In this document: piece after piece, positions 1 to 64,000 of the stretch
Position numbering within the stretch: the stretch's first letter is position 1
How the letters are laid out: each line of letters begins with the position of its first letter
Origin: Nitrospira lenta
Lineage (GTDB): Bacteria; Nitrospirota; Nitrospiria; Nitrospirales; Nitrospiraceae
Assembly: GCF_900403705.1 (NCBI RefSeq)
Contig: NZ_OUNR01000012.1
Coordinates: 310,001-374,000 of the forward strand
Length of the DNA: 64,000 nt
Direction: 5' to 3'
Notes under the pieces: model-generated
What the model saw: only the letters and a program-made list of their open reading frames with translations
What the model was told of the DNA's origin: nothing
Database searches by the model: none
Position numbers and translations under genes: made by a program

Positions 1-87
1 ATCGGAGAAGGCCTTGAGGATCAAATCTTTCATCTGCCGGCGATTCTAGGCAAGCGCAGTGAGACTGTCAACGCAGGTCCTATGGCG

Positions 88-1038
88 CTATGCTTTCGGC
101 GGCAGGGTCGGTGAGCCCTGCTTGATCGCGCTCATCGCCAGCGCGATCATGGAGCCCACGTCGGAGACGGTTGCCGGGAGAATGAGGGTGTTGGTGGTCT
201 TGGCCAGCTCGCCGAATTTGGTGATGTATTGTTCCGCCACACGGAGCTGCACGGCTTCCTGACCGCCGGGCATTTGAATGGTCTCGGCCACCTTGCGGAG
301 TCCTTCGGCGGTCGCTTGGGCGATCGCGAGAATGGCCGAGGCGGCGCCTTCGGCTTCATTGATCTGCTGCTGCTTCTTTGCTTCCGAGGCCTTGATGACT
401 TGTTGCTTTTCACCCTCGGCTTGATTGATGGCGGCGTCGCGTTCGCCTTCCGAGGTGAGGATGACGGCGCGCTTTTCCCGCTCCGCTCGCATCTGCTTTT
501 CCATCGCATTGAGCACGTCTTTCGGGGGCGTGATGTTCTTGATCTCGTAGCGCAGGACTTTGACGCCCCAGGGATCCGAGGCTTTGTCGAGCTCATTGAC
601 GACTTGGATATTGATGTTGGTCCGTTCCTCGAACGTGCGATCAAGCTCGATTTTTCCGACCTCGCTTCGCAGGGTGGTTTGGGCCAGCTGGATCAAGGCG
701 AATCCGTAATCGCTGATGCCATAGGAGGCACGCTGGGGATGCAAAACCTTGAGGTAGAGGATGCCGTCCACCGAGACCTGGACGTTATCGCGGGTGATGC
801 AGACCTGCTCGGGGATATCGATCGCGGTTTCTTTGAGCGAATGTTTGTAACGGATGTTGTCGATGAAGGGCAGCAGGATGTGGAAGCCGGCATCCAGCGT
901 CGCTGAATATTTGCCGAGACGCTCGACGACATAGGCGCTTTGTTGCGGGACGACGACGGCGGTTTTTGCGAAGACGTAGATGACGAACAGGGCCAACAAC
1001 AGGGTGACTAGAAATCCGCCGCTCATACCACCATCCAT
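88..1038 (-). CDS. SPFH/band 7 (stomatin-like) membrane protein
   Basis: Protein of 316 residues. One N-terminal membrane segment (about residues 8-26) is followed directly by a band 7 start (PQQSAYVVERLGKY) and the full SPFH domain. A Glu/Ala/Gln-rich helical stretch (about 185-240) is typical of the oligomerising tail. Stomatin/QmcA-type proteins form ring scaffolds in the inner membrane and regulate membrane proteases or microdomains. The NfeD-family gene lies 28 bp upstream on the same strand, which is the classic NfeD-stomatin operon. The start has ATG in a plausible context. The family is clear; the cellular partner is unknown. Confidence 0.93.
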   Translation of the reverse strand: MDGGMSGGFLVTLLLALFVIYVFAKTAVVVPQQSAYVVERLGKYSATLDAGFHILLPFIDNIRYKHSLKETAIDIPEQVCITRDNVQVSVDGILYLKVLHPQRASYGISDYGFALIQLAQTTLRSEVGKIELDRTFEERTNINIQVVNELDKASDPWGVKVLRYEIKNITPPKDVLNAMEKQMRAEREKRAVILTSEGERDAAINQAEGEKQQVIKASEAKKQQQINEAEGAASAILAIAQATAEGLRKVAETIQMPGGQEAVQLRVAEQYITKFGELAKTTNTLILPATVSDVGSMIALAMSAIKQGSPTLPPKA

Positions 1039-1066
1039 AATGTTGTCCTCACGTGAAAGGTTCCTG

Positions 1067-1501
1067 TTACTCGCCGGTAATCAAGAGCGTCAGACCGTCT
1101 ATGCCGGTGACTTTGCTGCGTTGTCCCTTGAGCAACGGGGTCAGGGCGGCATTCTTCGCTGACCAGGTGGTGCCCCTGAGCTCGACTTTTCCGATGGCTC
1201 CGGCGGCCAGGGTGTCTACGGGTATGGCGATTTCGCCTATCATCGAATCAACGTCGGGGTGGTTCCCTTCCGCGGTATGGATACGCGCCAGCAGAGGGCC
1301 GCGAAACAGCAGTAATGAGGCGATGGCGATGCCGGAGAAGAGCAGCCATTGGACGGACTCTCCCGGGACGAGTTCCAGCCACGCGAGCGCTCCGACGACC
1401 AGGGCGGCGAGGCCGAAAAAGAGAATGTAGAATCCCCCGGGGGTCATCATCTCGGCGCCCAACAGGAGCAACCCGAGCAAGAGCCAGTACCACCAGATCA
1501 T
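1067..1501 (-). CDS. NfeD family membrane protein (short form)
   Basis: Protein of 144 residues when started at MIWWYWLLLG (1501). The upstream in-frame extension to 1651 is polar and unlike the family. Two to three hydrophobic segments (about 3-40 and 52-67) precede a soluble C-terminal domain (about 85-140) that fits the NfeD OB-fold. It is the short NfeD form, without the ClpP-like protease domain. It is the first gene of a two-gene operon with the SPFH protein; NfeD OB domains are thought to help stomatin assembly. The 149 bp to the divergent CARF gene should hold both promoters. Confidence 0.9.
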   Translation of the reverse strand: MIWWYWLLLGLLLLGAEMMTPGGFYILFFGLAALVVGALAWLELVPGESVQWLLFSGIAIASLLLFRGPLLARIHTAEGNHPDVDSMIGEIAIPVDTLAAGAIGKVELRGTTWSAKNAALTPLLKGQRSKVTGIDGLTLLITGE

Positions 1502-1650
1502 TGCAGAACCTCGTCTTGAGCGGTGAGCGAGCGCAGAGGCATGAGTAATGGAGGAAAGTCTAAGCCGGTTTCCAGAGACCGTCAAGCAGAACGGGCATGG
1601 CCTGACCGGGAATTGATCACCTCTCTGGCCGATGCTATAGTCCGCGCGCA

Positions 1651-2907
1651 ATGGCTCACGAACAACCCACGAAGGTGTTGCTGGTCGCGTTTACTGACGA
1701 TGCGGCGGCGACCGTCTATGCCATCAATCGGCTCCAGCCGGAGGCGCTCTGCTTTGTGTTGCCGGAGTCCGCGAAGGGGTTGGTGGAGTCGGCTGTTCAA
1801 CCGCACATTGAGCATATGCCCAGACGATGGGATTGGGTCACACTGGCCGATACGATCGATGTGGCTGCCTGCCACCGTGTGCTGGCCGGCGCGCTGCCGG
1901 ATTTGCTGAAGGCGTGGGATGTCCACTCGGGCGATCTGGTACTCGATCTCACCGGCGCCACTCCGGCCATGGCTGGTGCGCTGACGCTGGTGACCCTCCC
2001 GATCAGTTCGCGAACGGTAGCCCTGCTGCCGTGGCGCGAGGGCGAGGAGAGTGAACCGATTCCACTCAATGGCCGGTCGATGCGCTGGGCACAGGGCAAT
2101 CTTTGGGACGATGTGGCATTGGTCTCACGGCATGAGGCCGCTGAGCTGTTTAATCGTGGGATGTATCAGGCCGCGGCCAGACAGTTTCGGGAGATCGAAT
2201 CGCGAGTGAGCGGCGGGCAGAAACCGACCTATCGCGCCTTCGCCGATCTCGCCGAGGGCTATGAATTTTGGGAACGATTTCATTATCGGCAGGCCTGGGA
2301 CAAATTGAAGACCGCCGCGAAGGCCTTAGAAATGGCGTCGCTCTGGGGCGGACCGCCGGGACTGAAAGCGGTCTTGCCGGGGATCAAAGCCAATGCTGGC
2401 TTCCTTGAACGTCTCGTGCTCGATCCCGCCGCGGTCAAAGATTCGCTGAGCCTCGATCTGCTCGCGCATGTGAATCGTCGCCTCCATGTGGTTCATGATC
2501 CGGAAGCGGCGATGATTGCTTTGATGCGCGCGCTCGAATCGTTTGCGCAGCGGCAGCTGTTCAAACAGCACAAGATCAAGACGTGGGATGTGCAGCCTGA
2601 GCAGCTCCCGCAGATACTTCAGGACGCCTGCCGGACATCCTGGTTGAACGATGTTGACGGGAAGTACAGCATGCCGTTGCCGAGCCAGTTCCGCGCGCTC
2701 GCGGAGCTGGGCGATCCACTGGGGCACGCATTCCTGCACGAGTGGCCGATCATGAAACCGCTGCTTGACGCCGCGAATCATGGCGTGCTCGGCCACGGTT
2801 TTGAGCCGGTCAAGGCCGAACGGGTGCAACAGCTATACGACATCGTCTTGAAGCTGACCGGGGTAACAGAGGCCTCGTTGCCGAAGTTCCCCACGCTCGC
2901 GCTCTAA
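1651..2907 (+). CDS. CARF-domain protein of the TIGR02710 (Cas02710) type
   Basis: Protein of 418 residues. The N-terminal Rossmann-like half begins with a KVLLVAF strand and carries DLTGATPAMAGAL at about residues 99-111, matching the [D/Y]xTGGTKxM signature of CARF ligand-binding domains. The C-terminal half is helical and has the ALESFAQRQLF segment typical of TIGR02710/Csx-type proteins. Such proteins sense cyclic oligoadenylate made by type III CRISPR complexes, but here no Cas gene or repeat array is visible. It is followed after 5 bp by ybgC, so the two are probably co-transcribed. The effector activity of the C-terminal half is not evident. Confidence 0.75.
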   Translation: MAHEQPTKVLLVAFTDDAAATVYAINRLQPEALCFVLPESAKGLVESAVQPHIEHMPRRWDWVTLADTIDVAACHRVLAGALPDLLKAWDVHSGDLVLDLTGATPAMAGALTLVTLPISSRTVALLPWREGEESEPIPLNGRSMRWAQGNLWDDVALVSRHEAAELFNRGMYQAAARQFREIESRVSGGQKPTYRAFADLAEGYEFWERFHYRQAWDKLKTAAKALEMASLWGGPPGLKAVLPGIKANAGFLERLVLDPAAVKDSLSLDLLAHVNRRLHVVHDPEAAMIALMRALESFAQRQLFKQHKIKTWDVQPEQLPQILQDACRTSWLNDVDGKYSMPLPSQFRALAELGDPLGHAFLHEWPIMKPLLDAANHGVLGHGFEPVKAERVQQLYDIVLKLTGVTEASLPKFPTLAL

Positions 2908-2912
2908 CCTCC

Positions 2913-3326
2913 ATGGAAGTCAAAATCTACTATGAGGATACGGATTGCGGCGGAGTGGTGTATTACGCCAACTATCTGAAGTATTTTGAACGGGCGCGGA
3001 CACACTATCTTGAAGAGCGGGGGCTGTCGGTGTCCGGTCTGATGAAGGCAGGGACGGTGTTTGTGGTTGTGCGCGCGGAACTGGACTATCGGTCTCCCGC
3101 GCGGTACGGCGACACGTTGCTCGTCGATACCGTCGTTTCAGATCTGAGTGCCGCTTCCATGACCTTCGCTCATGTGGTGAAAGAAAAGGCGAGCGGGCGC
3201 GTGATTGTGGAAGGATCAGCTCGACTGGCCTCGACGGATGGACGGGGCAAGGTGAAACGTCTTGATAAGGCGGTCGTCGCCGTACTACAGACCGGAGCCG
3301 ATAAGGAGTCATTACTACATGGATAA
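2913..3326 (+). CDS. ybgC: YbgC/FadM family acyl-CoA thioesterase
   Basis: Protein of 137 residues, the usual length for a single hot-dog thioesterase. The N-terminus has YYEDTDCGGVVYYANYLKY, including the catalytic Asp of the YbgC-type active site and the following V-Y-x-A-N-Y motif. YbgC hydrolyses acyl-CoA and in proteobacteria sits in the tol-pal operon; no tol-pal genes are visible here. The start is 5 bp after the CARF gene, and its last codons overlap the start of a 37-residue membrane peptide. Confidence 0.92.
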   Translation: MEVKIYYEDTDCGGVVYYANYLKYFERARTHYLEERGLSVSGLMKAGTVFVVVRAELDYRSPARYGDTLLVDTVVSDLSAASMTFAHVVKEKASGRVIVEGSARLASTDGRGKVKRLDKAVVAVLQTGADKESLLHG

Positions 3327-3432
3327 GCTCGGAACCTGGCTCGCCGTCACCGGCGTCGCCATCGGATTCATCGTCCTCGGCTGGCTGTTGTTCTCAGAGA
3401 ACCCATCAGATAAGCATAAAAAGAAGCCATAA
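3319..3432 (+). CDS. 37-residue single-pass membrane peptide
   Basis: ATG at 3319 lies inside the last three codons of ybgC (overlap of 8 bp), which suggests translational coupling. The product begins MDKLGTWLAV, has one hydrophobic segment (about residues 6-25) and ends in a short Lys-rich cytoplasmic-type tail (DKHKKKP). I do not recognise a family. The clean start-helix-basic tail pattern and the tight overlap support it as a real small gene rather than chance, but with moderate confidence. Confidence 0.55.
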   Translation: MDKLGTWLAVTGVAIGFIVLGWLLFSENPSDKHKKKP

Positions 3433-3567
3433 CTCATCGAAGCCGCGTTCTTCTTCGTCCAGCGCCTTCCGCTCGCGACTCACGGGTCTGTCTTCCGTCG
3501 TAAGAGAAGCCTGTTGCTGGGATTTCTGGGGCCATGTGGCCTGGCTCTGCAAGGGGATTTAGGGGCT

Positions 3568-4314
3568 TTATTGATGCGTTAGTAACCGGATTTCAGGATA
3601 CTGCTCGGCGAGATAGTGAAGCAGTGTATGAATGAAGAGGATGATTCCCGCCATCTCCAGGCTTTCTTCGAGATGGGCGAACAATTGATAGGTCAGATTT
3701 TTAAGCCCATGTAATTCGGCATATCGCCCGCCCAGCATTTCGATGCCTATGGCCCCGCCAAGGTAGAGCGCTCCGGCGATGATGAAGGACCTCCGTGTGG
3801 ATGACGGAAGGCGGAAAAGGAATCCCAGGAACAGCACTCCAAGTAGCGCTACCCCTGCCATCGCAGGAATGATCCAGGCGAAATAGAAAATCCCCAGGTC
3901 ACCGTGTCCCAGCAGGCCGCGTACCGGTTCAATCAGCCGTTCATGAAGTGACCAGCCCTCATCAGTTGCCAAGTAGAAAAATCCCCCGGCAAGGATCATC
4001 CATTTTGAGACATCAGGGTCTTGCCGTTGTCGTTTCATCAGAGCAATCAGGACCAGCAGGGAGCCCGAGCAGAGCAGAAGGGTGACAGAAAACAGGGTCG
4101 AGATGTTCTGCTCGCGGTCGACGTGGAAGAGCTCCTCTGTTATGGGCAGCAGCCCGTACAGGTAGTCATGCCCTAGTCCATATCGGAGGAATTGACTGGT
4201 GAAACTCAGGAGCACCAAGCAGGAAGCCACCGCTGCGAGGACGAGCGTGATGCGGCTCGGCTGTAGACGGATCGATGCCGGTATCGTGCTGTTCGAAGGG
4301 TTCTGATGGTCCAT
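3568..4314 (-). CDS. Polytopic membrane protein, unknown function
   Basis: Protein of 248 residues with about six hydrophobic segments (near 24-43, 70-92, 104-115, 143-166, 176-193, 219-236). Two acidic/histidine clusters sit at membrane edges: DEGWSLHE (about 117-124) and HLEESLEMAG (about 213-222). This pattern resembles metal-binding membrane hydrolases, but I cannot assign a family. It is monocistronic and convergent with the small ybgC cluster. The 3433-3567 stretch between them shows nothing I recognise. Confidence 0.7.
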   Translation of the reverse strand: MDHQNPSNSTIPASIRLQPSRITLVLAAVASCLVLLSFTSQFLRYGLGHDYLYGLLPITEELFHVDREQNISTLFSVTLLLCSGSLLVLIALMKRQRQDPDVSKWMILAGGFFYLATDEGWSLHERLIEPVRGLLGHGDLGIFYFAWIIPAMAGVALLGVLFLGFLFRLPSSTRRSFIIAGALYLGGAIGIEMLGGRYAELHGLKNLTYQLFAHLEESLEMAGIILFIHTLLHYLAEQYPEIRLLTHQ

Positions 4315-4469
4315 CGTGGCCTACGAAAATAGTTTTATTGATCACCGTGCGGGGAAAATCAATGCAGGGTTCGATCAAGCAGTGCTTGCAGATGAATGTC
4401 TCGTGTGATGTGCAATAAGTCAAGGATCGGCGCAGTTCGTGCGCCCATGTATGGCAACAGGCATTGGCG

Positions 4470-5045
4470 CTAGCCGGCCTTTGCGAACCCTTCACTTCTG
4501 AGCACGTCCGCCACATTTCTTCCGCTTACAAACACATCAGCAACGGTGCGGCCATAGACATCTTGACCATGGGGGACGATGCGGATGGGGCCTTCTTTGA
4601 GGAGTTGTTCCAACCGTTGCCGGGCTTCTGGCCCGCGCGGTTCGGTGAGCTCCGGTGTGTCGATACCGCGGAGCCTGATGCGTTCGGCTCCCATGCGCAG
4701 CGTATCGCCATCGATGGTGTGGATGGGTTGGTTGGCGGGAATCCTTCTCCCGGAGATTCGGCCTAGGGCCGAGGACTGCGCCTGTTTCTGGTATGGCGTG
4801 ATTTTGTACCGGCCTTTAGGTAATCGATGGGGACGGCTCCCTGATGGATGGTGTTGGCGATGCGGCTGCAGCGTCGAAGGAGGAGAAGATTCGTTGACCG
4901 CGGGCGACCAACAAAGATCGCAATTCTTTTGGATGGTCGACTCTCCATCGGATGCAGTGAGTCGGGACGCGTGAACCAGGTTCCACCCGGCAGTCGCTCC
5001 GCTGAGAACCATGGCCATCATGACAGAAGGTAGGATCTGGCGCAT
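4470..5045 (-). CDS. Exported staphylococcal nuclease-like protein, C-terminally short
   Basis: Protein of 191 residues from MRQILPSVMM, which opens a signal peptide ending near VHA (about 26). Earlier in-frame starts reach 5129 but would bury the signal. A low-complexity linker (30-100) precedes an SNase/TNase domain: IDGDT (111-115), RLRGIDTPEL with Arg126 and Glu132, and YGRT with Arg166, so the catalytic Arg-Glu-Arg set is present. The domain stops at EGFAKAG and lacks the usual last helix (AE..AR..+.GLW). It may be truncated or a short variant. A second, full-length SNase lies in the element at 49555-50265. Confidence 0.82.
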   Translation of the reverse strand: MRQILPSVMMAMVLSGATAGWNLVHASRLTASDGESTIQKNCDLCWSPAVNESSPPSTLQPHRQHHPSGSRPHRLPKGRYKITPYQKQAQSSALGRISGRRIPANQPIHTIDGDTLRMGAERIRLRGIDTPELTEPRGPEARQRLEQLLKEGPIRIVPHGQDVYGRTVADVFVSGRNVADVLRSEGFAKAG

Positions 5046-5148
5046 GGTTGAGGACTGAAGCATGGCGCATGCCACGCGGTTGACAATGATTAAAACGGCG
5101 TGCTGGAATGCCCACGTTTCACGAACCACGAATCACGGAGGTTATACG

Positions 5149-5379
5149 ATGGATATGATGGGACGGGTGGGGCTGATCGAGCTTCCAATCTTGATCGCGC
5201 CGGATCAAAAAATCTGGTTGGATCGCATGATTAAGGAAAACAAAATCGCCATTCCTCCAGGAGGGACCTTGGAAAAAGGCTCGCTCTATTCGATGTTTAT
5301 CCGGATGCTCCTGCATAACGCGATGGAAGAGCAGAAGCGGCAGGAGGTATTAGACATGGAGGACGAGGACGACGAATAA
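5149..5379 (+). CDS. Conserved-looking small cytoplasmic protein, unknown
   Basis: Protein of 76 residues starting at MDMMGRVG. A GGAGG Shine-Dalgarno sits about 8 bp upstream, which decides this start over the in-frame ATG at 5062. The sequence is amphipathic (PILIAPDQKIWLDRMIKE) and ends in an acidic tail (MEDEDDE). No family recognised. It is divergent from the nuclease gene and followed at once by the palindromic repeat at 5380-5501, which probably acts as its terminator. Confidence 0.7.
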   Translation: MDMMGRVGLIELPILIAPDQKIWLDRMIKENKIAIPPGGTLEKGSLYSMFIRMLLHNAMEEQKRQEVLDMEDEDDE

Positions 5380-5501
5380 GAAGCTGTTGAAAGCGCCCGC
5401 CAGCGGCGTTCTCGCCACACTTAAGAGCTCAACGTACTCAGAGTACGCCTCGCTCTTAAGTGTGGCTGCGGCCTTGCTGGACAGCCGTTTTGAACAGCTT
5501 C
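5380..5501. repeat. Dispersed palindromic repeat, copy 1
   Basis: A 122-bp block with imperfect terminal inverted repeats (GAAGCTGTTGAAA ... TTGAACAGCTTC). It has a perfect inner inverted repeat of 13 bp (5415-5427 with 5453-5465) and a nested GTACTC/GAGTAC hairpin. It shares CGCCAGCRGCGTTCTCGC, GCTCAACGTAC, GTACGCCTCGC and GCTGCGGCCTTGC blocks, in the same order, with 14336-14499 on the opposite strand. It contains no coding sequence. It resembles a REP/MITE-like intergenic element family. Confidence 0.8.
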
Positions 5502-5598
5502 CCACTTGATAATAAGTGTATCCCTCGCGATACGAAACGTATCCTCGGCGACAAGCATCTCTTCAAAAAGCATCTGGCCATAGGCCATCAGCTATTCG

Positions 5599-6882
5599 CT
5601 ATAAATTCTTGAAAGCGGTATGTGCGGCGCGGATGGTCTTGTCGATATCTTGGGTCGTGTGGGCGGTGGAGAGGAACGAAGCTTCGAATTGTGATGGTGC
5701 GAGATAGATACCCTGGTCCAGCATTTTGTGGAAGTATTTCCCGTAACGCGCCGTATCCGCCTGCTTCACGGTATTCCAATCGCTCACAGGACTTGATGTA
5801 AAAAAGGCGGTGAGCATGGAGCCCACGCGGGTCTGGATGAGTGGGATGCCGGCTTTCTTCGCCGCGTCGCCGATCCCCTTCGCCAGGGCCGCAGATTGCG
5901 CTTCGAGATTCTTGTAGATGCCTTTTTTCTTCAGCTGCTTCAACGTTTCGATTCCCGCCGAGACGGCCAACGGATTTCCTGACAGCGTGCCTGCCTGATA
6001 GACAGGCCCTGACGGAGCGATCAGATTCATGATCTCTTCCCGTCCGCCGTACGCGCCGACCGGCAGTCCTCCGCCGATGATTTTTCCGAGGATGGTGAGA
6101 TCCGGCGTGATGCCGTAAAGCGCCTGCGCGCCGCCGTAGTTTACGCGAAATCCTGAAATCACTTCGTCAAACACGAGAAGAATGCCATTCTCTGCCGTCA
6201 GTCGGCGAAGAGTGGAGAGGAATTCCGGCGCCGGCGGCACGACGCCCATATTGCCTGCGATCGGCTCCAGGATAATGCAGGCCAGGTCTTTGCGATGTTT
6301 GGTCACCATTCGTCGCACGGTGTCGATGTCGTTGTAGGGGGCTGTCAGAGTGTGTTTGGCAAAGTCAGCCGGCACGCCGGGTGAATCAGGAATGCCCAAT
6401 GTCGCCAGGCCCGAACCGGCTTTGGCCAGCAAATAGTCGCTGTGCCCGTGATAGCAGCCTTCGAATTTCAGGATGCTGTCCCGCTTCGTGAAGCCGCGGG
6501 CGACACGAATGGCGCTCATTACGGCTTCGGTTCCGGAACTGACGAGACGCACTTTCTCCATTGACGGGAAGGCGTCCCGGATCATGCGGGCGAGGGTGAC
6601 TTCCAATTCCGTGGGTGCGCCATAACTGGTGCCGTTGTCGGCGGCTTTCTTAATGGTCCGGATCACGGCCGGGGCGGCATGCCCCAGGATCATTGGGCCC
6701 CAGGAGAGGACATAGTCGAGATACGTGTTGCCGTCGACGTCGTAGAGCTTGGCTCCCTTGGCGCGCTTGATGAACCGGGGTTGTCCCCCGACAGAGCGGA
6801 AGGCTCGGACGGGGCTATTGACCCCACCGGGAATGAGCTGTTGCGCTGCGGCAAAGAGTTGGGCTGATCGTGTGGTTTTCAT
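5599..6882 (-). CDS. hemL: Glutamate-1-semialdehyde 2,1-aminomutase
   Basis: Protein of 427 residues from MKTTRSAQLF; an in-frame ATG 33 bp earlier is less likely. This PLP enzyme of the C5 pathway converts glutamate-1-semialdehyde to 5-aminolevulinate for tetrapyrrole synthesis. Family signatures are IPGGVNSPVRAF near the N-terminus, the GTEAVMSAIRVARG segment, FDEVISGFRV, and the PLP-lysine motif TILGKIIGGGLPVGAYGG. The length matches the family. It stands alone. The 264 bp upstream (6883-7146) holds no other gene I can support. Confidence 0.97.
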   Translation of the reverse strand: MKTTRSAQLFAAAQQLIPGGVNSPVRAFRSVGGQPRFIKRAKGAKLYDVDGNTYLDYVLSWGPMILGHAAPAVIRTIKKAADNGTSYGAPTELEVTLARMIRDAFPSMEKVRLVSSGTEAVMSAIRVARGFTKRDSILKFEGCYHGHSDYLLAKAGSGLATLGIPDSPGVPADFAKHTLTAPYNDIDTVRRMVTKHRKDLACIILEPIAGNMGVVPPAPEFLSTLRRLTAENGILLVFDEVISGFRVNYGGAQALYGITPDLTILGKIIGGGLPVGAYGGREEIMNLIAPSGPVYQAGTLSGNPLAVSAGIETLKQLKKKGIYKNLEAQSAALAKGIGDAAKKAGIPLIQTRVGSMLTAFFTSSPVSDWNTVKQADTARYGKYFHKMLDQGIYLAPSQFEASFLSTAHTTQDIDKTIRAAHTAFKNL

Positions 6883-7146
6883 GACGGGGGCGCACCCTAG
6901 CATGCTCCTCTGCACCGGTCAAGAAAGCTCCACTGGATGGGCGCAGGTGTCCTCCATTGCCTCATCTCGTTCCCAAAAGTGTCTCATGAGATACGGCCCT
7001 ATCTATTTAGATACGATCGGCCCCATGCAGCTATAGCCAATGTGAGGCGAATCATTGGGAAATATAGAGGGTAACGGTATGGGATATCCCGGCCCAAAAT
7101 TTGCTGTTTGTTAAGTAGCGGTGTACCAGAACAATGAGGAGAGATT

Positions 7147-7410
7147 ATGACGGTGGTGTGTTCGTGGTGCCGGCATGAAGGATTAGCCGGAGTCTTTGGT
7201 GAAAAAGCTCCTTTCGAGGATCGGCGGGAGACCCATGGGATCTGTCCGTCACATCGGATCCAGGTTCGCAACGGGTGGAGTGAGACGGGATTCGCTCGTG
7301 GCAACGGCATTCAGGGGACAACGGCTCAAGAAGTTAGCGGGTATGTCGTGCGTTCCGCAGCCCACCTCTTGAGCGGACTGCGGAATCTTTCGCGGAAAGC
7401 CGGGTTATAG
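7147..7410 (+). CDS. Small Cys/His-containing protein, unknown
   Basis: Protein of 87 residues. A GAGGAGAG Shine-Dalgarno lies just upstream of the ATG. The N-terminus has CSWCRHEG and further on CPSH, a C-x2-C ... C-x2-H arrangement (Cys5, Cys8, then Cys/His near 33-36) that could bind zinc. The rest has no recognisable domain. It is convergent with the YidB-like gene and probably monocistronic. Confidence 0.6.
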   Translation: MTVVCSWCRHEGLAGVFGEKAPFEDRRETHGICPSHRIQVRNGWSETGFARGNGIQGTTAQEVSGYVVRSAAHLLSGLRNLSRKAGL

Positions 7411-7441
7411 TTTCTCCAGCCTTCTGTTTCCCGCTCGTGTT

Positions 7442-7843
7442 CTATTTCCCCTGCATCATCTTCAGCAGTTGATCGAGTCCGCCGGCTTCAATCTTTCCCG
7501 TTGGCGTCAGTTTGTCCACGAGATCCGGTAAGAGTCCCGCAAGTTGGGCGCCGGCGGCATCGGTCGAGACCCCGGCTGCGGTCGCCAGTTGTTTGAGGAG
7601 ATCGCCGCCGAGGCCCTGTTGAATTTGCTGGGGCGTTACAGGAAGATTCTTGCCGGTGCTTACCCAGGAGTTCACGATCTCGCCCAGGCCGTTCTTTTGG
7701 AAGGTTTGGACCAGTCCCGCGAGCCCTCCGACCGAACTGTTCGGCCCAAGCAACCCGGTCAAAGCCTGCATTAAAGGATTTTGGTTGCTGCTTCCGCCCA
7801 GCATGCCGCCGACCGCTTGCCCCAGTTGATCCATCAGACTCAT
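7442..7843 (-). CDS. YidB-like DUF937 family protein
   Basis: Protein of 133 residues. It has a Gly/Leu-rich N-terminus (GQAVGGMLGG) and the conserved core GLGEIVNSWVSTGKNLPVTPQQ, with QLATAAGVS and LLPDLVDKLTP. This is the DUF937/YidB family, whose function is unknown. Its ATG overlaps the stop of the upstream barstar gene by four bases (ATGA), so it is translationally coupled to an RNase-inhibitor pair. Confidence 0.88.
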   Translation of the reverse strand: MSLMDQLGQAVGGMLGGSSNQNPLMQALTGLLGPNSSVGGLAGLVQTFQKNGLGEIVNSWVSTGKNLPVTPQQIQQGLGGDLLKQLATAAGVSTDAAGAQLAGLLPDLVDKLTPTGKIEAGGLDQLLKMMQGK

Positions 7844-8394
7844 TGCGGTGCCCTCCCATTCTTTGAAGGACGAGACGATCGTCCTTTCGTCGGGGGGTGG
7901 AGATCCGGCATCGGCGCCGGCTCAATCCCCCAATGTTTTCTCTTAGGTGCTTCCTGGTGTGATACCGCAAAGAGCGTATGAAAGGCAATGGCCTTAGACC
8001 CCCCGCTTGCCTGGCCTTGACTCCAGGCTTCCCCGGCATCGCTCAGAATCTCGAGCAGCGTTTCGTACTCGTCCTCGTCGTCGGCCAAGACGGCTTGGGC
8101 ATCGGTGAGGAGCAGCACATAGCCCTTGGCCGGCAGCCATTCCAAATCAGCCAGGCATTCTTCCATCGCGTCCCAGTTATGACCGAAATAGTCGGGGAAT
8201 TCTAAGGCGCGCGCGAATTCTGTGAATAGGCCGGCCGGGGCCGAGCATTTTTTCCCGTGGATCACGCGCAACGCGAACCCAGCCGGGGCTTTGGCCAATG
8301 CGGCGGCCGTCGTGCCGGCTGGAATAACGAGCAAGGAAGACCAGGGGGCCATCGGAGTCTGGAGATAACTCATCAAGGTGCGTGGTGATGCCAT
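7840..8394 (-). CDS. Barstar family RNase inhibitor
   Basis: Protein of 184 residues. The central part matches barstar: LFTEFARALEFPDYFGHNWDAMEECLADLEWLP, with the acidic helix that plugs the active site of barnase/RNase Sa-type enzymes. It has a longer N-terminus and a basic, proline-rich C-terminal tail (about 155-184) not found in minimal barstars. The gene lies 15 bp after the secreted RNase gene on the same strand, the expected partner, and overlaps the DUF937 gene by four bases. It presumably acts in the cytoplasm against prematurely folded nuclease. Confidence 0.9.
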   Translation of the reverse strand: MASPRTLMSYLQTPMAPWSSLLVIPAGTTAAALAKAPAGFALRVIHGKKCSAPAGLFTEFARALEFPDYFGHNWDAMEECLADLEWLPAKGYVLLLTDAQAVLADDEDEYETLLEILSDAGEAWSQGQASGGSKAIAFHTLFAVSHQEAPKRKHWGIEPAPMPDLHPPTKGRSSRPSKNGRAPQ

Positions 8395-8409
8395 GGAATG
8401 ATCCGTGTC

Positions 8410-8838
8410 CTAATTAAGAGGTGTGAAGGTTCGGTAGTGGTCGTCTGTATAGTAGGCTTTGCCGGTGTGTTGTTCGATCACCAGCCGCTCCGCATCACGC
8501 GAACGGCCCCGGATCTTGGGGTTCACGTCATATTCGCGATAGCGGCCGCGCGGCAACCGGCGCTCTCGGTTCTGAAAGTCCCGCCCGCCGATATAGCCGG
8601 GCAGTGGGGCTCCGTCGCGTTCCTGCAAACGCTTGAGCAGATCCTGGGCTTTGAGCGGCGCCATGGCGGCGGCGCCGTGATCCTGCGTCACCGCCGGCGG
8701 CGATTGAAGGAAAGGTTCTGCCAGGCCGGTTCCCGCACTCAGTCCGGCACAGATCACCAGCCCCAGCAGGAGGGCTGTCACAAGGCACTGTGAGAAACGC
8801 CGGATCAGGGGGAAGGGCATTCGGAGCGTCCTGTTCAT
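8410..8838 (-). CDS. Secreted guanyl-specific ribonuclease (RNase Sa/barnase family)
   Basis: About 142 residues from MNRTLRMPFP. Alternative in-frame starts lie at 8820 and 8886, and the choice is uncertain. A strong signal peptide (CLVTALLLGLVICAGLSAG) is followed by a linker and a microbial RNase domain. LPRGRYREYDV carries the catalytic Glu, RGRSRDAERLVI the phosphate-binding Arg residues, and YYTDDHYRTF the catalytic His at the very C-terminus. Such enzymes cleave RNA after guanine. The barstar gene follows by 15 bp, making an exported RNase with its intracellular inhibitor. The target (competitors, phage or RNA scavenging) is unknown. Confidence 0.88.
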   Translation of the reverse strand: MNRTLRMPFPLIRRFSQCLVTALLLGLVICAGLSAGTGLAEPFLQSPPAVTQDHGAAAMAPLKAQDLLKRLQERDGAPLPGYIGGRDFQNRERRLPRGRYREYDVNPKIRGRSRDAERLVIEQHTGKAYYTDDHYRTFTPLN

Positions 8839-9045
8839 CCGTCGCAATGACAAATCGACGGTAGCATGCGCATTTTGTGAGGTCAAACCTCCCGCGTCGA
8901 GGGCGATGCGATCGCTTTGCGGTCACTCCGTGCGTAGGATAGAATACGAGCGAATTGTTCACAGTATGAATCCAGGGCGGGTTGTCATCCGATCGCGATA
9001 TCACATCAGAACGATCCGACTCCATCGTGATGCCATGAGGGACGC

Positions 9046-9660
9046 ATGACGAGCGCCATGCGAGGAGCGAACATTGTGTTGAACCTGTGCACTACCCGAG
9101 AAGACCGTCCGTTCCTGCGGCGCTCATCGGCGCTCATCGTGTTGCTTGTCTTGCTGTGCAGCCCTGTGTCGGCGCTGGCCCAGAGCGGATCGCTCGATCA
9201 ATCTCCGACCGCGATCGTCAAGCGCTATGTGGGGTTGGACAAGAAGGGTGCCCGCATGGACGCCATGTCGTTCGAGACGCTGGTTCCCTACATTGACTGG
9301 ACGGAAGAGCCGTTGTGGGGGCGGGTCGTGGTGATTCAAGACGTTACGGTGCCGGAGGATTACCGGAAATGGGAAGTGGTCAACAAGCTCGAAGTGGTCA
9401 TTCCGACCACGTTTACGGTTCTTGGCTCGGTGTATTTGGAAACGGCGGCGTTTGTGCCTGACGCGATCACTGAAGAAGTCCGGTTTCGTGTAAAGGCCGT
9501 TCGAAGCAAGTGGCGGATCGTGGAGCCGGTGATTCCGCCACATATCGGGTTAAAGCGGATGATCGATTTAGTGCGCGAAGCGGAGGTGAAAGAAACCGAT
9601 ACCGAGAAGCGCGGTATCCTGGCGGCTCTGGGAGAGACATTGCGAAAGGTCAAACCATGA
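9046..9660 (+). CDS. Exported protein of unknown function
   Basis: Protein of 204 residues. A late hydrophobic signal (about 28-46, ending ALAQS) suggests the true start may be an internal ATG (9058 or later), though none is decisive. The mature part has mixed alpha/beta character (SPTAIVKRYVGLDKKGARM, then WRIVEPVIPPHIG), resembling periplasmic NTF2-like or DUF3828-like proteins without a clear match. Its stop overlaps the ATG of the phosphatase gene (ATGA), so it opens a coupled four-gene operon running to 13371. Confidence 0.65.
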   Translation: MTSAMRGANIVLNLCTTREDRPFLRRSSALIVLLVLLCSPVSALAQSGSLDQSPTAIVKRYVGLDKKGARMDAMSFETLVPYIDWTEEPLWGRVVVIQDVTVPEDYRKWEVVNKLEVVIPTTFTVLGSVYLETAAFVPDAITEEVRFRVKAVRSKWRIVEPVIPPHIGLKRMIDLVREAEVKETDTEKRGILAALGETLRKVKP

Positions 9661-10304
9661 CGAAGACTCCGGTTGATTTGTTGATTTTTGATTTGGACGG
9701 CACGTTGATCGAGTCGAAGTGGGACATTGCCCATTCGGTCAACCTCACGCTGGTTGAGTTGGGACTGCCGGAACGGCCGCTGGAAGAAATTTTCGGATTC
9801 GTCGGCGATGGGGTCAAGAAACTCCTGCGGTTGGCCGTCGGTGAGAGCAACCGGGTGAGTTTTGACGAGGCGCTCGCGGTTTTTCGCCGGCACTATCTCG
9901 AGCATTGTCTGGACCGCACGGTCTTCTTTCCCGGGATCGAGCCGATGTTGCAGCATTTCTCCAACAAGCACAAAGCCGTGGCGACGAACAAATCGATCGA
10001 ATACACGCGCGTCATTCTCAATGGGTTGGGGGCGGGGTATTTCCCCTGGGTCGTTGGGGGAGACAGCGGGTTTGGTCTGAAACCGGAGCCTGGTATGCTG
10101 TTGCACCTGCTTGAGCAGGTGAAAGTCCCCAAGGAGCGGGCTATTTTGGTCGGCGACAGTACCAACGACATCAACGGTGGCCACAACGCCGGCATACGGG
10201 TCTGCGCCGTCGGCTATGGGATGGGGAATCGGGAGAAGATGGCGGCCTGTCAGCCTGATTGGTTCATCGAACGACCGGAACAACTGATGGAGATATTTAC
10301 ATGA
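9657..10304 (+). CDS. gph: HAD hydrolase, phosphoglycolate phosphatase-like
   Basis: Protein of 215 residues from ATG 9657, which overlaps the upstream stop by four bases. HAD motif I is FDLDGTLIES, motif II ATNKS, motif III a Lys in GLKPEPG, and motif IV GDSTNDINGGHNAG. The alpha-helical cap and length fit Gph/PGP subfamily enzymes, which dephosphorylate 2-phosphoglycolate or related small phosphates. Substrate assignment by sequence alone is not firm. It ends in an ATGA overlap with the M16 protease gene. Confidence 0.85.
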   Translation: MTKTPVDLLIFDLDGTLIESKWDIAHSVNLTLVELGLPERPLEEIFGFVGDGVKKLLRLAVGESNRVSFDEALAVFRRHYLEHCLDRTVFFPGIEPMLQHFSNKHKAVATNKSIEYTRVILNGLGAGYFPWVVGGDSGFGLKPEPGMLLHLLEQVKVPKERAILVGDSTNDINGGHNAGIRVCAVGYGMGNREKMAACQPDWFIERPEQLMEIFT

Positions 10305-11899
10305 TCATTCATGCGTCACGGTTTACTCCCGGCGGGTTTCTCGCGAAGCGAACGCTGGCCCTCGTCGTGGTGCTGGTGTGCAGCCTGAGTCCGGCTCCGA
10401 GCCCGTCGTTCGCCGAGGGGCCGAGTCTTGCCGACCGGGTGATCGAACACAAGCTGGCGAATGGCCTGACCGTCCTCATGGTCGAGCGCCATCAAACGCC
10501 GGTGGTCTCGATTAATATTACATTCGGGGTAGGCGGAGTGAACGAGCAGGTTGGCCAGACCGGCTTGGCCCACCTATATGAGCACATGGCGTTCAAAGGC
10601 ACACGGACCGTCGGGACGAAAGATTTTGATAAAGAGAAACTGACGCTCGCCGAGCTGTCCCGTGTGGGGACCCTCCTCGATCAGCGGCAGCGCGAGTTGG
10701 CCAAGAAGGGCTCTGCGGTGACGCCGGAGGAGCAGGCCGCGCTGGACGCTCTACAGAAACAGGTAACGGACCTGCAAGCACAAGCAGGCCAGTATGTCGT
10801 CGGCAACGAGATGGCCTTGCTCTACCAGCGCCACGGCGGCGTGGGGCTCAACGCCTCCACCGGAAAAGATCTTACCCGCTATACGATCAACCTCCCGGCC
10901 AACCGGCTGCCGGTCTGGGCAGCGATCGAGGCAGACCGGATGGCGAATCCGGTCCTGCGCGAATTCTACAAAGAGCGCGGCGTGGTGATGGAAGAACGCC
11001 GCCTGCGCAACGACGACAGTCCGAACGGGCTACTGTTCGAAACCTTTACCTCGGCGGCCTTCCGAGCGCATCCCTATGGGGTGCCGACCATCGGGTGGGG
11101 GTCGGATATCCTGTCGCTGACTCCGGAGGCGACCGAAGCTTTCTTCAAGACCTATTACGGTCCGAATAACGCGACAATCGCCCTCGTGGGGGATATCAAT
11201 CCGAAAGAGGTCATTGCCTTGATCGAGCGGACGTTCGGGAAGATTCCGGCCGCGACCGCCACGCCCGAGATCATGACGGTGGAGCCGGAGCAGCGGGGCG
11301 AGCGCCGCGTCGAGGTCGAATTCGATGCCGAACCGATTGTGGCGATTGGGTATCACAAGCCGGGATTGGGCCATCCTGACGACGAGGTGTTCGACGTGAT
11401 CGATGAAATCCTGACCGACGGGCTGACGTCCCGCCTGCAGACCATCCTGGTCAGGGAGAAACGGCTGGCCGCGTCGGTTGGATCCGATGCCAATTATCCC
11501 GGCGTCCGCGCTCCGAATCTCTTTATTCTCACCGCCACGCCGCTGGCGCCCCATACGACGGCGGAGGTAGAAGCCGCGATTTATGCCGAATTAGAACGGC
11601 TCAAGACCGAGCCGGTCCCGGCGAAAGAGCTACAGAAAATCGTCAACAATATCGACGCGGATCTGGTGCGGGCTCTGCGCTCGAACAGCGGACTCGCGTC
11701 GCAGCTGGCGCTGTTCCAGACGGTAGCCGGTGATTGGCGGCATGTGTTGAAATCCCGAGACCGGATCGCCGCCGTCACGCCGGCGGATATTCAGCGGGTC
11801 GCCAAGCAGTATTTCACGAAGTCCAACCGAACCGTCGGCACGCTCGTCAAGTACGCGCGCGAGAAGAATCTGACGGCAGGGAATGAGGTGGCACGATGA
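10301..11899 (+). CDS. M16 family zinc metallopeptidase (active subunit)
   Basis: Protein of 532 residues with an N-terminal signal (about 17-38). The inverted zinc motif HLYEH is at 91-95 and a downstream Glu in VVMEERRLR (about 231) supplies the third ligand. Between them lies a charged helical insertion (about 108-165, rich in Lys/Gln/Glu), longer than in minimal M16 enzymes. M16B peptidases work as two-subunit clams; the next gene encodes a subunit without HXXEH. Location is probably periplasmic. It overlaps both neighbours by four bases. Confidence 0.92.
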   Translation: MIIHASRFTPGGFLAKRTLALVVVLVCSLSPAPSPSFAEGPSLADRVIEHKLANGLTVLMVERHQTPVVSINITFGVGGVNEQVGQTGLAHLYEHMAFKGTRTVGTKDFDKEKLTLAELSRVGTLLDQRQRELAKKGSAVTPEEQAALDALQKQVTDLQAQAGQYVVGNEMALLYQRHGGVGLNASTGKDLTRYTINLPANRLPVWAAIEADRMANPVLREFYKERGVVMEERRLRNDDSPNGLLFETFTSAAFRAHPYGVPTIGWGSDILSLTPEATEAFFKTYYGPNNATIALVGDINPKEVIALIERTFGKIPAATATPEIMTVEPEQRGERRVEVEFDAEPIVAIGYHKPGLGHPDDEVFDVIDEILTDGLTSRLQTILVREKRLAASVGSDANYPGVRAPNLFILTATPLAPHTTAEVEAAIYAELERLKTEPVPAKELQKIVNNIDADLVRALRSNSGLASQLALFQTVAGDWRHVLKSRDRIAAVTPADIQRVAKQYFTKSNRTVGTLVKYAREKNLTAGNEVAR

Positions 11900-13371
11900 A
11901 CGGGGCAGGAATCGAGAGGCAGGAAACGAGAAGGACGGGCGTATTAGGGCTCTTCGGCGTGGCGGTCGTGCTCGCATGTTCGGCTGTGATTGCCTGCGCC
12001 GGCGGGCCGGCTCTGAGCGATCCGCGGACGATGACCTTCAAGCCGGTCGAGTTTACTCCGCCGGAGCCGGATCGCGTGGTGTTCGACAACGGCATGGTCG
12101 TGTATCTCCTGGAAGACCATGAACTGCCGCTCATCACGGTGACGGCTACGATGAAAACCGGCACCTGGCTTGATCCAGCGGATAAGGTCGGCCTCGCAGC
12201 GCTTACGGGCGCCCTCATGCGGACGGGCGGCGGCGGCGGGCTCACGCCGGAACAAGTGGATGAAGAATTAGAGTACTTCGCAGGGGATGTCAGTGTGTCG
12301 ATCGGTCATGAGTCCGGCTCCGCGTCGCTCGACGTGCTGAAGAAGGATCTGAAGCGCGGGCTCCGAATTTTCTCCGGTCTGCTCCGAACGCCGGCCTTCG
12401 ACCCGGCGCGGGTTGAGATTGCGAAATTGCAAGCGATTGAGGCGATCCGCCGCCGTCAGGACAATCCCGGCTCCGTCGTGGGCCGAGAATTCATGAAATT
12501 GCTGTACGGTCCGGACCATCCGTCCGCCCGTGAAACATCCATCGCGTCGGTCACCGGCATCACCCGGGACGATCTCGCGGCCTTTCACCGAAACACGATC
12601 CATCCCAACGGCATTATTTTGGGCGTGACCGGTGATTTCCAGAAAGGGGAGATGTTGGCAGCGTTGCGCGAGGTGTTCGGAGACTGGGCCAAGGGACCGG
12701 TGCCGGAACTGAAGATTGCCGATGTGCCGGAGAGTCAGCGCGCGACGCCGGCCATCCGGTTCGTCAACAAAGAGACCTCGCAGACGCATCTACGGGTCGG
12801 TCATCTCACAATCCGTGAAAATGATCCGGACTACGTGGCCCTGGCGATCGCCAACGATATCTTGGGCGGGAGTTCGTTCCGGAGCCGGCTCTTCAATGAC
12901 GTGCGCACGAAGCGCGGGCTGGCCTACTCGGTCGGCAGCCGGTTAATGGCCGGCGTGCACGATCAAGGGGTCTGGCTCATGCGGGCGGAGACGAAGCTGG
13001 TTTCCACGCAGGAAGTAGTGAGCCGGTTCATCGCCAACATCGAACGGATGCGGACGGAACCGGTCACCGATCAGGAGTTGGCGGAGGCGAAAGAGGCCTA
13101 CGTGAATTCCTTCGTGTTTTCGTTCAGCAGCCCCTCGGCGATCGTCAGCCGGTTAGTGGAACTGGAGAACGACGGATTGCCCAAGGACTTTCTTCAACAG
13201 GTCCGAGAGAAAGTGATCGCGCTGACCAAGGAAGATGTGTTGGCGGCGGCGAAGAAGCATCTGCATCCAGACCGATTGAAGATCGTCGCCGTCGGCTCCG
13301 GCGACATGCTGCCGAAAGTGCTCTCGACATTCGGTGAAGTGAAAGAAATCAAGCTGAGTCCGGAAGGGTGA
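11896..13371 (+). CDS. M16 family peptidase-like protein (non-catalytic subunit)
   Basis: Protein of 491 residues. The N-terminal hydrophobic segment ends in VIAC, a possible lipobox. Where the active subunit has HXXEH this one reads LAALTGALMRTGGGG, so the zinc site is absent. The C-terminal repeat keeps the RTKRGLAYSV motif, the Arg/Tyr substrate-binding element typical of the partner subunit. It starts by ATGA overlap with the catalytic subunit, so they should be made in equal amounts and assemble as a heterodimer. The 13372-13489 gap has a weak AGCCGG/CCGGCT hairpin. Confidence 0.92.
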   Translation: MNGAGIERQETRRTGVLGLFGVAVVLACSAVIACAGGPALSDPRTMTFKPVEFTPPEPDRVVFDNGMVVYLLEDHELPLITVTATMKTGTWLDPADKVGLAALTGALMRTGGGGGLTPEQVDEELEYFAGDVSVSIGHESGSASLDVLKKDLKRGLRIFSGLLRTPAFDPARVEIAKLQAIEAIRRRQDNPGSVVGREFMKLLYGPDHPSARETSIASVTGITRDDLAAFHRNTIHPNGIILGVTGDFQKGEMLAALREVFGDWAKGPVPELKIADVPESQRATPAIRFVNKETSQTHLRVGHLTIRENDPDYVALAIANDILGGSSFRSRLFNDVRTKRGLAYSVGSRLMAGVHDQGVWLMRAETKLVSTQEVVSRFIANIERMRTEPVTDQELAEAKEAYVNSFVFSFSSPSAIVSRLVELENDGLPKDFLQQVREKVIALTKEDVLAAAKKHLHPDRLKIVAVGSGDMLPKVLSTFGEVKEIKLSPEG

Positions 13372-13489
13372 AGAGGGAGTAGCCGGTGGTGGAGGCGTTC
13401 TTTTGCTCGCGCCCCGCGCGCGGTGAAGACAGCCGGAACCGCCGGCTCGGAAAGTAAGCACATATAATTAGATGGAATGGTCGTGTGAC

Positions 13490-14335
13490 ATGCCGCTCGA
13501 AGACGAACTCTGCGACATTCTGAAAAAGTCCCGTATCGGCCAGGGAATATCTGTGGTCGACCTGTCGAAGATGACAGGTTTGCCTGGTAGCGATATCACC
13601 GCGCTAGAGCGCGGTGATCGCCCGCGCGATCGCACGGAAGTACGGGCCTTGGCCATGGGATTAGGCCTGCGGGCCGAACCCCTCATGCAGATCGCGCTGG
13701 AGCAATGGGAGCCGGTTGCCCAGCGCCAGCCCACCTGGGTGGAGACGATCCACGGTTCGATTAATGGGTATGGCGTGCAGGGCTATGTCGTGCACGATGA
13801 CGGTGAGGCGCTGCTGATCGATACAGCCTACAATGCGCCGGCGATGATCGAATTTCTGTCTCGGCAGCGCGTGAGGCTTGTCGGGATTTGCCTCACCCAC
13901 GGTCATGCGGATCATGCCGATGGCATCGAACAGATTCTCCAATCCCATCCGGCCCCGGTCTATCTGGGAGCCGAGGATGTCGAGCTTCTCAGTTGGCGGC
14001 CGCCGCAGTCGCAGTTGATGACGCCGGTTCACGGTCAGACCATTGCCGTTGGCCGCTTGGCCGTCCATTGTTTGATGGCGCCGGGCCATACCGCCGGAGG
14101 GATCTGCTATCGGGTGGATGATGCACAGACGCCGCTGTGTTTTGTCGGCGATACGTTGTTCGCGGGATCGATCGGGCGCTCAAACCCCAGCACGCTCTAT
14201 CAGACCCATTTAGCATCTGTTCGGACGACCGTGCTCGGCCTCCCGCCGGCGTACGGTTTATTGCCGGGGCATGGTCCCGCGACCACCGTCGAAGAAGAAT
14301 TGGCGCATAATCCTTTCTACGCGTCTGTACCATAG
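13490..14335 (+). CDS. HTH-metallo-beta-lactamase fusion hydrolase
   Basis: About 281 residues from MPLEDELCDI; an in-frame ATG at 13472 adds six residues. The N-terminus (about 1-70) is an XRE-like helix-turn-helix (GQGISVVDLSKMTGLPGSDITALERGDR). It is followed by a full metallo-beta-lactamase fold with THGHADHADG (HxHxDH), GHTAGG, FVGDTLFAGSIGR and LPGHGPAT, closest to glyoxalase II-like hydrolases. An XRE domain on an MBL enzyme suggests DNA- or partner-guided action, or a relic recognition domain. The substrate is unknown. It is followed by the second copy of the palindromic repeat. Confidence 0.85.
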   Translation: MPLEDELCDILKKSRIGQGISVVDLSKMTGLPGSDITALERGDRPRDRTEVRALAMGLGLRAEPLMQIALEQWEPVAQRQPTWVETIHGSINGYGVQGYVVHDDGEALLIDTAYNAPAMIEFLSRQRVRLVGICLTHGHADHADGIEQILQSHPAPVYLGAEDVELLSWRPPQSQLMTPVHGQTIAVGRLAVHCLMAPGHTAGGICYRVDDAQTPLCFVGDTLFAGSIGRSNPSTLYQTHLASVRTTVLGLPPAYGLLPGHGPATTVEEELAHNPFYASVP

Positions 14336-14499
14336 GGATGCTCAAAAAGGTCGCGGTTCTCACCCGCCCAACCCCGGCGCGCCGAGACGCGCCGTTCCGC
14401 GGGCAAGGCCGCAGCGAGCGAAGAGGCGAGGCGTACGCGGCGGTACGTTGAGCATCGGCGCGAAGCGAGAACGCTGCTGGCGGACTTTTTCAGTATCCT
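14336..14499. repeat. Dispersed palindromic repeat, copy 2
   Basis: A 164-bp block with imperfect terminal inverted repeats (GGATGCTCAAAAAGG and, reverse-complemented from the right end, GGATACTGAAAAAG). It is the same family as 5380-5501 but inverted. The shared blocks occur in the same order after reverse complement: CGCCAGCAGCGTTCTCGC, GCTCAACGTAC, GTACGCCTCGC, GCTGCGGCCTTGC. It lies between two same-strand genes, just 13 bp before the next ATG. Confidence 0.8.
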
Positions 14500-14512
14500 G
14501 CTAGGAGAGCGC

Positions 14513-15439
14513 ATGAACGGCGATCAGCAGAATGAAGCCGCCGACGATGCAGATGAATTCGAAGAGTCGACATTTTCGCGCTACCTCCTGCCGATCGGCT
14601 TGTTCTGCCTGACGGTTTTTACCACGCTGTGGGCCGGCGCCTATCAAGATCACCCCAACCGGTTTCATCCGTTTCGCGGTGCCTGGGAGTTGCTCATCGA
14701 GCGGCCCGGTGAACTGGTCAACGGGATTCCCTTTGCGGCGACGCTGCTCCTGATTCTCGTCACCCATGAGCTGGCGCACTATGTTTATTCGAAGCGGCAT
14801 CGCGTTCCGGCGTCGCTTCCGCTGTTCATTCCGGGGTTGCCGCTGCTAGTGGGCACCTTCGGCGCGATCATTCGTGTCCGTGGTCAAATCGTAGAGCGGA
14901 AGGCCCTGTTCGATATCGGGATCTCTGGGCCGTTGGCCGGATTTGTCGTGGCGCTCGTGGCGCTCGTCGTCGGATTGCACTGGTCCCAGGTGGAAGTGGG
15001 GATCAATTCGGGTAGCCCCTTCTATGTCGGACGATCCATGCTCATTGATTGGTGTGTGTCGTTCGTACTGGGAGATTTGCCGCGAGGAGCAAGTGTCAGT
15101 CTGCATCCGATCGCAGAGGCGGCCTGGTTCGGGCTCTTCGTGACCTGTTTAAACCTGATTCCTATCGGACAACTGGACGGGGGCCATGTCGCCTACGCGC
15201 TTTGGGGTCAGAGGCAACGAACCATCGCATTCTGGGTCATTCCCGCCCTGATCGTTCTGGGCTATCTCGGCTGGCAAGGCTGGTGGCTGTGGGTGTTCCT
15301 TGCAACATTGCTTGGAGTCGGTCATCCGCCGATTCCCGATCCGACGTCGCCGTTGGGTTCGACGCGAACCTGGCTTGGACGGGCGACGGTCCTTCTCTTC
15401 ATCCTCATCTTCACGCCGTTTCCTATCGTCGTCCGCTGA
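14513..15439 (+). CDS. Site-2 protease family (M50) membrane metalloprotease
   Basis: Protein of 308 residues with several membrane segments. The zinc motif HELAH lies in a hydrophobic segment (about 84-88). The second conserved block NLIPIGQLDGGHVAYAL carries the Asp ligand (N-P-x-x-x-D-G in the family; here the Pro is kept). It also has the GTFGAIIRVRG and GISGPLAGF segments found in plant EGY/bacterial S2P-like proteins. It probably cleaves membrane-embedded substrates. A second membrane protein with HEAGH follows 87 bp later. Confidence 0.9.
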   Translation: MNGDQQNEAADDADEFEESTFSRYLLPIGLFCLTVFTTLWAGAYQDHPNRFHPFRGAWELLIERPGELVNGIPFAATLLLILVTHELAHYVYSKRHRVPASLPLFIPGLPLLVGTFGAIIRVRGQIVERKALFDIGISGPLAGFVVALVALVVGLHWSQVEVGINSGSPFYVGRSMLIDWCVSFVLGDLPRGASVSLHPIAEAAWFGLFVTCLNLIPIGQLDGGHVAYALWGQRQRTIAFWVIPALIVLGYLGWQGWWLWVFLATLLGVGHPPIPDPTSPLGSTRTWLGRATVLLFILIFTPFPIVVR

Positions 15440-15526
15440 GGAAGAGCCGGGACTGGGGTCCGGCTTCACGATGGCGATTTTCGGCAAATTCTTGTCGGAT
15501 CGTCCGGTTGGCCCTAGCATGCGGAC

Positions 15527-16279
15527 ATGGAGTCGATCGAGGCACGGACTGAAGTCTGCCCCAAGTGTCAGGCTGATCGGTCTGAAAACGAGACGGAGTG
15601 CGCTAGGTGCGGAATCATTTTCGCGAAGTACCGGCCGCTGCCTATTCGCCGAACTGACCGGTCCGATGTATCGGTACGGTCTACGCCGTCCTGGCGAGTG
15701 ACGGCCGCACAGTGGCTGTTGGAGAGCGATACGACGACCGACTCGATGACGTTGTACGGGCGGGCGGTCGTTTTTCTCGGGCTCCTCTGGTGGGGCCGGA
15801 TCTTCATCATGACGCCGCTGGAAACCAATTACACCGGCGAATCATTTCTCCATCTTATCAATCTGCCGTTTCACGAAGCCGGACACCTGATCTTTAGTCC
15901 GTTCGGCCGTTTCATGATGATTCTCGGCGGGAGCCTCGGTCAGGTGCTCATGCCGTTGATTTGTCTCGGCACGTTTCTCGTCCAGACTCGCGATCCGTTC
16001 GGCGCGTCGGTCGCGCTCTGGTGGACGGCCGAAAGTATCATGGACGTGGCGCCCTATATCAATGATGCGCGCGATTTGAACTTGATGCTATTGGGGGGCG
16101 TGACCGGCAAAGAGACCGATGGCCATGATTGGAACAACCTGCTGACGATGACGGGTCTGCTGGAGTGGGATCACCGCTTGGCCCACCTTACCTACAACAT
16201 TGGAATTTTGCTGATGCTCGCGTCTTTCGTCTGGGGCGGGATCATTCTGGCGCGCCACTATCAGCGGCAACGGGAGTGA
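15527..16279 (+). CDS. Zinc-ribbon membrane protein with HEAGH motif
   Basis: Protein of 250 residues. An N-terminal zinc ribbon (CPKC near 12-15 and CARC near 26-29, in a VCPKCQADRSENETECARCG context) precedes about four membrane segments. HEAGH at about 115-119 sits in LPFHEAGHLIFSPFG, the pattern of gluzincin-type membrane proteases (M50-like). It also has ESIMDVAPYINDARD, a possible third-ligand region. Sitting behind a bona fide M50 gene, it may be a second intramembrane protease. The family identity is inferred from motifs only. Confidence 0.7.
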   Translation: MESIEARTEVCPKCQADRSENETECARCGIIFAKYRPLPIRRTDRSDVSVRSTPSWRVTAAQWLLESDTTTDSMTLYGRAVVFLGLLWWGRIFIMTPLETNYTGESFLHLINLPFHEAGHLIFSPFGRFMMILGGSLGQVLMPLICLGTFLVQTRDPFGASVALWWTAESIMDVAPYINDARDLNLMLLGGVTGKETDGHDWNNLLTMTGLLEWDHRLAHLTYNIGILLMLASFVWGGIILARHYQRQRE

Positions 16280-16325
16280 AGCAGGGTTGTTGTCCGCCGC
16301 GTCTCCGACCGATCCCCCCAATCAG

Positions 16326-16925
16326 TTATTTAGAGATCAGCCTGTCCCGATGAAGCAGGGGCGGTCCCAACGGCACGAGCTGGTGTCCGGTGAAGGCCTG
16401 GGTCAAACTGGCGACGGCGTGATAGAACGCCATCATGCCGACGACGATGTGGAGCAGCCCAGGGATGGTTTCGCCGATGAGGTTGAGTATGGCCAGGACG
16501 GTGGAGGAGAAGGTGATCGTGATGATGATGTGGAGCATACAGAGCGTGGTGTTGCGGTACGCCGTCAGATAGACCATGACTGCTGAGAAGGCGGCATAGA
16601 CGAAGTTGATCGGGGCAAAGAGCACCATGTCCAGATGGAACGACGTGCCTTCGCTGACCAACTTGGCGATAGAGACGGTCAGCCAGAAGAATCCATACAT
16701 CGTGAGGGCGGTCCCGCCAAGTTGCTCGTGATAGCGGATATCGGTGATGCCGGCGAGAATCTGCACGATCCCGCCGAAGATCATGGCGATCACCAGTGTG
16801 CCGACCTTGTTCGAATCGGAAATGCCGCCGAGTTGAGCCACACCCAGTGTGAGGGCTCCGACCGCGAGCCCGAACAGGCCGATCGCCAAGACGTCGATGC
16901 GCCGGTGATGCTCTAGGTCACTCAT
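16326..16925 (-). CDS. GPR1/FUN34/YaaH (SatP-like) acetate/succinate permease family
   Basis: Protein of 199 residues from MSDLEHHRR, with GGGAG-type Shine-Dalgarno upstream; the longer frame to 17153 has no coding character. Six hydrophobic helices are visible. GGIVQILAGITDIR and TALTMYGFFWLTVS correspond to the conserved FGG.aQ..aG..e and T.F..yG.FW blocks of the family. The canonical N-terminal NPAPLGL motif is not obvious, so the substrate could differ from acetate. It is convergent with the HEAGH membrane protein. Confidence 0.85.
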   Translation of the reverse strand: MSDLEHHRRIDVLAIGLFGLAVGALTLGVAQLGGISDSNKVGTLVIAMIFGGIVQILAGITDIRYHEQLGGTALTMYGFFWLTVSIAKLVSEGTSFHLDMVLFAPINFVYAAFSAVMVYLTAYRNTTLCMLHIIITITFSSTVLAILNLIGETIPGLLHIVVGMMAFYHAVASLTQAFTGHQLVPLGPPLLHRDRLISK

Positions 16926-17085
16926 AGATATGCTCCCTCGGTTGTCGGTGTCCGCGTTGCTCCGCTGCGTTGGCCAGGGCCAAAACGGCCCCAGCATGCA
17001 ACAGGGGCTATTGAAAAGACAAGCCAGCTTCGGCAGACTGCTCGCATCGATGCGCGTGGAGGGCTGAACGTTGCGGAGGCATCCC

Positions 17086-17571
17086 ATGACAGAGAACAGA
17101 TTCATCCCGACGAAGGTGTGGCTGATCGGAGCCGGACTTGGGCTGGCGCTCATGGCGGATCAGGGTTTTGCCGAGCAGCGGGAGGGGCGATTCACGCTGG
17201 TTCTCGACGGGGCTGCCGTCGCAGACGGTCAGACCGGATTGGTTTGGGAGCAGGAGCCGGATCGCGAACACGATGTGTGGAGCCGTTCGAACGAACGCTG
17301 CGCCACGAAGACCGTCGGCGGACAATCGGGCTGGCGTGGGCCCACGATCGACGAACTCAAGACGCTGATCGATCTGTCCCAGCATGATCCGGCCTTACCG
17401 GCCGGACATCCCTTCTCCCATATCAACTCGGAGATCTATTGGACCTCGACGCCGCACCCGACCGACGACATCGTGGCCTGGCAGGTCAGCTTCTTCAGCG
17501 GCGAACCGGTCACGGACCAGAAGTCCGGCACGCGACGGATGTGGTGCGTCATGGGAGCGTCTCGCAAGTAA
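17086..17571 (+). CDS. Exported DUF1566 (Lcl C-terminal-like) domain protein
   Basis: About 161 residues from MTENRFIPTK. A signal peptide ends near GFA (about 29). The mature part has the DUF1566 pattern: VADGQTGLVWEQ, WRGPTIDELKTLID, and near the end IYWTSTPHP and MWCVMG. These C-type-lectin-like domains occur in exported or surface proteins; the ligand is unknown. It stands alone between divergent and distant neighbours. Confidence 0.85.
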   Translation: MTENRFIPTKVWLIGAGLGLALMADQGFAEQREGRFTLVLDGAAVADGQTGLVWEQEPDREHDVWSRSNERCATKTVGGQSGWRGPTIDELKTLIDLSQHDPALPAGHPFSHINSEIYWTSTPHPTDDIVAWQVSFFSGEPVTDQKSGTRRMWCVMGASRK

Positions 17572-17978
17572 CCGACCGTCATTCACACAGGGTCACACTT
17601 CCAGTGCATGGCTCGCGTCCCGTGAATCAGAACGAGAACTTCTCACCTCGCCCGTCGATTCACGTCGTTCTTTGGCAACGCGTTTCCCCCCGTTGTTCGA
17701 TCGGTTTCCATCTCGATTGGTATCGCGCCGTCACATGCTCAGGGTCCGGTGTAACACCGTTCTGATATGAAGTTTGCTACGTTCTCGACATGACAAAGGA
17801 CGAGCTGCGAGAAACAGGATGTTAGGCGGTTAGTGAGAAGGGAGGACGGCGCGATGACATCGGTTGCACTGGACTTGCTGTGAGGGACGGCCATCGACAG
17901 CATGCGAGTCAACGCGTGACGAGCTCAGCGCCGCATCACGAGAGGACCGCCGTTGGAGCGAGTGGAAGGTCTGAGGAC
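17572..17978. other. 407-bp gene-poor region
   Basis: No supported gene. Only very short open frames occur, for example a nine-codon ATG frame at about 17853. I see no strong terminator or operator. Part of it must hold the promoter of the porin gene; I could not pick a convincing -35/-10 pair. Confidence 0.4.
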
Positions 17979-19187
17979 ATGAGAGCGGCGCGGTGGATCA
18001 TTCAATTATTGATATTGGCGATAGGAACGCTGGCGACTCCCGTCCTTGCTCAAGTCGTCGGACTCACCTCTGAGGAGCGGACTACGGGTCGGGCATCCGC
18101 AGCCATGGATCAGGAGAAGCCGCGATCACCGGACTGGCACTATGGGGGGTTCATAGACCTGGGCTACTCGCTGAATTTCAACTTTCCGGAAAACCATGTG
18201 TTCCGCACTCGTGGTACCACCCCCAGGGTCAATGAACTCGACCTCAATATGGGCGGAATCTATGTCAGAAAAGATGCCACCGACCAGTCACGTTGGGGGA
18301 TGGAATTGCTGGGTCATGGGGGCCAGGATGCCAAGGACTTTGGATTCGGAGTGAACCTTCCCAAGGTGCAGGGGGCCGATGCCTTACGGCACTTCGGGCG
18401 CGCGAATGTGTCCTACCTCGCTCCGGTTGGCAATGGCCTGGTGCTGCAAGCCGGTCTGTTCAACAGCTTCATCGGCAACGACTCCCTCTATGCCAAGGAT
18501 AACTTCAATTACACCCGCTCATGGGTCGCGGACTATTCCCCGTACCTGATGTTCGGAGCGAACGCGCAATATGCCTTCAACGAGAAGTGGAGCGGGGCCG
18601 TCTTCATCATCAATGAGTATTTTCACCTGCAAAACACCAACAGTGTTCCGAGTTACGGCGTCCACGTCGCCTACAAACCCAGTGCCTCCTGGACCATCAA
18701 GGAAACGATCTACTATGGCCCGGACCAGTCGGACACGTCGCTCCGGTATTGGCGGTCATTCTCGGATTCCCTTCTGGAATGGAAGGTCAACGACGACCTG
18801 ACGCTCCTGGGCGAGTATCAGGTCGGAACCCAGGAAATGGCCGCGCCGGGAAATCCCCGTGTCTTTTATATGGGAGCTGCCGTGCCGATGCGGTGGCACA
18901 TCGGCGGTCCCTGGAGCGTGGCGCTCAGGCCGGAAGTCTATTGGGACAGGAGCGGCCTGATGACCGGTTCGGAGCAGTTGATCAAATCGGTCACGGCCAC
19001 AGCGGAATATAAGGTGCCCTACAAGTGGACGAACATGAGGGCACGGCTCGAATATCGCTACGACGAATCGACCGGCTCCGGCGGGGGATTTTTCAGGCGC
19101 AATGAAATAGCGCCGGGAGTCATCGGGCTGGCGCCGGCGCAACAGATGCTGATCGTTGGTCTGATCTGGACGCTCGACTCACCATAA
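17979..19187 (+). CDS. Putative beta-barrel porin (BBP2/OmpL-like)
   Basis: Protein of 402 residues from MRAARWIIQL, preceded by a GGAAGG-type ribosome site. The signal peptide ends at VLAQ (about 24). The mature protein opens with HYGGFIDLGYSLNFNFPENH and then alternates aromatic beta strands (RVNELDLNMGGIYV; VALRPEVYWDRSG), closing with a strand of the form MLIVGLIWTL. This fits PF07642-type outer-membrane barrels. It is likely a diffusion channel; substrate unknown. No neighbour is on the same transcript. Confidence 0.85.
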   Translation: MRAARWIIQLLILAIGTLATPVLAQVVGLTSEERTTGRASAAMDQEKPRSPDWHYGGFIDLGYSLNFNFPENHVFRTRGTTPRVNELDLNMGGIYVRKDATDQSRWGMELLGHGGQDAKDFGFGVNLPKVQGADALRHFGRANVSYLAPVGNGLVLQAGLFNSFIGNDSLYAKDNFNYTRSWVADYSPYLMFGANAQYAFNEKWSGAVFIINEYFHLQNTNSVPSYGVHVAYKPSASWTIKETIYYGPDQSDTSLRYWRSFSDSLLEWKVNDDLTLLGEYQVGTQEMAAPGNPRVFYMGAAVPMRWHIGGPWSVALRPEVYWDRSGLMTGSEQLIKSVTATAEYKVPYKWTNMRARLEYRYDESTGSGGGFFRRNEIAPGVIGLAPAQQMLIVGLIWTLDSP

Positions 19188-19393
19188 AATTCTTCTGTTT
19201 CCCTAGCCGAGACGGGGACGGTGCCGCACCGGCAATTTCTGAATGAGGTCTAGGTCCCTTACATGTGGAGGAAGGGCACTATCTCTGGGTCTACATGCGG
19301 CAGGTTGTTTCGGAGAAGAGGGAGCAGCCAGGAAATCTTGTGGTTGGCTTCCGCCCAGCCTCTTCCGCTGCGGGCCTTCTCTGGCCGTTTGAT

Positions 19394-20128
19394 TTATCGT
19401 AGAGAGGATGAGTTGCCGGCTTGCTTGGCCGTAAGCGATCGCAAGTGACTGACCGCTATTTCCCCGAAGATATCGATTGCCCGGCCTTTGGCTTCCTTCA
19501 GTGTCTCCGTATTGTCCATCAGCACCACGGCTCCGGTGCGATGGGCCTGACCTTCAGCGGTCTGTTGGTCGAGTAGCTGGTCGGTCCGCAGATCCCAGAG
19601 CCTGCTGGTGAGGATGAAGAGCGCATCGATCACGGTGCCGGGAGCCAGCCAGGCGCCGAGCACCGTCGGGTAGAGAAGGGCATAGGCATTGTTATACCGA
19701 TCCACTGCGCCGACGCCATCGACAAGCAAGAGCACGTCGATGCCGAATCGTGCGGAGGCCTGCCGCAATTCCTGGCGGGTCAGCGTCAATGCGGTCGGCT
19801 CCGCAAGCACGGTCACTTCGCGAACAATCTTGTCTTTCCGCAGCGGAGCCAGGTGTTGGACTACGGCGTCTTTGTCCGCGCTGAGCCACTCCATTGTTTG
19901 AATGGAGTGCCTGGCGGGAAATTCTCTCCGGATGAAATAGATGCCGAGGTGGAGCGATTCTGCGAGCGATGGATTGATGGTCGTTGGGTGTGTGGCCTCA
20001 CGCCCGCCGGCGAAGTCCAGCTGCTGGTGCAGGGATTCCTGGATTCCTGCCCGGTCGAATCCCTTGCTGGCTGAGCAGGCTGAGAGAATCGCGAAAAGAA
20101 TGGGGAACAGCCATCGAAGGGATGTCAT
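19394..20128 (-). CDS. Putative lipoprotein, unknown function
   Basis: Protein of 244 residues from MTSLRWLFPI, with a GAAAGG site upstream. The signal peptide ends in LSAC, a good lipobox, so the mature protein should be lipid-anchored. It contains a LLLVDGVGAVDRYNN segment and a conserved-looking central domain, but I do not recognise a family. Its ATG overlaps the stop of the upstream dehydrogenase by four bases. The 19188-19393 gap downstream shows nothing distinctive. Confidence 0.7.
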   Translation of the reverse strand: MTSLRWLFPILFAILSACSASKGFDRAGIQESLHQQLDFAGGREATHPTTINPSLAESLHLGIYFIRREFPARHSIQTMEWLSADKDAVVQHLAPLRKDKIVREVTVLAEPTALTLTRQELRQASARFGIDVLLLVDGVGAVDRYNNAYALLYPTVLGAWLAPGTVIDALFILTSRLWDLRTDQLLDQQTAEGQAHRTGAVVLMDNTETLKEAKGRAIDIFGEIAVSHLRSLTAKQAGNSSSLR

Positions 20129-21054
20129 AGAGCCTTTCGGGAGGGGGACATGGTGATGGGTGTGCGGGAAAGGTCTTCCAGCGCGAGCATGAGCGCATGG
20201 GTTCCGCAACGGCCATGGCCGAGTGCCTGCACGCGGTGGTAGAGCTCCTGTGCCAAAGCCAGCCCGGGCAACGGGAGGTTCATGCGCGCGGCCTCGTCCA
20301 GTGCAATGCCCATGTCTTTCACGAAGTGCTCGACGAAAAATCCCGGATCGAAGTTGCGCTGCAGGATTTTGGGAGCCAGATTATCCAGCGTCCAGCAGGC
20401 GGCGGCGCCTCCACGAATCGAGTCGAGCATCTGCGTCAGATCCAGTCCCGCGTTGAATCCGTACAGCAGACTTTCACAGACTCCCACCATCGTCCCGGCA
20501 ATCACGATTTGGTTGCACAGCTTCGTCTGTTGCCCGGCTCCCGCCCCGCCTTGGTAGACGATCTTCTTGCCCAAGCATTCGAAGAGCGGGTGCAGCCATT
20601 CAACCGTCTTAGGGTTCCCGCCCGCCATGACGGAGAGGGTTGCGTTTCTGGCCCCGACGTCTCCGCCTGATACCGGCGCGTCGATCGCCTGGAGTCCTTG
20701 AGCGGACGCGGCGGCATCGATCTCCCGACTCAGCGCCGGTTCGGTCGTGGTCATATCGATCAGGATTGAGCCTGGTCTGGCTCCCGCTAAAATTCCCTGA
20801 GGCCCGAAGTAGACTTCCCGCACATCGCGAGGAAATCCGACCATGGTGACAATGACCGTCGATCGGTCGGCGACCGCGCGCGGGCTGTCCGCCCAGGACG
20901 CGCCGCGGTCGAGGAGTGGCTGCGCCTTGGCTTTGGTGCGGGAATAGAGTGTGATGGGATAGCTGGCTTGCTGTAGATGGCCGCACATCGAGGCACCCAT
21001 CACGCCGGTGCCGATCCATCCGATACGACTGTGATTCGGAGCAATCTGCTGCAT
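20125..21054 (-). CDS. NAD(P)-dependent beta-hydroxyacid dehydrogenase family
   Basis: About 309 residues from MQQIAPNHSR; an in-frame start at 21096 would overlap the upstream gene. Signatures: Rossmann motif IGWIGTGVMGASM, substrate-binding DAPVSGGDVGA, and catalytic-lysine region KLCNQ. It belongs to the 3-hydroxyisobutyrate/tartronate semialdehyde/GLYR reductase superfamily; which acid it reduces cannot be read from sequence. It is coupled to a lipoprotein gene and follows the DUF2207 gene by 19 bp. Confidence 0.9.
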   Translation of the reverse strand: MQQIAPNHSRIGWIGTGVMGASMCGHLQQASYPITLYSRTKAKAQPLLDRGASWADSPRAVADRSTVIVTMVGFPRDVREVYFGPQGILAGARPGSILIDMTTTEPALSREIDAAASAQGLQAIDAPVSGGDVGARNATLSVMAGGNPKTVEWLHPLFECLGKKIVYQGGAGAGQQTKLCNQIVIAGTMVGVCESLLYGFNAGLDLTQMLDSIRGGAAACWTLDNLAPKILQRNFDPGFFVEHFVKDMGIALDEAARMNLPLPGLALAQELYHRVQALGHGRCGTHALMLALEDLSRTPITMSPSRKAL

Positions 21055-21073
21055 ACAGAGGAGAATCGAACCG

Positions 21074-22837
21074 TTAGAACCCGCTGCCGCCGCCACCGCC
21101 GAAGCCGCCGCCCGAAGACCCGCCGGATGAGCCGCTGCTCCCGCTGCTGCTGAACCCGGAGCCGCCGGAACTGCGCGGCGCAGAGGTCATGGCTGTACCG
21201 GCTGCCGCGGACAGTTGCGACAAGTTGCCGGTCAGGTTTCGTGGGCGGAACTCGGCAAAGTTGGCTCCTTGATACCAGGTAGGCGGCTGCATGTAAATGC
21301 CGTCGAAGGCATTGGTCCAATTCTTTTCCACACCCAAGGCCATGGCAAAGGGGAGGAATTTCTCGAACATCTCGGGCGTTTTGACAAGACGGTCCATACG
21401 ATCGGATTCGACGCGACTCAGGAACTCTTCGAAGCCCAGCACTTTCTCCAAGGCTCTGGTGCCGCGCAGCGTCCGAGCCGGCATGATCCGGCCGAATCCG
21501 ACGATGATGAGACCCGACAGGAGACCCGCGGCGGCTCCGGTTTGAAAGGCTAGGCCGATTCGTCCGCTCAACCAGGCGCTTCCGAATAAGATGACGACGG
21601 TCACGACAATTCCGCCGATTGTGTAGGCCTGCTTGACCCGGTCGGGCCGGCGCACGTAGTAACCGCGGGTGACGAGCTGGTCGAACAGTGAGGACTTGAT
21701 GCCGTCCAGGCGCGCGTAAAAGCGATTGGCCAGGGCCGACAACGTCACGGTTTCTTCCGGGTCATCGGTGTGTGGTCCGGCCGGGAAGATCCCTCTCAGA
21801 ATCGAGATCTCATGGGCTTTTAATCCGTCCCAGGCGGACGGGGGTTGAAGGCGATGCAAATGGTACTCGGTGTTCGACCACAATCCGAGGAGCTTGGGCT
21901 CTTGCCGTTCTTCGATCCGCACATAGCCCCGGACGGCCAGATCGACCAGCGTGGCGGTGATGTCACGAAGGTCAGGCGAGTTGTCCACCAGGGTTCCGAG
22001 TTCGGCGGGCGTCAGCCGGTCGGGGGGCTCGTAGCTGACGATGAGGGGGTGCAGACGCGGGTCTCGGCCTCGGGTATACCAGAGATACCACATCGCGACG
22101 AAGACGCCGACGGGCAGGGCCAAGGGCCAGTTGTAACGAAGAAACAGGTGTGTCCGTTGCAGCAGACCCGGTTCGTCGACTAGCCCTTTATCCCATCCTA
22201 CGACGGCGGTCAGGCCTTCGCGGAATCCCAGCGGTCGCTTCATCTGATAGTGGATCGTGGAGTCTTCAATGCGGATGTCGGCCTGCTGTTCGCGCGCGCC
22301 GTACGCGCCGCTGAAGGCGAGGGCTTTGATGCCGGTCGCATTAGGGGGCAACGATACGCTGGCGGTGGCCGATTCGATCGGCACGTCCCATTCGTCGCCG
22401 GTCACGTTCCAATAGAGCTCGTCATGGTCTTCGAAATATTTGAGTCCGTTGGCGACTCGATAGGTCAGGATCAGCGTCTTGGTCGTGTCCTGTGCGCCGG
22501 GAAGCCAGATCTTGAAGCTTCGATAATGCCGGTCGCGACCGCTGTCGATTTTGAGCGGAGCCTGGTGCTCGTCCGTCGCGCTGAGCAGGTCCAGCAACAG
22601 CGTGTAATTGAATCCCTGTGGCGTTCGATATTCGACCGGGATGTCGCGTTTCAATCCGTTCCAGGCTCCGGTGAAACGCGGCCGGATCGTTTCCGTCACC
22701 ACAAGGTCGCCGCTGGGGAGCACCTGAATGTCAGCATGGAACTGCTCGATGACGAGCGAGCGGGCGCCGGCGTGTTCGCCAGTCAACAGCCACGCAAAGA
22801 GCAGGAGGCCTAGGCGAATGACGTATCGTGCGCGCAT
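21074..22837 (-). CDS. DUF2207 membrane protein with Gly/Ser-rich C-terminus
   Basis: About 587 residues from MRARYVIRLG. The signal peptide is followed by the extracytoplasmic DUF2207 beta-rich domain (YEYRTPQGFNYTLLLD-like region; RVANGLKYFEDHDELYWNVTGDEWDVP). One membrane helix lies near 233-250, a cytoplasmic alpha/beta segment follows, and two more helices lie near 400-440. The last roughly 50 residues are Gly/Ser repeats ending GGGGGSGF. DUF2207 proteins usually pair with LemA, encoded here 32 bp upstream. Function is unknown; an envelope-stress or surface role is commonly suggested. Confidence 0.88.
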   Translation of the reverse strand: MRARYVIRLGLLLFAWLLTGEHAGARSLVIEQFHADIQVLPSGDLVVTETIRPRFTGAWNGLKRDIPVEYRTPQGFNYTLLLDLLSATDEHQAPLKIDSGRDRHYRSFKIWLPGAQDTTKTLILTYRVANGLKYFEDHDELYWNVTGDEWDVPIESATASVSLPPNATGIKALAFSGAYGAREQQADIRIEDSTIHYQMKRPLGFREGLTAVVGWDKGLVDEPGLLQRTHLFLRYNWPLALPVGVFVAMWYLWYTRGRDPRLHPLIVSYEPPDRLTPAELGTLVDNSPDLRDITATLVDLAVRGYVRIEERQEPKLLGLWSNTEYHLHRLQPPSAWDGLKAHEISILRGIFPAGPHTDDPEETVTLSALANRFYARLDGIKSSLFDQLVTRGYYVRRPDRVKQAYTIGGIVVTVVILFGSAWLSGRIGLAFQTGAAAGLLSGLIIVGFGRIMPARTLRGTRALEKVLGFEEFLSRVESDRMDRLVKTPEMFEKFLPFAMALGVEKNWTNAFDGIYMQPPTWYQGANFAEFRPRNLTGNLSQLSAAAGTAMTSAPRSSGGSGFSSSGSSGSSGGSSGGGFGGGGGSGF

Positions 22838-22869
22838 AGGGGAAAGAGCTCGTCGCTCCACAGGGGCAA

Positions 22870-23433
22870 TCAGCGGGAAGCCTGATCGAAACTGACTTTC
22901 GGCACCGCCCGCTCTGTCACATCGACGAGTTCAAAAAACTCTTTCAGTTTGAAACTGAAGAAGCCGGCGATGAGGTTGGAGGGGAACTCCTGAATCTTGG
23001 TGTTCAGATCGCGCACGACGGCGTTGTAGTACCGGCGGGCATTCTGAACGGCGTCTTCGATCTGGTTGAGCGAGCCCTGAAGTTGGGTGAAGCTTTCCAC
23101 GGCCCGGAGTTGCGGATAGGCTTCGGCCAGCGCAAAGAGTGATTTCAGCGACTGGGCGAGCAGGCCCTCGGCCTCTGCTTTGGCGGCCGGAGCAGTGGCG
23201 GCCATGGCCCGGTTGCGGGCCGTGATGACGGCTTCGAGCGTCTGCTTCTCGTGCCCCGCATAGCCCTTCACCGTTTCGACCAGATTGGGAATGAGGTCGT
23301 ATCGCCGCTTCAACTGCACGTCGATATCGGCCCAGGCATTCTCCGACTGGACTTTCAATCGGATCAGTGAGTTGTACACGCTGATGACCAGCAGCACCAA
23401 TCCGGCCAGCACGATCAACGTAATCCAGGCCAT
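22870..23433 (-). CDS. LemA family protein
   Basis: Protein of 187 residues. An N-terminal membrane helix (about 2-22) is followed by the LemA signature: YNSLIRLKVQSENAWADIDVQLKRRYDLIPNLVETVKGY, then long helices including NARRYYNAVVRDLN and a C-terminal FFEL. The length is normal. It forms a two-gene unit with the DUF2207 protein, a frequent pairing. The molecular role is not established. Confidence 0.95.
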   Translation of the reverse strand: MAWITLIVLAGLVLLVISVYNSLIRLKVQSENAWADIDVQLKRRYDLIPNLVETVKGYAGHEKQTLEAVITARNRAMAATAPAAKAEAEGLLAQSLKSLFALAEAYPQLRAVESFTQLQGSLNQIEDAVQNARRYYNAVVRDLNTKIQEFPSNLIAGFFSFKLKEFFELVDVTERAVPKVSFDQASR

Positions 23434-23557
23434 GAGACTTCTCCTTGTTTACGCGCGGTAGCGTGAGCGATTGCTCAGCACACGGTCATAAAACTATATC
23501 CGTAAGGGTGTGGGCTGTAAAGTAATCCGCCGCTGTCCGCCGTCTTGGCGGGCAGGC

Positions 23558-24022
23558 CTATTCGAGGATGGGAAGAATTCTTGTGGCCACCGCTTGCACG
23601 AAGTCTTCTTGCTCCGTGACGACCTTGAGCCCTTGAAAACTCAAGTAGTAGCCGCCGTGGCTGGGCGCTTGAATGGTGGCGCTCACTTCGACCCGTTGGC
23701 CGTCCTCGATTTCCGGGTCACGGATGAGCGGCCTTCCGCAAAGACCGAGCACGGCCACGGACATGACGCCTGTGTCGTCTTCGAGCTTAAAGAGGTACGC
23801 GCCGTAACAAGGGGTGTCATTGGGAAGCTTATACGGATCGAGCGGCTGCACGTCCCGCGCGGTGCCTTGGAGCGTGACCTGGCGCAGGTGATAGATTCTG
23901 GGCTCTTCCAGGATCTGCTGAATGGGAATCGGCTCCTCTGCCAGGATGATTGCCGGGAATCCTATGACAGCCAGAAGTGTGACGGCCCTGAGCTGGTGGA
24001 GGAATGGTCTGTCGGATCGCAT
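23558..24022 (-). CDS. Exported OB-fold-like protein
   Basis: Protein of 154 residues with a signal peptide ending near LAEE (about 30). The mature part, IYHLRQVTLQGTARDVQPL ... DGQRVEVSATIQ, has the beta-strand pattern of a small OB-fold (nucleic-acid or ligand binding). It contains one CYGAY and one CGRP cysteine that could form a disulfide. Function unknown. It is divergent from the M20 peptidase gene with a 105-bp promoter region between them. Confidence 0.7.
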   Translation of the reverse strand: MRSDRPFLHQLRAVTLLAVIGFPAIILAEEPIPIQQILEEPRIYHLRQVTLQGTARDVQPLDPYKLPNDTPCYGAYLFKLEDDTGVMSVAVLGLCGRPLIRDPEIEDGQRVEVSATIQAPSHGGYYLSFQGLKVVTEQEDFVQAVATRILPILE

Positions 24023-24127
24023 GGCGCGCGCATTCTACCATTGTTTACGTATGAACCGCTCCGCGTCCGTCTTTCGCTTCACGCAGCCCGAGGCTATAAT
24101 CCGCGCTCAGAACATGGGGAGGGATGC

Positions 24128-25498
24128 ATGACTGGGAATAAGCAGCAGCTCAAAAAATATATTGCCGACAGCCGCCCGCGATTTGAAAATCTTCTCGGAC
24201 AATTGGTGGAGGTGCCGTCTATCAGCATGGATCCGGCCAGGGCGGGGGAGATGCCGCGTGTCGCTACGCTGGCCGTGCAATATTTGAAGAGCCTTGGCGC
24301 CGAGGCGCAGGTCGTCGAAACAGGCGGCTATCCCATCATTTCCGGAGGCTGGACAACGGGAGCGGACTACCCGACCGTCACCATCTACAACCATCTCGAC
24401 GTGCAGCCGGCGCAGGAACCGGAATGGAAAGAATCGCCCTTCGCCTTTCGCAAGGATAACGGGATCTATCATGGCCGCGGGGCGACAGACGATAAAGGTC
24501 CGGCGCTGTCGGCGTTGCTTGGGGCCTGGTATGCGATCGAACAGGGCGTTCCCATCAATATTCGTTTTCTGTGGGAGTTGGAGGAAGAGATCGGCAGTCC
24601 GCATTTCGCCGCGGGTCTCCACAATCGTCTCGCGATTCCACGGCCCGATTCCGTCGTGGTGTCGGATACGATTTGGATCGCCAAAGGCAAACCGGCCATG
24701 CCCTACGGGCTGCGCGGATTGATCGGCGCACGGTTGACCCTCAAGACAGGAGCGAAGGATGCTCATTCGGGTGTCACTGGTGGCGCCGCTCGCAATCCGC
24801 TGGCGGAATTGATGGAAGTGGCCTCCGCCTGCGTGGATGCCAAAACCGGCAAGGTGAAAATTCCAGGATTTTACAACGACGTGGTGGAGCCGACGAAGGC
24901 GGAGATCAAGAGTTTTCTCAAGTCAGGCTTCCAAGTCTCCAAGTTCAAGCAGGCGTACGGATTTCAGACGCTGCGCACGCAGGACCCTGCCGAGATCATG
25001 CGCCGTATCTGGGCGGCTCCGACGTTTGAAGTGCATGGGCTGACCGGCGGCTATCATGGCCCCGGCGTCAAGACAGTCGTGCCGGGTTACGGAGAACTGA
25101 AGGTCAGCATGCGACTGGTGCCCAATCAGACGCCTGAGAAGGTTTTTGCGCTGCTGAAGAAATTCGTTGCCAAGCTGAATCCCAACGTCAAGGTCGAGGC
25201 AGAGGGCATGTTGCAGCCGTTCCAGGGCCTCTTCGAAGGGCCGTACGTCGAGGCGGTGAAGCGGGCGGCGAAGGCGGGATTCGGCAAAGAGCCGGCGTTC
25301 ATTCGCGAGGGCGGTTCGATTGGGGCCGTGGTGACGATGCAAAAGGCTTGGAAGGTCCCGATCCTCTTCATGGGCCTCAGTCTTCCCGAACACGGGTACC
25401 ATGCGCCGAATGAATACTTTGATTGGGGGCAGGCTGCCAGCGGGATGACCGCCTTCGCGCATTATTTTGAAGAGCTGGCGAAGATGGGGAAGAGATAG
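24128..25498 (+). CDS. M20 family dipeptidase/metallopeptidase
   Basis: Protein of 456 residues from ATG 24128 with GGGGAGGG upstream. Long in-frame sequence before it (back to 23510) is not coding. Catalytic-core motifs: YNHLDVQPA (metal His and Asp), GRGATDDKGP, ELEEEIGSP with the general-base Glu pair, and a late SLPEHGYHAPNE. The insert with HSGVTGGAARNP is the dimerisation/lid domain. It matches the PepV/CNDP-like M20 group that cleaves dipeptides or acylated amino acids. It is monocistronic, with a strong hairpin downstream. Confidence 0.93.
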   Translation: MTGNKQQLKKYIADSRPRFENLLGQLVEVPSISMDPARAGEMPRVATLAVQYLKSLGAEAQVVETGGYPIISGGWTTGADYPTVTIYNHLDVQPAQEPEWKESPFAFRKDNGIYHGRGATDDKGPALSALLGAWYAIEQGVPINIRFLWELEEEIGSPHFAAGLHNRLAIPRPDSVVVSDTIWIAKGKPAMPYGLRGLIGARLTLKTGAKDAHSGVTGGAARNPLAELMEVASACVDAKTGKVKIPGFYNDVVEPTKAEIKSFLKSGFQVSKFKQAYGFQTLRTQDPAEIMRRIWAAPTFEVHGLTGGYHGPGVKTVVPGYGELKVSMRLVPNQTPEKVFALLKKFVAKLNPNVKVEAEGMLQPFQGLFEGPYVEAVKRAAKAGFGKEPAFIREGGSIGAVVTMQKAWKVPILFMGLSLPEHGYHAPNEYFDWGQAASGMTAFAHYFEELAKMGKR

Positions 25499-25648
25499 GG
25501 CGCAGCCGGTTAGTCCCTTCATTCGATGACCGAGCGTTTGGGATGAGTTTATGGAAAGCAGATTTCGAAAGAATAGAGAGGGGCGACATCTGCGGCCGAA
25601 CGGAAGGACATCGTTCGGTCGGCGGCGGATCTAAGGGCGGGATGAGTC

Positions 25649-25686
25649 CGGGAGCAGGCGTTGAATCGGTTCAACGCCTGCTCCCG
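25649..25686. terminator. Strong hairpin between convergent genes
   Basis: A perfect 17-bp stem (25649-25665 with 25670-25686) closed by a TCGG tetraloop. It lies between the stop of the M20 peptidase (25498) and the stop of the opposite-strand gene (25700). There is no T-tract on either strand, so it would be a non-canonical bidirectional terminator or an RNA stabiliser. Confidence 0.6.
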
Positions 25687-25699
25687 ATAGGGCGATGAG

Positions 25700-27424
25700 C
25701 TAGTTCTTTTTCTCTTCCGCCGTGGCCAGAATCGGTTGGAACATGGGATCGGCGTCCAGCACGGCTTTGAGCAATTCGGAATGGAGGAAATACCGCCAGA
25801 CTTCGTCGGTCTTTCCCGGTACTTCATCGAACCAGCGTTTGGCTTCCGTGACGTGGTGTAGCAGCGTGGCCTTGTCCCCGTAGTTGGGCATGAAAATCAT
25901 GCTGTAGGCCATCGTGTATTCCGCCAGGAATTTGTCGAGCGGCAGGTCGGCCACCGCCAGCGAGGCCTCTGCATCGGCATAGGCCCGGTTGATTTCAGGA
26001 TCGTGCAGGATTCTGTTCCACGCGGACTTGTGCAGACGAGACCAGGCGAGTTGCAACAAGGCTTCGGCCTTGGCGGACTTTCTGGTATCGGGGATTTCTT
26101 TTACCAGCGCTTCGTGAGTCTCGATGGCAGCCTGCTGGTCGTTGTTCCAGCGATAGGCGACGCCCAATCGGAACCGGTTATCGAGTTGTTCCGGTCGGAC
26201 TTTGGCGAGAGCTTCCAGAGCCGGCAGCATGCGGAACAGGAAATCGGCCGGCGTCGGCTGAGAGAAGCCGCCCATTTCCATCCCGTTGGACAAGTCTGTC
26301 CGAGTGGATTGCGCATAGATGTTCCAATAGAACTCGTTGGCGACCAGGGTCAGGGCCGGGTCTCGGATCGTGAGATTATGCCCGTTGTTGCCCTCGCGCA
26401 GGAGGACTGCGTAGAGATTTCGAGTGAGCACGGTCAGCGCGTCCGGTTGATTCGGATCGATAATCAGCACGCGGTTGAGCAGGGCCACCCGGTCGCGCAA
26501 CTCAGGAAACGTGGCGGCTCGCGCCGCGGCTGCGGTGAGCGTCCCCGGCTGATCGCCCGGTCCCCACCACACCATAGATTGCGGCAGCGGCCGGCTGATC
26601 TCCGTCGTGAACGGAATTTTCTCCGCGACCATTCCCGCGACGGTCGGTTCGGTGACGACCGGCAGATTGAATACGGCGGTGTCACCCGGGAAGCCATGTT
26701 TCTTCAGTCCCGTGAAGACGACCCATTGAGTTGTGACGGACTTCAGCGATTTGCGCGCCCGCTTGATGGTGTTCGTCCACTTGACCGTCCCTTCGGCATA
26801 GGTGACCGGTGAGGTCAGGGGATCCTGGTACTGTATGTTCAATAGGACGAGTGTCGTGGGCACGGCCAGGATCTTTCCATTGGCGTTCAATCGGAAGGAG
26901 CCGGCGGGCAGGGGTTGGCTCTTGGTGACGGCGACACGGAGTCCGCTGCCCGGAGGGGAAATTCCAAGCTCTTCCATGACGAAGGCCGATGCCGGCGTGC
27001 GCGCGAGTTCGTCTCCGAAGAAGACCAGCGGGCCGGTGCTCGGCCAGAGCACCGTCATTCCCACATCGGTGCGTTTCAACGCAGGCGCATGGGCGGTCTT
27101 CAGATTCTCCCAACAGGATTCATATGAAGGGTCGGTCGCCGGCGGGTAGGCCTTCACTTTCGATGGCGCGGCCGCTACCAGGCGAAATTGACAGGCAAAG
27201 TCCAACTGTCCGACCGTGACGCGATCTCCCTTGGCGAGGGCCTCGGTATAACGAAGGGCGGCATCGGCAGCTGGGGTGTTGGCCTGGCGGGCCGGTTTGG
27301 ATTTGTGCGAGGAGGCCGCGAAGGCGGTCTCCATTCCAGACCATCCTGCCAAGAGGGCGGTCATCAGCGTGAACAGGATGGGCGCGCGAAAGGTATTGCG
27401 GATACGACCATGCATCATCATCAC
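25700..27424 (-). CDS. Large exported protein with helical repeats, unknown
   Basis: Protein of 574 residues beginning with four consecutive Met codons, so the exact start is open. The signal peptide ends AFAAS (about 37). The N-terminal half is beta-rich. The C-terminal half (about 290-560) is helical with TPR-like spacing (RVLIIDPNQPDALTVLTRNLYAVL; RFRLGVAYRWNNDQQAAIETHEALVKEIP). No family recognised. A periplasmic scaffold or solute-binding role would fit, as inference only. The next genes upstream on this strand are the anti-sigma and sigma genes. Confidence 0.7.
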   Translation of the reverse strand: MMMMHGRIRNTFRAPILFTLMTALLAGWSGMETAFAASSHKSKPARQANTPAADAALRYTEALAKGDRVTVGQLDFACQFRLVAAAPSKVKAYPPATDPSYESCWENLKTAHAPALKRTDVGMTVLWPSTGPLVFFGDELARTPASAFVMEELGISPPGSGLRVAVTKSQPLPAGSFRLNANGKILAVPTTLVLLNIQYQDPLTSPVTYAEGTVKWTNTIKRARKSLKSVTTQWVVFTGLKKHGFPGDTAVFNLPVVTEPTVAGMVAEKIPFTTEISRPLPQSMVWWGPGDQPGTLTAAAARAATFPELRDRVALLNRVLIIDPNQPDALTVLTRNLYAVLLREGNNGHNLTIRDPALTLVANEFYWNIYAQSTRTDLSNGMEMGGFSQPTPADFLFRMLPALEALAKVRPEQLDNRFRLGVAYRWNNDQQAAIETHEALVKEIPDTRKSAKAEALLQLAWSRLHKSAWNRILHDPEINRAYADAEASLAVADLPLDKFLAEYTMAYSMIFMPNYGDKATLLHHVTEAKRWFDEVPGKTDEVWRYFLHSELLKAVLDADPMFQPILATAEEKKN

Positions 27425-27593
27425 CTATTTCCTGAACGAACATAATAAGGGCTAAAGAAGGATACTGTAGCATGACGTCGGACGAATCTGAAAGAGGCCA
27501 GGGGAGCGGACTTCCCGCTGTTTATCGGTGACGGCAGCCGTGCTGAGTGGGCCATGTTTGACCCATTCAGGAATCGTGAAAAGCGTGGCGGCG

Positions 27594-27893
27594 TTAGCGC
27601 GGCCGCGCAGCTCGGAGAATGTCGGTTCGCATGCGGGCTCGTTCGGCTTGTGAGAGGGCCGGGGTCGGTCGGTGTTGGCAGAGGGCGACCGTTTGTCTGA
27701 GCGAGGCGACGAATTCTTCGCAGTTGGGGCAGGCGCCGAGGTGTTTCCGCAATTCATCGCACAGCGTGCCGGGCAATTCATCGTCGATATAGGCGGAGAG
27801 CTTTTTTAGGATGGCCACACAGCGTCCTTTCCCGTGACGGTGGGGGCGGGCGGGTTTCCGCTGAACGGATCGGGTCGGCGTCCGTTTGGCCAT
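27594..27893 (-). CDS. Zinc-finger anti-sigma factor (zf-HC2)
   Basis: Protein of 99 residues. A basic N-terminus precedes the anti-sigma zinc motif: a Cys (in GRCVAILKKLSAYIDDEL) followed by HLGACPNC, giving the C...H-x3-C-x2-C zinc set of ZAS domains. No membrane helix is present, so it is a soluble RsrA/ChrR-like regulator that may sense redox or zinc state. It starts 2 bp after the ECF sigma stop, so sigma and anti-sigma are made together. Confidence 0.9.
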   Translation of the reverse strand: MAKRTPTRSVQRKPARPHRHGKGRCVAILKKLSAYIDDELPGTLCDELRKHLGACPNCEEFVASLRQTVALCQHRPTPALSQAERARMRTDILRAARPR

Positions 27894-27895
27894 GG

Positions 27896-28537
27896 CTAGC
27901 GTCCTCCTTGCGTGAACGAGTGGCCGTTGTGCGAGGGTTCGGATGCGGCAATCCCCTGAGCGCTGAGCTCGCGCCGGACAAACAAGCGTGCCCGGTGCAG
28001 CCGGGATTTCACGGCGCGCTCGTTGAGCCCGACGATACTGCCGACTTCTTTGGCGCTCAAGCCTTCCATGTCGCGCAGTACCAGCACCATGCGATATTTC
28101 TTGGGCAGTTTGGCAATCGCCTGATCGAGCGCCTGGCGCAGTTCTTTATTCTGCAGCGCCTCTTCCGGGCTGAGCCCGTCCACCGGAATCTGCAGGCGAA
28201 ACTCCCCTTCCGAGGTCGGGATAAATTCTTCCAGCGACAATTCCCGGTCGGGCGCGCCTTTCCGCTTGCGGCGCATGCGCGAGCAGGCCCGTGCTGCAAT
28301 GGCATAGAGCCAGGTCGAGACCTGCGCGTCTCCGCGGAATGTCTGATAGCCCCGGTAGGCATTGAGAAACGTTTCCTGGACCAGATCCTTTGCCGCTTCG
28401 GGTTCTCCGCAGAGTCTGGTCGCAAAGCGGTACATCTGATCGACATGGTCTCGATATAGCGTATCGAAGCTCGCAGCGGTACGCGCCTCATTGCGTGAGA
28501 CCGGCGTGGGTTTTGGGGCGTGAGCGAGTGTTTTCAT
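27896..28537 (-). CDS. ECF-type RNA polymerase sigma factor
   Basis: Protein of 213 residues. Region 2 is visible as YRFATRLCGEPEAAKDLVQETFLNAYRG with the TWLYAIAARACSRMRR recognition helix. Region 4 reads LPKKYRMVLVLRDMEGLSAKEVGSIVGLNERAVKSRLHRAR, a clear helix-turn-helix. No C-terminal extension. It is paired with a zf-HC2 anti-sigma factor and flanked by genes for two exported proteins, which are candidate regulon members. The 64 bp upstream should hold an autoregulated promoter. Confidence 0.95.
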   Translation of the reverse strand: MKTLAHAPKPTPVSRNEARTAASFDTLYRDHVDQMYRFATRLCGEPEAAKDLVQETFLNAYRGYQTFRGDAQVSTWLYAIAARACSRMRRKRKGAPDRELSLEEFIPTSEGEFRLQIPVDGLSPEEALQNKELRQALDQAIAKLPKKYRMVLVLRDMEGLSAKEVGSIVGLNERAVKSRLHRARLFVRRELSAQGIAASEPSHNGHSFTQGGR

Positions 28538-28601
28538 GCTGGTGGGTGAGAGTCTACGGAGAGAGCGAAAACCCTGTCAAGAGTGACAGCCGGCTTGGAG
28601 C

Positions 28602-29573
28602 TTAGTCAGAGTGATAGAAGTCGACAACCGCCCCGTCGCCATTGAGCTCAACGGTGATCGGACTGCCTTCTTTGGCTCCGGCTAGAGCGGATTTCCCGCG
28701 ATCGGTCGGGAACGTTTGTTCGCCGGCAGGGGTCCAGAACCGTACCTCGGTGCGGTCCGGTGTCGAGAATTCGAGCGGGCCGGTGATGAACCGGCGTATC
28801 GGGGCCGCTCCATTGGGTGGGGTCAAGTCGGCCACGACTGAGTGGTGATGAACATGCAGGGTCATGGTCTGGCCGACCTTGGCGTTTTTGATCCCGATCT
28901 TGGCATTGACGTTGATGACGCCGACCGGTGTTTTAAAGAAAATGAAATTCGATTTGAGTTTGGATACGGTCCCGCTCAGGAGCACATGCGCGTCCGATCC
29001 ACTGGGGGGCACTTGGCCGATCTGCAAATCGAATTGAAGGTCGTGCACGCCGATGATCGTGCCGGTGCCGTCGACTTCCACGGTGACCGGATCGCCGTCA
29101 CGGAGTGCGGAGAGTTGCGACTCATGCGTGCCGTAGGGAAACGGCATGTCACCGTCCGGAGTCCAGCGGGTCAATTCTTTCGTACCATCTGAGCCCTTCA
29201 CCACGGGGCCGGTCAGATAGCGATGGACGAGAGAATCGTCGGCCCGCTTGCGGATTTCAACGGCCATGCTGGATTCGTGAATCCAGAATGAGACGCGCTG
29301 CGAGGCGCGCATGTCCTTGAGCGTGGTTTTTGAACTGAGGGTGAGTAACCCGACGGGAGTTTTCAAAAATACAATGCCGGGCTTCGCCCGCCAGACCGAA
29401 CCTTTCAAGGCGATCGATGGACTGGTTTCGTCGTGATCGGTCGCAGCAGCCGGATCCGGTTGGGTGTCCGGGAAGGTTTGCGCGACACTTGACGCGGGGA
29501 ATCCTAGCGGCAAGAGTCCGCTGAGAGCGGCGCAGAGGAGGGTGAGGCGGAAGATAGGCGATGGTGGCGTCAT
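28602..29573 (-). CDS. Exported protein with two tandem homologous domains
   Basis: Protein of 323 residues from MTPPSPIFRL. The signal peptide ends SVAQ (about 31). Two copies of a domain of about 125 residues follow. Matching blocks are GIVFLKTPVGLLTL / NFIFFKTPVGVINV, RYLTGPV / RFITGPL, TRWTPDGDMPFPYG / VRFWTPAGEQTFPTD and DGDPVTVEVDGTG / EGSPITVELNGDG. The repeated small beta domains resemble OB/SH3-like folds. Function unknown. It lies next to the sigma factor operon but reads separately. Confidence 0.75.
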   Translation of the reverse strand: MTPPSPIFRLTLLCAALSGLLPLGFPASSVAQTFPDTQPDPAAATDHDETSPSIALKGSVWRAKPGIVFLKTPVGLLTLSSKTTLKDMRASQRVSFWIHESSMAVEIRKRADDSLVHRYLTGPVVKGSDGTKELTRWTPDGDMPFPYGTHESQLSALRDGDPVTVEVDGTGTIIGVHDLQFDLQIGQVPPSGSDAHVLLSGTVSKLKSNFIFFKTPVGVINVNAKIGIKNAKVGQTMTLHVHHHSVVADLTPPNGAAPIRRFITGPLEFSTPDRTEVRFWTPAGEQTFPTDRGKSALAGAKEGSPITVELNGDGAVVDFYHSD

Positions 29574-29728
29574 GATCGCAGGGTCGTGTGTTTCAGACAA
29601 TGAGCCGTTCAAGGCTCGATCCAGCCAGTCTGCGAATAACATGAGGGTGTGAACGAGTCAAGTTCAAACCCATTCGCCTCGTAATGTTACGAGGTGAACC
29701 GCTTAGAGAATATTCGCGAAGGGCGCCG

Positions 29729-31105
29729 TCATTTCTTGCGGATGAGCAAGCGCAGCGGCGTGCCGGAAAATCCGTAGGCGTCCCGGAGCTGGTGTTCGAG
29801 AAATCCAATATACGACGGGCCCACGTCTTGTGGGTGTCCGCAAAACAAGGCGAACGAAGGTGGCTTCGTCGCCACTTGGGTGATGAATGCAGCCTTCGAC
29901 GTTTTCGAGGGTTTGCCTTTTCGAACCGGGAGGGGATGCGACTCCAGGATTTTTTGGAGCCATTGATTGAGCGCTCCGGTCGGCACGCGTTTATTGAACG
30001 ATGCATAGACCGTGTTGATGTTGGGGAAGAGCTGATGCAGTGAATCGGGTTGAGCGGCGGATCCAAAGAGGACGGGCGCCCAGGTCAGGAATGGAAAACG
30101 CCGATGGAGTTCGCGCTCATATTCCTGGCGGGCCTCGGCATCGTTGGCCCGGAGATCCCACTTGTTCACGAGCAGCATGCAGGCGCGTCCCTGCTTGAGT
30201 ACCGCCCCGGCGATTTTCGTGTCCTGTTCCGTGACGCCTTCTACCGCGTCGAGCAGCAGGACGGCCACATCAGAACGGCCGATGGCTCTCAGTGAGCGCA
30301 TGACGCTATATCCTTCGAGCCCCGGCTCGATGCGGCCGCGGCGGCGGATGCCGGCCGTATCCGTGAAAATATAGCGCTGGTCGCCGTGTACGACGAGCGA
30401 ATCGATCGGGTCGCGTGTGGTGCCGGGCATATCGCTGACGACGACGCGTTCTTCACCCAGGACGGCATTGGTCAATGTGGACTTGCCCACGTTTGGGCGG
30501 CCCACGAGCGCGATCCGCGGGAGTTGCGTGAGTTCCGTGGTCTCATCCGCCGGGGGTAATAGCGGGTAGAGGTCGTCCAGTAATTCGGATACGCCGATGC
30601 CATGTTCGGCGGAGACGGCGTGGAGCTCGGACTTGCCCAATTGATAAAAATCGGCAATGAGCGGTTCGGCTTTCGGGGTATCAATCTTGTTGATCACGTA
30701 AAAGATCGGCTTGGTTACGCCGCGCAGGAGCTTTACGACCTCGTGATCCGGCGGCGTTAAACCCGCCCGGCCATCTAGGATGAACATGAGGATGTCGGCT
30801 TCGGCGATGGCCAGTTCGGATTGCCGGCGAATCAAGGTCAGCATGCCGTCGGAGGAGGAGAGATCGAGTCCGCCGGTGTCGACCAGCCGGAATTTGCGGT
30901 CGAGATAGGTTGCATCTGCATAGTTGCGATCGCGGGTCACGCCGGGGACGTCGTCCACGATGGCGGTTTTGACCCCGAGGATCTTATTGAACAGAGTCGA
31001 TTTCCCCACGTTCGGCCGGCCGATGATGGCGACCAGCGGCATCGGCGCCGCAGAGCTGAACGGCAGGGTTTTGGTCTTCGTTGGCGAATCACGCATCTTT
31101 TTCAT
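29729..31105 (-). CDS. der: Ribosome biogenesis GTPase Der
   Basis: Protein of 458 residues, the normal length for Der/EngA. Two tandem GTPase domains are visible: GRPNVGKSTLFNK with NKIDTPKAE, and GRPNVGKSTLTNA with NKWDLRAND. The G2/G3 blocks are DVPGVTRDRN / DTGGLD and DMPGTTRDPI / DTAGIRR. The KH-like C-terminal domain follows and ends GTPLRLLIRKK. It is needed for 50S subunit maturation. A 22-residue extension precedes the first G domain; the start could be at the later Met. Confidence 0.97.
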   Translation of the reverse strand: MKKMRDSPTKTKTLPFSSAAPMPLVAIIGRPNVGKSTLFNKILGVKTAIVDDVPGVTRDRNYADATYLDRKFRLVDTGGLDLSSSDGMLTLIRRQSELAIAEADILMFILDGRAGLTPPDHEVVKLLRGVTKPIFYVINKIDTPKAEPLIADFYQLGKSELHAVSAEHGIGVSELLDDLYPLLPPADETTELTQLPRIALVGRPNVGKSTLTNAVLGEERVVVSDMPGTTRDPIDSLVVHGDQRYIFTDTAGIRRRGRIEPGLEGYSVMRSLRAIGRSDVAVLLLDAVEGVTEQDTKIAGAVLKQGRACMLLVNKWDLRANDAEARQEYERELHRRFPFLTWAPVLFGSAAQPDSLHQLFPNINTVYASFNKRVPTGALNQWLQKILESHPLPVRKGKPSKTSKAAFITQVATKPPSFALFCGHPQDVGPSYIGFLEHQLRDAYGFSGTPLRLLIRKK

Positions 31106-31170
31106 AGGTCCGCGACCGTATCACATGAATTTTGGCAAACACAACCGGTGTCAGGTACACTTCCGGATCA

Positions 31171-31857
31171 ATGAGGCAATTTGGCGTCAATTGGGCTGAA
31201 ATCGATGACGTGCTGCTCGATATGGACGGCACGTTGCTGGACCGGCATTTCGATAACTTCTTTTTCGAAGAAGAGTTGCCGCGCCGCTATGCGACCCTTC
31301 ATGGTCTTCCGTTTGAAGCATCGCGCGATCGTTTGATGGCGATGTATCGATCGGTGGAAGGGGAATTGGCCTGGACCGATCTCCACTATTGGACCGAACG
31401 GGTGGGGATCGATGTGGTGGCGATGCACAAGGAGTTGGATGGTCTGATCGGATTTCTTCCCGGGGCGGAGCCGTTCCTCACGGAAGTTCGTCGGCGTGGA
31501 AAGCGGATCACGATCCTCACCAATGCGCATGCGTCAGGGGTCGCGGTCAAAACGGCCAAAACCGGACTGGATCGCTATGTGGATCGGATCGTCGATGCGG
31601 CCGAGGTCGGCTATCTCAAAATGCGTTCGGAATATTGGCCTGCCTGCCAGAAGCTTGTCGGGTTTGATCCAACGCGCGCACTCTTTGTGGATGATGACGA
31701 GGGGTGTCTCCGTGCGGCACTGCGGTTCGGTCTGGCTCAGATCGTCCACAGCGCCAAATCCAGCTCGCAACGGCCTGCCGAAGCATCGAGCATCTTCCCC
31801 TCGATCGAGCATATGACGGCGCTGCTCGATGGTCATCCGTTTCCGGCTAGGCGCTGA
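31171..31857 (+). CDS. HAD hydrolase, GMP/IMP nucleotidase-like
   Basis: About 228 residues from MRQFGVNWAE; an upstream in-frame ATG at 31132 is possible. Motifs: LLDMDGTLLDRHFD (motif I with the two Asp), LTNAHASG (motif II), LKMRSEYW (motif III Lys) and FVDDDEGCLRAALRFG (motif IV). The DRHFDNFFFEEELPRRYA opening is characteristic of YrfG-type GMP/IMP nucleotidases. It is divergent from der by 66 bp. Its last 11 bp overlap the 3' end of the methyltransferase gene on the other strand. Confidence 0.87.
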   Translation: MRQFGVNWAEIDDVLLDMDGTLLDRHFDNFFFEEELPRRYATLHGLPFEASRDRLMAMYRSVEGELAWTDLHYWTERVGIDVVAMHKELDGLIGFLPGAEPFLTEVRRRGKRITILTNAHASGVAVKTAKTGLDRYVDRIVDAAEVGYLKMRSEYWPACQKLVGFDPTRALFVDDDEGCLRAALRFGLAQIVHSAKSSSQRPAEASSIFPSIEHMTALLDGHPFPARR

Positions 31858-32494
31858 GGCCCGCCCGGTCCGCCCGAGCAATTCCGCGGTATAGTTCTCC
31901 CCCGATTCGCGGTACTCCCTCCATTGCAAAGCGATCGAGTTGCAGAATGCGCAGTCCTGCCTCGCGAATCAGCTGATCGATCCGCCGATTCAGATTGCAG
32001 CCACAGCCGATGACGTTCTGAATCGGATTTAGCCGGTCCTGCCAAGCGGCTGTCCGAGCATCGTCGCTCCGGCCATGCTCGATGAACAGAAACTGGCCGG
32101 TCGGCTTCAGCACGCGTCGTACCTCTTGTAGGGCCTGTACGGGATCAGGAATCGTACAGAGCGTCCAGGTGCTCACGACATGGTCGAAGATCCCATCTTC
32201 ATAGGGAAGCCGTTCTGCGCTGAGATAGGTGATCTCGACAGGAAAGGCCACGGCGGCCCTCCGTTCCGCGACGCGAACAGGCAGCAATGGTACCGGATCG
32301 ACGGCTCGGAGCCGTAGGACTCGGGGTGGGTAGCAAGCCAGATTGAGACCGGTGCCCAGTCCAATTTCCAGGACTTCGCCGGCGACGTTTTTGAGTAAAT
32401 CGGCTCGCAACCGCTGGAATTCAAGCCCACTCATGACTCGGTCCATAAGGCGGGGAAAGAGTCGATTGGCGTAAAAACCCATAAAGATATTCAT
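31847..32494 (-). CDS. Class I SAM-dependent methyltransferase
   Basis: Protein of 215 residues from MNIFMGFYAN with a GGGGG site upstream. Motif I is VLEIGLGTGLNLACYP, motif II LRAVDP, and post-motif HVVSTWTLCTIPDPVQALQEVRRVLKPTG. It is similar to UbiE/phospholipid methyltransferase-like (Methyltransf_11) proteins, including the FLFIEHG segment common in phosphatidylethanolamine or arsenite methyltransferase relatives. Substrate is not assignable. It converges with the nucleotidase gene, with overlap of 3' ends. Confidence 0.88.
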   Translation of the reverse strand: MNIFMGFYANRLFPRLMDRVMSGLEFQRLRADLLKNVAGEVLEIGLGTGLNLACYPPRVLRLRAVDPVPLLPVRVAERRAAVAFPVEITYLSAERLPYEDGIFDHVVSTWTLCTIPDPVQALQEVRRVLKPTGQFLFIEHGRSDDARTAAWQDRLNPIQNVIGCGCNLNRRIDQLIREAGLRILQLDRFAMEGVPRIGGELYRGIARADRAGLSA

Positions 32495-32638
32495 CGGAGT
32501 ACCCCCTTTGTAGGAGCCGGTTCCCTCCCTCTGCACGGTAGGCAGGTTGTCACCTGGGCCATATACTCAACCTATCAGTGCAATTCATTAGATCGATTGT
32601 GGCTGTGGGATTCAACAGGATCACGACGGAGGTGGAGC

Positions 32639-33367
32639 ATGATGGATATTCAACAGTGGCGGCAGGTACTCGGGGTGCCACGGTGGTTTACTCTCGGACT
32701 CGCGGTGTCGACGATGTTGTTCACGTCGGTTGTCCAGGCAGAAACGTATGTCGCCGGGCAGCTCGGCTTTACTCTGGCTCAGGATACCACGCGCGGCCGG
32801 GCAAACGATCCCACGTACTCGGGGTTGGCAACCGGGACATCGGTTTCCAATGTCAATTTGAACAATTCGGTGATGTACGGTGTGAAAGTGGGGCACTATT
32901 TTGAGTCGGTCTCGTGGTTGGGTGTCGAACTGGAAGGATTTGTGACGTCTCCCCATCGGCCTCAGCAGCGATTGACGCTTGCGGTGCCGGGAAGCGGGAA
33001 TGTGACCGTGGAAGAGGGAGGCGCGACGAATCGGTTGATCGTGGTGTCGCCTCTCCTGATGGTGCGGTATCAGGCTGGGGCCTTTGAGCCCTATGCGGGG
33101 GTCGGGCCTGGTTTGATGATGTTGCATCAGCAACAGCTGACCTCGGCCGCGAGCGGGACGGCGTATTCGCAGTCTTATACGGGGATCGGTCTCAATACCC
33201 AAGTCGGACTGCGTTATCGACTGACCGATCATGTTTCGATGTTCGGAGAATGGAAATTCAATTATGCCCGTCTGGACCTTCCCGGCCAGGCGGACGTCGG
33301 TCATTTTGGTATCAACGCGATTGCGACGCTCCACCACTTTGTGTTCGGCATCGGCTACCATTTCTAG
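32639..33367 (+). CDS. Outer membrane beta-barrel protein (OmpA/OmpW-like fold)
   Basis: About 242 residues from MMDIQQWRQV, with GGAGG 6 bp upstream. The signal peptide ends VVQAET. The mature protein alternates beta strands: YVAGQLGFTLAQDTT at the start, YAGVGPGLMML in the middle, and a terminal barrel strand VFGIGYHF ending in Phe, the signal recognised by the BAM complex. This is the eight-strand outer-membrane barrel type. Role unknown. It is monocistronic, upstream of leuS. Confidence 0.85.
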   Translation: MMDIQQWRQVLGVPRWFTLGLAVSTMLFTSVVQAETYVAGQLGFTLAQDTTRGRANDPTYSGLATGTSVSNVNLNNSVMYGVKVGHYFESVSWLGVELEGFVTSPHRPQQRLTLAVPGSGNVTVEEGGATNRLIVVSPLLMVRYQAGAFEPYAGVGPGLMMLHQQQLTSAASGTAYSQSYTGIGLNTQVGLRYRLTDHVSMFGEWKFNYARLDLPGQADVGHFGINAIATLHHFVFGIGYHF

Positions 33368-33494
33368 CGTTTCTTCGGGGGCCGGCGAATCGGGTCCTGC
33401 CGGCCCCCACCCGCTCCACACTCCTCTTCCCATTGTTGTTGCCCCTGCCGGTCTGTGCTAGAGTTCCACGATTTTTTAATCCCCCCGGAGAGTC

Positions 33495-35930
33495 ATGGCA
33501 AAAGGGTACGATCATCACGCGCTGGAAGTGAAGTGGCAGGCCTATTGGGAAGAGCATCGCCCGTTTCGCGCCCACCAGGACACGACCAAACCGAAGTTTT
33601 ATTGCCTCGATATGTTTCCCTATCCTTCCGGGTCCGGGCTTCATGTCGGGCATCTGGAAGGCTACACCGCGACGGATATCGTTTCTCGCTACAAACGCAT
33701 GCGGGGATTCAATGTGCTCCATCCGATGGGCTGGGATGCCTTCGGTCTGCCGGCCGAGCAATATGCGGTGAAGACCGGCGTGCATCCGGCCCTCACGACC
33801 GCGCAAAACATCGCGACGTTCAAACGGCAGATGAAGCGGGTGGGGTTGTCCTATGATTGGGAGCGGGAGCTCAGCACCACCGATCCCGATTACTATCGCT
33901 GGACGCAATGGATCTTTCTTCAACTCTATAAGCGTGGGCTGGCTTATGTCGCCGAAGTCCCGGTCAATTGGTGTCCGGCGCTTGGCACGGTGCTGGCGAA
34001 CGAAGAAATCGTCGACGGCAAAAGCGAGGTCGGCGGGTTCGACGTCGTTCGCAAACCCATGCGTCAGTGGGTCTTGAAGATTACTGCCTATGCCGATCGG
34101 CTCCTCGAAGATTTGAAGCTGGTGGAATGGCCTGCCAGTACGCTCGAAATGCAGAAGAATTGGATCGGTCGGTCGATCGGCGCGGAAGTGGATTTTGCCC
34201 TGGCCGATACCCGTGGAACGATTCGGGTCTTTACCACCAGGCCCGATACGCTCTTCGGTGCGACCTATATGGTGTTGGCGCCCGAGCATCCGCTGGTGGA
34301 TGTGGTAACCAGCGCCTCCCAGAAGGCCGCCGTCGTGGCCTATCGCGATGCGGCCTCCAGAAAGAGCGATTTACAGCGGCAGGAACTGGACAAGGAAAAG
34401 ACCGGCGTGTTCACGGGCGGGTATGCGATCAACCCGGTGAACGGCGAACGGTTGCCGGTCTGGCTGGCGGATTACGTTCTCATGAGCTACGGCACCGGCG
34501 CGATCATGGCGGTTCCGGCGCATGATGAGCGGGATTGGGCCTTTGCTAAGACCTATCAGTTGCCTATTCGCGAAGTGATTCAAGGTGGTCAGGTTCAGGA
34601 GGCGGCCTTTGTCGCGACGGATCGCGGCACGGTCGTGAACTCGGCCATGCCGGACGGGTCCTTGTCTCTGAACGGGATGAAACCGGCGGAGGCGATTCCG
34701 GCGATCACGGCCTGGCTGGAGCAACAGGGTAAGGGAAAGAAGGCGATCAACTATAAGTTGCGCGATTGGCTCTTTGCCCGGCAGCGTTATTGGGGAGAGC
34801 CGTTCCCGATTGTGTGGGTGGATGGGGAGTCACACCCGTTGCCGGAGGAACAGCTGCCGTTGATCTTGCCAGAGACCAGCAATTTCAAACCGTCAGGCAG
34901 TGGAGAAAGTCCACTGGCGAACTTGGAAGAGTGGCTGGTGACGACCGATCCTCACACAGGGAAACCGGCCCGGCGTGAAACGAATACGATGCCGCAGTGG
35001 GCCGGTTCCTGCTGGTACTATCTCCGCTTCGCCGATCCAAAGAATGCGAAGCAATTGGTGGACCCGGCGATGGAGCGCTATTGGCTGCCGGTCGATCTCT
35101 ACGTCGGCGGCAGTGAACATGCCGTGCTGCATCTGCTCTATGCACGCTTCTGGCACAAGGTGCTCTTCGACATCGGGGTGGTGAGCACGCCGGAACCGTT
35201 TAAGAAGCTGGTGCATCAAGGTATTGTCTTGGGCGAAGACAATCAGAAGATGTCCAAGTCCCGCGGGAATGTCGTCAATCCAGACGATATGATGGACCAG
35301 TTCGGCGCCGACGCGGTGCGGCTCTATGAAATGTTCATGGGGCCGTTGGAAGCGATGAAGCCCTGGAGTACGCGCGGGGTTGAAGGGGTGACTCGTTTTT
35401 TAGAGCGGACTTGGCGATTGATCGTGACGGAAGAGGGCGGGCTGTCTGCGTCGGTGGTGTCGGCATCGCCCAGTCTTGAGCATCAACGGCTGTTGCATCA
35501 GACCATCAAGAAAGTCTCGGAGGATATCGACGAACTCCGGTTCAACACCGCCATTGCGCAAATGATGGTGTTCACCAATGAGATGACCAAGGCCGAACCG
35601 CGCCCACGGGCCTTGCTCGAGCCGTTTGTGTTGCTGCTGTCGCCCTTTGCACCGCATGTGGCGGAGGAGCTGTGGGCTATTCTCGGTCATGCGCCGAGCG
35701 TGTCTCAGCAACCCTGGCCGCAGTTTGATCCGGCGTTGACGGTGAGCGACCGGCTGACGATCCCCGTCCAGGTGAACGGGAAGCTTCGTGGCAAGATCGA
35801 GGTGGCAGCAGATACCGCGCGCGATACGGTAGAGCGAGCTGCTCGTGAAACAGTGGCGGAATGGCTGCAAGGCAACGAGCCGAAAAAAGTGATTTACGTC
35901 GAGAAGAAGCTCGTGAACTTCGTCATATGA
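33495..35930 (+). CDS. leuS: Leucyl-tRNA synthetase
   Basis: Protein of 811 residues, normal for bacterial LeuRS. HIGH motif region [16 protein letters not shown], the CP1 editing domain ([35 protein letters not shown]), the KMSKS motif in [16 protein letters not shown], and the C-terminal tRNA-binding domain ([12 protein letters not shown]). It charges tRNA-Leu. It is followed by lptE with a four-base overlap and then holA, a gene order conserved in many Gram-negative bacteria. Confidence 0.98.
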
Positions 35931-36580
35931 CGCAATTCCGTACCATAAGGCGATGGGGAGTGCCGCTCGTGACGGCGGGCTGCCTCCTCATGCTGGTAGG
36001 GTGCGGGTATCAGTTTCGGGTAGAGGGAGCCGGTCCGACCATCGGCGGATCGACGGTACGGGCCTCTGATCAGCCGACCCCGCGATTGGTCATTCGCACA
36101 TTGGTGAATAACAGTTTTGAGCCGAATCTTGAAACGCGCTACACGAACTATCTGCGGCGGGAATTTTCGTCCGGCAGCGGGACTCAGGTGGTTCCGGACA
36201 ACGAGGCGGCGGATCTCGTTCTGACCGGGCAGATCTTGTCTGTCAGTATCCCGACGTTAAGCTTCAGCCTGACGCCGACGCCTGGAAATCAGACGGGATC
36301 GGCGACAACGCTGGAAAGCCGGGCGGAAGTGACAGTCGCTGTGAAAATCGAGGAAACCCGAACGAAAAAGCTGGTCTGGACGCAGATTTCGAAGGGCTCA
36401 TCCGAGTTCTATATTACCCCCGATCTGCAATTTAATCGCGTGTTGCAAACCCGCGCGCTGGAGCAAGCCGGCCGGTTCGCCGCAGAAGATCTTGCGTCAC
36501 GGTTTCTCTTGCACCTGGAGGCCGGCATAGGAGCCAAGTCTGCGGCTGAAGCCCCCTCCACCGTGCCGGTCGCCAAGTAG
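35927..36580 (+). CDS. lptE: LPS-assembly lipoprotein LptE
   Basis: Protein of 217 residues from ATG 35927 (overlaps the leuS stop by four bases). The signal peptide ends LVGC, a lipobox, followed by GYQFRVEG, the typical start of mature Lpt[24 protein letters not shown] and the ADLVLTGQI core match the family. LptE plugs the LptD barrel that delivers LPS to the outer membrane surface. The context leuS-lptE-holA supports the call and shows the organism has LPS-type outer membrane assembly. Confidence 0.92.
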
Positions 36581-36598
36581 AGTATTTTCAAGGATCTT

Positions 36599-37708
36599 AT
36601 GGGAACCGCGCTCAGTCCATTGCAACTCTCCGCCGCGTTGCGGCAGTCGCCTCCAGCGCCCGTGTATCTCGTAGTGGGGGAAGAGGATCTTCTGCGCGAT
36701 GAGGCCGTGGCCACACTCAAGACCGCGCTGCTCGGAGAGGGCGGAGATTTTAATTTCGATGTGTTCTATGGCGATGAGGCGGCCGGGAGCGACATTCTGA
36801 CCTGTGCATTGGAAGTGCCGGTGTTTGCTGAATGCCGGGTCGTCCTGGTGAAAGGCGCTGAAAAAATCTCTGCCCGTGAAGCGGAAGTGCTGCTGCCTTA
36901 CCTTGCCGCTCCGGTGCAGGCGACCACCGTGATTTTTGTCAGTACCAAGTTGGACGGGCGGCTGAAGTTTTCCCAGGCGCTCGCGCGCGCCGCGGTGACC
37001 GTCGACTGCTCACCATTGCGGGAAATGCACTTAGGGCCGTGGATAAGCCGGGATGCGCAACGGCTGGGATTGCGGTTGGATGAGAAGGCTGTGGAGGTGC
37101 TCAAGGAGACGTCAGGCGGATCGTTGTACGCCGTCCGGCGGGAACTCGAAAAGCTCGCGGCCTATATCACGACCGACCGTATGGCGACGGTTGCCGATGT
37201 CTACCAACTGCGTGGCGTTGAACCTGGCGCGTCGGTGTTTGATTTGACCATGGCGATTGCGGAGGGCCAGCGTGGGCGAGTGCTCTCGATTCTCGCCAGA
37301 AACCTTGAGGCCGGTGAGGCGCCGCTGCGCATTCTCGGGTCTTTGGCCTGGCAGTATCGCCGGATTTGGAAAATGAAAGAATTGCTTCGTGAGGGAGGGC
37401 GTGAGGGGGAGGCCGCGAGGACCTTGCGCATGGATCCGATGCAGGTCAAGACGTTCCTGGGCCGCCTGTCAGATGCACATGTGCGGGATGCGCTGCGATG
37501 GTTTTGGGAAGCCGACGGACAACTCAAAGGAGGCAGCGCTGGACAGCCCAGGATGACGATGGAGCGGGTATTGTTGCGGCTCTGCCGGTCTGTCCAGCAG
37601 GCGCACGTAACCCCCCCGCACCGACCACCGGCCCCGACAGGGCGGGGCTCGGCGCGAGTGGTTTCGAACGTCAGAACAATTACGAGCGGGAACCGGACAG
37701 GCCGTTGA
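36599..37708 (+). CDS. holA: DNA polymerase III delta subunit
   Basis: Protein of 369 residues. N-terminal PVYLVVGEEDLLRDEAVATLK and FNFDVFYGDE, a middle AAA-like segment, and a C-terminal AEGQRGRVLSILARNLEAGEAPLRILGSLAWQYRRIWKMKELL region all fit HolA. Delta opens the beta clamp as part of the clamp loader. It sits 18 bp after lptE. Its last 29 bp overlap the 3' end of rpsT on the opposite strand. The Pro/Arg-rich last residues are atypical and may be non-conserved. Confidence 0.93.
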   Translation: MGTALSPLQLSAALRQSPPAPVYLVVGEEDLLRDEAVATLKTALLGEGGDFNFDVFYGDEAAGSDILTCALEVPVFAECRVVLVKGAEKISAREAEVLLPYLAAPVQATTVIFVSTKLDGRLKFSQALARAAVTVDCSPLREMHLGPWISRDAQRLGLRLDEKAVEVLKETSGGSLYAVRRELEKLAAYITTDRMATVADVYQLRGVEPGASVFDLTMAIAEGQRGRVLSILARNLEAGEAPLRILGSLAWQYRRIWKMKELLREGGREGEAARTLRMDPMQVKTFLGRLSDAHVRDALRWFWEADGQLKGGSAGQPRMTMERVLLRLCRSVQQAHVTPPHRPPAPTGRGSARVVSNVRTITSGNRTGR

Positions 37709-37958
37709 CGTGTTGGGTCAAGCGGGAGATACGGCGGGACGCGGTGTTGGGCTTCAGGGCGCCCTTGGTCACGGCTTTGCCGAGGGCCGAGGTGGCCGCA
37801 CGCAAGGCCGTCTTGGCGTCGTCCGCCTTCTTGTCGGCCACGGCCGACTGCACTTTCTTGATCAGGGTCTTGACCGCGCTCAACGTGGCTTTGTTCCGAT
37901 CACGGCGGCGTTCGGCCTGACGGGCACTGCGAAGAGTGGACTTGTGGATCACAGGCAT
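37680..37958 (-). CDS. rpsT: 30S ribosomal protein S20
   Basis: Protein of 92 residues. The start MPVIHKSTLRSARQAERRRDRN and the Lys/Ala-rich helical body (KTLIKKVQSAVADKKADDAKTALRAATSALGKAVTKGALKPNTASRRISRL) are diagnostic for S20. GGAGG-type ribosome site upstream. It binds 16S rRNA early in 30S assembly. It is transcribed toward holA, with overlapping 3' ends. Confidence 0.97.
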   Translation of the reverse strand: MPVIHKSTLRSARQAERRRDRNKATLSAVKTLIKKVQSAVADKKADDAKTALRAATSALGKAVTKGALKPNTASRRISRLTQHVNGLSGSRS

Positions 37959-38046
37959 TGTCTATTCCTCCAAAAAAAGAGCAAACTATGTAACATAGGG
38001 GACCATGAGCCGTCAACAATCGGCCAACCCCTTCAAAAGGAATCCT

Positions 38047-38760
38047 ATGGCAAAGATCATTGCGCGTGACCGTTTGATATTCGCACTCGACGTTCCGTCG
38101 GTCGTCGAAGCCGAGCGCCTTCTGGACCAGCTCCAAGGGCATATCTCCTTCGTGAAGGTCGGACTGGAGCTGTATACTGCCGCCGGTCCGGACATGATCA
38201 AGCGGGTGCTTGATCGAAACATGCGGGTGTTTCTCGACCTGAAGTTTCTCGATATCGAAGAAACCGTTCGCCGGGCCACGGCCAAGGTCGCCGCCATGGG
38301 CGTCGACTTTCTCACGATCCATGCGAATCGCAAGGCCCTGGCGGCGGCGGTGCAGGGGCGTGAAGGGTCGGATTTGAAATTATTGGCGGTCACCGTGCTG
38401 ACAAATTTCGACAGTCACGATCTCCGCGATATGGGGATTCAGCGAAGCGTGCAGGATCTTGTGACGGCGCGCGCGCTGCTGGCGTCAGAAGTCGGCTGTG
38501 ACGGGGTCGTTGCGTCAGGAGAAGAGCCGGCGGCCATCCGTCAGAAGGTCGGCCCCCGGTTTCTCATTGTTACGCCCGGGGTACGTCCGGCAGGAAAGGG
38601 AGTGGACGACCATGCCCGTGCAACAACGCCGACCCAGACGATCGCTGCCGGGGCGGACTATCTCGTCATCGGACGGCCGATCCGGGACGCTGTCGATCCG
38701 GTGGCCACGGTGACCGAGATTGTGAGTGAGATGCAAACGGCGTTCGACGCACGCCCGTAG
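38047..38760 (+). CDS. pyrF: Orotidine 5'-phosphate decarboxylase
   Basis: Protein of 237 residues from MAKIIARDRL with AAGGA upstream; the in-frame ATG at 38005 is less likely. FALDVPSVVEAERLLDQL, the catalytic FLDLKFLDIEETV (D-x-K-x-x-D), DFLTIHANRKAL and the phosphate-gripper VTPGVRPAG mark group I OMP decarboxylase, the last step of UMP synthesis. It is divergent from rpsT, and tRNA-His lies 81 bp downstream. Confidence 0.96.
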   Translation: MAKIIARDRLIFALDVPSVVEAERLLDQLQGHISFVKVGLELYTAAGPDMIKRVLDRNMRVFLDLKFLDIEETVRRATAKVAAMGVDFLTIHANRKALAAAVQGREGSDLKLLAVTVLTNFDSHDLRDMGIQRSVQDLVTARALLASEVGCDGVVASGEEPAAIRQKVGPRFLIVTPGVRPAGKGVDDHARATTPTQTIAAGADYLVIGRPIRDAVDPVATVTEIVSEMQTAFDARP

Positions 38761-38841
38761 GCCGGGCAGGACTGAGTTGCGGCGCGTCACTGCTCTTTGC
38801 TAAGATCCTTCCGCTGCGTACCGATTCAATTCCTTCCAGAT

Positions 38842-38919
38842 GGTGGGTGTAGCTCAGTTGGTTAGAGCGCTGGATTGTGGATCCGGAGGTCGCGGGTTCG
38901 AAACCCGTCACTCACCCCA
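38842..38919 (+). tRNA. tRNA-His (GTG)
   Basis: A complete cloverleaf: acceptor GTGGGTG pairs with CACTCAC (one G-T), the D arm is GCTC...GAGC, and the anticodon loop TTGTGGA gives anticodon GTG. The T arm is GCGGGTTCGAAACCCGT, and CCA is encoded. The extra 5' G (38842) faces the discriminator C, as expected for tRNA-His G-1. The 3' half is the integration site of the element; integration regenerates an intact tRNA. Confidence 0.96.
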
Positions 38920-40172
38920 TCTTTTCTTTTCGTAACTACTGGAATCTCTAGGCGATCCGTCGAGGCCAGCCCAGGAATGGGTGAGCGTGGTTGCGCGGGG
39001 GTTGCGGATTCGACAGCCAGAGTGGGCTTCTCCACCGGGAGATCTAAGCGGTCTACGGCTTGTTTGTTCCCGCCTGGGATCAAGTGGCCGTAGAGATCCA
39101 CCGTCACTTGGATTGAGCAATGGCCCATCTGATCTTTCACGTAGACCGGGCTCTCCCCGTTTTGCAGGAGCAGACTCGCGAACGTGTGGCGGAGATCATG
39201 GAACCGGACTTTTCGCAGCTTGGCCTTGGTGAGCAAGCCATAGAACACGCGGTCACGAAGATTGTGCGGATGCAGTAGCCCTCCCGTCTCGCTCGCAAAG
39301 ACCCATTCAGGAATGTCGTTCACCCCGTTGGCGGCGGCCTCAATCTGTTGTTCGGTGCGGAGATCCTTGAGGGTCTGCATCAGTTCCCTGGACATATCCA
39401 CCCGGCGACTTTCGCCATTCTTTGGCGTGGTCAGCTTCCAATGGGTGTAGTTGCGCTGTACCTCGATAAATCGGCTTTGCCAATCGATGTCGCCCCACTG
39501 GAGCGCCAGGAGTTCGCCCATCCGCATGCCGGTCCGGACGGCGCAGAGAAAGAGCGGGAAATAACGCGGGAGCCTGTCCTTCGTCGTGCTGAGCAACACG
39601 CTCACTTCCTCGCGGGTCAAGGGATCGACCTTCCGGCGTTTGCTGATCTTCGGCAGGAACTTCCCAGGCTTCAGCGCCGTGTTTACGGTGATCAGACCAT
39701 CTTCGACCGCGTGACTGAGCAGGCTGCTGAGACAGCGGATGATGTTCTGCACCGTCTTCGGGGATTGCCCTTTCTGGAGGCATCCCATCGCCAAGGCTTT
39801 GACCTTCTCACGGGTAATCTCCTGCATGTCCACTCCGCGGAAGACGGGGAGCAGATCTCGATCAACAATCTTGCGATAGTCGGCGTGCGTTGTGTGCTTG
39901 CGGGTCTGTTCGATCCGGGAGAGAAACATCGAGGAATAGCTGTCAAACGTCTCGCCCGACTGCTGAGTCTCAAACGCGGCGTGTCCTATTGCGAGACGTG
40001 CCTGGATCTGTTGGGCGACCTGAGTCGCGGCCTTCTTGCCGGCTGCGCCCGTGCCAATCCGTTTGGCTTTGCGCATGCCGCGGTGGTCGATGTAGATCCA
40101 CCAGGCTCCGTTTCGTTCTCGAACTTTGACTCCCATGGCCGCCATGGTTGAGACTCCTCGTGAATTTGTCAA
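38862..40172 (-). CDS. int: Tyrosine recombinase integrase, C-terminus overlapping tRNA-His
   Basis: Protein of 436 residues: N-terminal arm-binding domain, SAM-like core-binding domain (about 75-165) and catalytic domain with Arg217, Lys251, H-x-x-R at 325-328 (HDLRHT), His351 and Tyr361 (VDLYGHL). The gene reads antisense through the attachment core into the tRNA. Residues about 418-425 (DGVSDGFR) come from the core, and the last 11 (TRDLRIHNPAL) from host tRNA sequence. In the excised circle the frame would instead continue for 55 residues encoded at 54837-55003. Its start overlaps the AlpA-like gene by four bases. Confidence 0.96.
   Translation of the reverse strand: MTNSRGVSTMAAMGVKVRERNGAWWIYIDHRGMRKAKRIGTGAAGKKAATQVAQQIQARLAIGHAAFETQQSGETFDSYSSMFLSRIEQTRKHTTHADYRKIVDRDLLPVFRGVDMQEITREKVKALAMGCLQKGQSPKTVQNIIRCLSSLLSHAVEDGLITVNTALKPGKFLPKISKRRKVDPLTREEVSVLLSTTKDRLPRYFPLFLCAVRTGMRMGELLALQWGDIDWQSRFIEVQRNYTHWKLTTPKNGESRRVDMSRELMQTLKDLRTEQQIEAAANGVNDIPEWVFASETGGLLHPHNLRDRVFYGLLTKAKLRKVRFHDLRHTFASLLLQNGESPVYVKDQMGHCSIQVTVDLYGHLIPGGNKQAVDRLDLPVEKPTLAVESATPAQPRSPIPGLASTDRLEIPVVTKRKDGVSDGFRTRDLRIHNPAL
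38897..38922 (+). repeat. attL core, 26-bp direct repeat
   Basis: From the T-loop of tRNA-His through CCA and three bases beyond. It is identical to 55004-55029. This marks the left end of the integrated element and lies inside the integrase reading frame on the opposite strand. Confidence 0.92.
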
Positions 40173-40438
40173 GCGACTCGTCGAGGTGGACAGATTTGCG
40201 CCACAACACTCTCAACGATTTCGGTCAGTTGGTCTGAAGGATGGGTAACTCGCTGGGCCTCCATCCATCGGTCGAACTCGTCACGTTTCACCAGCAATTT
40301 CCCGCCTACTCGGTAATGGGGCAATGGGTACATACGGTCAACCAAGCGATCTCGAAGCCATCGCACAGAGCAGCTTGAGTACGCTGCCAGCGTCTTGAGA
40401 TCTAGAAAGCTCGGTTGAACGTGAGTCGGCGATTTCAC
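40169..40438 (-). CDS. AlpA/Xis-like helix-turn-helix protein
   Basis: Protein of 89 residues. A winged-helix/MerR-type DNA-binding module: LDLKTLAAYSSCSVRWLRDRL (helix-turn-helix), followed by PLPHYRVGGKLLVKRDEFDRWME, the wing-helix pattern of phage excisionases and AlpA. It lies directly upstream of the integrase and overlaps both int and dnaB by four bases. It probably directs excision or regulates the arm. Excisionase is inferred from context. Confidence 0.8.
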   Translation of the reverse strand: MKSPTHVQPSFLDLKTLAAYSSCSVRWLRDRLVDRMYPLPHYRVGGKLLVKRDEFDRWMEAQRVTHPSDQLTEIVESVVAQICPPRRVA

Positions 40439-41754
40439 GGCTCGATATCCTCAAACCGTGCGAACCGATCGATAAATTTTAGGCGCCGGTCACCGATCGG
40501 CCCGTTACGATGCTTCCGGATGAGGACCTCGGCGACCCCTTTTTCATCGGTGTCGGGAACATAGACTTCGTGCCGGTAGAGAAACAGAACCACGTCAGCA
40601 TCTTGCTCAATGGCGCCGGAGTCCCGAAGGTCGGCTAACATCGGGCGTTTGTCGGGGCGCTGTTCGCAGGCTCGGGAGAGTTGGGAGAGTGCGAGCACAG
40701 GAATATCCAACTCCTTTGCCAAGAGCTTGAGTCTCCTGGACGCATCGGCTATGCCCTGCTGCCGAGTCTCGGCGCCAGGGAGCAAAAGGAGTTGCAGATA
40801 ATCAACAACCAGAAGATCTAGCCCTTTCGTAGCCTTGAGATGCCGGGCTTTTGCCGCGACTTGCTCCACGGTGAGTACTGTGGAATCGTCTGCCCAGAAC
40901 GGTAGCTGTTCGAACTCTTGGGCGGTGTTGGCGAAGTGCCACCATTCCTCCTGGCGGAGCGTTCCTGTCTTGAGGGTATGCACATCGATTGACGCGGCCA
41001 TCCCAATCACTCGAAGGCCTATTTGTTGACTCGACATCTCTAAGGACAATATCCCCACGTTGTAGCCTGCATGAGCTGCCGCGAGGGCTGACCCGATCGC
41101 GAGGCTGGTTTTCCCCATGCTTGGGCGGGCTGCGATAATCACCAGGTCTGACCGCTGCCACCCGCCTAACAGCGTATCAATCGTTGCAAAGCCAGTAGGA
41201 ATTCCGATCAGAGCCTTTCCCTGTTTGCGGGCACGATCAACGTAGTCGGCAGTTTCGCGGGCGATGTCGGCCCCTGATTGCCAGGTGCGGTCATCCCGTC
41301 CGGCCGCGATTTCTGACGCGCCGCGCTCAACTTCTCTCAGTAGGTCTTCGGTCGGAGCTTTCTCGTAAGCCATTTGGACGAGTGTTGTGCTGCGTTTGAT
41401 CAGCCTGCGTCGAATGGCATGATCACTGACGATACGGGCGTGATGGGTGATATTGGCTGCTGAGCTTACAGTGGTCAGCACTTCGGCCAACGAACCTCGC
41501 CCGCCGATGCGATCCAAACGCCCGTGACGATCAAGCCAATCTCCGACTGTCAGGAGATCGATGAGTACGCTTGTTCCGGCAAGATCGGTCATGGCTTCGA
41601 AAATGTCCCGGTGCCTGGAATCATAGAAGTCGCCGGCCTTCAGAATTTCCTGAGCGTGTGCGAGGGCGGTTGCGTTGATCAGGACGGCTCCAAGGATCGC
41701 CTGCTCGGCGTCGAGATCGTGAGGCTGGATACGAGGGAGGTCAGTGAGTGGCAT
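40435..41754 (-). CDS. dnaB: Replicative DNA helicase DnaB
   Basis: Protein of 439 residues, full length. The N-terminal domain (DLDAEQAILGAVL ... VSSAANITHHARIV) precedes a RecA-type motor with Walker A ARPSMGKTSLA and Walker B LLVVDYLQLL, the SQLSRACEQRPDKRP motif, DLRDSGAIEQDADVV and the arginine-finger region. Located in the element, it should be the element's own replication helicase, loaded by the adjacent initiator-like protein (14-bp overlap). The chromosome's own dnaB would be elsewhere. Confidence 0.95.
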   Translation of the reverse strand: MPLTDLPRIQPHDLDAEQAILGAVLINATALAHAQEILKAGDFYDSRHRDIFEAMTDLAGTSVLIDLLTVGDWLDRHGRLDRIGGRGSLAEVLTTVSSAANITHHARIVSDHAIRRRLIKRSTTLVQMAYEKAPTEDLLREVERGASEIAAGRDDRTWQSGADIARETADYVDRARKQGKALIGIPTGFATIDTLLGGWQRSDLVIIAARPSMGKTSLAIGSALAAAHAGYNVGILSLEMSSQQIGLRVIGMAASIDVHTLKTGTLRQEEWWHFANTAQEFEQLPFWADDSTVLTVEQVAAKARHLKATKGLDLLVVDYLQLLLLPGAETRQQGIADASRRLKLLAKELDIPVLALSQLSRACEQRPDKRPMLADLRDSGAIEQDADVVLFLYRHEVYVPDTDEKGVAEVLIRKHRNGPIGDRRLKFIDRFARFEDIEP

Positions 41755-42697
41755 GAGTCACCAATTCTGATTTGAGTGCAGGCCTGAGATGGTCAACGCA
41801 GCGAGGCTCGTTCGGTCGGCTCTCTGGGCTGGCTGGCTTGCCACAGTCCTGCCCGAAGCGATCGCCTGGGCCTTGGATGCGCTTTGAGCAGGTCGGCGCC
41901 TGGCCCTGGCCGTTCGTAGACTCTTCCGGGGTGATCCAGTCTCTCCACGGTTGGTCTTCCTTGCCGTTCTGCAAGAAGCGGTGAGGGTCCTTGATGCCGA
42001 CGCCCCTCTGGACCAGTTCACTGCTGGCGTAGTGGTGAGTAGCGACAAGAACGAGGCGACGATCTTCAGGATTGAGGGCGTGGAACTTTCTTAGCGCCTC
42101 CGGCTTGCCTACTCGCTTCCCGTTCCTCTTCGGGTAGATCTCCCAGAAATCCTCAAACTCGCGTTCGACCGCCGGAGGCGTCTCCTGCTCTTGTTCCTGC
42201 TCCTGCTCCTGCTCCTGAGTTGGCGAGGGGTTGGGTAAGGGGTTAGGGGAGGGCTTGGGGGAGGGGTGGGGGTACCACTTGGCGAGGGTTTGGAGGAACG
42301 TTTCTTTGACAGCATCTAAGAGGTAGGTAGTGTTAGCCGCGAATCTGGCGAAGAGGGGCGTTGCGGGAAGATCGTCGAGATCTTTGAGGTTGCCCACGAC
42401 ATTATTAGCACTCTCGGGTTGGTTATATCGCCACCAGGTTGGGAGATAGAGCACTCGGGCTTCTGAATCCCACTCCCATTTCAAGGCCAGACAGACCTTC
42501 TCGAAACCTTTGCGGAACGTTGCGGGTAATGTTCCCAAATCTTCGCAGGCTTTGCCGGGAGAGAAAGAGAAGAGGCCGATCCGGTTGGACTGAGCGGTGA
42601 GGATGTAGAGCGCAATGCGTTGTTGCTCGCCGGTCAATTGGCGGAACTTTTCATCAGTCCAGATTCGAGGATCGATTTTTCTGAAGCGGGCAGCCAT
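41741..42697 (-). CDS. Phage-type replication initiation protein
   Basis: Protein of 318 residues. An N-terminal DNA-binding-like domain (MAARFRKIDPRIWTDEKFRQL, typical of phage replisome-organiser proteins) ends near 135. A low-complexity linker follows (143-172; Pro/Ser/Asn then Gln-Glu repeats). The C-terminal FEDFWEIYPKRNGKRVGKPEAL is a segment found in many phage helicase-loader or DnaT-like proteins. It sits directly before dnaB, as O-P or DnaD-like loaders do. The linker-coding DNA is a candidate origin (42182-42272). Confidence 0.75.
   Translation of the reverse strand: MAARFRKIDPRIWTDEKFRQLTGEQQRIALYILTAQSNRIGLFSFSPGKACEDLGTLPATFRKGFEKVCLALKWEWDSEARVLYLPTWWRYNQPESANNVVGNLKDLDDLPATPLFARFAANTTYLLDAVKETFLQTLAKWYPHPSPKPSPNPLPNPSPTQEQEQEQEQEQETPPAVEREFEDFWEIYPKRNGKRVGKPEALRKFHALNPEDRRLVLVATHHYASSELVQRGVGIKDPHRFLQNGKEDQPWRDWITPEESTNGQGQAPTCSKRIQGPGDRFGQDCGKPASPESRPNEPRCVDHLRPALKSELVTHATH
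42182..42272. other. Iteron-like repeat tract, candidate replication origin
   Basis: Inside the initiator-like gene. About six CTCCTG-type hexamers (42182-42219) abut a run of at least six G-blocks of 3-5 bases separated by short spacers (42225-42272), strongly G-rich on the + strand. The arrangement mirrors lambdoid phages, whose origin lies in the middle of the initiator gene. The G-blocks could also form quadruplexes. Function is inferred from position and repeat structure. Confidence 0.45.
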
Positions 42698-42698
42698 T

Positions 42699-42947
42699 TC
42701 AGTTCCTTGCTCTGACAGGTTCGAGGTCGAGCGAATTCACGGTTGTGAGTAGCTGTTCTAGAATCGGATGGGCAGCCATGAGGCACTCGCGCAGACGATC
42801 TTCGGTTGCCGACTCGTCAGCGAGGATCTGGATAGAATTGATCCCACTTAGACCTATTCGGAGAATGATTTCGGGCGGTCTATCGAGGTCGCCGAGTTCC
42901 GGAGAGTTGAGATCAGTTACTTCTTGAGATAAGATTGCTGCCACCAT
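42699..42947 (-). CDS. Small protein upstream of initiator gene
   Basis: Protein of 82 residues with a GGAG site upstream. The first part (LNSPELGDLDRPPEIILRIGLS) and the helical remainder give no recognisable domain. It ends 1 bp before the initiator-like gene and should be co-transcribed with it. Unknown function. Confidence 0.6.
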   Translation of the reverse strand: MVAAILSQEVTDLNSPELGDLDRPPEIILRIGLSGINSIQILADESATEDRLRECLMAAHPILEQLLTTVNSLDLEPVRARN

Positions 42948-42999
42948 TGTTTGCTCCGTTCTGCCGTGTTCGAGTTAGCGCTCGGGCACGGCGTTTTTA

Positions 43000-43227
43000 T
43001 TACTGCTCCTTTTTGGGTCCAGTCGCACTTCGTCTATCCGATGTGACTGCGTGCATTGCAGAACGCCTCTTGGCGAATGCTTCGACGTCAGGGCGACGAA
43101 AGACGCGAACGCCAGTTGCAGTTCGATCGGCTGGAAGTAATCCAGCTGACTCGTATCCGCGTATCGTATTCGGGACAACATCAAGCAGCCGTGCAACTTC
43201 GGCCGTCGTCATAATGGGTGAACTCAT
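43000..43227 (-). CDS. MerR-like/AlpA-like DNA-binding protein
   Basis: Protein of 75 residues, GGGAGG ribosome site. MTTAEVARLLDVVPNTIRGYESAGLLPA is the MerR helix-turn-helix, followed by the wing TGVRVFRRPDVEAFAKRR. No effector domain is present, so it resembles stand-alone MerR-type or excisionase-type regulators. It opens the replication block of the leftward arm and may regulate it. The 43228-43414 gap shows nothing clear. Confidence 0.82.
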   Translation of the reverse strand: MSSPIMTTAEVARLLDVVPNTIRGYESAGLLPADRTATGVRVFRRPDVEAFAKRRSAMHAVTSDRRSATGPKKEQ

Positions 43228-43414
43228 CGTGAACCTCCCTCGTTGTTAGCCTGCTCCATACAGCAAGCCCATTCAGATAGCATCCAGATTCCATCGATTC
43301 TGGCGAAAGGTTCCTGCGGAAATTACTCGATGTTATTCAGGTAGGCGAAAATGCTTTGTGGGGCAAAGAGATTGCCGATTCTGAGATGGCCGGGAGAGTT
43401 TAGGAGTCGGGTGA

Positions 43415-44140
43415 TTAAGGGAGAGGCTGTTGGTTAACGCAGGGGAAGGCAGTAACCCATGCTGAGGGCCCTTTTCGGGCGGTCTCAAGCATATGCTTGG
43501 CGAGTTGCAATAGTTTAGTACCGCGATCTTCCAACATGAAATACTCTGCGGCTCGGCCTTTCTTGTCTGTAGGAATTGGCTGAAATGTTCGGGCAAGTTC
43601 ACCCAGCTGGCGTGGTGAGAGCGGGTTTCGTTTTAATCGGTGATCATTATGGGCCATTAGGGCTTCTATCATTCTGTGGATCGAGTGTTTTCGCCCTCCA
43701 CCTGATGAACGAGGCTTTCCACTGCGTTTCTTGATTCCTTGAACGGCCTCCTTTACTCCACTGAGGATATCGCGTTCACGGGCAGAGGGATCGATGGCCA
43801 GGACAAGAGTTGCAGGATCGTGAAGCGGGAAATAACCTGAGAAGTCGCGTGCGTCACCAAGGCGCTTATCAGGAAGATGCTCTCCTGGGGATTTGACTGT
43901 AATCACGCATCGAATACGGTCAAGTTCTGCTGGTAAATATAAAACTCGTCTAGTCCTAGGACGCCGTCCTCCTAATCCCAACTCCCAGAAATGATGCCCA
44001 GCTTTAGCGTACTGAAGATCTCGCTGGAGCTTTTCTTGTTCCTGTTCTGTCAGGTTTGTAATCCGCTTTAGACTCTCAAAGTAGAGAGCTTGGAGAATGA
44101 GTTCTTTAGGCGGATCCGCCTTGTGCGATTGCACGGTCAT
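43415..44140 (-). CDS. Element protein of unknown function
   Basis: About 241 residues from MTVQSHKADP, preceded by GGGGAGG; an in-frame ATG at 44251 is the alternative. Helical N-terminus (KRITNLTEQEQEKLQRDLQYAKAG), then RRVLYLPAELDRIRCVITVKSPGEHL and a basic KKRSGKPRSSGGGRKH segment that could bind nucleic acid. The C-terminus has a winged-helix-like PLSPRQLGELARTFQP. No family recognised. Lies between the serine recombinase and the MerR-like gene, same strand. Confidence 0.55.
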   Translation of the reverse strand: MTVQSHKADPPKELILQALYFESLKRITNLTEQEQEKLQRDLQYAKAGHHFWELGLGGRRPRTRRVLYLPAELDRIRCVITVKSPGEHLPDKRLGDARDFSGYFPLHDPATLVLAIDPSARERDILSGVKEAVQGIKKRSGKPRSSGGGRKHSIHRMIEALMAHNDHRLKRNPLSPRQLGELARTFQPIPTDKKGRAAEYFMLEDRGTKLLQLAKHMLETARKGPSAWVTAFPCVNQQPLP

Positions 44141-44279
44141 ATCCTCCCCTGGCGAGGCTCCTGGATTGGAAGAGCGGAGGCGCGGCGCCCAGGATTGCGC
44201 CGCCGCTTCGGAGATCAGCCGAAGCGTTGCCTGCTTGGACGTAGCTACCATCCCTGGACGAATGGCGCAAGGTGTTTTG

Positions 44280-44909
44280 TCATGCGACTTGTGACGAGGC
44301 TTCTACTCCTCGCAGAAACCGCCACACGGTTCGAGAACTCACCCCTACCTGCTTGCCGATAGCTCCCATCCCGAGACCTTTCTGCCGAAGCTCAAGAATT
44401 CGTGTGCAGATGTCGGGGTCAGTTTCCTCAATCGTTTTACGTCCCCACCGTTGACCCTTCGCTCTGACTCGCTTGATGCCGGCTTTGACGCGTTCTTGGA
44501 TCATCGAGCGCTCAAATTCTGCGAATACTCCCATCATGCCGAAGAGTGCTTTTCCTCCCGGAGTCGTGCTGTCGATGCCTTGCTGATAGATGAACAAATC
44601 AACCTTCTTCGCATGAATCTCTGAAAGGAAATTCACCAAATGAGTTAGAGACCGTCCCAATCGATCGACCGCCCACACCATCACCACATCGAACTCTCTT
44701 CGGACCGCTCCTTTCCATAAGGCATCGAAGGCCGGCCGTTGATCCCGGCCTTTGGCGCCACTGATGCCCTGGTCGATGAACTCATGGACAATGGGCCAGC
44801 CGTTTCGCTCGGCAACGAGGTGAAGTTCGCGGAGTTGATTCTCGGTAGTCTGGCCGTCCGTTGAAACTCTCGCATAGATTGCAGCTCGCTTGGTTTTGCC
44901 GTCTTTCAT
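44280..44909 (-). CDS. Serine recombinase (resolvase/invertase, Pin-type)
   Basis: Protein of 209 residues from MKDGKTKRAA. The catalytic Ser is in YARVSTDGQT (Ser16). VWAVDRLGRSLTHLV holds the conserved Arg/Asp-Arg-x-x-R block, then GKALFGMMGVFAEFERSMIQERVKAG, with a C-terminal helix-turn-helix (GLGMGAIGKQVGVSSRTVWRFL). The length fits resolvase/DNA invertase. In the element it may resolve multimers or invert a segment; no inverted target pair was recognised. Same strand as the replication genes. Confidence 0.93.
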   Translation of the reverse strand: MKDGKTKRAAIYARVSTDGQTTENQLRELHLVAERNGWPIVHEFIDQGISGAKGRDQRPAFDALWKGAVRREFDVVMVWAVDRLGRSLTHLVNFLSEIHAKKVDLFIYQQGIDSTTPGGKALFGMMGVFAEFERSMIQERVKAGIKRVRAKGQRWGRKTIEETDPDICTRILELRQKGLGMGAIGKQVGVSSRTVWRFLRGVEASSQVA

Positions 44910-45036
44910 CGCGTACCCCCATTTCCAATGCACATGCTTTCTACATAGAAATTCGGCTGATGAGATCTCTTCATTTCAGCGGACTTCTGAGTGGACTTTC
45001 TTCGGGGTAATGTAAACACGGACTTTCATCCTCCTA

Positions 45037-45402
45037 TTATGTGCGGAGAGGGCGGATCAGCTGGAGGATTTGCCCCGTTGAAGTCTTTCGACTTGGCAGT
45101 TTCGGGCCAGCTTCAGCAGCGCCCTCATTTACGAGATCATCTTGTGGGCGATTGTCTGCTACCGATTCATAGCCAGGGGTGGGAGTCCAAGCCGCACCAA
45201 ATCCGGGAGAGCTTTTGCCCCATCGGGAGTCTCCCAATGCAATTCCAATCAGGGCAGCTACTGCTCGCGTGCGGGTAGGGGTCCAGGTTATCTGTGTGTG
45301 CCACGCGTCCAAGAGAGTGATCGTTTTCTCGTCCAACGTGAGTGAAACTCTGCATGTCTTGGGTCGGGGTGTCGTCTCTGAAGTGGCCGGTTCGTTCGGC
45401 AT
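45037..45402 (-). CDS. Ribbon-helix-helix-like regulator, putative
   Basis: Protein of 121 residues. Residues about 15-55 (TCRVSLTLDEKTITLLDAWHTQ ... RAVAALIGIAL) have the strand-helix-helix pattern of CopG/Arc DNA-binding proteins. The rest is disordered-looking. It is divergent from the rightward arm, and the intergenic region carries a perfect palindrome (45449-45472), so it may be the repressor that sets the switch between arms. The assignment is by pattern only. Confidence 0.5.
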   Translation of the reverse strand: MPNEPATSETTPRPKTCRVSLTLDEKTITLLDAWHTQITWTPTRTRAVAALIGIALGDSRWGKSSPGFGAAWTPTPGYESVADNRPQDDLVNEGAAEAGPKLPSRKTSTGQILQLIRPLRT

Positions 45403-45448
45403 GGTGTCTCCTTTCGCTTTCGAGTTGGTCCGCTTGGTTACGTTTTCT

Positions 45449-45472
45449 TTATACGTGAGCGTTCACGTATAA
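45449..45472. promoter_or_regulatory. Perfect palindromic operator, divergent region
   Basis: Inverted repeat TTATACGTGA-GCGT-TCACGTATAA with perfect 10-bp arms. A related half-site CGTGAGCGCTCAG lies at 45498-45510, and a TTGACA hexamer at 45489-45494 sits between them. Located between the RHH-like gene (leftward) and the 55-residue gene (rightward), it should bind the element's regulator. The protein that binds is inferred, not shown. Confidence 0.65.
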
Positions 45473-45523
45473 GTCAACAAATGGTCGATTGACATTTCGT
45501 GAGCGCTCAGGTACGTGGTGAGT

Positions 45524-45691
45524 ATGAAAAAGCGAAAAGACCCCGCAGCCGTTGCCCTCGGCAGAAAGGGCGGCAAGAAGGGCGGACCCGCCAGGGCTGC
45601 AAAGCTTACCGCAGAAGAGCGTAGTGAAAGCGCCAGGAAGGCCGTTCAGGCTCGATGGAAGAAGGCCAAAGAAAAAGACCTGTCTTCCTAA
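45524..45691 (+). CDS. Small basic KGG-type protein
   Basis: Protein of 55 residues: MKKRKDPAAV, GRKGGKKGGPARAAKL, EERSESARKAVQARWKK. The GRKGGKKGG repeat followed by an E-R-S-x-x-A-R-K-A-x-x-A-R-W helix recurs in small proteins encoded near antitoxins and on mobile elements. It may bind nucleic acid. It has a GGTGAG site and is the first gene of the rightward arm, directly after the operator. Its stop codon lies in another palindrome. Confidence 0.65.
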   Translation: MKKRKDPAAVALGRKGGKKGGPARAAKLTAEERSESARKAVQARWKKAKEKDLSS

Positions 45692-45706
45692 CTATCCGGA
45701 TAGTTA
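45689..45706. promoter_or_regulatory. Perfect 18-bp palindrome before the SOS cassette
   Basis: TAACTATCCGGATAGTTA, fully self-complementary, overlaps the stop of the 55-residue gene and precedes HMCES by 22 bp. It could be an operator for the UmuD/LexA-like protein or another regulator; a terminator is less likely because there is no T-tract. Confidence 0.45.
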
Positions 45707-45728
45707 GCGATGGCGCACAAGGGTAGAG

Positions 45729-46403
45729 ATGTGCGGACGCTTCACCCAAACCGCTTCTCCTCAGGTGATTGCCCAACAATTTGGCGTCACCCCTCCACCT
45801 TTGTTCACCTCTCGCTACAACATCGCGCCGTCTCAGCCCATTGCGGCTGTCCGCATTGATCCCGACACCACCACGCGCACTCTTGTCATGCTCCGCTGGG
45901 GGCTCATTCCGTCCTGGGCTAAGGATCCCAAGATCGGGAATCAGTGCATCAATGCGAAAGGAGAGACTGTTGCAGAGAAGCCCTCCTTTCGGTCTGCCTT
46001 CAAAAAGCGCCGCTGTCTGGTTGTGGCAACGGGATTCTATGAATGGCAGGTGCAGGGGCGCATGAAACAACCGATGTGGATCGGACTAGAGAGCAAGGAG
46101 CCCTTTGCCTTTGCGGGATTGTGGGAACACTGGCAGCCCACGGAAGGGGACCCGCTTGAGACGTGTACGATTATCACCACGGAACCGAATGCGCTGATGG
46201 CGCCGATCCACAATCGGATGCCGGTGATTCTCCCGCCCACGGCCTATGAGCAGTGGCTTGACCCTGGGTTTCAACAGGTGGAACCGCTCAAGGCGCTCCT
46301 GCGTCCGTATTCGGGAGAGGAGTCGATCGCCTACCCCGTGAGTACACTGGTCAATAACCCTCGAAATGATGTGCCGCAGTGCCTTGAGCCGGTCTCGGTG
46401 TAG
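45729..46403 (+). CDS. SOS response-associated peptidase (HMCES/YedK, SRAP)
   Basis: Protein of 224 residues. Cys2 (MCGRFT) is the nucleophile that forms a thiazolidine crosslink with abasic sites in single-stranded DNA. Other conserved residues are Asn75 (NAKGE), Glu105 (GFYEW) and His161 (HNRMP). It shields abasic DNA from cleavage. It is the first gene of an HMCES-UmuD-UmuC run, a DNA-damage tolerance cassette carried by the element. Confidence 0.95.
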   Translation: MCGRFTQTASPQVIAQQFGVTPPPLFTSRYNIAPSQPIAAVRIDPDTTTRTLVMLRWGLIPSWAKDPKIGNQCINAKGETVAEKPSFRSAFKKRRCLVVATGFYEWQVQGRMKQPMWIGLESKEPFAFAGLWEHWQPTEGDPLETCTIITTEPNALMAPIHNRMPVILPPTAYEQWLDPGFQQVEPLKALLRPYSGEESIAYPVSTLVNNPRNDVPQCLEPVSV

Positions 46404-46442
46404 GGAGTAGACTGCACCTTGGCCTGGCTGTGAGGATGCCCG

Positions 46443-46868
46443 ATGCACGTTGACGCGATCTACGCCCCCGATCTTTCGACCCGTTACAAGCTGCCGATAT
46501 TCCTAGGGCGACTCCCGGCAGGGTTTCCTTCTCCCGCTGACGACTATATCGAGGGTAAGCTCGATCTCAACCGGAAGCTCATTAAGCACCCGGCTGCGAC
46601 GTTCTTTGTCAAAGTCACCGGCAACTCGATGTTGGGGGCGGGGATTCACAACGGGGACCTCTTGGTCGTCGATAAGTCACTCGAAGCCGTTGATGGAAAT
46701 GTGATCGTAGCCTCACTGGACGGAGAATTAACCGTCAAACGCCTCTATAAGCGGGACAATGTGCTCCGCCTGCTCCCGGACAATAAAGACTATCAGCCTA
46801 TTGAGATTCAGGCCCAACAATCCTTTGAGATTTGGGGCGTCGTCACCAACGTGATCCACGCGCTTTAG
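46443..46868 (+). CDS. umuD: UmuD-like S24 peptidase
   Basis: Protein of 141 residues, the size of UmuD. Catalytic Ser62 (VTGNSML) and Lys99 (GELTVKRL); autocleavage site Ala26-Gly27 in LPAGFPSPADDY. RecA-stimulated self-cleavage yields UmuD', which joins UmuC as Pol V. There is no N-terminal DNA-binding domain, so it is not LexA itself. It lies 9 bp before umuC. Confidence 0.93.
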   Translation: MHVDAIYAPDLSTRYKLPIFLGRLPAGFPSPADDYIEGKLDLNRKLIKHPAATFFVKVTGNSMLGAGIHNGDLLVVDKSLEAVDGNVIVASLDGELTVKRLYKRDNVLRLLPDNKDYQPIEIQAQQSFEIWGVVTNVIHAL

Positions 46869-46877
46869 TGGTCCTCC

Positions 46878-48146
46878 ATGCCCCCCATCTTTGCCCTCGT
46901 CGATTGCAATAATTTCTATGCCTCCTGTGAACGGGTCTTTGCGCCTCGCTTAGAGGGGAAGCCCATTATCGTGCTGTCGAATAATGACGGCTGTGTAGTG
47001 GCTCGATCGAATGAGGCGAAAGCGCTGGGCATTGCGATGGGGGTTCCAGAGTTCCAGATTCGCCCCCTCATTCGAGCCCATCAGGTGCAGGTGTTTTCCT
47101 CGAACTACACGCTCTACGGCGATATGTCGCAACGGGTCATGGAGACCCTAGAGCAGTTCTGCCCGGATCTCGAAATCTATTCGATCGACGAAGCGTTCCT
47201 GAGCCTGACCGGCTTTACGTCGCGAAACCTCACTGACTACGGGCGTACCATTCGGGCCACGGTCAAACGCTGGACCGGTCTCCCGGTCTCCATCGGCATT
47301 GCGGAGACCAAGACCTTGGCGAAGATCGCCAACCGAATCGCGAAGCGAACACCAGACACGGGAGGGGTCTTTGATTTGCTGGCCTGCTCTGACCGTGACG
47401 CGTTGCTCGGCCGGGTGCCGGTTGAAGATGTGTGGGGGATCGGGCGGAATCACACCAGACTCCTGAATCAGCACGGCATCAAGACGGCCCTTCAGTTGCG
47501 CGAGGTTGATGAACAGTGGATCAGGAAACATCTGGGTATCGTGGGCTTGAGGCTAGTAATGGAGCTCCGAGGTGTCTCCTGCTTAGACCTGGAGGAATGC
47601 CCCGCCCCGAAGCAGAGCCTGACATGTTCTCGGTCGTTTGGGCACCCCATCAGCACCCTAGCCGAAATGGAAGAAGCGGTGTCGTCTTATGCATCTCGTG
47701 TAGCGGAGAAATTAAGACGCGGACGACTGGCCGGGACGGTGATGACGGTGTCCCTTACTACAAACGAGTTCAAGGAAGGGCCGCAGTACAGTAACTCCGT
47801 GACGCTGAATCTTTCCGTTGCGACGGACTCCACGGCGGACCTCATCAAGTCGTCGCTTCGGGGAATCCGCGCCATCTACAAAGAGGGCTACAACTACAAG
47901 AAGGCCGGAGTGATACTCACAAGTCTGGTGCCTGCCAGTCAGACACAAGCCGACCTGTTCGATGCTCAAGACAGAGTAAAGTCCAAGCGGCTCATGTCCG
48001 CGCTCGATGCGGTCAATGATCGGTGGGGCGCCGGTACCCTCCACTATGCTTCGAGTGGGATCACCAAGCGCTGGAAGGCACAGTTTCAACACCGTTCGCC
48101 AGCCTATACGACGGATTGGGCTGCATTGCCGATCGTGACGGCCTAG
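46878..48146 (+). CDS. umuC: Y-family DNA polymerase UmuC
   Basis: Protein of 422 residues. The opening [34 protein letters not shown], and catalytic [10 protein letters not shown] mark the palm; the HhH region is [17 protein letters not shown]. The little-finger domain follows, then the UmuC C-terminal extension ending [21 protein letters not shown]. It performs translesion synthesis with UmuD'. The ribosome site is weak, so it is likely coupled to umuD. Confidence 0.97.
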
Positions 48147-48175
48147 TTTTCGCCATATCGGAGCAATGGATTACG

Positions 48176-48880
48176 ATGGATGACCTACTCGGTATTGGTA
48201 GGATATTTGAGGCTTTCGAGCGGGGGACGAGAGAATTTCGCGAGGTCACGAAACTCTATTATGAGCCTATCGTAAAGGTGAAAGGGCAGCTTAAAGCCAC
48301 AGAGCTGCAAATACGAGGTAGAGTGCGTGTAGTCCGTGCGTTACTCGAAGCAGATCGCCAAATTAAGAAGGCTGGCATAAAGAAGCGGACGCTAAATGAA
48401 AAGGTCGCACTTCCGATACTTGAGTACGTTTCACTTGAAACAGAGGATGAACTGATTGAGAAGTGGGCAGGCCTTCTCGCTTCATCAACAGCAGGGGATG
48501 CGGTTCATCCAAGTTTCCCTCATATCCTATCCCAGCTGAGCGTGGATGACGCACAAATTCTCGATAGGCTCTATATTTGGATGCTTGAGGAAGAGCGTGG
48601 TCTTGATTATGCGCGACATAACAGCGGGCAATTGAAACTATTGCTCGGTCTCAGTCACCAGCGGTTCGTGATAGCGACTGAAAACCTATCACGACTTAAA
48701 CTATGTCGTGACGGTCGTGAAGGGGACGATGCTCCTTTTTGGGCGACACCTTCGAGCTTTGTGGATGACCTTCAGCCGTTGAAGCTTACAGTTCTCGGTC
48801 TGAGATTTATTCAGATGTGCAGAGGTCCGAAGAAGATGAAGCGGTCGCCAAAACACTCTCCCAAGAAGCGAAACAATTAG
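48176..48880 (+). CDS. Abi-alpha (DUF4393)-like putative abortive infection protein
   Basis: Protein of 234 residues from MDDLLGIGRI. The central ETEDELIEKWAGLLASSTAGDAVHPSFPHILSQLSVDDAQILDRL fits the Abi_alpha/DUF4393 signature (E-D-E-x-L-x-x-x-W-A-x-L-L ... V-H-P-S-F ... L-x-x-L-D-A). The C-terminus is Lys-rich. Members are linked to phage abortive infection. Base composition is visibly more AT-rich than neighbours (48601-48660 is about 47% GC), suggesting separate acquisition. It is placed directly after umuC. Confidence 0.7.
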   Translation: MDDLLGIGRIFEAFERGTREFREVTKLYYEPIVKVKGQLKATELQIRGRVRVVRALLEADRQIKKAGIKKRTLNEKVALPILEYVSLETEDELIEKWAGLLASSTAGDAVHPSFPHILSQLSVDDAQILDRLYIWMLEEERGLDYARHNSGQLKLLLGLSHQRFVIATENLSRLKLCRDGREGDDAPFWATPSSFVDDLQPLKLTVLGLRFIQMCRGPKKMKRSPKHSPKKRNN

Positions 48881-49108
48881 GCTGATTGGTTGCTTGGCAC
48901 TTCCTGCTTGCTCTAAGTATCTGAGGCCCTCTGTATCCTTCTCTGAGCTCTCGTATCTTCCCCGATACCACACCTTCACCTAACCTTCCTCACTTACCCC
49001 ATAAATTACCCCACAAACTCCCCACTTTCCCCCTTGTGACACCCTCCCCACGTTCGGCACGCGGGTTGCTGAGATCCTTGTAGGAACCTCACACAAGGAG
49101 AACCAGCT

Positions 49109-49519
49109 ATGTCGAATGCCTCGATGTTCCCCACTAGCGCCCCCGTAGCTCCCGGCATCTATATCGACGAGATTGATCCTGGCGCCCCGGACATGCCTGC
49201 CGTCACGCGGGAACTGGTCCGGGCCTCGCTAGAGCAAATCTGTGAACGTGAGCTAGCTGGGGTCGTCTATGAGGAGAATACGTCCGAGACCCGAGCGCAG
49301 CTCACAGCGACTTTGCGCGGGCATCTTGTGATGCGTTGGGCGAAAGATCAGCTCAAAGGACGGTCTGCACAGGAAGCCTTCTTCCTCCGGTGCGATCACC
49401 CCACCACGATGCAGACCGACCTCGACAACGGGTTCCTGATCTGCGAAGTCGGCATGGCACCGGTCAGCCCGTCGGAGTTTGTCGTCTTCCGTATGCTCAT
49501 CCGATTTGCCCCTCGGTAG
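49109..49519 (+). CDS. Miniature phage/eCIS tail-sheath-like protein
   Basis: Protein of 136 residues with AAGGAG 8 bp upstream. The N-terminal PGIYIDEI (about 15-22) matches the opening of contractile-tail sheath proteins. The remainder (about 40-133), with KGRSAQEAFFLRCD, TTMQTDLDNGFLICEVGMAP and SEFVVFRM, matches the sheath C-terminal domain. The several-hundred-residue middle of normal sheaths is missing, yet the frame is intact. No other tail genes are present. It could be a decayed remnant or a functional interference protein. The 48881-49108 gap is pyrimidine-rich on this strand and contains no gene. Confidence 0.72.
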   Translation: MSNASMFPTSAPVAPGIYIDEIDPGAPDMPAVTRELVRASLEQICERELAGVVYEENTSETRAQLTATLRGHLVMRWAKDQLKGRSAQEAFFLRCDHPTTMQTDLDNGFLICEVGMAPVSPSEFVVFRMLIRFAPR

Positions 49520-49554
49520 TAAGGCCCTCGCCAGGACAAAACAAGCCTGTTAGC

Positions 49555-50265
49555 ATGCGGTCTATGCGTTTTGCCTTGGTGATCATTCTCACGGTCCTTC
49601 TCGCTGTTCCCGCGTTCGCGGGAGAATTCGCCGGCCGTGTAGTTGGGGTTATCGATGGCGATACGATCGACGTGCTGCATGATGGCCAAACTGAACGGAT
49701 TCGCCTCAATGGCATCGATACTCCAGAGAAGGGGCAGGATTATGGCCGGCGGGCGAAACAGTTTGCCGAGGATTTCCTTGCCAAGCAGGAAGTAAGGGTT
49801 TTGGCTCATGGCGCCGATAAGTATGGCCGCACGATCGGCGACGTGTTCTTATCGGATGGTACTCACCTCAACAAGGAATTGGTCAAAGCCGGACTGGCTT
49901 GGTGGTACTGTCGTCATTCCTCCGATGAATCGCTGAAGCAACTTGAGGAAGAAGCTCGAGACGCGAAGCGCGGTCTCTGGAAGGATCCGGTTCCTATTCC
50001 GCCGTGGGTGTATCGTAAACTTCAGCGGAAACAGGTGCCAGACGTGTCTGACTTCGATTGTCCTGGTCAGACAGTTTCTCGGGCTCTCGAGTCCGCTTCA
50101 ACTGAATCTCTCGCATCTTCGGTGATTGGTAACAGGCGCAGCCATATCTTTCACCGGGCTGATTGTCCCGGCTATGGCAAGGTGTCGGCCGGAAACCGAG
50201 TCACATTTGAGAGTATCGAAGCAGCGGAAGAGGCGGGATATCGATTAGCAGGGAACTGTCCGTGA
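49555..50265 (+). CDS. Exported SNase nuclease with C-terminal Cys/His domain
   Basis: Protein of about 236 residues from MRSMRFALVI; a second Met at 49564 is equally possible. The signal peptide ends AFAG. The TNase domain is complete: VIDGDTIDVL, RLNGIDTPEKGQ, DKYGRTIGDV and LEEEARDAKRGLWKDP. After a linker, the last 45 residues (HIFHRADCPGYGKVSAGNRV ... GNCP) form an Ada-type Cys/His module. It degrades DNA and RNA outside the cytoplasm. It could attack incoming phage DNA, as inference. It ends 6 bp before the HEPN gene. Confidence 0.88.
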   Translation: MRSMRFALVIILTVLLAVPAFAGEFAGRVVGVIDGDTIDVLHDGQTERIRLNGIDTPEKGQDYGRRAKQFAEDFLAKQEVRVLAHGADKYGRTIGDVFLSDGTHLNKELVKAGLAWWYCRHSSDESLKQLEEEARDAKRGLWKDPVPIPPWVYRKLQRKQVPDVSDFDCPGQTVSRALESASTESLASSVIGNRRSHIFHRADCPGYGKVSAGNRVTFESIEAAEEAGYRLAGNCP

Positions 50266-50271
50266 GGGTTT

Positions 50272-51186
50272 ATGTCTAAATCGTGGGTAGCCTTTGCATT
50301 AATGCACCCGCATGGGGTCATTCCCAAAAGCCTTGCTCTGCCGTATCAGCTGAGTGAGGGGGTTTCATTACAGGCGGCCCCTGATTGCACCGCAATACCC
50401 GATGTGATCGACGGTCTTCGGGAGCAAGTTGGAGAAACGATAGTGGCGGATGGTTGCCATCACTGCATAGCTATAGAGTATTGCTCGGAGAAATCACCTT
50501 CGCAAGGATTGGGGCAAGCTCCAGTCTGGTCCGAACACGACGACTCCGAGCAACGAATACGGCTTGCCCATTTAGCGTTCTGGCTTGTTCGCCCAACAGC
50601 ACTGACCTTCACCACAGTTGTTGTCGCTGAGATGCATGACATCGCGTGGATTACCGCTGCAATTCATACTTACGGCCCTACCTACGGATCAGGGGAAGCT
50701 GCACAAAGTGAGCTTAGCTCAGAGGACCTGGTAGGCGTAAGTAAGACACTCAAGGCTCTTGATGCCGTATCACGTGGGAAGGCAATTCATACAGCTGCTC
50801 TGCTTATAACAAAAGCGCTCTCCGATCCAACTGTAGAATTCCGCTCTCTTCTCATGTGGCTCGCAATGGAAAGCCTCTTTGGCACTTCTGATACAGGTGA
50901 GGTGACATTTCAGTTGGCCCAAAGAGTAGCCTTCTTTTTGGAATCTGATCGATCCAAGGCAAAGGAAACATTCAAATTGGTCAAGGCTTGCTACGATATA
51001 AGATCGAAGCTCGTCCATGGATTCAAGGTGACCAAGATCAGCGATCAGAAATTCAACGAGTTCACGTTGAATTCTGAAACGCTTCTCCGCAGGTCTCTAT
51101 TAACCATCCTCAACGACAATTCAACTATTGAAAATATTGACGGAGCTGGAAGAGACTCCTATCTGAACGGCTTGGCATTTAAGTGA
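50272..51186 (+). CDS. Apea-like HEPN domain protein
   Basis: Protein of 304 residues. The C-terminal half is helical with EFRSLLMWLAMESLFG and then CYDIRSKLVHG, giving the HEPN ribonuclease signature R-x4-H (Arg244 to His249). This is the Apea-like HEPN arrangement. The N-terminal half (1-150) is an unassigned sensor-like region. HEPN RNases of this kind act in anti-phage defence. Base composition is AT-richer than the surrounding genes. It lies 6 bp after the exported nuclease, in the cargo arm. Confidence 0.72.
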   Translation: MSKSWVAFALMHPHGVIPKSLALPYQLSEGVSLQAAPDCTAIPDVIDGLREQVGETIVADGCHHCIAIEYCSEKSPSQGLGQAPVWSEHDDSEQRIRLAHLAFWLVRPTALTFTTVVVAEMHDIAWITAAIHTYGPTYGSGEAAQSELSSEDLVGVSKTLKALDAVSRGKAIHTAALLITKALSDPTVEFRSLLMWLAMESLFGTSDTGEVTFQLAQRVAFFLESDRSKAKETFKLVKACYDIRSKLVHGFKVTKISDQKFNEFTLNSETLLRRSLLTILNDNSTIENIDGAGRDSYLNGLAFK

Positions 51187-51240
51187 GACTAGCCCGACCA
51201 ATACCTACGTTCGAGGTTGGCGAATAGAAGGGCTTTGACG

Positions 51241-51747
51241 ATGGCAGTTCGACGGATCACCTCACAGGATGCAAAAGATGCTTCTCAATCGGCTGACACC
51301 TTCCCCGGTTCAGTCAGTGGGACCTACCTGAGGGTGACGGGTCACGATTACATGGAGAATTTTGACCTTCCGCCCCAGATCCAATACGACGTGATCTATC
51401 TCCTCACCTCCGGCCGCTTTGCGTGGCTGAGTTATTGGTCGGGGTTTGTATACGGTCGACGAGCGGGAAGGTTCACTCGCCAGGGAGCGGATATACAACT
51501 CGAAGGCCGAGATACGCTCTCTTCCGATTGCATCAGCGAAAATCACGAAGGGAAACCATTCATACAGGCCTTGCAGCTAAAGCAACGCGAGGGGAAGCGT
51601 GTGTTGGTTGGGCCTCTTGGAGAGTACTCGTACCTGGGTTTCCGTGTGTTTATTCCCTTTGAGGGCTTAGGGCAGCACCTCTTTCCCCGGAGTTGGGATG
51701 AGTTAGAAGAATGGGTGACTCGCTTCATTCGACCTTGCGTTTCTTGA
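51241..51747 (+). CDS. Hypothetical cargo protein
   Basis: Protein of 168 residues from MAVRRITSQD; an earlier in-frame start at 51217 exists. There is no signal peptide. Aromatic-rich middle (FAWLSYWSGFVYGRRAGRF) and a C-terminal FIPFEGLGQHLFPRSWDELEEWVTRF. No family recognised. It follows the HEPN gene by 54 bp and may be part of the same cassette. Confidence 0.5.
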   Translation: MAVRRITSQDAKDASQSADTFPGSVSGTYLRVTGHDYMENFDLPPQIQYDVIYLLTSGRFAWLSYWSGFVYGRRAGRFTRQGADIQLEGRDTLSSDCISENHEGKPFIQALQLKQREGKRVLVGPLGEYSYLGFRVFIPFEGLGQHLFPRSWDELEEWVTRFIRPCVS

Positions 51748-51760
51748 CGAGAGGTACTCG

Positions 51761-52050
51761 ATGAACGGTCTCAATAGTCTCGGATGGCAGATTCACGACC
51801 ACCTCAAGCAGCATCGCCCAAACATGTTCCGGGCATTGAAGGCCGAGGGACGGCTGAATCAGTACGTCCTCGATCAGCACAAAGAGCCAGCGACAGCCTG
51901 ACCTTCCTGGAACAGCAGGGGATGTATCCGCACGAAGCGATGGAGATGATTCGAGATCAAGTCTTCCCGCCGAGCGAGGAGGACGTGCCGAATCTCGGGG
52001 AGACGATGCAGCCGTACAGCGACAAAGCGCCTGATATACAGATAAGGTGA
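51761..52050 (+). pseudogene. Small gene split by an apparent -1 frameshift
   Basis: A 46-codon frame (51761-51901; MNGLNSLGWQIHDHLKQHRPNMF...) with a GAGAGGT ribosome site ends just where a second frame takes over without its own obvious start (SLTFLEQQGMYPHEAMEMIRDQ ... PPSEEDVPNLGETMQP, to 52050). The two parts read as one continuous helical protein if the frame shifts by -1 near 51880-51899. No classical slippery heptamer is seen. It is either a broken gene, a sequencing slip, or a genuine short gene of 46 residues. Confidence 0.45.
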
Positions 52051-52087
52051 TCAGTAGAGAGCTACTCGAGGTACACGGAGATGCACC

Positions 52088-52717
52088 ATGCGTTTTGCGC
52101 TTGTGTTGACCATTCTGTTCCTAAGCGGGTGTGCCACTGATGGTGGATTGACCAAGGAAGACCAATCTAGGCAAGCCATTCGCAAGCAGGCCTATACGGC
52201 TCCGTTTCCCATGCCCGATATGACAGCCCAGCCGCAGTTTAACGATCCGGACGCCTTTGCCTTGCAGCCTGGACCTGTCGGATCCAAGTATTTGAATGCT
52301 GGTCCTGCACCAGCGGAATCGGACGCTGAGGGAGGGGCAGCCGCGTTAGTGATGCCGCCAGCGACCGCTCCAGCGCCTCCTCAAGCGGCTAGACAGCCGG
52401 CCACTCAGCAACCGCAAGTTCCGCAGGAACCAGAATGGATGACGCCGGCCAGAAAGAAGATGTATGAAAAAGCCTATGAAGCAGGCCGGCAGTATCGTGA
52501 GCAGTACATCGCGGCAAAACGTCCGGTATTTCGGCTAAAGTACCGTCACGAATACCCCACGATGTCAGACGAGGAAGTCGAGGTGCTAGTGAATGATGCG
52601 CTTGAGGATGGGTTACGCGAAGAGGCACGACGCCGCAGTGCTGGGTCTGTCGTGAAGCCTTCCGTCAACTGTACGTCGTCCCAGGTGGGAAGCTACACCT
52701 ATACGGACTGCTATTAG
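52088..52717 (+). CDS. Putative lipoprotein of the element
   Basis: Protein of 209 residues. The signal peptide MRFALVLTILFLSGC ends in a lipobox (LSGC). A Pro/Ala/Gln-rich linker (about 75-120) precedes a helical C-terminal domain: KKMYEKAYEAGRQYREQY and PTMSDEEVEVLVNDALEDGLREEARRR. It ends with two Cys residues. Function unknown; an envelope lipoprotein on a satellite could serve in superinfection exclusion, as inference only. It is the last gene of the rightward arm. The 132 bp to the convergent gene hold nothing recognised. Confidence 0.7.
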   Translation: MRFALVLTILFLSGCATDGGLTKEDQSRQAIRKQAYTAPFPMPDMTAQPQFNDPDAFALQPGPVGSKYLNAGPAPAESDAEGGAAALVMPPATAPAPPQAARQPATQQPQVPQEPEWMTPARKKMYEKAYEAGRQYREQYIAAKRPVFRLKYRHEYPTMSDEEVEVLVNDALEDGLREEARRRSAGSVVKPSVNCTSSQVGSYTYTDCY

Positions 52718-52849
52718 CGAGATTCTCTCACTGCCTTGGCTTGTCGCGTCTTGTTATGCCCTGGCCGCTTGGTTTTCACCGTGGAATCCCCGCAGGCTTC
52801 CTCACTTCAACGTCCTCACGGCTTCCTACTCTCGGCAGACGCCCCGTGC

Positions 52850-53290
52850 CTATTCTGGATGCTCCCACGCATATTGAAGCAGCGATAGGTAGACCGCGAA
52901 CACTTTCGATGTCTCCGTTCCGCCCACCCGTACCGCGACTCGCGCAGAATACTGCCACATGTCTTGAATGAAGGGGTGCTGGTCAAGGATCGTGCGGAAC
53001 TTGGGAAGCTCGAAGAATGGAACGGTGTGTTCGAGCTGGACCACGGCTCGCTCGGCATCCTTCGCCAGTGCCTTGAGTTGTGCGCCTTCAATATCACAGA
53101 GCTGATTGAGCGCCTTTCGAGTGGTTTCTACCGGACAGCCTGAGGCCTGGGCATCTTCTTGCGCCGTGCGCTCCAATTCCTTGAAGATGATCGGCCACGG
53201 TGCCCCGGTTTGGTAGATCTCCATGACCTCATACATGGGCATGAGCGTTTGCTCTGAAAGATAGTGTGCCAGGTCGATCGCGGCTTCCAT
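52850..53290 (-). CDS. Element protein downstream of terS, unknown
   Basis: Protein of 146 residues, mostly helical (ALNQLCDIEGAQLKALAKDAERAVVQLEH; PFIQDMWQYSARVAVRVGG). No family recognised. It is the last gene of the leftward arm as read in the circular form. In phages this position after terS usually carries structural or head-assembly genes. Confidence 0.55.
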   Translation of the reverse strand: MEAAIDLAHYLSEQTLMPMYEVMEIYQTGAPWPIIFKELERTAQEDAQASGCPVETTRKALNQLCDIEGAQLKALAKDAERAVVQLEHTVPFFELPKFRTILDQHPFIQDMWQYSARVAVRVGGTETSKVFAVYLSLLQYAWEHPE

Positions 53291-53317
53291 AACTCCTCGT
53301 GTCCTTTGGAAGCGAGC

Positions 53318-53758
53318 CTAATATCCCGTTCTCATGCGTGGTCGACGCATGAAGGGGGGCGATGCCAACAGGGCGGCAGGGCTCACCATCGGTGGTTTGG
53401 CTGCTGGGGAAGGTCTCGGAGCTGGTGTCGATGCCTGACCAACCTCAAATCTCGATAGCGGAATCCCCAGCTTCCCAGGCGTCTCGATGGGTTGAGACGA
53501 GGGGATGCGTGGCCGGGTGGCCGTCAGTTGGGCCGCCTGCTCCGCGTCCTCATAACTCGGTCCCAGTCCGGATGGGCCCCGATTCCATTCATTTTGACCC
53601 ATCTGCCAGCCCTGTTGGACAGCAAGACGATCGAGGTGCATTTCCCTCTGTTGCTCGATGTATTTGTCTTGCTGTTTCATCTGCATGCCTCGAATGAACA
53701 TATCGGTTACCATTCCCACGCCTCGTTCAACCCCTTGCCCGATTCCATATGAACTCAT
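53318..53758 (-). CDS. Gln/Met-rich element protein, possible phage virion-type
   Basis: Protein of 146 residues, with a GGAGG-type site upstream. The N-terminus (GIGQGVERGVGMVTDMFIRGMQMKQQDKYIEQQREMHLDR) is a Met/Gln-rich helix of the sort found in small phage virion or injection-associated proteins. The C-terminus is Pro/Ala/Arg-rich and disordered-looking. No firm family. It sits 66 bp after terS. Confidence 0.5.
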   Translation of the reverse strand: MSSYGIGQGVERGVGMVTDMFIRGMQMKQQDKYIEQQREMHLDRLAVQQGWQMGQNEWNRGPSGLGPSYEDAEQAAQLTATRPRIPSSQPIETPGKLGIPLSRFEVGQASTPAPRPSPAAKPPMVSPAALLASPPFMRRPRMRTGY

Positions 53759-53824
53759 ACGCGCCTCCTTGGTTAATAAACTGCCCGACTTACTATGTGA
53801 TGTCCTGACCTGACACCTTCGAGA

Positions 53825-54412
53825 TCATGAGTCGCCGTGTCCTATTTGTTTAGGCTCCATCCGTGGCCCGACCATCGCCTTCTTCCTTATCCGCATGAAC
53901 TCTTTAAATTCCTCATCGGTCAGCTTCGAGAGATCGAACTGTGCCGGAGGAGCGGACGGAGACTGTTTCATCTTCTCTCGCGGAATATCTCCCACCAGCT
54001 TCGAGTAGTTCATAATCGCGCTCTGCTTATCGACAAACCTGATCCTCGTGACAAGACTTACTGGATCGACTTCATAGGCCGCAATCGCTCGGCGAGCATG
54101 CTCGGGCATCGCCCGAAGGGACAACGGATGGCCAAAGTTATCGAAACAATCGGCGGGATCAAGGAACATCGCACAGGCCAACTCTGTGAGTCGATTTGCC
54201 ATGGTCTCTTGCACTTGTGCCACCACTGGTGCACGAAGTTCTGTGATCCTTGTCCGAATCTTGCCCATCTTTGCCAAACGGCATGCCTTTTCGTTGATCG
54301 TTTTCTTGCTCATCTGTTTGGGCACATAGGCCACTCGGTATGCCTCGGTCAGCTTCTGGCCAATCACGATCTCCTGACAAAAGCGTTCCTGTTTGGATGT
54401 CAACTTACTCAC
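53825..54412 (-). CDS. terS: Terminase small subunit
   Basis: Protein of 195 residues. The N-terminal LTSKQERFCQEIVIGQKLTEAYRVAY ... INEKACRLAKMGKIRTRITEL is the Terminase_2 helix-turn-helix and oligomerisation region. The middle has DPADCFD and SLVTRIRFVDKQSAIMNYSKLVGD. TerS recognises the pac/cos site and with TerL packages DNA; no TerL is present here. A lone terS is a hallmark of satellites that redirect helper packaging. It starts by ATGA overlap with the TSCPD gene. Confidence 0.88.
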   Translation of the reverse strand: MSKLTSKQERFCQEIVIGQKLTEAYRVAYVPKQMSKKTINEKACRLAKMGKIRTRITELRAPVVAQVQETMANRLTELACAMFLDPADCFDNFGHPLSLRAMPEHARRAIAAYEVDPVSLVTRIRFVDKQSAIMNYSKLVGDIPREKMKQSPSAPPAQFDLSKLTDEEFKEFMRIRKKAMVGPRMEPKQIGHGDS

Positions 54413-54840
54413 TCCGGCACCTCCCGATGTATCTTTTGGTGTATGGAAGATGACCCATTCGAAACCTGAGCATGGGCCAACTCATCATGTCCGCAATACT
54501 CAACCAGCAGATGCCGGCCGATCAAATCCGGGACACTCGAACAATGCTTCAGGCGATCGTGCCCGGACACAGGGCCGCATGGATCAAATTTGGCTCCAGC
54601 GAGGAGATCGCCGACCTTTTCAAGCGGAGCGCCGTACTGCAGGGCTACGCTCATCAGGCGGGCAATGACGTCGTAGAGGCCAATCAACTCAGAAGTGCAG
54701 TCCGGACCTTTGAGCCTGAGGAAGATTTCGGCTGGTTGAGGATCGTCATGCACGCTGAGGTAGAGCGTCCGCTGCCCGGAGATGCGAACTTTCTGGATGA
54801 CGTGTCGTCGACGAGCGGGGAGAACGAGACGTTGGCTCAT
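54409..54840 (-). CDS. TSCPD domain protein (ribonucleotide reductase-type)
   Basis: Protein of 143 residues. QKVRISGQRTLYLSVHDD, AEIFLRLKGPDCTSELIGLYD, ALQYGAPLEKVGDLLAGAKF and HCSSVPDLIGRHLLVEYCG match the TSCPD domain found at the end of class II ribonucleotide reductases and as a stand-alone phage protein. The role in phages is unclear; nucleotide metabolism is likely. Its ATG overlaps the stop of the frame that continues the integrase in the circular form. It is co-transcribed with terS. Confidence 0.8.
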   Translation of the reverse strand: MSQRLVLPARRRHVIQKVRISGQRTLYLSVHDDPQPAEIFLRLKGPDCTSELIGLYDVIARLMSVALQYGAPLEKVGDLLAGAKFDPCGPVSGHDRLKHCSSVPDLIGRHLLVEYCGHDELAHAQVSNGSSSIHQKIHREVPE

Positions 54841-55040
54841 GACGGCAGCTCCTCGCCAGAAGCCGCCGTATCTGTAGTACCGTCCTGAGACTTAGATTTC
54901 TGGTTGCGGCTGGTTGCGGATTCGCGTATTTCTTGCCTGCTTTTGCCTCGATCTGCCGAGCTAAGTGCTTGATCTTGTTGATTGGCTTGATGGTCACATA
55001 AAATTCGAAACCCGTCACTCACCCCATCTCGTTTCCTCAT
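54837..55040 (-). CDS. Open frame across attR: alternative integrase C-terminus
   Basis: A 67-codon frame starting in host DNA (MRKR), passing through the attR core (DGVSDGFR, the same frame and residues as in the integrase) and continuing ILCDHQANQQDQALSS ... TAASGEELPS. In the integrated state it is probably an orphan. In the excised circle the same frame becomes the last 55 residues of the integrase (480 residues in all), ending by ATGA overlap with the TSCPD gene. An alternative frame (GTG 55018, reading KPINKIKHLARQIEAKAGKKYA) also has coding character in its first third. Confidence 0.5.
   Translation of the reverse strand: MRKRDGVSDGFRILCDHQANQQDQALSSADRGKSRQEIRESATSRNQKSKSQDGTTDTAASGEELPS
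55004..55029. repeat. attR core, 26-bp direct repeat
   Basis: Identical to 38897-38922. It marks the right end of the element. Host sequence resumes to the right. It lacks the 5' tRNA half, as expected for the displaced tRNA end after tRNA-targeted integration. Confidence 0.92.
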
Positions 55041-55234
55041 AGGCTGTTGACGATTGGCCGATACCCCGATGCGTCAGTTCGGTAACGGATGCGTGGGATA
55101 CGCTCCTTCGCTGGCACGTACCCTCGTGGGGTTTGCGCGTGCGAAAGGAATCTGTCCACGCCATTGTTCCGTATGGAGTGATAGGGTGGTAGAGTGTAAG
55201 GGTTATTTGGGACGGTTTAAACAAGGAGGTCGTG

Positions 55235-55588
55235 ATGCAGATGGTAGGACGTATCGGAATGATAGGACTCGGTATTGCGCTGGTGGGTGTACTCGGCGGC
55301 GCGCCAGTGTTTGCGGCAGATGCGCCGATCGAGGACGGATCGAAGATCGTGATCACGTCTCCGAAGGACGGCGATACGGTCGGCGATACCTTTGAGTTGA
55401 AGTATGAAATGACCAAGGGATCCGAGATGGGCCACGCCCACGTGTACCTGGATAATCAATATCAGAAGGGCTTTCCCGGAACGTTCAAAGGGGTGAGCAA
55501 GGGCAAGCACCAGATCACGGTGACTGGCGCGAACAAGGATCACAAGCTCGTCTCCGCCACACAGACCATCACAGTCGAAGTCCAGTAA
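55235..55588 (+). CDS. Small exported beta-sandwich protein
   Basis: Protein of 117 residues from ATG 55235 with AAGGAGGT 4 bp upstream; GTG at 55232 and ATG at 55241 are close alternatives. The signal peptide ends VFAAD. The mature domain (IVITSPKDGDTVGDTFELKYEM ... GHAHVYLDNQYQKGFPGTFKGVSKGKHQITVTGANKDH) is an immunoglobulin-like beta sandwich similar to DUF4399-type proteins. The His-x-His could bind metal. It is the first host gene right of attR. Confidence 0.75.
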   Translation: MQMVGRIGMIGLGIALVGVLGGAPVFAADAPIEDGSKIVITSPKDGDTVGDTFELKYEMTKGSEMGHAHVYLDNQYQKGFPGTFKGVSKGKHQITVTGANKDHKLVSATQTITVEVQ

Positions 55589-55752
55589 CGATACAACCCG
55601 ACTACATCACCGCCGCCAGGGTTTTTTACTGAAAAGGCCCTGGCGCGCGCCCATTCCTGATATTCCCGCGCTTCCTCCCAGTTGACTCTTCTCTCGCTAG
55701 AACGTAGCTTCTCTCCGATTCAGCCGCACGCGGCATATTTCGAGGACAGAGA

Positions 55753-56304
55753 GTGGATATGGAGTGGATCTGGTGGGCCGGGTTCCTTGTGCTGTTCATT
55801 ACCGGCGGAGCTGCGTACTATTTGTGGCAGGTGTTTTCGGCTCAAACACGCGACGATTTCCGTGCGCAACAGCCTATCCTCCGGGTCACCAATATGTCTG
55901 CGATGACCGCAGGGAATATCCTCACGCTCATTCCGCAGCTCGAAAATGTTGGGCGCGGGGTGGCCTACGACTGTGTTTTGCATCTCGGGGGGTGGGAAGG
56001 CAGCTTTTCAGTGAAGAAAGTGTATCCACAGGGCCCGCGCTATCAGAAGCACGCGGCCTCGCTCGTGTTGGGGCCGGATACCCCGTTGCGGGCGAAGCCG
56101 CAGAGCCATGGCTATCTCCGATTGAGTTATCGGGATCGATGGGGGCTTAAGTACGATTGTTGGTACCCGGTCACTCAATCGCTCAGCACAACACCGCCGC
56201 TCCATAATATTCAGATCGACTTGGAGCATCCGGACGTCAACGAGCCGGCTCTCTCGTTCTGGAAGATGCGCGCACTGCTCCGAAAGAGCGCATTGCAGGA
56301 GTGA
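55753..56304 (+). CDS. Membrane-anchored protein, unknown function
   Basis: Protein of 183 residues (ATG 55753; a second Met two codons on). One N-terminal membrane helix (about 5-27) precedes a beta-rich domain (ILTLIPQLENVGRGVAYDCVLHLGGWEG ... GYLRLSYRDRWGLKYDCWYPV). It resembles DUF-type extracytoplasmic domains with a GRGVAY-like motif, but I cannot name a family. Confidence 0.65.
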   Translation: MDMEWIWWAGFLVLFITGGAAYYLWQVFSAQTRDDFRAQQPILRVTNMSAMTAGNILTLIPQLENVGRGVAYDCVLHLGGWEGSFSVKKVYPQGPRYQKHAASLVLGPDTPLRAKPQSHGYLRLSYRDRWGLKYDCWYPVTQSLSTTPPLHNIQIDLEHPDVNEPALSFWKMRALLRKSALQE

Positions 56305-56526
56305 TCTCGCTGTCGATGCCACTCCCGCGCGCGGTGTCCTCCTGCCTTAGCGGGCGTTCCCCTACCGGACTTGTTTCTCGCCAAGTGCCCATTGAGAGCC
56401 GGTTTGCGCCTGCTTGACGGTGTCTTTTTTCGGGGGCTATGCTGAATGAGCCCGGAGGTGCCGTATGAAGCCGGGGTAGCCCTCTCACCGCTGTTCACGC
56501 ATCCCCTCTTTTTGTCCGCTGCTGAG

Positions 56527-56557
56527 CGCCCTCGCCGAGGTCCACCCTTCGAGGGCG
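56527..56557. promoter_or_regulatory. Hairpin in 290-bp leader region
   Basis: CGCCCTCG (56527-56534) pairs perfectly with CGAGGGCG (56550-56557), followed by TTGTTGTGTCT. It lies 38 bp before the next ATG, inside the otherwise gene-free 56305-56594 stretch. It may be a weak terminator for upstream transcription or a leader structure. Confidence 0.35.
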
Positions 56558-56594
56558 TTGTTGTGTCTCCCACCATCATCAAGGAGGTTGCATC

Positions 56595-56960
56595 ATGAAA
56601 ACCTCACGTATTCTTGTGGCTGCATCCGTGGTCCTGCTGCTGGCCATTTCGCCGGCGTTTGCCAATCCCGATATGCTGCCGAAGCATCCAGGCTATCCGA
56701 TGGGCAAAGCGATCGATCCGGTCAAAGGGCAATCCCTCGCCAACGATCCCGGTCAGACCAATGCGACGGGGGCAGGGTCGCTTGTGAACGCCGCCGCATT
56801 TGATGATAGCCATTCCAAGCAGAGCCTGTCGATCAATCGCAATAACGAGCGGATCATGGAGAAACCCGGCGCGGGAGTTTTGCCCACAGTGCAGGGACCG
56901 AACATTAAGATCGAACCGCCGGTAACGGAGGGAACCAAGGTCAATGCCTCGCCGCAATAA
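56595..56960 (+). CDS. Small exported protein, unknown
   Basis: Protein of 121 residues with AAGGAGG 7 bp upstream. The signal peptide ends AFAN (about 24). The mature part is short, polar and Pro/Gly/Asn-rich (HPGYPMGKAIDPVKGQSLANDPGQ; TVQGPNIKIEPP), likely disordered. No family recognised. Confidence 0.6.
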   Translation: MKTSRILVAASVVLLLAISPAFANPDMLPKHPGYPMGKAIDPVKGQSLANDPGQTNATGAGSLVNAAAFDDSHSKQSLSINRNNERIMEKPGAGVLPTVQGPNIKIEPPVTEGTKVNASPQ

Positions 56961-57161
56961 CGGCGACTGACGGAGCGTGATCTGGCGTGGCCGGGCTACG
57001 GGTGGTGCGCCATCCTAGTCCGGCCATTGAGATGCAGATCTCTTGCCCCAACCAGCCTGAATGCCTGTCTTTCTGGCGAGTTGGCTTGTTCTTCCCACGC
57101 TGGCACAGTAGGATGGCGAGACTACTGCTTTATGTACAGTTCATATTGAGGAGGTATTGTT

Positions 57162-57440
57162 ATGTCAGATCGTTCACTCGGCCTGCGTGGTGTGATTGCA
57201 GTGGTGGGACTGCTGCTTGGTGGCTGTGCAAGCGATGGCGCAATGGGAACAGCGGGAACAACAGGAACATCCGGGAGCGGGGCGGTGTTTGGCACGACAA
57301 AGAATATCGAGCGAGTTGCTGCCGGCGCGGTCGAAGACAATCTGAATGCCTGTATGGCGCGTATTCCCAAGGACGCCTCCAATGGTCAACGGATGCTGGC
57401 CGAGGAAAGCTGCCGCCGCGATCAAGCCAATCGCCGCTAA
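57162..57440 (+). CDS. Small lipoprotein
   Basis: Protein of 92 residues with a GAGGAGG site upstream. The signal peptide ends LLGGC, a lipobox. A Gly/Thr-rich linker (GTAGTTGTSGSG) leads to a short helical domain with two Cys (NACMARIPKD ... ESCRRDQANRR). No family recognised. It is convergent with the debranching enzyme gene. Confidence 0.65.
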   Translation: MSDRSLGLRGVIAVVGLLLGGCASDGAMGTAGTTGTSGSGAVFGTTKNIERVAAGAVEDNLNACMARIPKDASNGQRMLAEESCRRDQANRR

Positions 57441-57553
57441 ATCAGGGCATTGTCGTAAGGCGGCACGGGCAGGCGTGTCGTCTTACGGCAGGACTCCGCT
57501 CGTCGTGCGCCATTCTCTTTCACCGACAGGCAGAGCGATGGTTGGCGGTAAGC

Positions 57554-59662
57554 TTACGTAGCCGAACGGGTTGACCGGGATTTCGTGGCCGGCTTCTTCG
57601 GGGCCTTGGTCGAACGGTTTGCTTTTGGAGCGACAGGTGGAGAAGGCGAGACTTGTCGTTGCCGAATGGCGCTCGGTCTCGCCGGGGATTGCCGTTCTTT
57701 CACGGAGCTTCCAAGATCGTCGATCAGTGAGCGCAACGGCTCCGCAACCGACCAGGCCTGAGCGAAACACCCGCGTGGATGATGCGGCGCCTCGGCATCA
57801 AAAATCTCGGAGACCTGTCCGAGGCAGCCCTCGCTGAGATGAGCGTCGAGGCCATTCAAAAATCTTCTCGCTTCCGTGCGGGATTTGGCGTTCCGTCCAA
57901 AACTCTTGATCCAGGCCGTCACTAGCGGACCCAGGAGGAACGGCCAGACGGTGCCTTGATGATAGGCGCTGTCTCGTTCCAGCACCCCCCCTTCATAACG
58001 GGGACGATAGCGCGGATCGTCCGGTGATAACGTGCGAAGCCCGACCGGAGTGATGAGCTGTTTCTTCACGAGTTGAAGGATCTGTTGTGCGCGATCACGC
58101 GGGACCAGATCATGGCCCAGTGCGATGGCGTAGAGTTGATTGGGCCTTAAGGAGGTGTCGTTGCCTTCTGGCCCATCGATGACGTCGTACAGGTAGCCGC
58201 CTTGTTCGTACCAGAAGCGTTGCTGAAATGTTGCAACGGCTCGTTGCCGGTCTGTTCGGCATTGATCGGCGTACGATGCCTCGCCGAACAGACGGGCGAG
58301 GGTTTCTCCAACCCCCAAGGCGTACACCCACAAGGCTTGAATTTCGACCGGTTTGCCATGCCGCGGGGTGACAACCCAGTCACCAACCTTGGCATCCATC
58401 CAGGTCAGCTGGGAGCCAGGAATTCCTCCGGTGATCAAGCCGTCTTCATCCATTCGAATCCCGTAACGTGTGCCGCGCCGATAGCCATCGAGAATCTGTT
58501 TGACGGCAGGCCAGGCTGTGTCGCGGACACGGGCGTCATCCCGGGATGCGGTGAAGTAGCGATCAATGGCATGGATGAACCAGAGTGACGCGTCGATCGT
58601 ATTGTACTCCGGCTGCTCGCCGGCGTCGGGAAAGCGATTCGGGATCATGCCTTCTGAGACGTGGGCGGCAAATGCGGCGATGATCTGCCAGGCGATTTCC
58701 ACTTGACCGGTCACGAGGCAGAGCCCCGGCAACGAGATGAAGGTATCACGCCCCCAGTCGGTGAACCACGGATAGCCGGCAATCATTGTCTGCTGGTGAC
58801 CCCGCTCGGACAGATAGGACTCTGTGACACGCCAGAGTTTGCCGGCTAGAGAGTCAGCCGTTGGCGCGTTCTGTGTGAGCGATGTGCGCCGGGTCAGCTC
58901 ACGCTTGGCAAGAGCGGGAACATTGATTTGTCCGACGTCTTCACTCGTGAACGCCAGGGCTTGAACGGTTCCCGATGCGAGCATGAGCGCAAACTCTCCC
59001 GGTGACCACCAGTCTTCACTATGGTCGAGCCCGCGTTGCTGCTCGACGGGGAATTCGACCTGGCGAAACCACTCCGGGGCATGGCGATAGTCGCCGGTAT
59101 GGAAGGCTCGTATGGGAGGGAGCGTGGAATAGGGCCGCCAGGTGACGGTCCCTGTCTCGACCGAAGCTTCCGTCGAGAGCTGTCCATTTTCGTGATGCGT
59201 GGCGTGGTAGTCGCGCCCGGTGAGTTTCGGTCTGACGCGAAGCATCGCTCGCTGCGCTTTTTTGCCCAGCAATCTCCATCGAACGATGACGAGATCACGT
59301 CCGTGGACCGTGAAGACCTCACGTTGGATCGTTGTGTTGCGGCACTCAAATGTCCAGGTTGGCCAGGGATCGGTCGTGAATCCCGTACAACACAGATAGC
59401 CGGACGGATGGATCGCGCCGGAATAGCAGTTGGTGGAGAGCGGAAAGGATTGCCCGTCGAGATCGAGCCACTCTTCCACCTGATTCACCAGCACGAACCG
59501 TTCGCTTGGTGGTTTGCGCGCGGTCAGCAAGAGTGCGTGGTACCGGCGGGTGTTGGCCCCGGCGACGGTGCCGGACGAGAAGCCGCCCCGCCCATTCGTT
59601 TCGAGCCATTCGAGGCTGAGTGTGCGGTCCAGGCTCTGGCAATCGTGGCTGTCGATGTTCAC
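57554..59662 (-). CDS. Amylo-alpha-1,6-glucosidase (glycogen debranching enzyme-like)
   Basis: Protein of 702 residues. The N-terminal domain LSLEWLETNGRGGFSSGTVAGANTRRYHALLL is the GDE N-terminal signature. The (alpha/alpha)6 catalytic domain has PWFTDWGRDTFISLPGL, PNRFPDAGEQPEYNTIDASLWF and RDSAYHQGTVWPFLLGP. A basic Ser/Pro/Lys tail (last 45 residues) is extra. It hydrolyses alpha-1,6 branch points. It sits 25 bp after the GH63 gene, same strand, forming an alpha-glucan pair. Confidence 0.93.
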   Translation of the reverse strand: MNIDSHDCQSLDRTLSLEWLETNGRGGFSSGTVAGANTRRYHALLLTARKPPSERFVLVNQVEEWLDLDGQSFPLSTNCYSGAIHPSGYLCCTGFTTDPWPTWTFECRNTTIQREVFTVHGRDLVIVRWRLLGKKAQRAMLRVRPKLTGRDYHATHHENGQLSTEASVETGTVTWRPYSTLPPIRAFHTGDYRHAPEWFRQVEFPVEQQRGLDHSEDWWSPGEFALMLASGTVQALAFTSEDVGQINVPALAKRELTRRTSLTQNAPTADSLAGKLWRVTESYLSERGHQQTMIAGYPWFTDWGRDTFISLPGLCLVTGQVEIAWQIIAAFAAHVSEGMIPNRFPDAGEQPEYNTIDASLWFIHAIDRYFTASRDDARVRDTAWPAVKQILDGYRRGTRYGIRMDEDGLITGGIPGSQLTWMDAKVGDWVVTPRHGKPVEIQALWVYALGVGETLARLFGEASYADQCRTDRQRAVATFQQRFWYEQGGYLYDVIDGPEGNDTSLRPNQLYAIALGHDLVPRDRAQQILQLVKKQLITPVGLRTLSPDDPRYRPRYEGGVLERDSAYHQGTVWPFLLGPLVTAWIKSFGRNAKSRTEARRFLNGLDAHLSEGCLGQVSEIFDAEAPHHPRGCFAQAWSVAEPLRSLIDDLGSSVKERQSPARPSAIRQRQVSPSPPVAPKANRSTKAPKKPATKSRSTRSAT

Positions 59663-59687
59663 GTCAGGCTCCTAGCCGTCAGCGGCG

Positions 59688-62369
59688 TCACTCTCCCGAT
59701 TGTTGAATCAACTTCGCCACCAATCCCGTCCATCCCGTCTGGTGACTTGCCCCGATGCCGGCGCCGTTGTCGCCATGGAAATATTCATAGAAGGGGATGT
59801 GATTTTGCCAGTGCTGGCCGTTTTGGAATCGTGTCGTTCCGCCGAATACCGGCCGCTTTCCTGCGGCATCTTTCAGAAAGATGTGCGTGAGACGGCGGGA
59901 GAGTTCTGCGGCGACCTGGCTCAGCGTGGCGTGGTGGCCGGACCCGGTCGGGTACTCCACCTTGTAGTGGTCGCCGAGGAAGTAATGAAATTTCTGCAGT
60001 GATTCAATCAAGAGATAATTGACGGGGAACCAGACCGGTCCGCGCCAGTTGGAGTTGCCGCCAAACAGTCCGGTGCTCGATTCCGCCGGCTCATAGTCCA
60101 CGCGATGCTCATGGCCCATGACGTTCAGCACATACGGGTGGTCGCGGTGATACCGCGAGAGTGCGCGGATGCCGTAGGGCGAGAGAAACTCCTCTTCGTC
60201 GAGCAGGTACCCGAGCACGGACCGTAATCGATCGCGGCCGACGAGCGAAAGAAAGCGTCGAACGCCTCCCTCATACGATCGGATCTCGATATGTTGCGCA
60301 AAGTCCGGCCGGTTCTCGATAAACCACTGCATGCGATGCTTGAAGCGCGGCAGGCTGTCGATCAATTCCGAGTCAAGAGTCTCGACGGCGAAGAGCGGGA
60401 TCAGCCCGACCATGGAACGGACCTTCATGTGTCGGGTCTCACCGTTCGGCAGATGCAGCACGTCGTAGAAGAATCCGTCCTCACGATCCCAGAGTTCGAT
60501 TTTTTCTCCACCGATGTTGTTCATGGCGCGGCAGATATAGACAAAGTGTTCAAAGAATTTGCTGGCTACATCCTCGTACGTGCGGTTGTCACGGGCGAGC
60601 TCCAACGCCATGGTGAGCATGTTCAGACAATACATCGCCATCCAGCTAGTGGCATCCGATTGCTCGATGCGGCCGCCGGTCGGCAGCGGGGCGCTGCGAT
60701 CGAAGACCCCGATATTATCGAGGCCCAGGAATCCCCCTTGGAAAATATTCTTCCCATCGGCATCTTTGCGATTGACCCACCAAGTGAAGTTCAACAGCAG
60801 CTTGTGAAAACAGCGTTCTAAAAAGCGTCGGTCGCCGACGCCGTGGCGTTTCTTGTCGATCTTGTACACGCGCCAGACCGCCCAGGCATGGACCGGCGGA
60901 TTCACATCGCCCAACGCCCACTCGTAGGCCGGAATCTGTCCGTTCGGATGCATGTACCATTCGCGCAGCATCAGCACGAGCTGTTCTTTGGCAAAGGTTG
61001 GGTCGACGAGTGCGAGCGGAATGCAGTGGAACGCCAGATCCCACGCGGCGTACCAGGGATACTCCCACTTATCCGGCATCGAGAGCACGTCACCGTTATA
61101 GAGATGAGTCCAGTCGACGTTGCGGCCTTTGAGGCGTTCGCGGGGAGGTTCCGGCATGCTGGCATCGCCTTTCAGCCAGCGATTGACATCGTAATGATAG
61201 AACTGTTTGTTCCAGAGCAGACCGGCGAAGGCTTGGCGTTGCACCTGGCGCGCATCCTCCGAGAGCGTGGCCGGGGCGAGGCTGTCGTAGAACTCATTGG
61301 CTTCCCGAAGTCGTGCATCAAAGACCGCATCGAAGTCCTGCTTGGTGAACTCCGGAGTCTGCTCTTCGTTGGTAAAGCGCAGGCGGATTGTCTTCGTCGC
61401 GCCAGGCGCGAGAGTGAATGCATAGTGGGCGGCGGCTTTGGTGCCAATCTGGTCCGGATTAACGGTATCTTTCTCTCCGGCCACCACGTAGTCATGAAAG
61501 CTGTCTTTCACATACTTGGCGCCATCCTGGTCGCCATAGAGACGCCGGGTATTCGTTTCGTTTTCCGTGAAGAGGAGCGGTGGTTGCCCCTCGCAGAGCA
61601 ATCGCCGTTTGCCATAGTAGTCGTGATTCGTTTCGATCACGCTCATTTGGTTGGTTGGCTGGCCCTGTTTCAGTCTCGGGCGGCGAATATCCGATCCCCA
61701 AGACCAGGTGTTGCGAAACCACATGGTCGGCAACACGGTGAGCGTGGCGGCCTCAGGCCCGCGATTGACGATCTGAATTCTGATGCAGAGATCTTCTACC
61801 GTTGCCTTGGCGTATTCCACGAACACATCAAAGTAGCGATTGTCGTCAAAAATTCCGCTGTCGACTAACTCAAATTCGAGAGCCTGGCGGCCACGTCGTC
61901 GGTTCTCTTCTACTAACCGGGCGTAAGGGAACGCGGTCTGCGGATACTTGTAGAGATATTTCATGTAGGAGTGCGTCGGTGTGGAATCGAGGTAGAAGTA
62001 GTACTCTTTGACATCTTCCCCGTGGTTGCCTTCATTACTGGTGAGGCCGAAGAGGCGCTCCTTCAAAATAGGGTCCTGTCCGTTCCAGAGGGCGACGGCG
62101 AAACAGATCATTTGATGGCGGTCGCAGATGCCCGCGATTCCGTCCTCGTTCCAGCGGTAGGCTCGTGATCTGGCATGATCGTGCGGGAAGGATTCCCACG
62201 CGGTGCCGTGTGGGCTGTAATCTTCGCGTACGGTGCCCCAGGCTCGTTCACTTAAATAGGGGCCCCAGCGTTTCCAATGGCGCTGACGCTGGGTGTCTTC
62301 ATCAAGGCGGTGTTGCTCGGCGAGGAGCGGAGATGAGGAACTCGGCGGGGGCTGGGGAGATGAGGCCAT
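59688..62369 (-). CDS. GH63-type glucosidase-like protein
   Basis: Protein of 893 residues. [22 protein letters not shown] and [23 protein letters not shown] are typical of bacterial GH63-like (mannosyl-oligosaccharide glucosidase/MGH1-like) enzymes. [58 protein letters not shown] and [20 protein letters not shown] form the (alpha/alpha)6 active-site region. There is no signal peptide, so it is cytoplasmic. Likely substrates are glucosylglycerate, mannosylglycerate-type solutes or alpha-glucans. It is paired with the debranching enzyme gene. Confidence 0.9.
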
Positions 62370-62481
62370 ACGACTCCTTCGGTCACAACAGTATGAAGCT
62401 AGAGTCGGTCGATTTCGAAAATTACTGTAGTAACCTAATCCCCAATACTACCGGCCGTCAATCGGCGGCCTGGGCGATCGC

Positions 62482-62829
62482 TCAGGTGAACGCGGGGCGG
62501 TCAAGGGAGCGGAGGAAGCGAGTCCAGATGACCTGGTCGAGTTGCTGATGGGCACGTATGGGAAGGCGGATGAATTCAACGCCGAACATGCAGCCTTTGA
62601 CCCAGCGGATTTTGCCGAGTTCAATCGCCAGGGAGGGTGCTTGATCAGGCATCAAGACATGGAGTCGCACATAGCTGCCGGAGAGGACGGTGCGATCGCA
62701 GGCGATCGCGCAGCCGGAAGCGGACAGGTCCGTCAAGATGCCTTCGCCGACAAAAGGAGCACCACCAAACACGACGGGGTAGGTGACGGGAAAGCGATCC
62801 GTGGAGCGGGCCTGGAGAGCGTGAATCAT
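62482..62829 (-). CDS. PilZ domain protein
   Basis: About 115 residues from MIHALQARST; an in-frame ATG at 62868 adds 13. The PilZ fold is visible: RFPVTYPVVF with the leading Arg, DLSASGCAI (the D-x-S-x-x-G signature) and a closing GVEFIRL strand. PilZ proteins bind cyclic di-GMP and adjust motility, secretion or exopolysaccharide output. The first Arg of the R-x3-R motif is at ARSTDR. It lies upstream of and divergent in function from, but same strand as, the secretin gene. Confidence 0.85.
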   Translation of the reverse strand: MIHALQARSTDRFPVTYPVVFGGAPFVGEGILTDLSASGCAIACDRTVLSGSYVRLHVLMPDQAPSLAIELGKIRWVKGCMFGVEFIRLPIRAHQQLDQVIWTRFLRSLDRPAFT

Positions 62830-62918
62830 GTGGTACCCTGTGTGATCCTCAACAGGGTAGCGGTTCATACAGCGGTCTACTACCCCTCAGAGGAGGGGCC
62901 TGGGGAAGGCTCCGTCGG

Positions 62919-64000
62919 TCAGGGGGTCTTGTGAGCAGGTTCGATGGGGATTGGCGCAGGTTGCTCAAGGCGTTCGATGACGTCTTGTTTTAAACGCGTG
63001 GGTTCTTCGATCCGGTTATCGCGCTGAATGATCGTGAGTTCTTTCGCTTTCCGTTGGCTCAGCTCGGCAATATCGTTTTCGTCACGGATCAGATGCGGGG
63101 TGAGGAAGACGAGCAGGTTGAGTTTTTCTGTCTGTTTGCTTTGGTAGCGGAAGAGCCACCCCAGCCATGGAATGTCTCCGAAGAACGGCACCTTCCGTTC
63201 GCTGAGCGTAACGTTGTCTCGAACGAGTCCTCCCACCACGATGGTTTGGTTGTCCCTTGCAATGGTGGTGGTTTCCATTGAGCGTTTGGTGGTCGTAGGG
63301 CCGACCGGGATGGACGCGGTGCCCGATCCGATCGTCTGGGCAACATTCTCGGCGATGGCAGTGATTTCCTGCTTGAGTTCCAGGCGGATCAGATCATCTT
63401 CCAGGACCTGCGGGGTCAATTCCAGTGTGACGCCGACGTCTTTGCGCTCAATGGTCACCAACGTTCCTCCGGTGATGCCTTGAGCTTGCCCGGTCGGAAA
63501 CGGACGGTTTTCACCGACGACGATTTTGGCTTTCTGGTTATCGGCGGCCAATACCTGCGGGGTCGAAAGTATATTTGTGTCGGTGAGGCTCATCAGCAAG
63601 TTGAGAAACGCCCGGACGTTGATGGTGTTGAGAACGGTGACGGAACCACCTGAGGCCACGCCGCTGATGGTTTGAGCGATGGCGGCTAGGTCTTCCGGAG
63701 CGCGATTGAACCCTGCAATGCCTTGCATCGCACCTGATTTGCCGGCGCCGATGACCTGCAAGGGATCGGTTCCGATCTGTCGGAGGCGATCAACCTGCAC
63801 TTCCAGGATCACGGCCTCAACGAAGACTTGTTTTCTGCGGGTGTCCAAATCACGAATGACCGATTGGATCCGGCTATAGGCCGATTTGGTGGCGCTGACT
63901 ACGATGGAATTGGTGGCTTTGTCGGCAAACACTTGGACGGGAGCTTCAAATTCCGTCAGGGGGCGCAGGGGCGGCCTGGCACCGGGGGCTGTTTGCGCGA
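62919..64000 (-). CDS. gspD: Type II secretion secretin, C-terminal part (runs off window)
   Basis: At least 360 residues, with the 5' end beyond 64000. The N3-type domain end (VFADKATNSIVVSATKSAYSRIQSVIRDLDTRRKQVFVEAVILEVQ) is followed by the secretin domain: NILSTPQVLAADNQKAKIVVGENRPF, the LTPQVLEDDLIRLELKQEI beta-strands, VGGLVRDN and VPFFGDIPWLGWLFR, ending NLLVFLTPHLIRDE. It builds the outer-membrane pore of a type II secretion (or pilus-like) system. The tail after LTPHLI is about 50 residues. GspD is favoured over PilQ by domain order. Confidence 0.9.
   Translation of the reverse strand, partial: AQTAPGARPPLRPLTEFEAPVQVFADKATNSIVVSATKSAYSRIQSVIRDLDTRRKQVFVEAVILEVQVDRLRQIGTDPLQVIGAGKSGAMQGIAGFNRAPEDLAAIAQTISGVASGGSVTVLNTINVRAFLNLLMSLTDTNILSTPQVLAADNQKAKIVVGENRPFPTGQAQGITGGTLVTIERKDVGVTLELTPQVLEDDLIRLELKQEITAIAENVAQTIGSGTASIPVGPTTTKRSMETTTIARDNQTIVVGGLVRDNVTLSERKVPFFGDIPWLGWLFRYQSKQTEKLNLLVFLTPHLIRDENDIAELSQRKAKELTIIQRDNRIEEPTRLKQDVIERLEQPAPIPIEPAHKTP

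Follow-up and report, generated by a model that had tools for sequence, protein, structure and literature searches.

A short, conserved Nitrospira gene joins the N-terminal arm of contractile sheaths directly to their C-terminal domain behind a predicted sigma54 promoter

The window analyzed here, a stretch of 64,000 nucleotides from Nitrospira lenta, contains a 16.1-kb integrated element (38897–55029) bounded by perfect 26-bp repeats: attL, at the 3′ end of a tRNA-His (38897–38922, forward strand), and the identical attR (55004–55029, forward strand). Between these repeats lie genes for an integrase, an excisionase, DnaB, a DnaD-like loader, a DNA invertase, SRAP-UmuDC, Abi_alpha, a staphylococcal-type nuclease (SNase), and a terminase small subunit, together with the short gene that is the subject of this report, hereafter the mini-sheath gene. 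No capsid or tail genes were found in the element, which looks satellite- or IME-like. The mini-sheath gene is preceded by an SRAP/YedK–UmuD–UmuC cassette (45729–48146, forward strand; Pfam) and followed by an SNase gene encoding a signal peptide (49555–50265, forward strand; PF00565, 2.4e-26), with which it is probably co-transcribed in this genome. Between umuC and the mini-sheath gene sits an Abi_alpha gene (48164–48880; PF14337, 1.8e-21; PADLOC PDC-S47, 8.6e-10), a candidate defense gene. The C-terminal extension of the nuclease weakly resembles an Ada zinc-binding domain (E 0.0033, below the cut-off).

As a preliminary description of this DNA had stated, the mini-sheath gene is intact. 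Its reading frame runs exactly from 49109 to 49519 on the forward strand (ATG at 49109, stop codon at 49517–49519), encodes 136 amino acids, and is preceded by an AAGGAG ribosome binding site (49095–49100, forward strand) 8 nt before the ATG, with CACACAAGGAG conserved in close relatives. In phmmer searches, residues 41–129 (49229–49495, forward strand) corresponded to the sheath C-terminal domain—the handshake platform—of solved contractile systems (9ezm, 8.5e-16; 8bl4, 9.1e-15; 8bky, 1.8e-14), followed in order by the Afp, Pvc, Anabaena, and Algoriphagus sheaths. The ORF also matched PHROG 17610 (‘tail sheath’) at 1.7e-10, and as a single sequence gave 14 bits with Pfam Phage_sheath_1C, which is under the Pfam cut-off. 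Ahead of this domain, residues 13–30 (VAPGIYIDEIDPGAPDMP; 49145–49198, forward strand) represent the N-terminal arm; a segment this short reaches only about 2 bits when searched as a single sequence. A profile derived from 38 real sheath N-termini, by comparison, gave 13.3 bits for the mini-sheath and 22.4 bits for one relative, against 4.5 bits for the best of 1000 shuffled N-termini. Neither the ORF nor the rest of the genome contains the subtilisin-like sheath core (PF04984). We conclude that the ORF is a contractile-sheath N-terminal arm joined straight to the sheath C-terminal domain, with the core gone; this architecture, already proposed on first reading, is real and well beyond chance.

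An AlphaFold2 model built with 36 sequences (pLDDT 85.8, pTM 0.77) comprises a strand at residues 16–23 within the arm (DSSP), helices at 31–48 and 59–78, and strands at 91–94, 109–116, and 125–132. Compared with known structures (Foldseek, VIA-align; aligned over residues 31–120), the model best matched an eCIS sheath C-domain (6j0n chain V; Z 10.7, rmsd 1.8, 90 residues), with further eCIS matches to 7b5h (Z 10.3) and 9qgp (Z 10.1), and the comparison with sheath structures that had been proposed as a check therefore came out in favor of a sheath domain. The mini-sheath has the same fold (Z 6–10.7, rmsd about 2) as eCIS and other contractile sheaths—Pvc2-4, Afp2-4, and those of Algoriphagus, Streptomyces, and haloarchaea (PF17482)—and has in common with them the N-arm motif PG[IV]YxxE and a C-domain of ~90 residues. 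Unlike them, it is without the PF04984 core and the wall domains, carries CxxEL in place of [ILV]xxG, has a sigma54 promoter of its own, and lies outside a CIS cluster. In assembled sheaths, the N-terminus of one subunit pairs with the C-terminus of its neighbor, and the two together dock onto the C-domain in the ring beneath (PMC10457771); the role of the two retained regions as inter-subunit contacts, as put forward in the preliminary description, is hence established for sheaths.

The model also matched T4 gp25 and gp25-like proteins, albeit less well (5iv5_BD, Z 7.7, 95 residues, rmsd 3.4; 9f4b_AA, Z 7.4; 2ia7, Z 6.8), and the Z of 7.7, being below 8, is weak taken alone. These matches fit an alternative in which the mini-sheath would start or end sheath assembly as an accessory of a contractile injection system (CIS), similar to gp25 or a cap adaptor and co-regulated with its effectors through sigma54. 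Initiators of the gp25 type are small proteins in their own right that look like the sheath C-domain and imitate the handshake (PMC10457771; PMC8894135), and the mini-sheath is like T4 gp25, XM1 gp15, and Alg9 in this respect. It differs from gp25/TssE proteins, however, in having a sheath-type N-arm, in having no baseplate cluster around it, and in giving no match to PF04965 (GPW_gp25) in a Pfam scan with E up to 1, which listed only Phage_sheath_1C and NACHT. The NACHT match (E 0.14) was dismissed as noise.

Profile searches of 175 genomes of the family identified 25 short-form copies in 23 genomes, none with an internal stop codon. Short forms scored 145–202 bits over nearly the whole model, whereas full-length sheaths reached at most 109 bits and matched in the C-domain only. 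Within the same genus (79 genomes), three further short forms were found beside full-length sheaths, with more across the family, and a search with alignment A3 returned ten loci, all from Nitrospira, Nitrospiraceae, or Nitrospirota MAGs. No relative was retrieved from IMG/VR with the mini-sheath protein or alignment A1, nor from GTDB contigs with A1; phage and plasmid collections yielded sheath genes, with the short form absent at the places checked. A Serratia match covering 96% of the query proved to be the last part of a 398-aa gene that belongs to an eCIS-like cluster, and was discarded. Most short-form relatives are chromosomal and lie outside satellite elements, and the suggested search for homologs of the same short form in other satellites gave a mixed result: intact homologs exist, but mostly not in such elements. 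Just upstream of the chromosomal short form in one genome (G039; L034/L035), we noticed by eye a recombinase zinc-ribbon-like fragment, hinting at past mobility.

Substitutions between copies fall mostly on third codon positions. Compared with the copy in G039, the window copy has a dN of 0.15 and a dS of 0.89 (changes by codon position 20/14/52); compared with G067/G068, dN is about 0.26–0.27 and dS 1.1–1.2. With dN/dS at about 0.2, short-form genes are under purifying selection. Although the ORF is short and, in the window, sits on a single mobile element, as a decaying prophage or eCIS remnant that merely happens to be open might, we reject that reading as scarcely credible given a conserved family of intact short forms whose promoter and sequence signature are likewise conserved. 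The preliminary description had named stop-ridden fragments as the outcome that would speak against it, and the homologs are not of that kind.

The family also stands apart in its sequence. In a tree with 42 sheath C-domains, 16 short forms make up one side of a single branch (support 100/100). All 16 carry CxxEL (C45-x2-E48-L49 in the window copy; 49241–49255, forward strand), as do two short forms found later, versus 0/42 full-length sheath C-domains, most of which have [ILV]xxG at this place. The short-form family hence has a single origin and a private signature. A loose N-arm pattern was met by 14 of the 16, compared with 0.25% of shuffled N-termini; in four members the N-arm profile gave bits near zero or negative, and the arm similarity fades there. 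Two cysteines, C45 and C112, are shared by all 16 short forms but are not invariant in sheaths. This invariance is what speaks for a further alternative, namely a non-assembling adaptor or sensor in which the C-domain would be a mere scaffold and C45, C95, and C112 a redox or metal site read by PilZ. We regard it as distinctly unlikely, for it leaves the retention of the N-arm unexplained, and C95 is ordinary in sheaths (39/42).

Upstream of the mini-sheath gene, we identified a sigma54-type promoter with −24/−12 elements (TTCGGCACGCGGGTTGCT; 49053–49070, forward strand) 38 nt 5′ of the start codon. An activator-type dyad, GTATC-TTCCCC-GATAC (48953–48968, forward strand), lies 87 nt 5′ of the GG in the −24 element, and a second GTATC half-site (48933–48937, forward strand) is located 20 bp 5′ of the dyad. 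This arrangement recurs across the family. All 15 short-form copies examined have a sigma54 site (score 16–18 of 18) 26–61 nt before the start codon; the site in G039 deviates at one position of the −12 element. Ten of the 15 have the exact GTATC-N6-GATAC dyad 74–76 nt (in the window 87 nt) before the −24 GG, and most relatives with an exact dyad have a second GTATC 19–22 bp 5′ of it. Two later-found short forms have a sigma54 site upstream as well, and eight more were recognized by the combined dyad and sigma54 pattern itself. Across the 175 genomes, this combined pattern occurred at 55 sites, compared with none for a reversed-pattern control.

The genome in question encodes rpoN, and the same −24/−12 pattern is also found before genes for a flagellar rod-like and a pilin-like protein, where genuine RpoN sites would be expected. 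With its sigma54-type promoter and upstream activator-type site, the mini-sheath gene is predicted to be sigma54-dependent. It is the only gene in this genome with the full pattern; no sigma54 site is close to the remaining exact dyads, which seem unrelated. LexA control, an idea that came from the SRAP-umuDC neighbors, was considered; the upstream sites match sigma54 instead. The short-form promoters are similar in layout to those of the PEP-CTERM/PrsR system, where an activator motif and a spacer (mean 62.8 nt) precede a −24/−12 site before single-gene operons (PMC1569441). The published PrsR motif ends in TTTACA, however, and thus differs from the Nitrospira dyad, which is why PrsR was set aside as the activator.

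In related genomes, the dyad plus sigma54 pattern lies in front of genes for VgrG, two Tle1-like lipases, a patatin, a heme peroxidase, a DsbA-like protein, esterase-like proteins, and—called by eye—a polyketide synthase (for example, L110/L136, L121, L137, and L138). Another frequent target is a family of 357-aa predicted lipoproteins (g4 genomes; L133, L134, L135, L130, L131, and L125), for which a scan of one member returned no Pfam match. The pattern possibly marks an antagonism or export regulon in Nitrospira; such a toxin/export regulon is a prediction from the DNA pattern. Sites in front of VgrG and Tle1-like lipases are in line with a CIS accessory, as there is a precedent in Pseudomonas aeruginosa, where sigma54 and an activator (RpoN/Sfa2) control the H2-T6SS together with scattered vgrG/effector islands (PMC8855297). 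That case resembles the Nitrospira pattern in placing scattered VgrG and effector genes under sigma54 and an activator, but it concerns another organism and another activator, whereas the Nitrospira link is a motif prediction.

Further indications of how the short form is employed came from its neighbors in other genomes. In genus g4, the operon opens with a PilZ gene, immediately followed by the short form (L066, L069), while one genome (G270) encodes two fusions of PilZ with the short form, L063 (3.2e-8; 2275–3153) and L064 (6.3e-13; 3981–4736). G217 likewise has a PilZ gene near the short form, and G419 has one downstream of umuC. The PilZ partner and fusion sequences show the c-di-GMP motifs RxxxR and [DN]x[ST]xxG, so that these relatives compare with PilZ c-di-GMP effectors, unlike the window copy, next to which no PilZ gene was found. 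The literature searched contained no case of a PilZ domain combined with a sheath domain. A second association is with the SRAP-umuD-umuC cassette and the exported SNase, beside which the short form is found in three genera (the window, G419, and G215); SNase is the next gene after the short form in G419 and G215, too. Identity among these three is 75–87% for the SOS genes and 51–66% for SNase.

Do short forms occur together with a contractile machine? Of 13 carrier genomes checked, ten, this genome included, lack gp25, a near-universal baseplate part; in this, the short form departs from gp25/TssE proteins, as it occurs where no such baseplate gene was found. Nine of the 13 are without a sheath core, among them this genome and the single-contig genomes G039, G212, and G248. 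Sheaths are rarer in carriers (3/23) than in non-carriers (53/152), with a Fisher p of 0.053 that is not corrected for phylogeny and becomes 0.15 when a core hit in G215 is counted. None of the loci read shows a short form inside a CIS gene cluster. Since genomes with a short form tend to be without a sheath and gp25 is missing even in closed genomes, we consider an initiator or terminator of a CIS quite improbable.

The preliminary description had proposed sheath interference. In the form considered here, the mini-sheath would use its two contact regions to enter a sheath under construction, be it that of a helper phage, of a contractile-tail phage coming in, or of a tailocin, and cap or poison it, in the service of defense or satellite parasitism. 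Retention of exactly both inter-subunit contact parts (PMC10457771) suits such a role, as does the location of the window copy on a satellite-like element that encodes a terminase small subunit, adjoining an Abi_alpha gene; even genomes devoid of their own sheath would fit if the target arrives from outside. The satellite-like nature of the carrier thus held up. Interference itself, whether with an incoming phage or a helper sheath, is possible yet unlikely, and unsupported so far: the relatives are mostly chromosomal, nine of the 13 carriers checked encode no sheath that it could cap or poison, PADLOC returned no match for the mini-sheath protein, and the sequence stays similar between genera, whereas an arms-race factor might be expected to diversify. 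Interference would also leave the PilZ coupling and the sigma54/activator control unexplained.

A conserved, tightly regulated, and often PilZ-linked family argues for a reused tail part rather than a broken fragment. The combination of the parts kept, sigma54 control, and PilZ partners leads us to favor, at a probability of just under one half, that the mini-sheath is an exapted sheath handshake module, now induced through sigma54, linked to c-di-GMP, and serving as an adaptor for assembly or docking. According to this scenario, the large sheath core would have been lost, and the remaining N-arm and C-domain then kept as a Nitrospira gene family of their own. An NtrC-type activator might bind the GTATC-N6-GATAC dyad and turn the gene on via sigma54. 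As the arm and platform are kept and the wall is dropped, the protein could assemble or dock without contracting. Subunits would join by strand exchange, the N-arm of one being added to the C-domain sheet of its neighbor, as in sheath rings; we infer such self-assembly from the retained parts. The product may be a ring, a chain, or a docking platform without a contractile wall, and in relatives the attached PilZ domain would place its assembly under c-di-GMP. The mini-sheath would then act not as a contracting sheath but as a handshake adaptor, comparable to gp25 or to the cap adaptor of an eCIS, and would take part in an envelope or antagonism response. A bolder version, which we hold only tentatively and think doubtful as it stands, is that the Nitrospira handshake is a c-di-GMP-gated, sigma54-induced polymerizing protein whose ring or filament would not contract and would need no injection machine, which would put the contractile-tail fold to a new purpose.

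Contractile-tail parts are already known from injection machines and phages. A conserved family that consists of the two ends only, has its own sigma54 promoter and PilZ partners, and occurs where no machine was found would show that the handshake joint is reusable alone, and the mini-sheath, at 15 kDa, makes strand-exchange assembly controlled by c-di-GMP open to testing. At the level of the organism, the DNA signature GTATC-N6-GATAC plus −24/−12 predicts a regulon with toxin-like genes in important, hard-to-grow nitrifiers.

Follow-up and report, generated by a model that had tools for sequence, protein, structure and literature searches.

The 64,000 nucleotides analysed here (G000:C12:310001-374000, called the window below) carry a phage-satellite-like element of 16,107 bp (38897-55003), bounded by 26-bp exact att cores at the 3' end of a tRNA-His gene. 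It is probably an integrative element whose attachment site, attP, lies in the 3' coding part of its own integrase gene, int; integration would split an int-TSCPD-terS cluster that excision rejoins. The nearest relatives of the window in the searched set belong to the same genus, the named records being Nitrospira.

The integrated element and its attachment sites

The longest repeat common to both suspected ends is the exact direct 26-mer TTCGAAACCCGTCACTCACCCCATCT. A related genome (G022) has an empty site: pyrF and tRNA-His stand immediately before the gene found on the far side of attR in the window; the insertion in the window is therefore real. The features of the two ends are as follows.

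38843..38919, plus strand: host tRNA-His (GTG), the integration target, its 3' end within the att core (ARAGORN)
38897..38922: left copy of the att core (attL), 26-bp exact repeat; pyrF-tRNA-His is unbroken in G022 (locus L153)
38989..39006, plus strand: two GGTTGCG repeats, 11 bp apart, putative Int arm-type sites on the int side of attP (repeat search)
54902..54918, plus strand: two GGTTGCG repeats, 10 bp apart, putative Int arm-type sites on the TSCPD side of attP (repeat search)
55004..55029: right copy of the att core (attR), 26-bp exact repeat

The heptamer GGTTGCG occurs nine times in the whole window, four of them at the element ends, and the pair is also present in the corresponding tails of the related elements L139 and L094 (partly in L083 and L087). 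From this distribution we infer that the pairs are arm-type Int sites. Another short motif, ATCAACA(A/G)GAT or a close variant, read as QQD in the int frame, is located about 20 nt past the core in the window, L129, L148, L147, L094, L083, and L087. These elements are of the tyrosine-integrase type and use different tRNAs; the motif could be a site for a host factor or for Int. A search of viral_contigs with the attP junction pattern gave no match, and no circular form was seen there.

The leftward cluster and the fused int frame

The left part of the element consists of a leftward gene cluster that ends on int at the tRNA gene.

43000..43227, minus strand: MerR-like regulator, head of the cluster (PF00376 1.3e-9)
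42699..42947, minus strand: orf82, an 82-aa ORF with no family given (ORF list)
41741..42697, minus strand: DnaD-like helicase loader / replication initiator (phrog_1701 3.7e-18)
40435..41754, minus strand: DnaB-like replicative helicase (phrog_19 5e-106)
40169..40438, minus strand: AlpA-like helix-turn-helix gene, excisionase/regulator (PF12728 2.8e-7; phrog_66, phrog_1840)
38862..40172, minus strand: tyrosine integrase in its integrated form, 436 aa, the last residues encoded by tRNA-His antisense (PF00589 2.7e-24; phrog_1 2.2e-68)
54837..55003, minus strand: alternative int C-terminal tail and stop, present in the excised circle only, also the P' arm of attP (junction translation; homologous tails in L139, L094, L083, and L087)

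A gap of 52 nt separates the MerR-like gene from orf82 and 1 nt separates orf82 from the initiator, after which the genes overlap (initiator/dnaB by 14 nt, dnaB/AlpA-like and AlpA-like/int by 4 nt each). In the predicted circle (38897 joined to 55003), int continues from KRKDGVSDGFR into ILCDHQANQQDQ...GEELPS, and its product has 480 aa instead of 436 aa; attP thus lies within the int coding frame, and the two states encode different C-termini. The TGA of the circle frame (54839-54837) overlaps the ATG of the TSCPD gene (54840-54838) as ATGA, and the translated junction bears out the earlier note, which had read the alternative int frame as ending in this way. The same note had described the circle as one collinear leftward operon from the MerR-like gene to terS; the order and the overlaps hold, while orf82 between the initiator and the MerR-like gene had been missed. 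When the window tail was shuffled by dinucleotides at constant length, 13.7% of the shuffles left the int frame open as far as TSCPD; the correct phase onto TSCPD is a further chance factor of about 1/3.

TSCPD and the genes of the right end

Four leftward genes stand at the right end, inside attR.

54409..54840, minus strand: TSCPD protein, 143 aa, first gene past attR (PF12637 2.7e-10; copies 64-80% identical in other Nitrospiraceae)
53825..54412, minus strand: terS, terminase small subunit, its GTG start overlapping the TSCPD stop (PF03592 7.5e-12; phrog_51 1.5e-13; 75% identical ortholog in L139)
53318..53758, minus strand: g3, 146 aa, no family given (homologs directly after TSCPD in L078 and L129)
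52850..53290, minus strand: g4, 146 aa, no family given (weak homolog, 27%, beside a terS gene in G004:C25, L073)

The TSCPD/terS overlap is GTGA, and not ATGA as had been claimed. The two further genes reported after terS are present; they follow without overlaps, the gaps being 66 and 27 nt, and both are preceded by a Shine-Dalgarno-like sequence. TSCPD is preceded by GAGGAG 8 nt before its ATG, and terS also has a Shine-Dalgarno-like sequence; coupling via int translation is therefore not required for either gene.

No free-standing relatives of this TSCPD protein were found in the viral contig, phage, and plasmid collections, where the annotated TSCPD matches are ribonucleotide reductases. 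The literature search found no paper joining TSCPD and integrase. An AlphaFold model (5-sequence alignment) had a mean pLDDT of 45 and was dropped for fold search, and the best match in a PDB sequence search (E 0.06) was an unrelated viral protein, taken as chance. At other loci, free-standing TSCPD genes stand behind non-integrase ORFs, helicase-like in L136 and exonuclease-like in L138, and those of L138 and L140 have an ATGA overlap onto the preceding ORF. TSCPD is therefore not tied to int alone, and it may be a wider phage replication-phase gene.

Recurrence of the junction in other elements

In Nitrospiraceae, 16 free-standing TSCPD genes are located directly past a tRNA-derived att core, i.e., at attR ends. 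Upstream of them the same arrangement is met repeatedly: a tRNA 3'-end fragment and then an open frame ending on the TSCPD start. The cores derive from tRNA-His (five ends: window, L139, L094, L083, and L087), tRNA-Glu(CTC) (L129 and L148), tRNA-Lys (L147), a tRNA-Leu-like gene whose identity was judged by eye (L078), and tRNA-Glu(TTC) (seven ends: L134, L144, L086, L079, L142, L084, and G103). Several of the 16 copies are frameshifted or truncated, and TSCPD is often decayed among relatives.

Both ends were recovered for eight elements (window, L129, L148, L147, L134, L144, L086, and G103), which together span tRNA-His, -Glu(CTC), -Glu(TTC), and -Lys. In all eight the recombinase frame crosses the core in frame and ends on the TSCPD start, in G103 through an intervening relay ORF of 32 aa; the remaining eight attR ends have the same open frame ending on the TSCPD start. 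The recombinase is only a remnant in L144 (115 codons) and L086 (207 codons). In L129, L148, and L147 the TSCPD protein has an N-terminal extension, and its ATGAGT overlaps the int stop.

The recombinases involved are diverse. The int product of the window belongs to the phrog_1 group of tyrosine recombinases. L129 and L148 also have enzymes of the tyrosine type, only about 22-25% identical to it, and L134 encodes a large serine recombinase (PF00239, PF07508, and PF13408), which the G103 recombinase resembles, as judged from its sequence. The tRNA-Glu(TTC) core is crossed in three different frames (GVPNG in L134, WCPQR in L144 and L086, and VSPTG in G103), and the attR tail of each of these elements matches the frame of its own recombinase. 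Since the same junction occurs with unrelated recombinases and different tRNA targets, the layout is not a one-locus accident, suggesting that it matters to these elements.

As a control, related genomes were sampled for int genes overlapping a tRNA, and four further elements with both cores were found. One of them (G026, tRNA-Arg, int 64% identical) has kept a decayed piece of TSCPD with an ATGA at the predicted position, and another (G024, tRNA-Lys) retains the same tail and start, with the rest of TSCPD lost. No TSCPD was found in two of the five elements of this control (G030 at tRNA-Lys and G019 at tRNA-Thr). The layout is therefore frequent without being universal, and decayed copies have often lost TSCPD. 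Several elements with TSCPD occupy different tRNA genes in a single genome, G012 (L075, L147, and L148). L075 was considered as a further junction and set aside: its int and alpA are related, and its attR is replaced by an IS, leaving the junction unreadable.

Coding sequence or attachment-site DNA

The tail between core and TSCPD could be kept as an attP arm with integrase sites, its open frame being incidental, and the evidence differs between the two groups of tails. A codon test was applied to the 15 codons before the stop in six related serine-recombinase tails (RPLSFTIDLLVEAA and variants), a small sample of 45 nt each. Third positions were variable in 13 of 15 cases, compared with 8 of 30 first and second positions (Fisher p=1.7e-4), and no frame other than that of the recombinase showed the bias. 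Integration separates the serine tail from the start codon of the recombinase; selection on its codons therefore points to the joined form. These six related 45-nt sequences thus point to selection on the fused frame of the excised form.

The same test revealed no third-position bias in the tRNA-His tails, and therefore no protein-level selection is claimed for them. Their lengths from core to TSCPD (187, 187, 151, 172, and 172) are all equal modulo 3. All five keep the int frame open, while a competing frame has stops in L139. The His tails, that of the window element included, may be conserved as attP arm-site DNA rather than as protein. If the GGTTGCG pairs are arm-type sites, coding sequence and attP arm overlap in the window element, and either could dominate.

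An explanation of the tail by att DNA alone thus draws on the GGTTGCG pairs on both sides of the core and on the missing codon bias of the His tails; it has to contend with the frame kept in every His tail and with the strong codon signal of the serine-recombinase tails. It is judged somewhat unlikely, and even if true, it would leave the gene order of the circle unchanged.

Proposed expression in the two states

The preferred reading remains that of a cluster split by integration. Integration into tRNA-His would cut the leftward cluster in two. At the left end, MerR-orf82-initiator-dnaB-alpA-int would remain together, with the short int tail supplied by tRNA antisense; at the right end, TSCPD-terS-g3-g4 would be left behind attR with no recognisable promoter and no host gene reading in. 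Excision would regenerate attP, restore the long int frame, and join the two parts again into a single cluster with overlapping genes. In the circle, transcription from the replication/integration promoter would extend into TSCPD and terS, and int translation could be coupled to that of TSCPD through the ATGA overlap. TSCPD and the packaging functions would thus be made mainly in the circle, which is the form destined for replication and packaging. Circle formation, the joint int-TSCPD-terS transcript, and the silence or excision-limited expression of the right end are what we infer from the gene arrangement.

An independent promoter just inside attR had been named in advance as an observation against such coupling. 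No sigma-70-like promoter was found on either strand of 52700-55300 (0 compared with 1.4 expected in shuffles, which is weak evidence), and the flanking host gene at 55232 (plus strand) points away from the right-end genes. The proposal that excision couples packaging to the circular state holds insofar as TSCPD and terS would lie directly behind int in the circle; its focus on packaging was too restricted. What is conserved next to int across the att site is TSCPD, and terS follows in only some elements; packaging coupling would therefore be one version of a general excision-coupled cassette.

Alternatively, the arrangement could be a by-product of att placement, with attP placed by chance where int met TSCPD in an ancestral phage operon, other promoters or helper factors setting expression, and excision having no regulatory role. 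Integrases that target tRNAs often have attP at or within the 3' end of their gene, and tRNA-antisense int ends are common; such ends are also present in the control elements. The TSCPD genes behind non-integrase ORFs, the Shine-Dalgarno-like sequences of TSCPD and terS, and the His tails, which look conserved as arm-site DNA and not as codons, would also fit. This alternative is nevertheless unlikely, because the layout recurs with serine and diverged tyrosine recombinases at several tRNAs with the frames matched each time, because the serine-recombinase tails bear signs of codon selection, and because no sigma-70-like promoter was found at the right end.

Within the split-cluster reading, TSCPD itself might be an excision-phase factor acting on recombinases or on the fresh circle, its expression limited to the excised state by the split of the operon at attP; this design would have been retained, or have arisen anew, with both tyrosine and serine recombinases. 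Its role could be, for example, to block re-integration or to aid circle replication or packaging. This assignment is offered tentatively and is itself doubtful.

Packaging genes and satellite-like features

PICI-type satellites are recognised by an integrase, a replication module, and a master regulator in a conserved order; the window element has int, AlpA-like, dnaB, DnaD-like initiator, and MerR-like genes together in one cluster. The 16.1 kb between the att cores lie slightly above the typical PICI range (about 12-15 kb) and were counted as PICI-sized, and the element has its own terS without TerL, as some PICIs do. TerL was searched in the whole genome (phrog_2) and not found; the two weak matches, the best one PhoH-like, were rejected. 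Among the element genes scanned, none matched a capsid, portal, TerL, or lysis family. At 49109-49519 (plus strand), a 136-aa ORF resembles a phage tail sheath (phrog_17610, 1.7e-10) over the C-terminal part of the sheath alone; its own N-terminus is short and unrelated.

A terS gene follows TSCPD only in some elements (window, L139, and L134), and at least two terS families are represented. L139 contains two terS-like genes, one matching PF03592 (1.8e-23) and another that shares 75% identity with terS of the window, while L134, an element of 6.6 kb, encodes a terS of phrog_4044 (7e-35). Possible further cases are L142 (phrog_641, weak) and perhaps L072, next to a TSCPD fragment. In L078 and L129, g3-like genes take the place of terS after TSCPD. 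Homologous 260-aa zinc-finger-like proteins are encoded downstream of TSCPD in L131 and L094, at the position of terS in other elements. TerS without TerL, together with the small size of L134, fits satellites that would redirect the packaging of a helper, and the window element may have a satellite lifestyle.

The window element also carries cargo genes for SRAP, UmuD, and UmuC (45729-48146, plus strand), which are 82-90% identical in the related L139 element from another genus. The TSCPD proteins of the two elements are 61% identical, far below the cargo, suggesting separate exchange. Genes judged by eye as large helicase, phospholipase-D-like, restriction-endonuclease-like, and type I restriction-modification genes are present in L139 (2252-13349) and L149, in the element or its neighbourhood; these genes are possibly defence cargo.

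That the 16-kb island is a dead prophage remnant, which lost terL, capsid, and tail genes and inherited an unused int-attP-TSCPD-terS order, would agree with the tail-sheath fragment, a tape-measure-like protein in the related L075, and the many degenerate TSCPD copies, and is quite unlikely given the intact int, alpA, dnaB, initiator, TSCPD, and terS ORFs, the perfect att cores, the related L139 element with TerS and cargo and no TerL in the part recovered, the mere 6.6 kb of the TerS-bearing L134 with both att ends recovered, and the recurrence of different TerS families at the same place.

Comparison with known systems

The closest precedent for the split-cluster reading is Tn916. According to the cited part of PMC11658703 (citing Celli and Trieu-Cuot 1998), its transfer genes have no promoter in the integrated state and are transcribed after excision from Porf7 through the joined ends. 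The principle proposed here is the same as in that account: a promoter at one end would read through the joined attachment site into promoterless genes of the far end. Conjugation genes and an antiterminator (canT) belong to Tn916 only, whereas attP within the int frame, the new int C-terminus, TSCPD and terS downstream, and the overlapping frames distinguish the window element from Tn916 as described there. Reading frames run through the predicted junction in eight elements.

In mycobacteriophage BPs, attP lies inside the repressor gene, the C-termini of the integrated and excised forms differ, and the tail controls stability (PMC4557955). The window element likewise has attP in a coding frame with two resulting C-termini; the gene split here is the recombinase and not the repressor, and its tail leads into TSCPD and packaging genes. 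In ICEKp1 and ICEclc, the int promoter is state-dependent, int being switched by a promoter from the far end (PMC13023037). Expression near the att junction is proposed to depend on the integrated or circular state here as well; in the window element it is the int operon that would control the genes of the far end.

PICIs, as characterized in the cited part of PMC6092414, encode an integrase, an AlpA-like regulator, a replication module, and terS without TerL within about 15 kb, with few or no structural genes. The gene content of the window element resembles this set, including terS without TerL; a circle-dependent int-TSCPD-terS cluster and an attP inside int are not among the PICI features described in that part of the source. 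In helper-embedded PICIs, excision of the satellite controls the gene interrupted at the att site (PMC10111431, in the part cited). The gene interrupted there is that of the helper prophage, while the cluster interrupted here is the element's own. In our judgement, new here is the combination of attP in the recombinase gene, a frame-matched tail, the TSCPD overlap, and terS next to it; the logic of circularization is already known from Tn916.

Implications

If the split-cluster reading is true, integration would itself act as a switch by dividing an operon, which excision would make whole again. Packaging and circle-phase proteins would then be made mainly when the circle exists, without a dedicated regulator. 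As one junction is shared by several recombinase types and tRNAs, these satellite-like elements of nitrifying bacteria would provide a comparative test of circularization-dependent expression outside Tn916, in which the free-standing TSCPD gene would gain a testable context.
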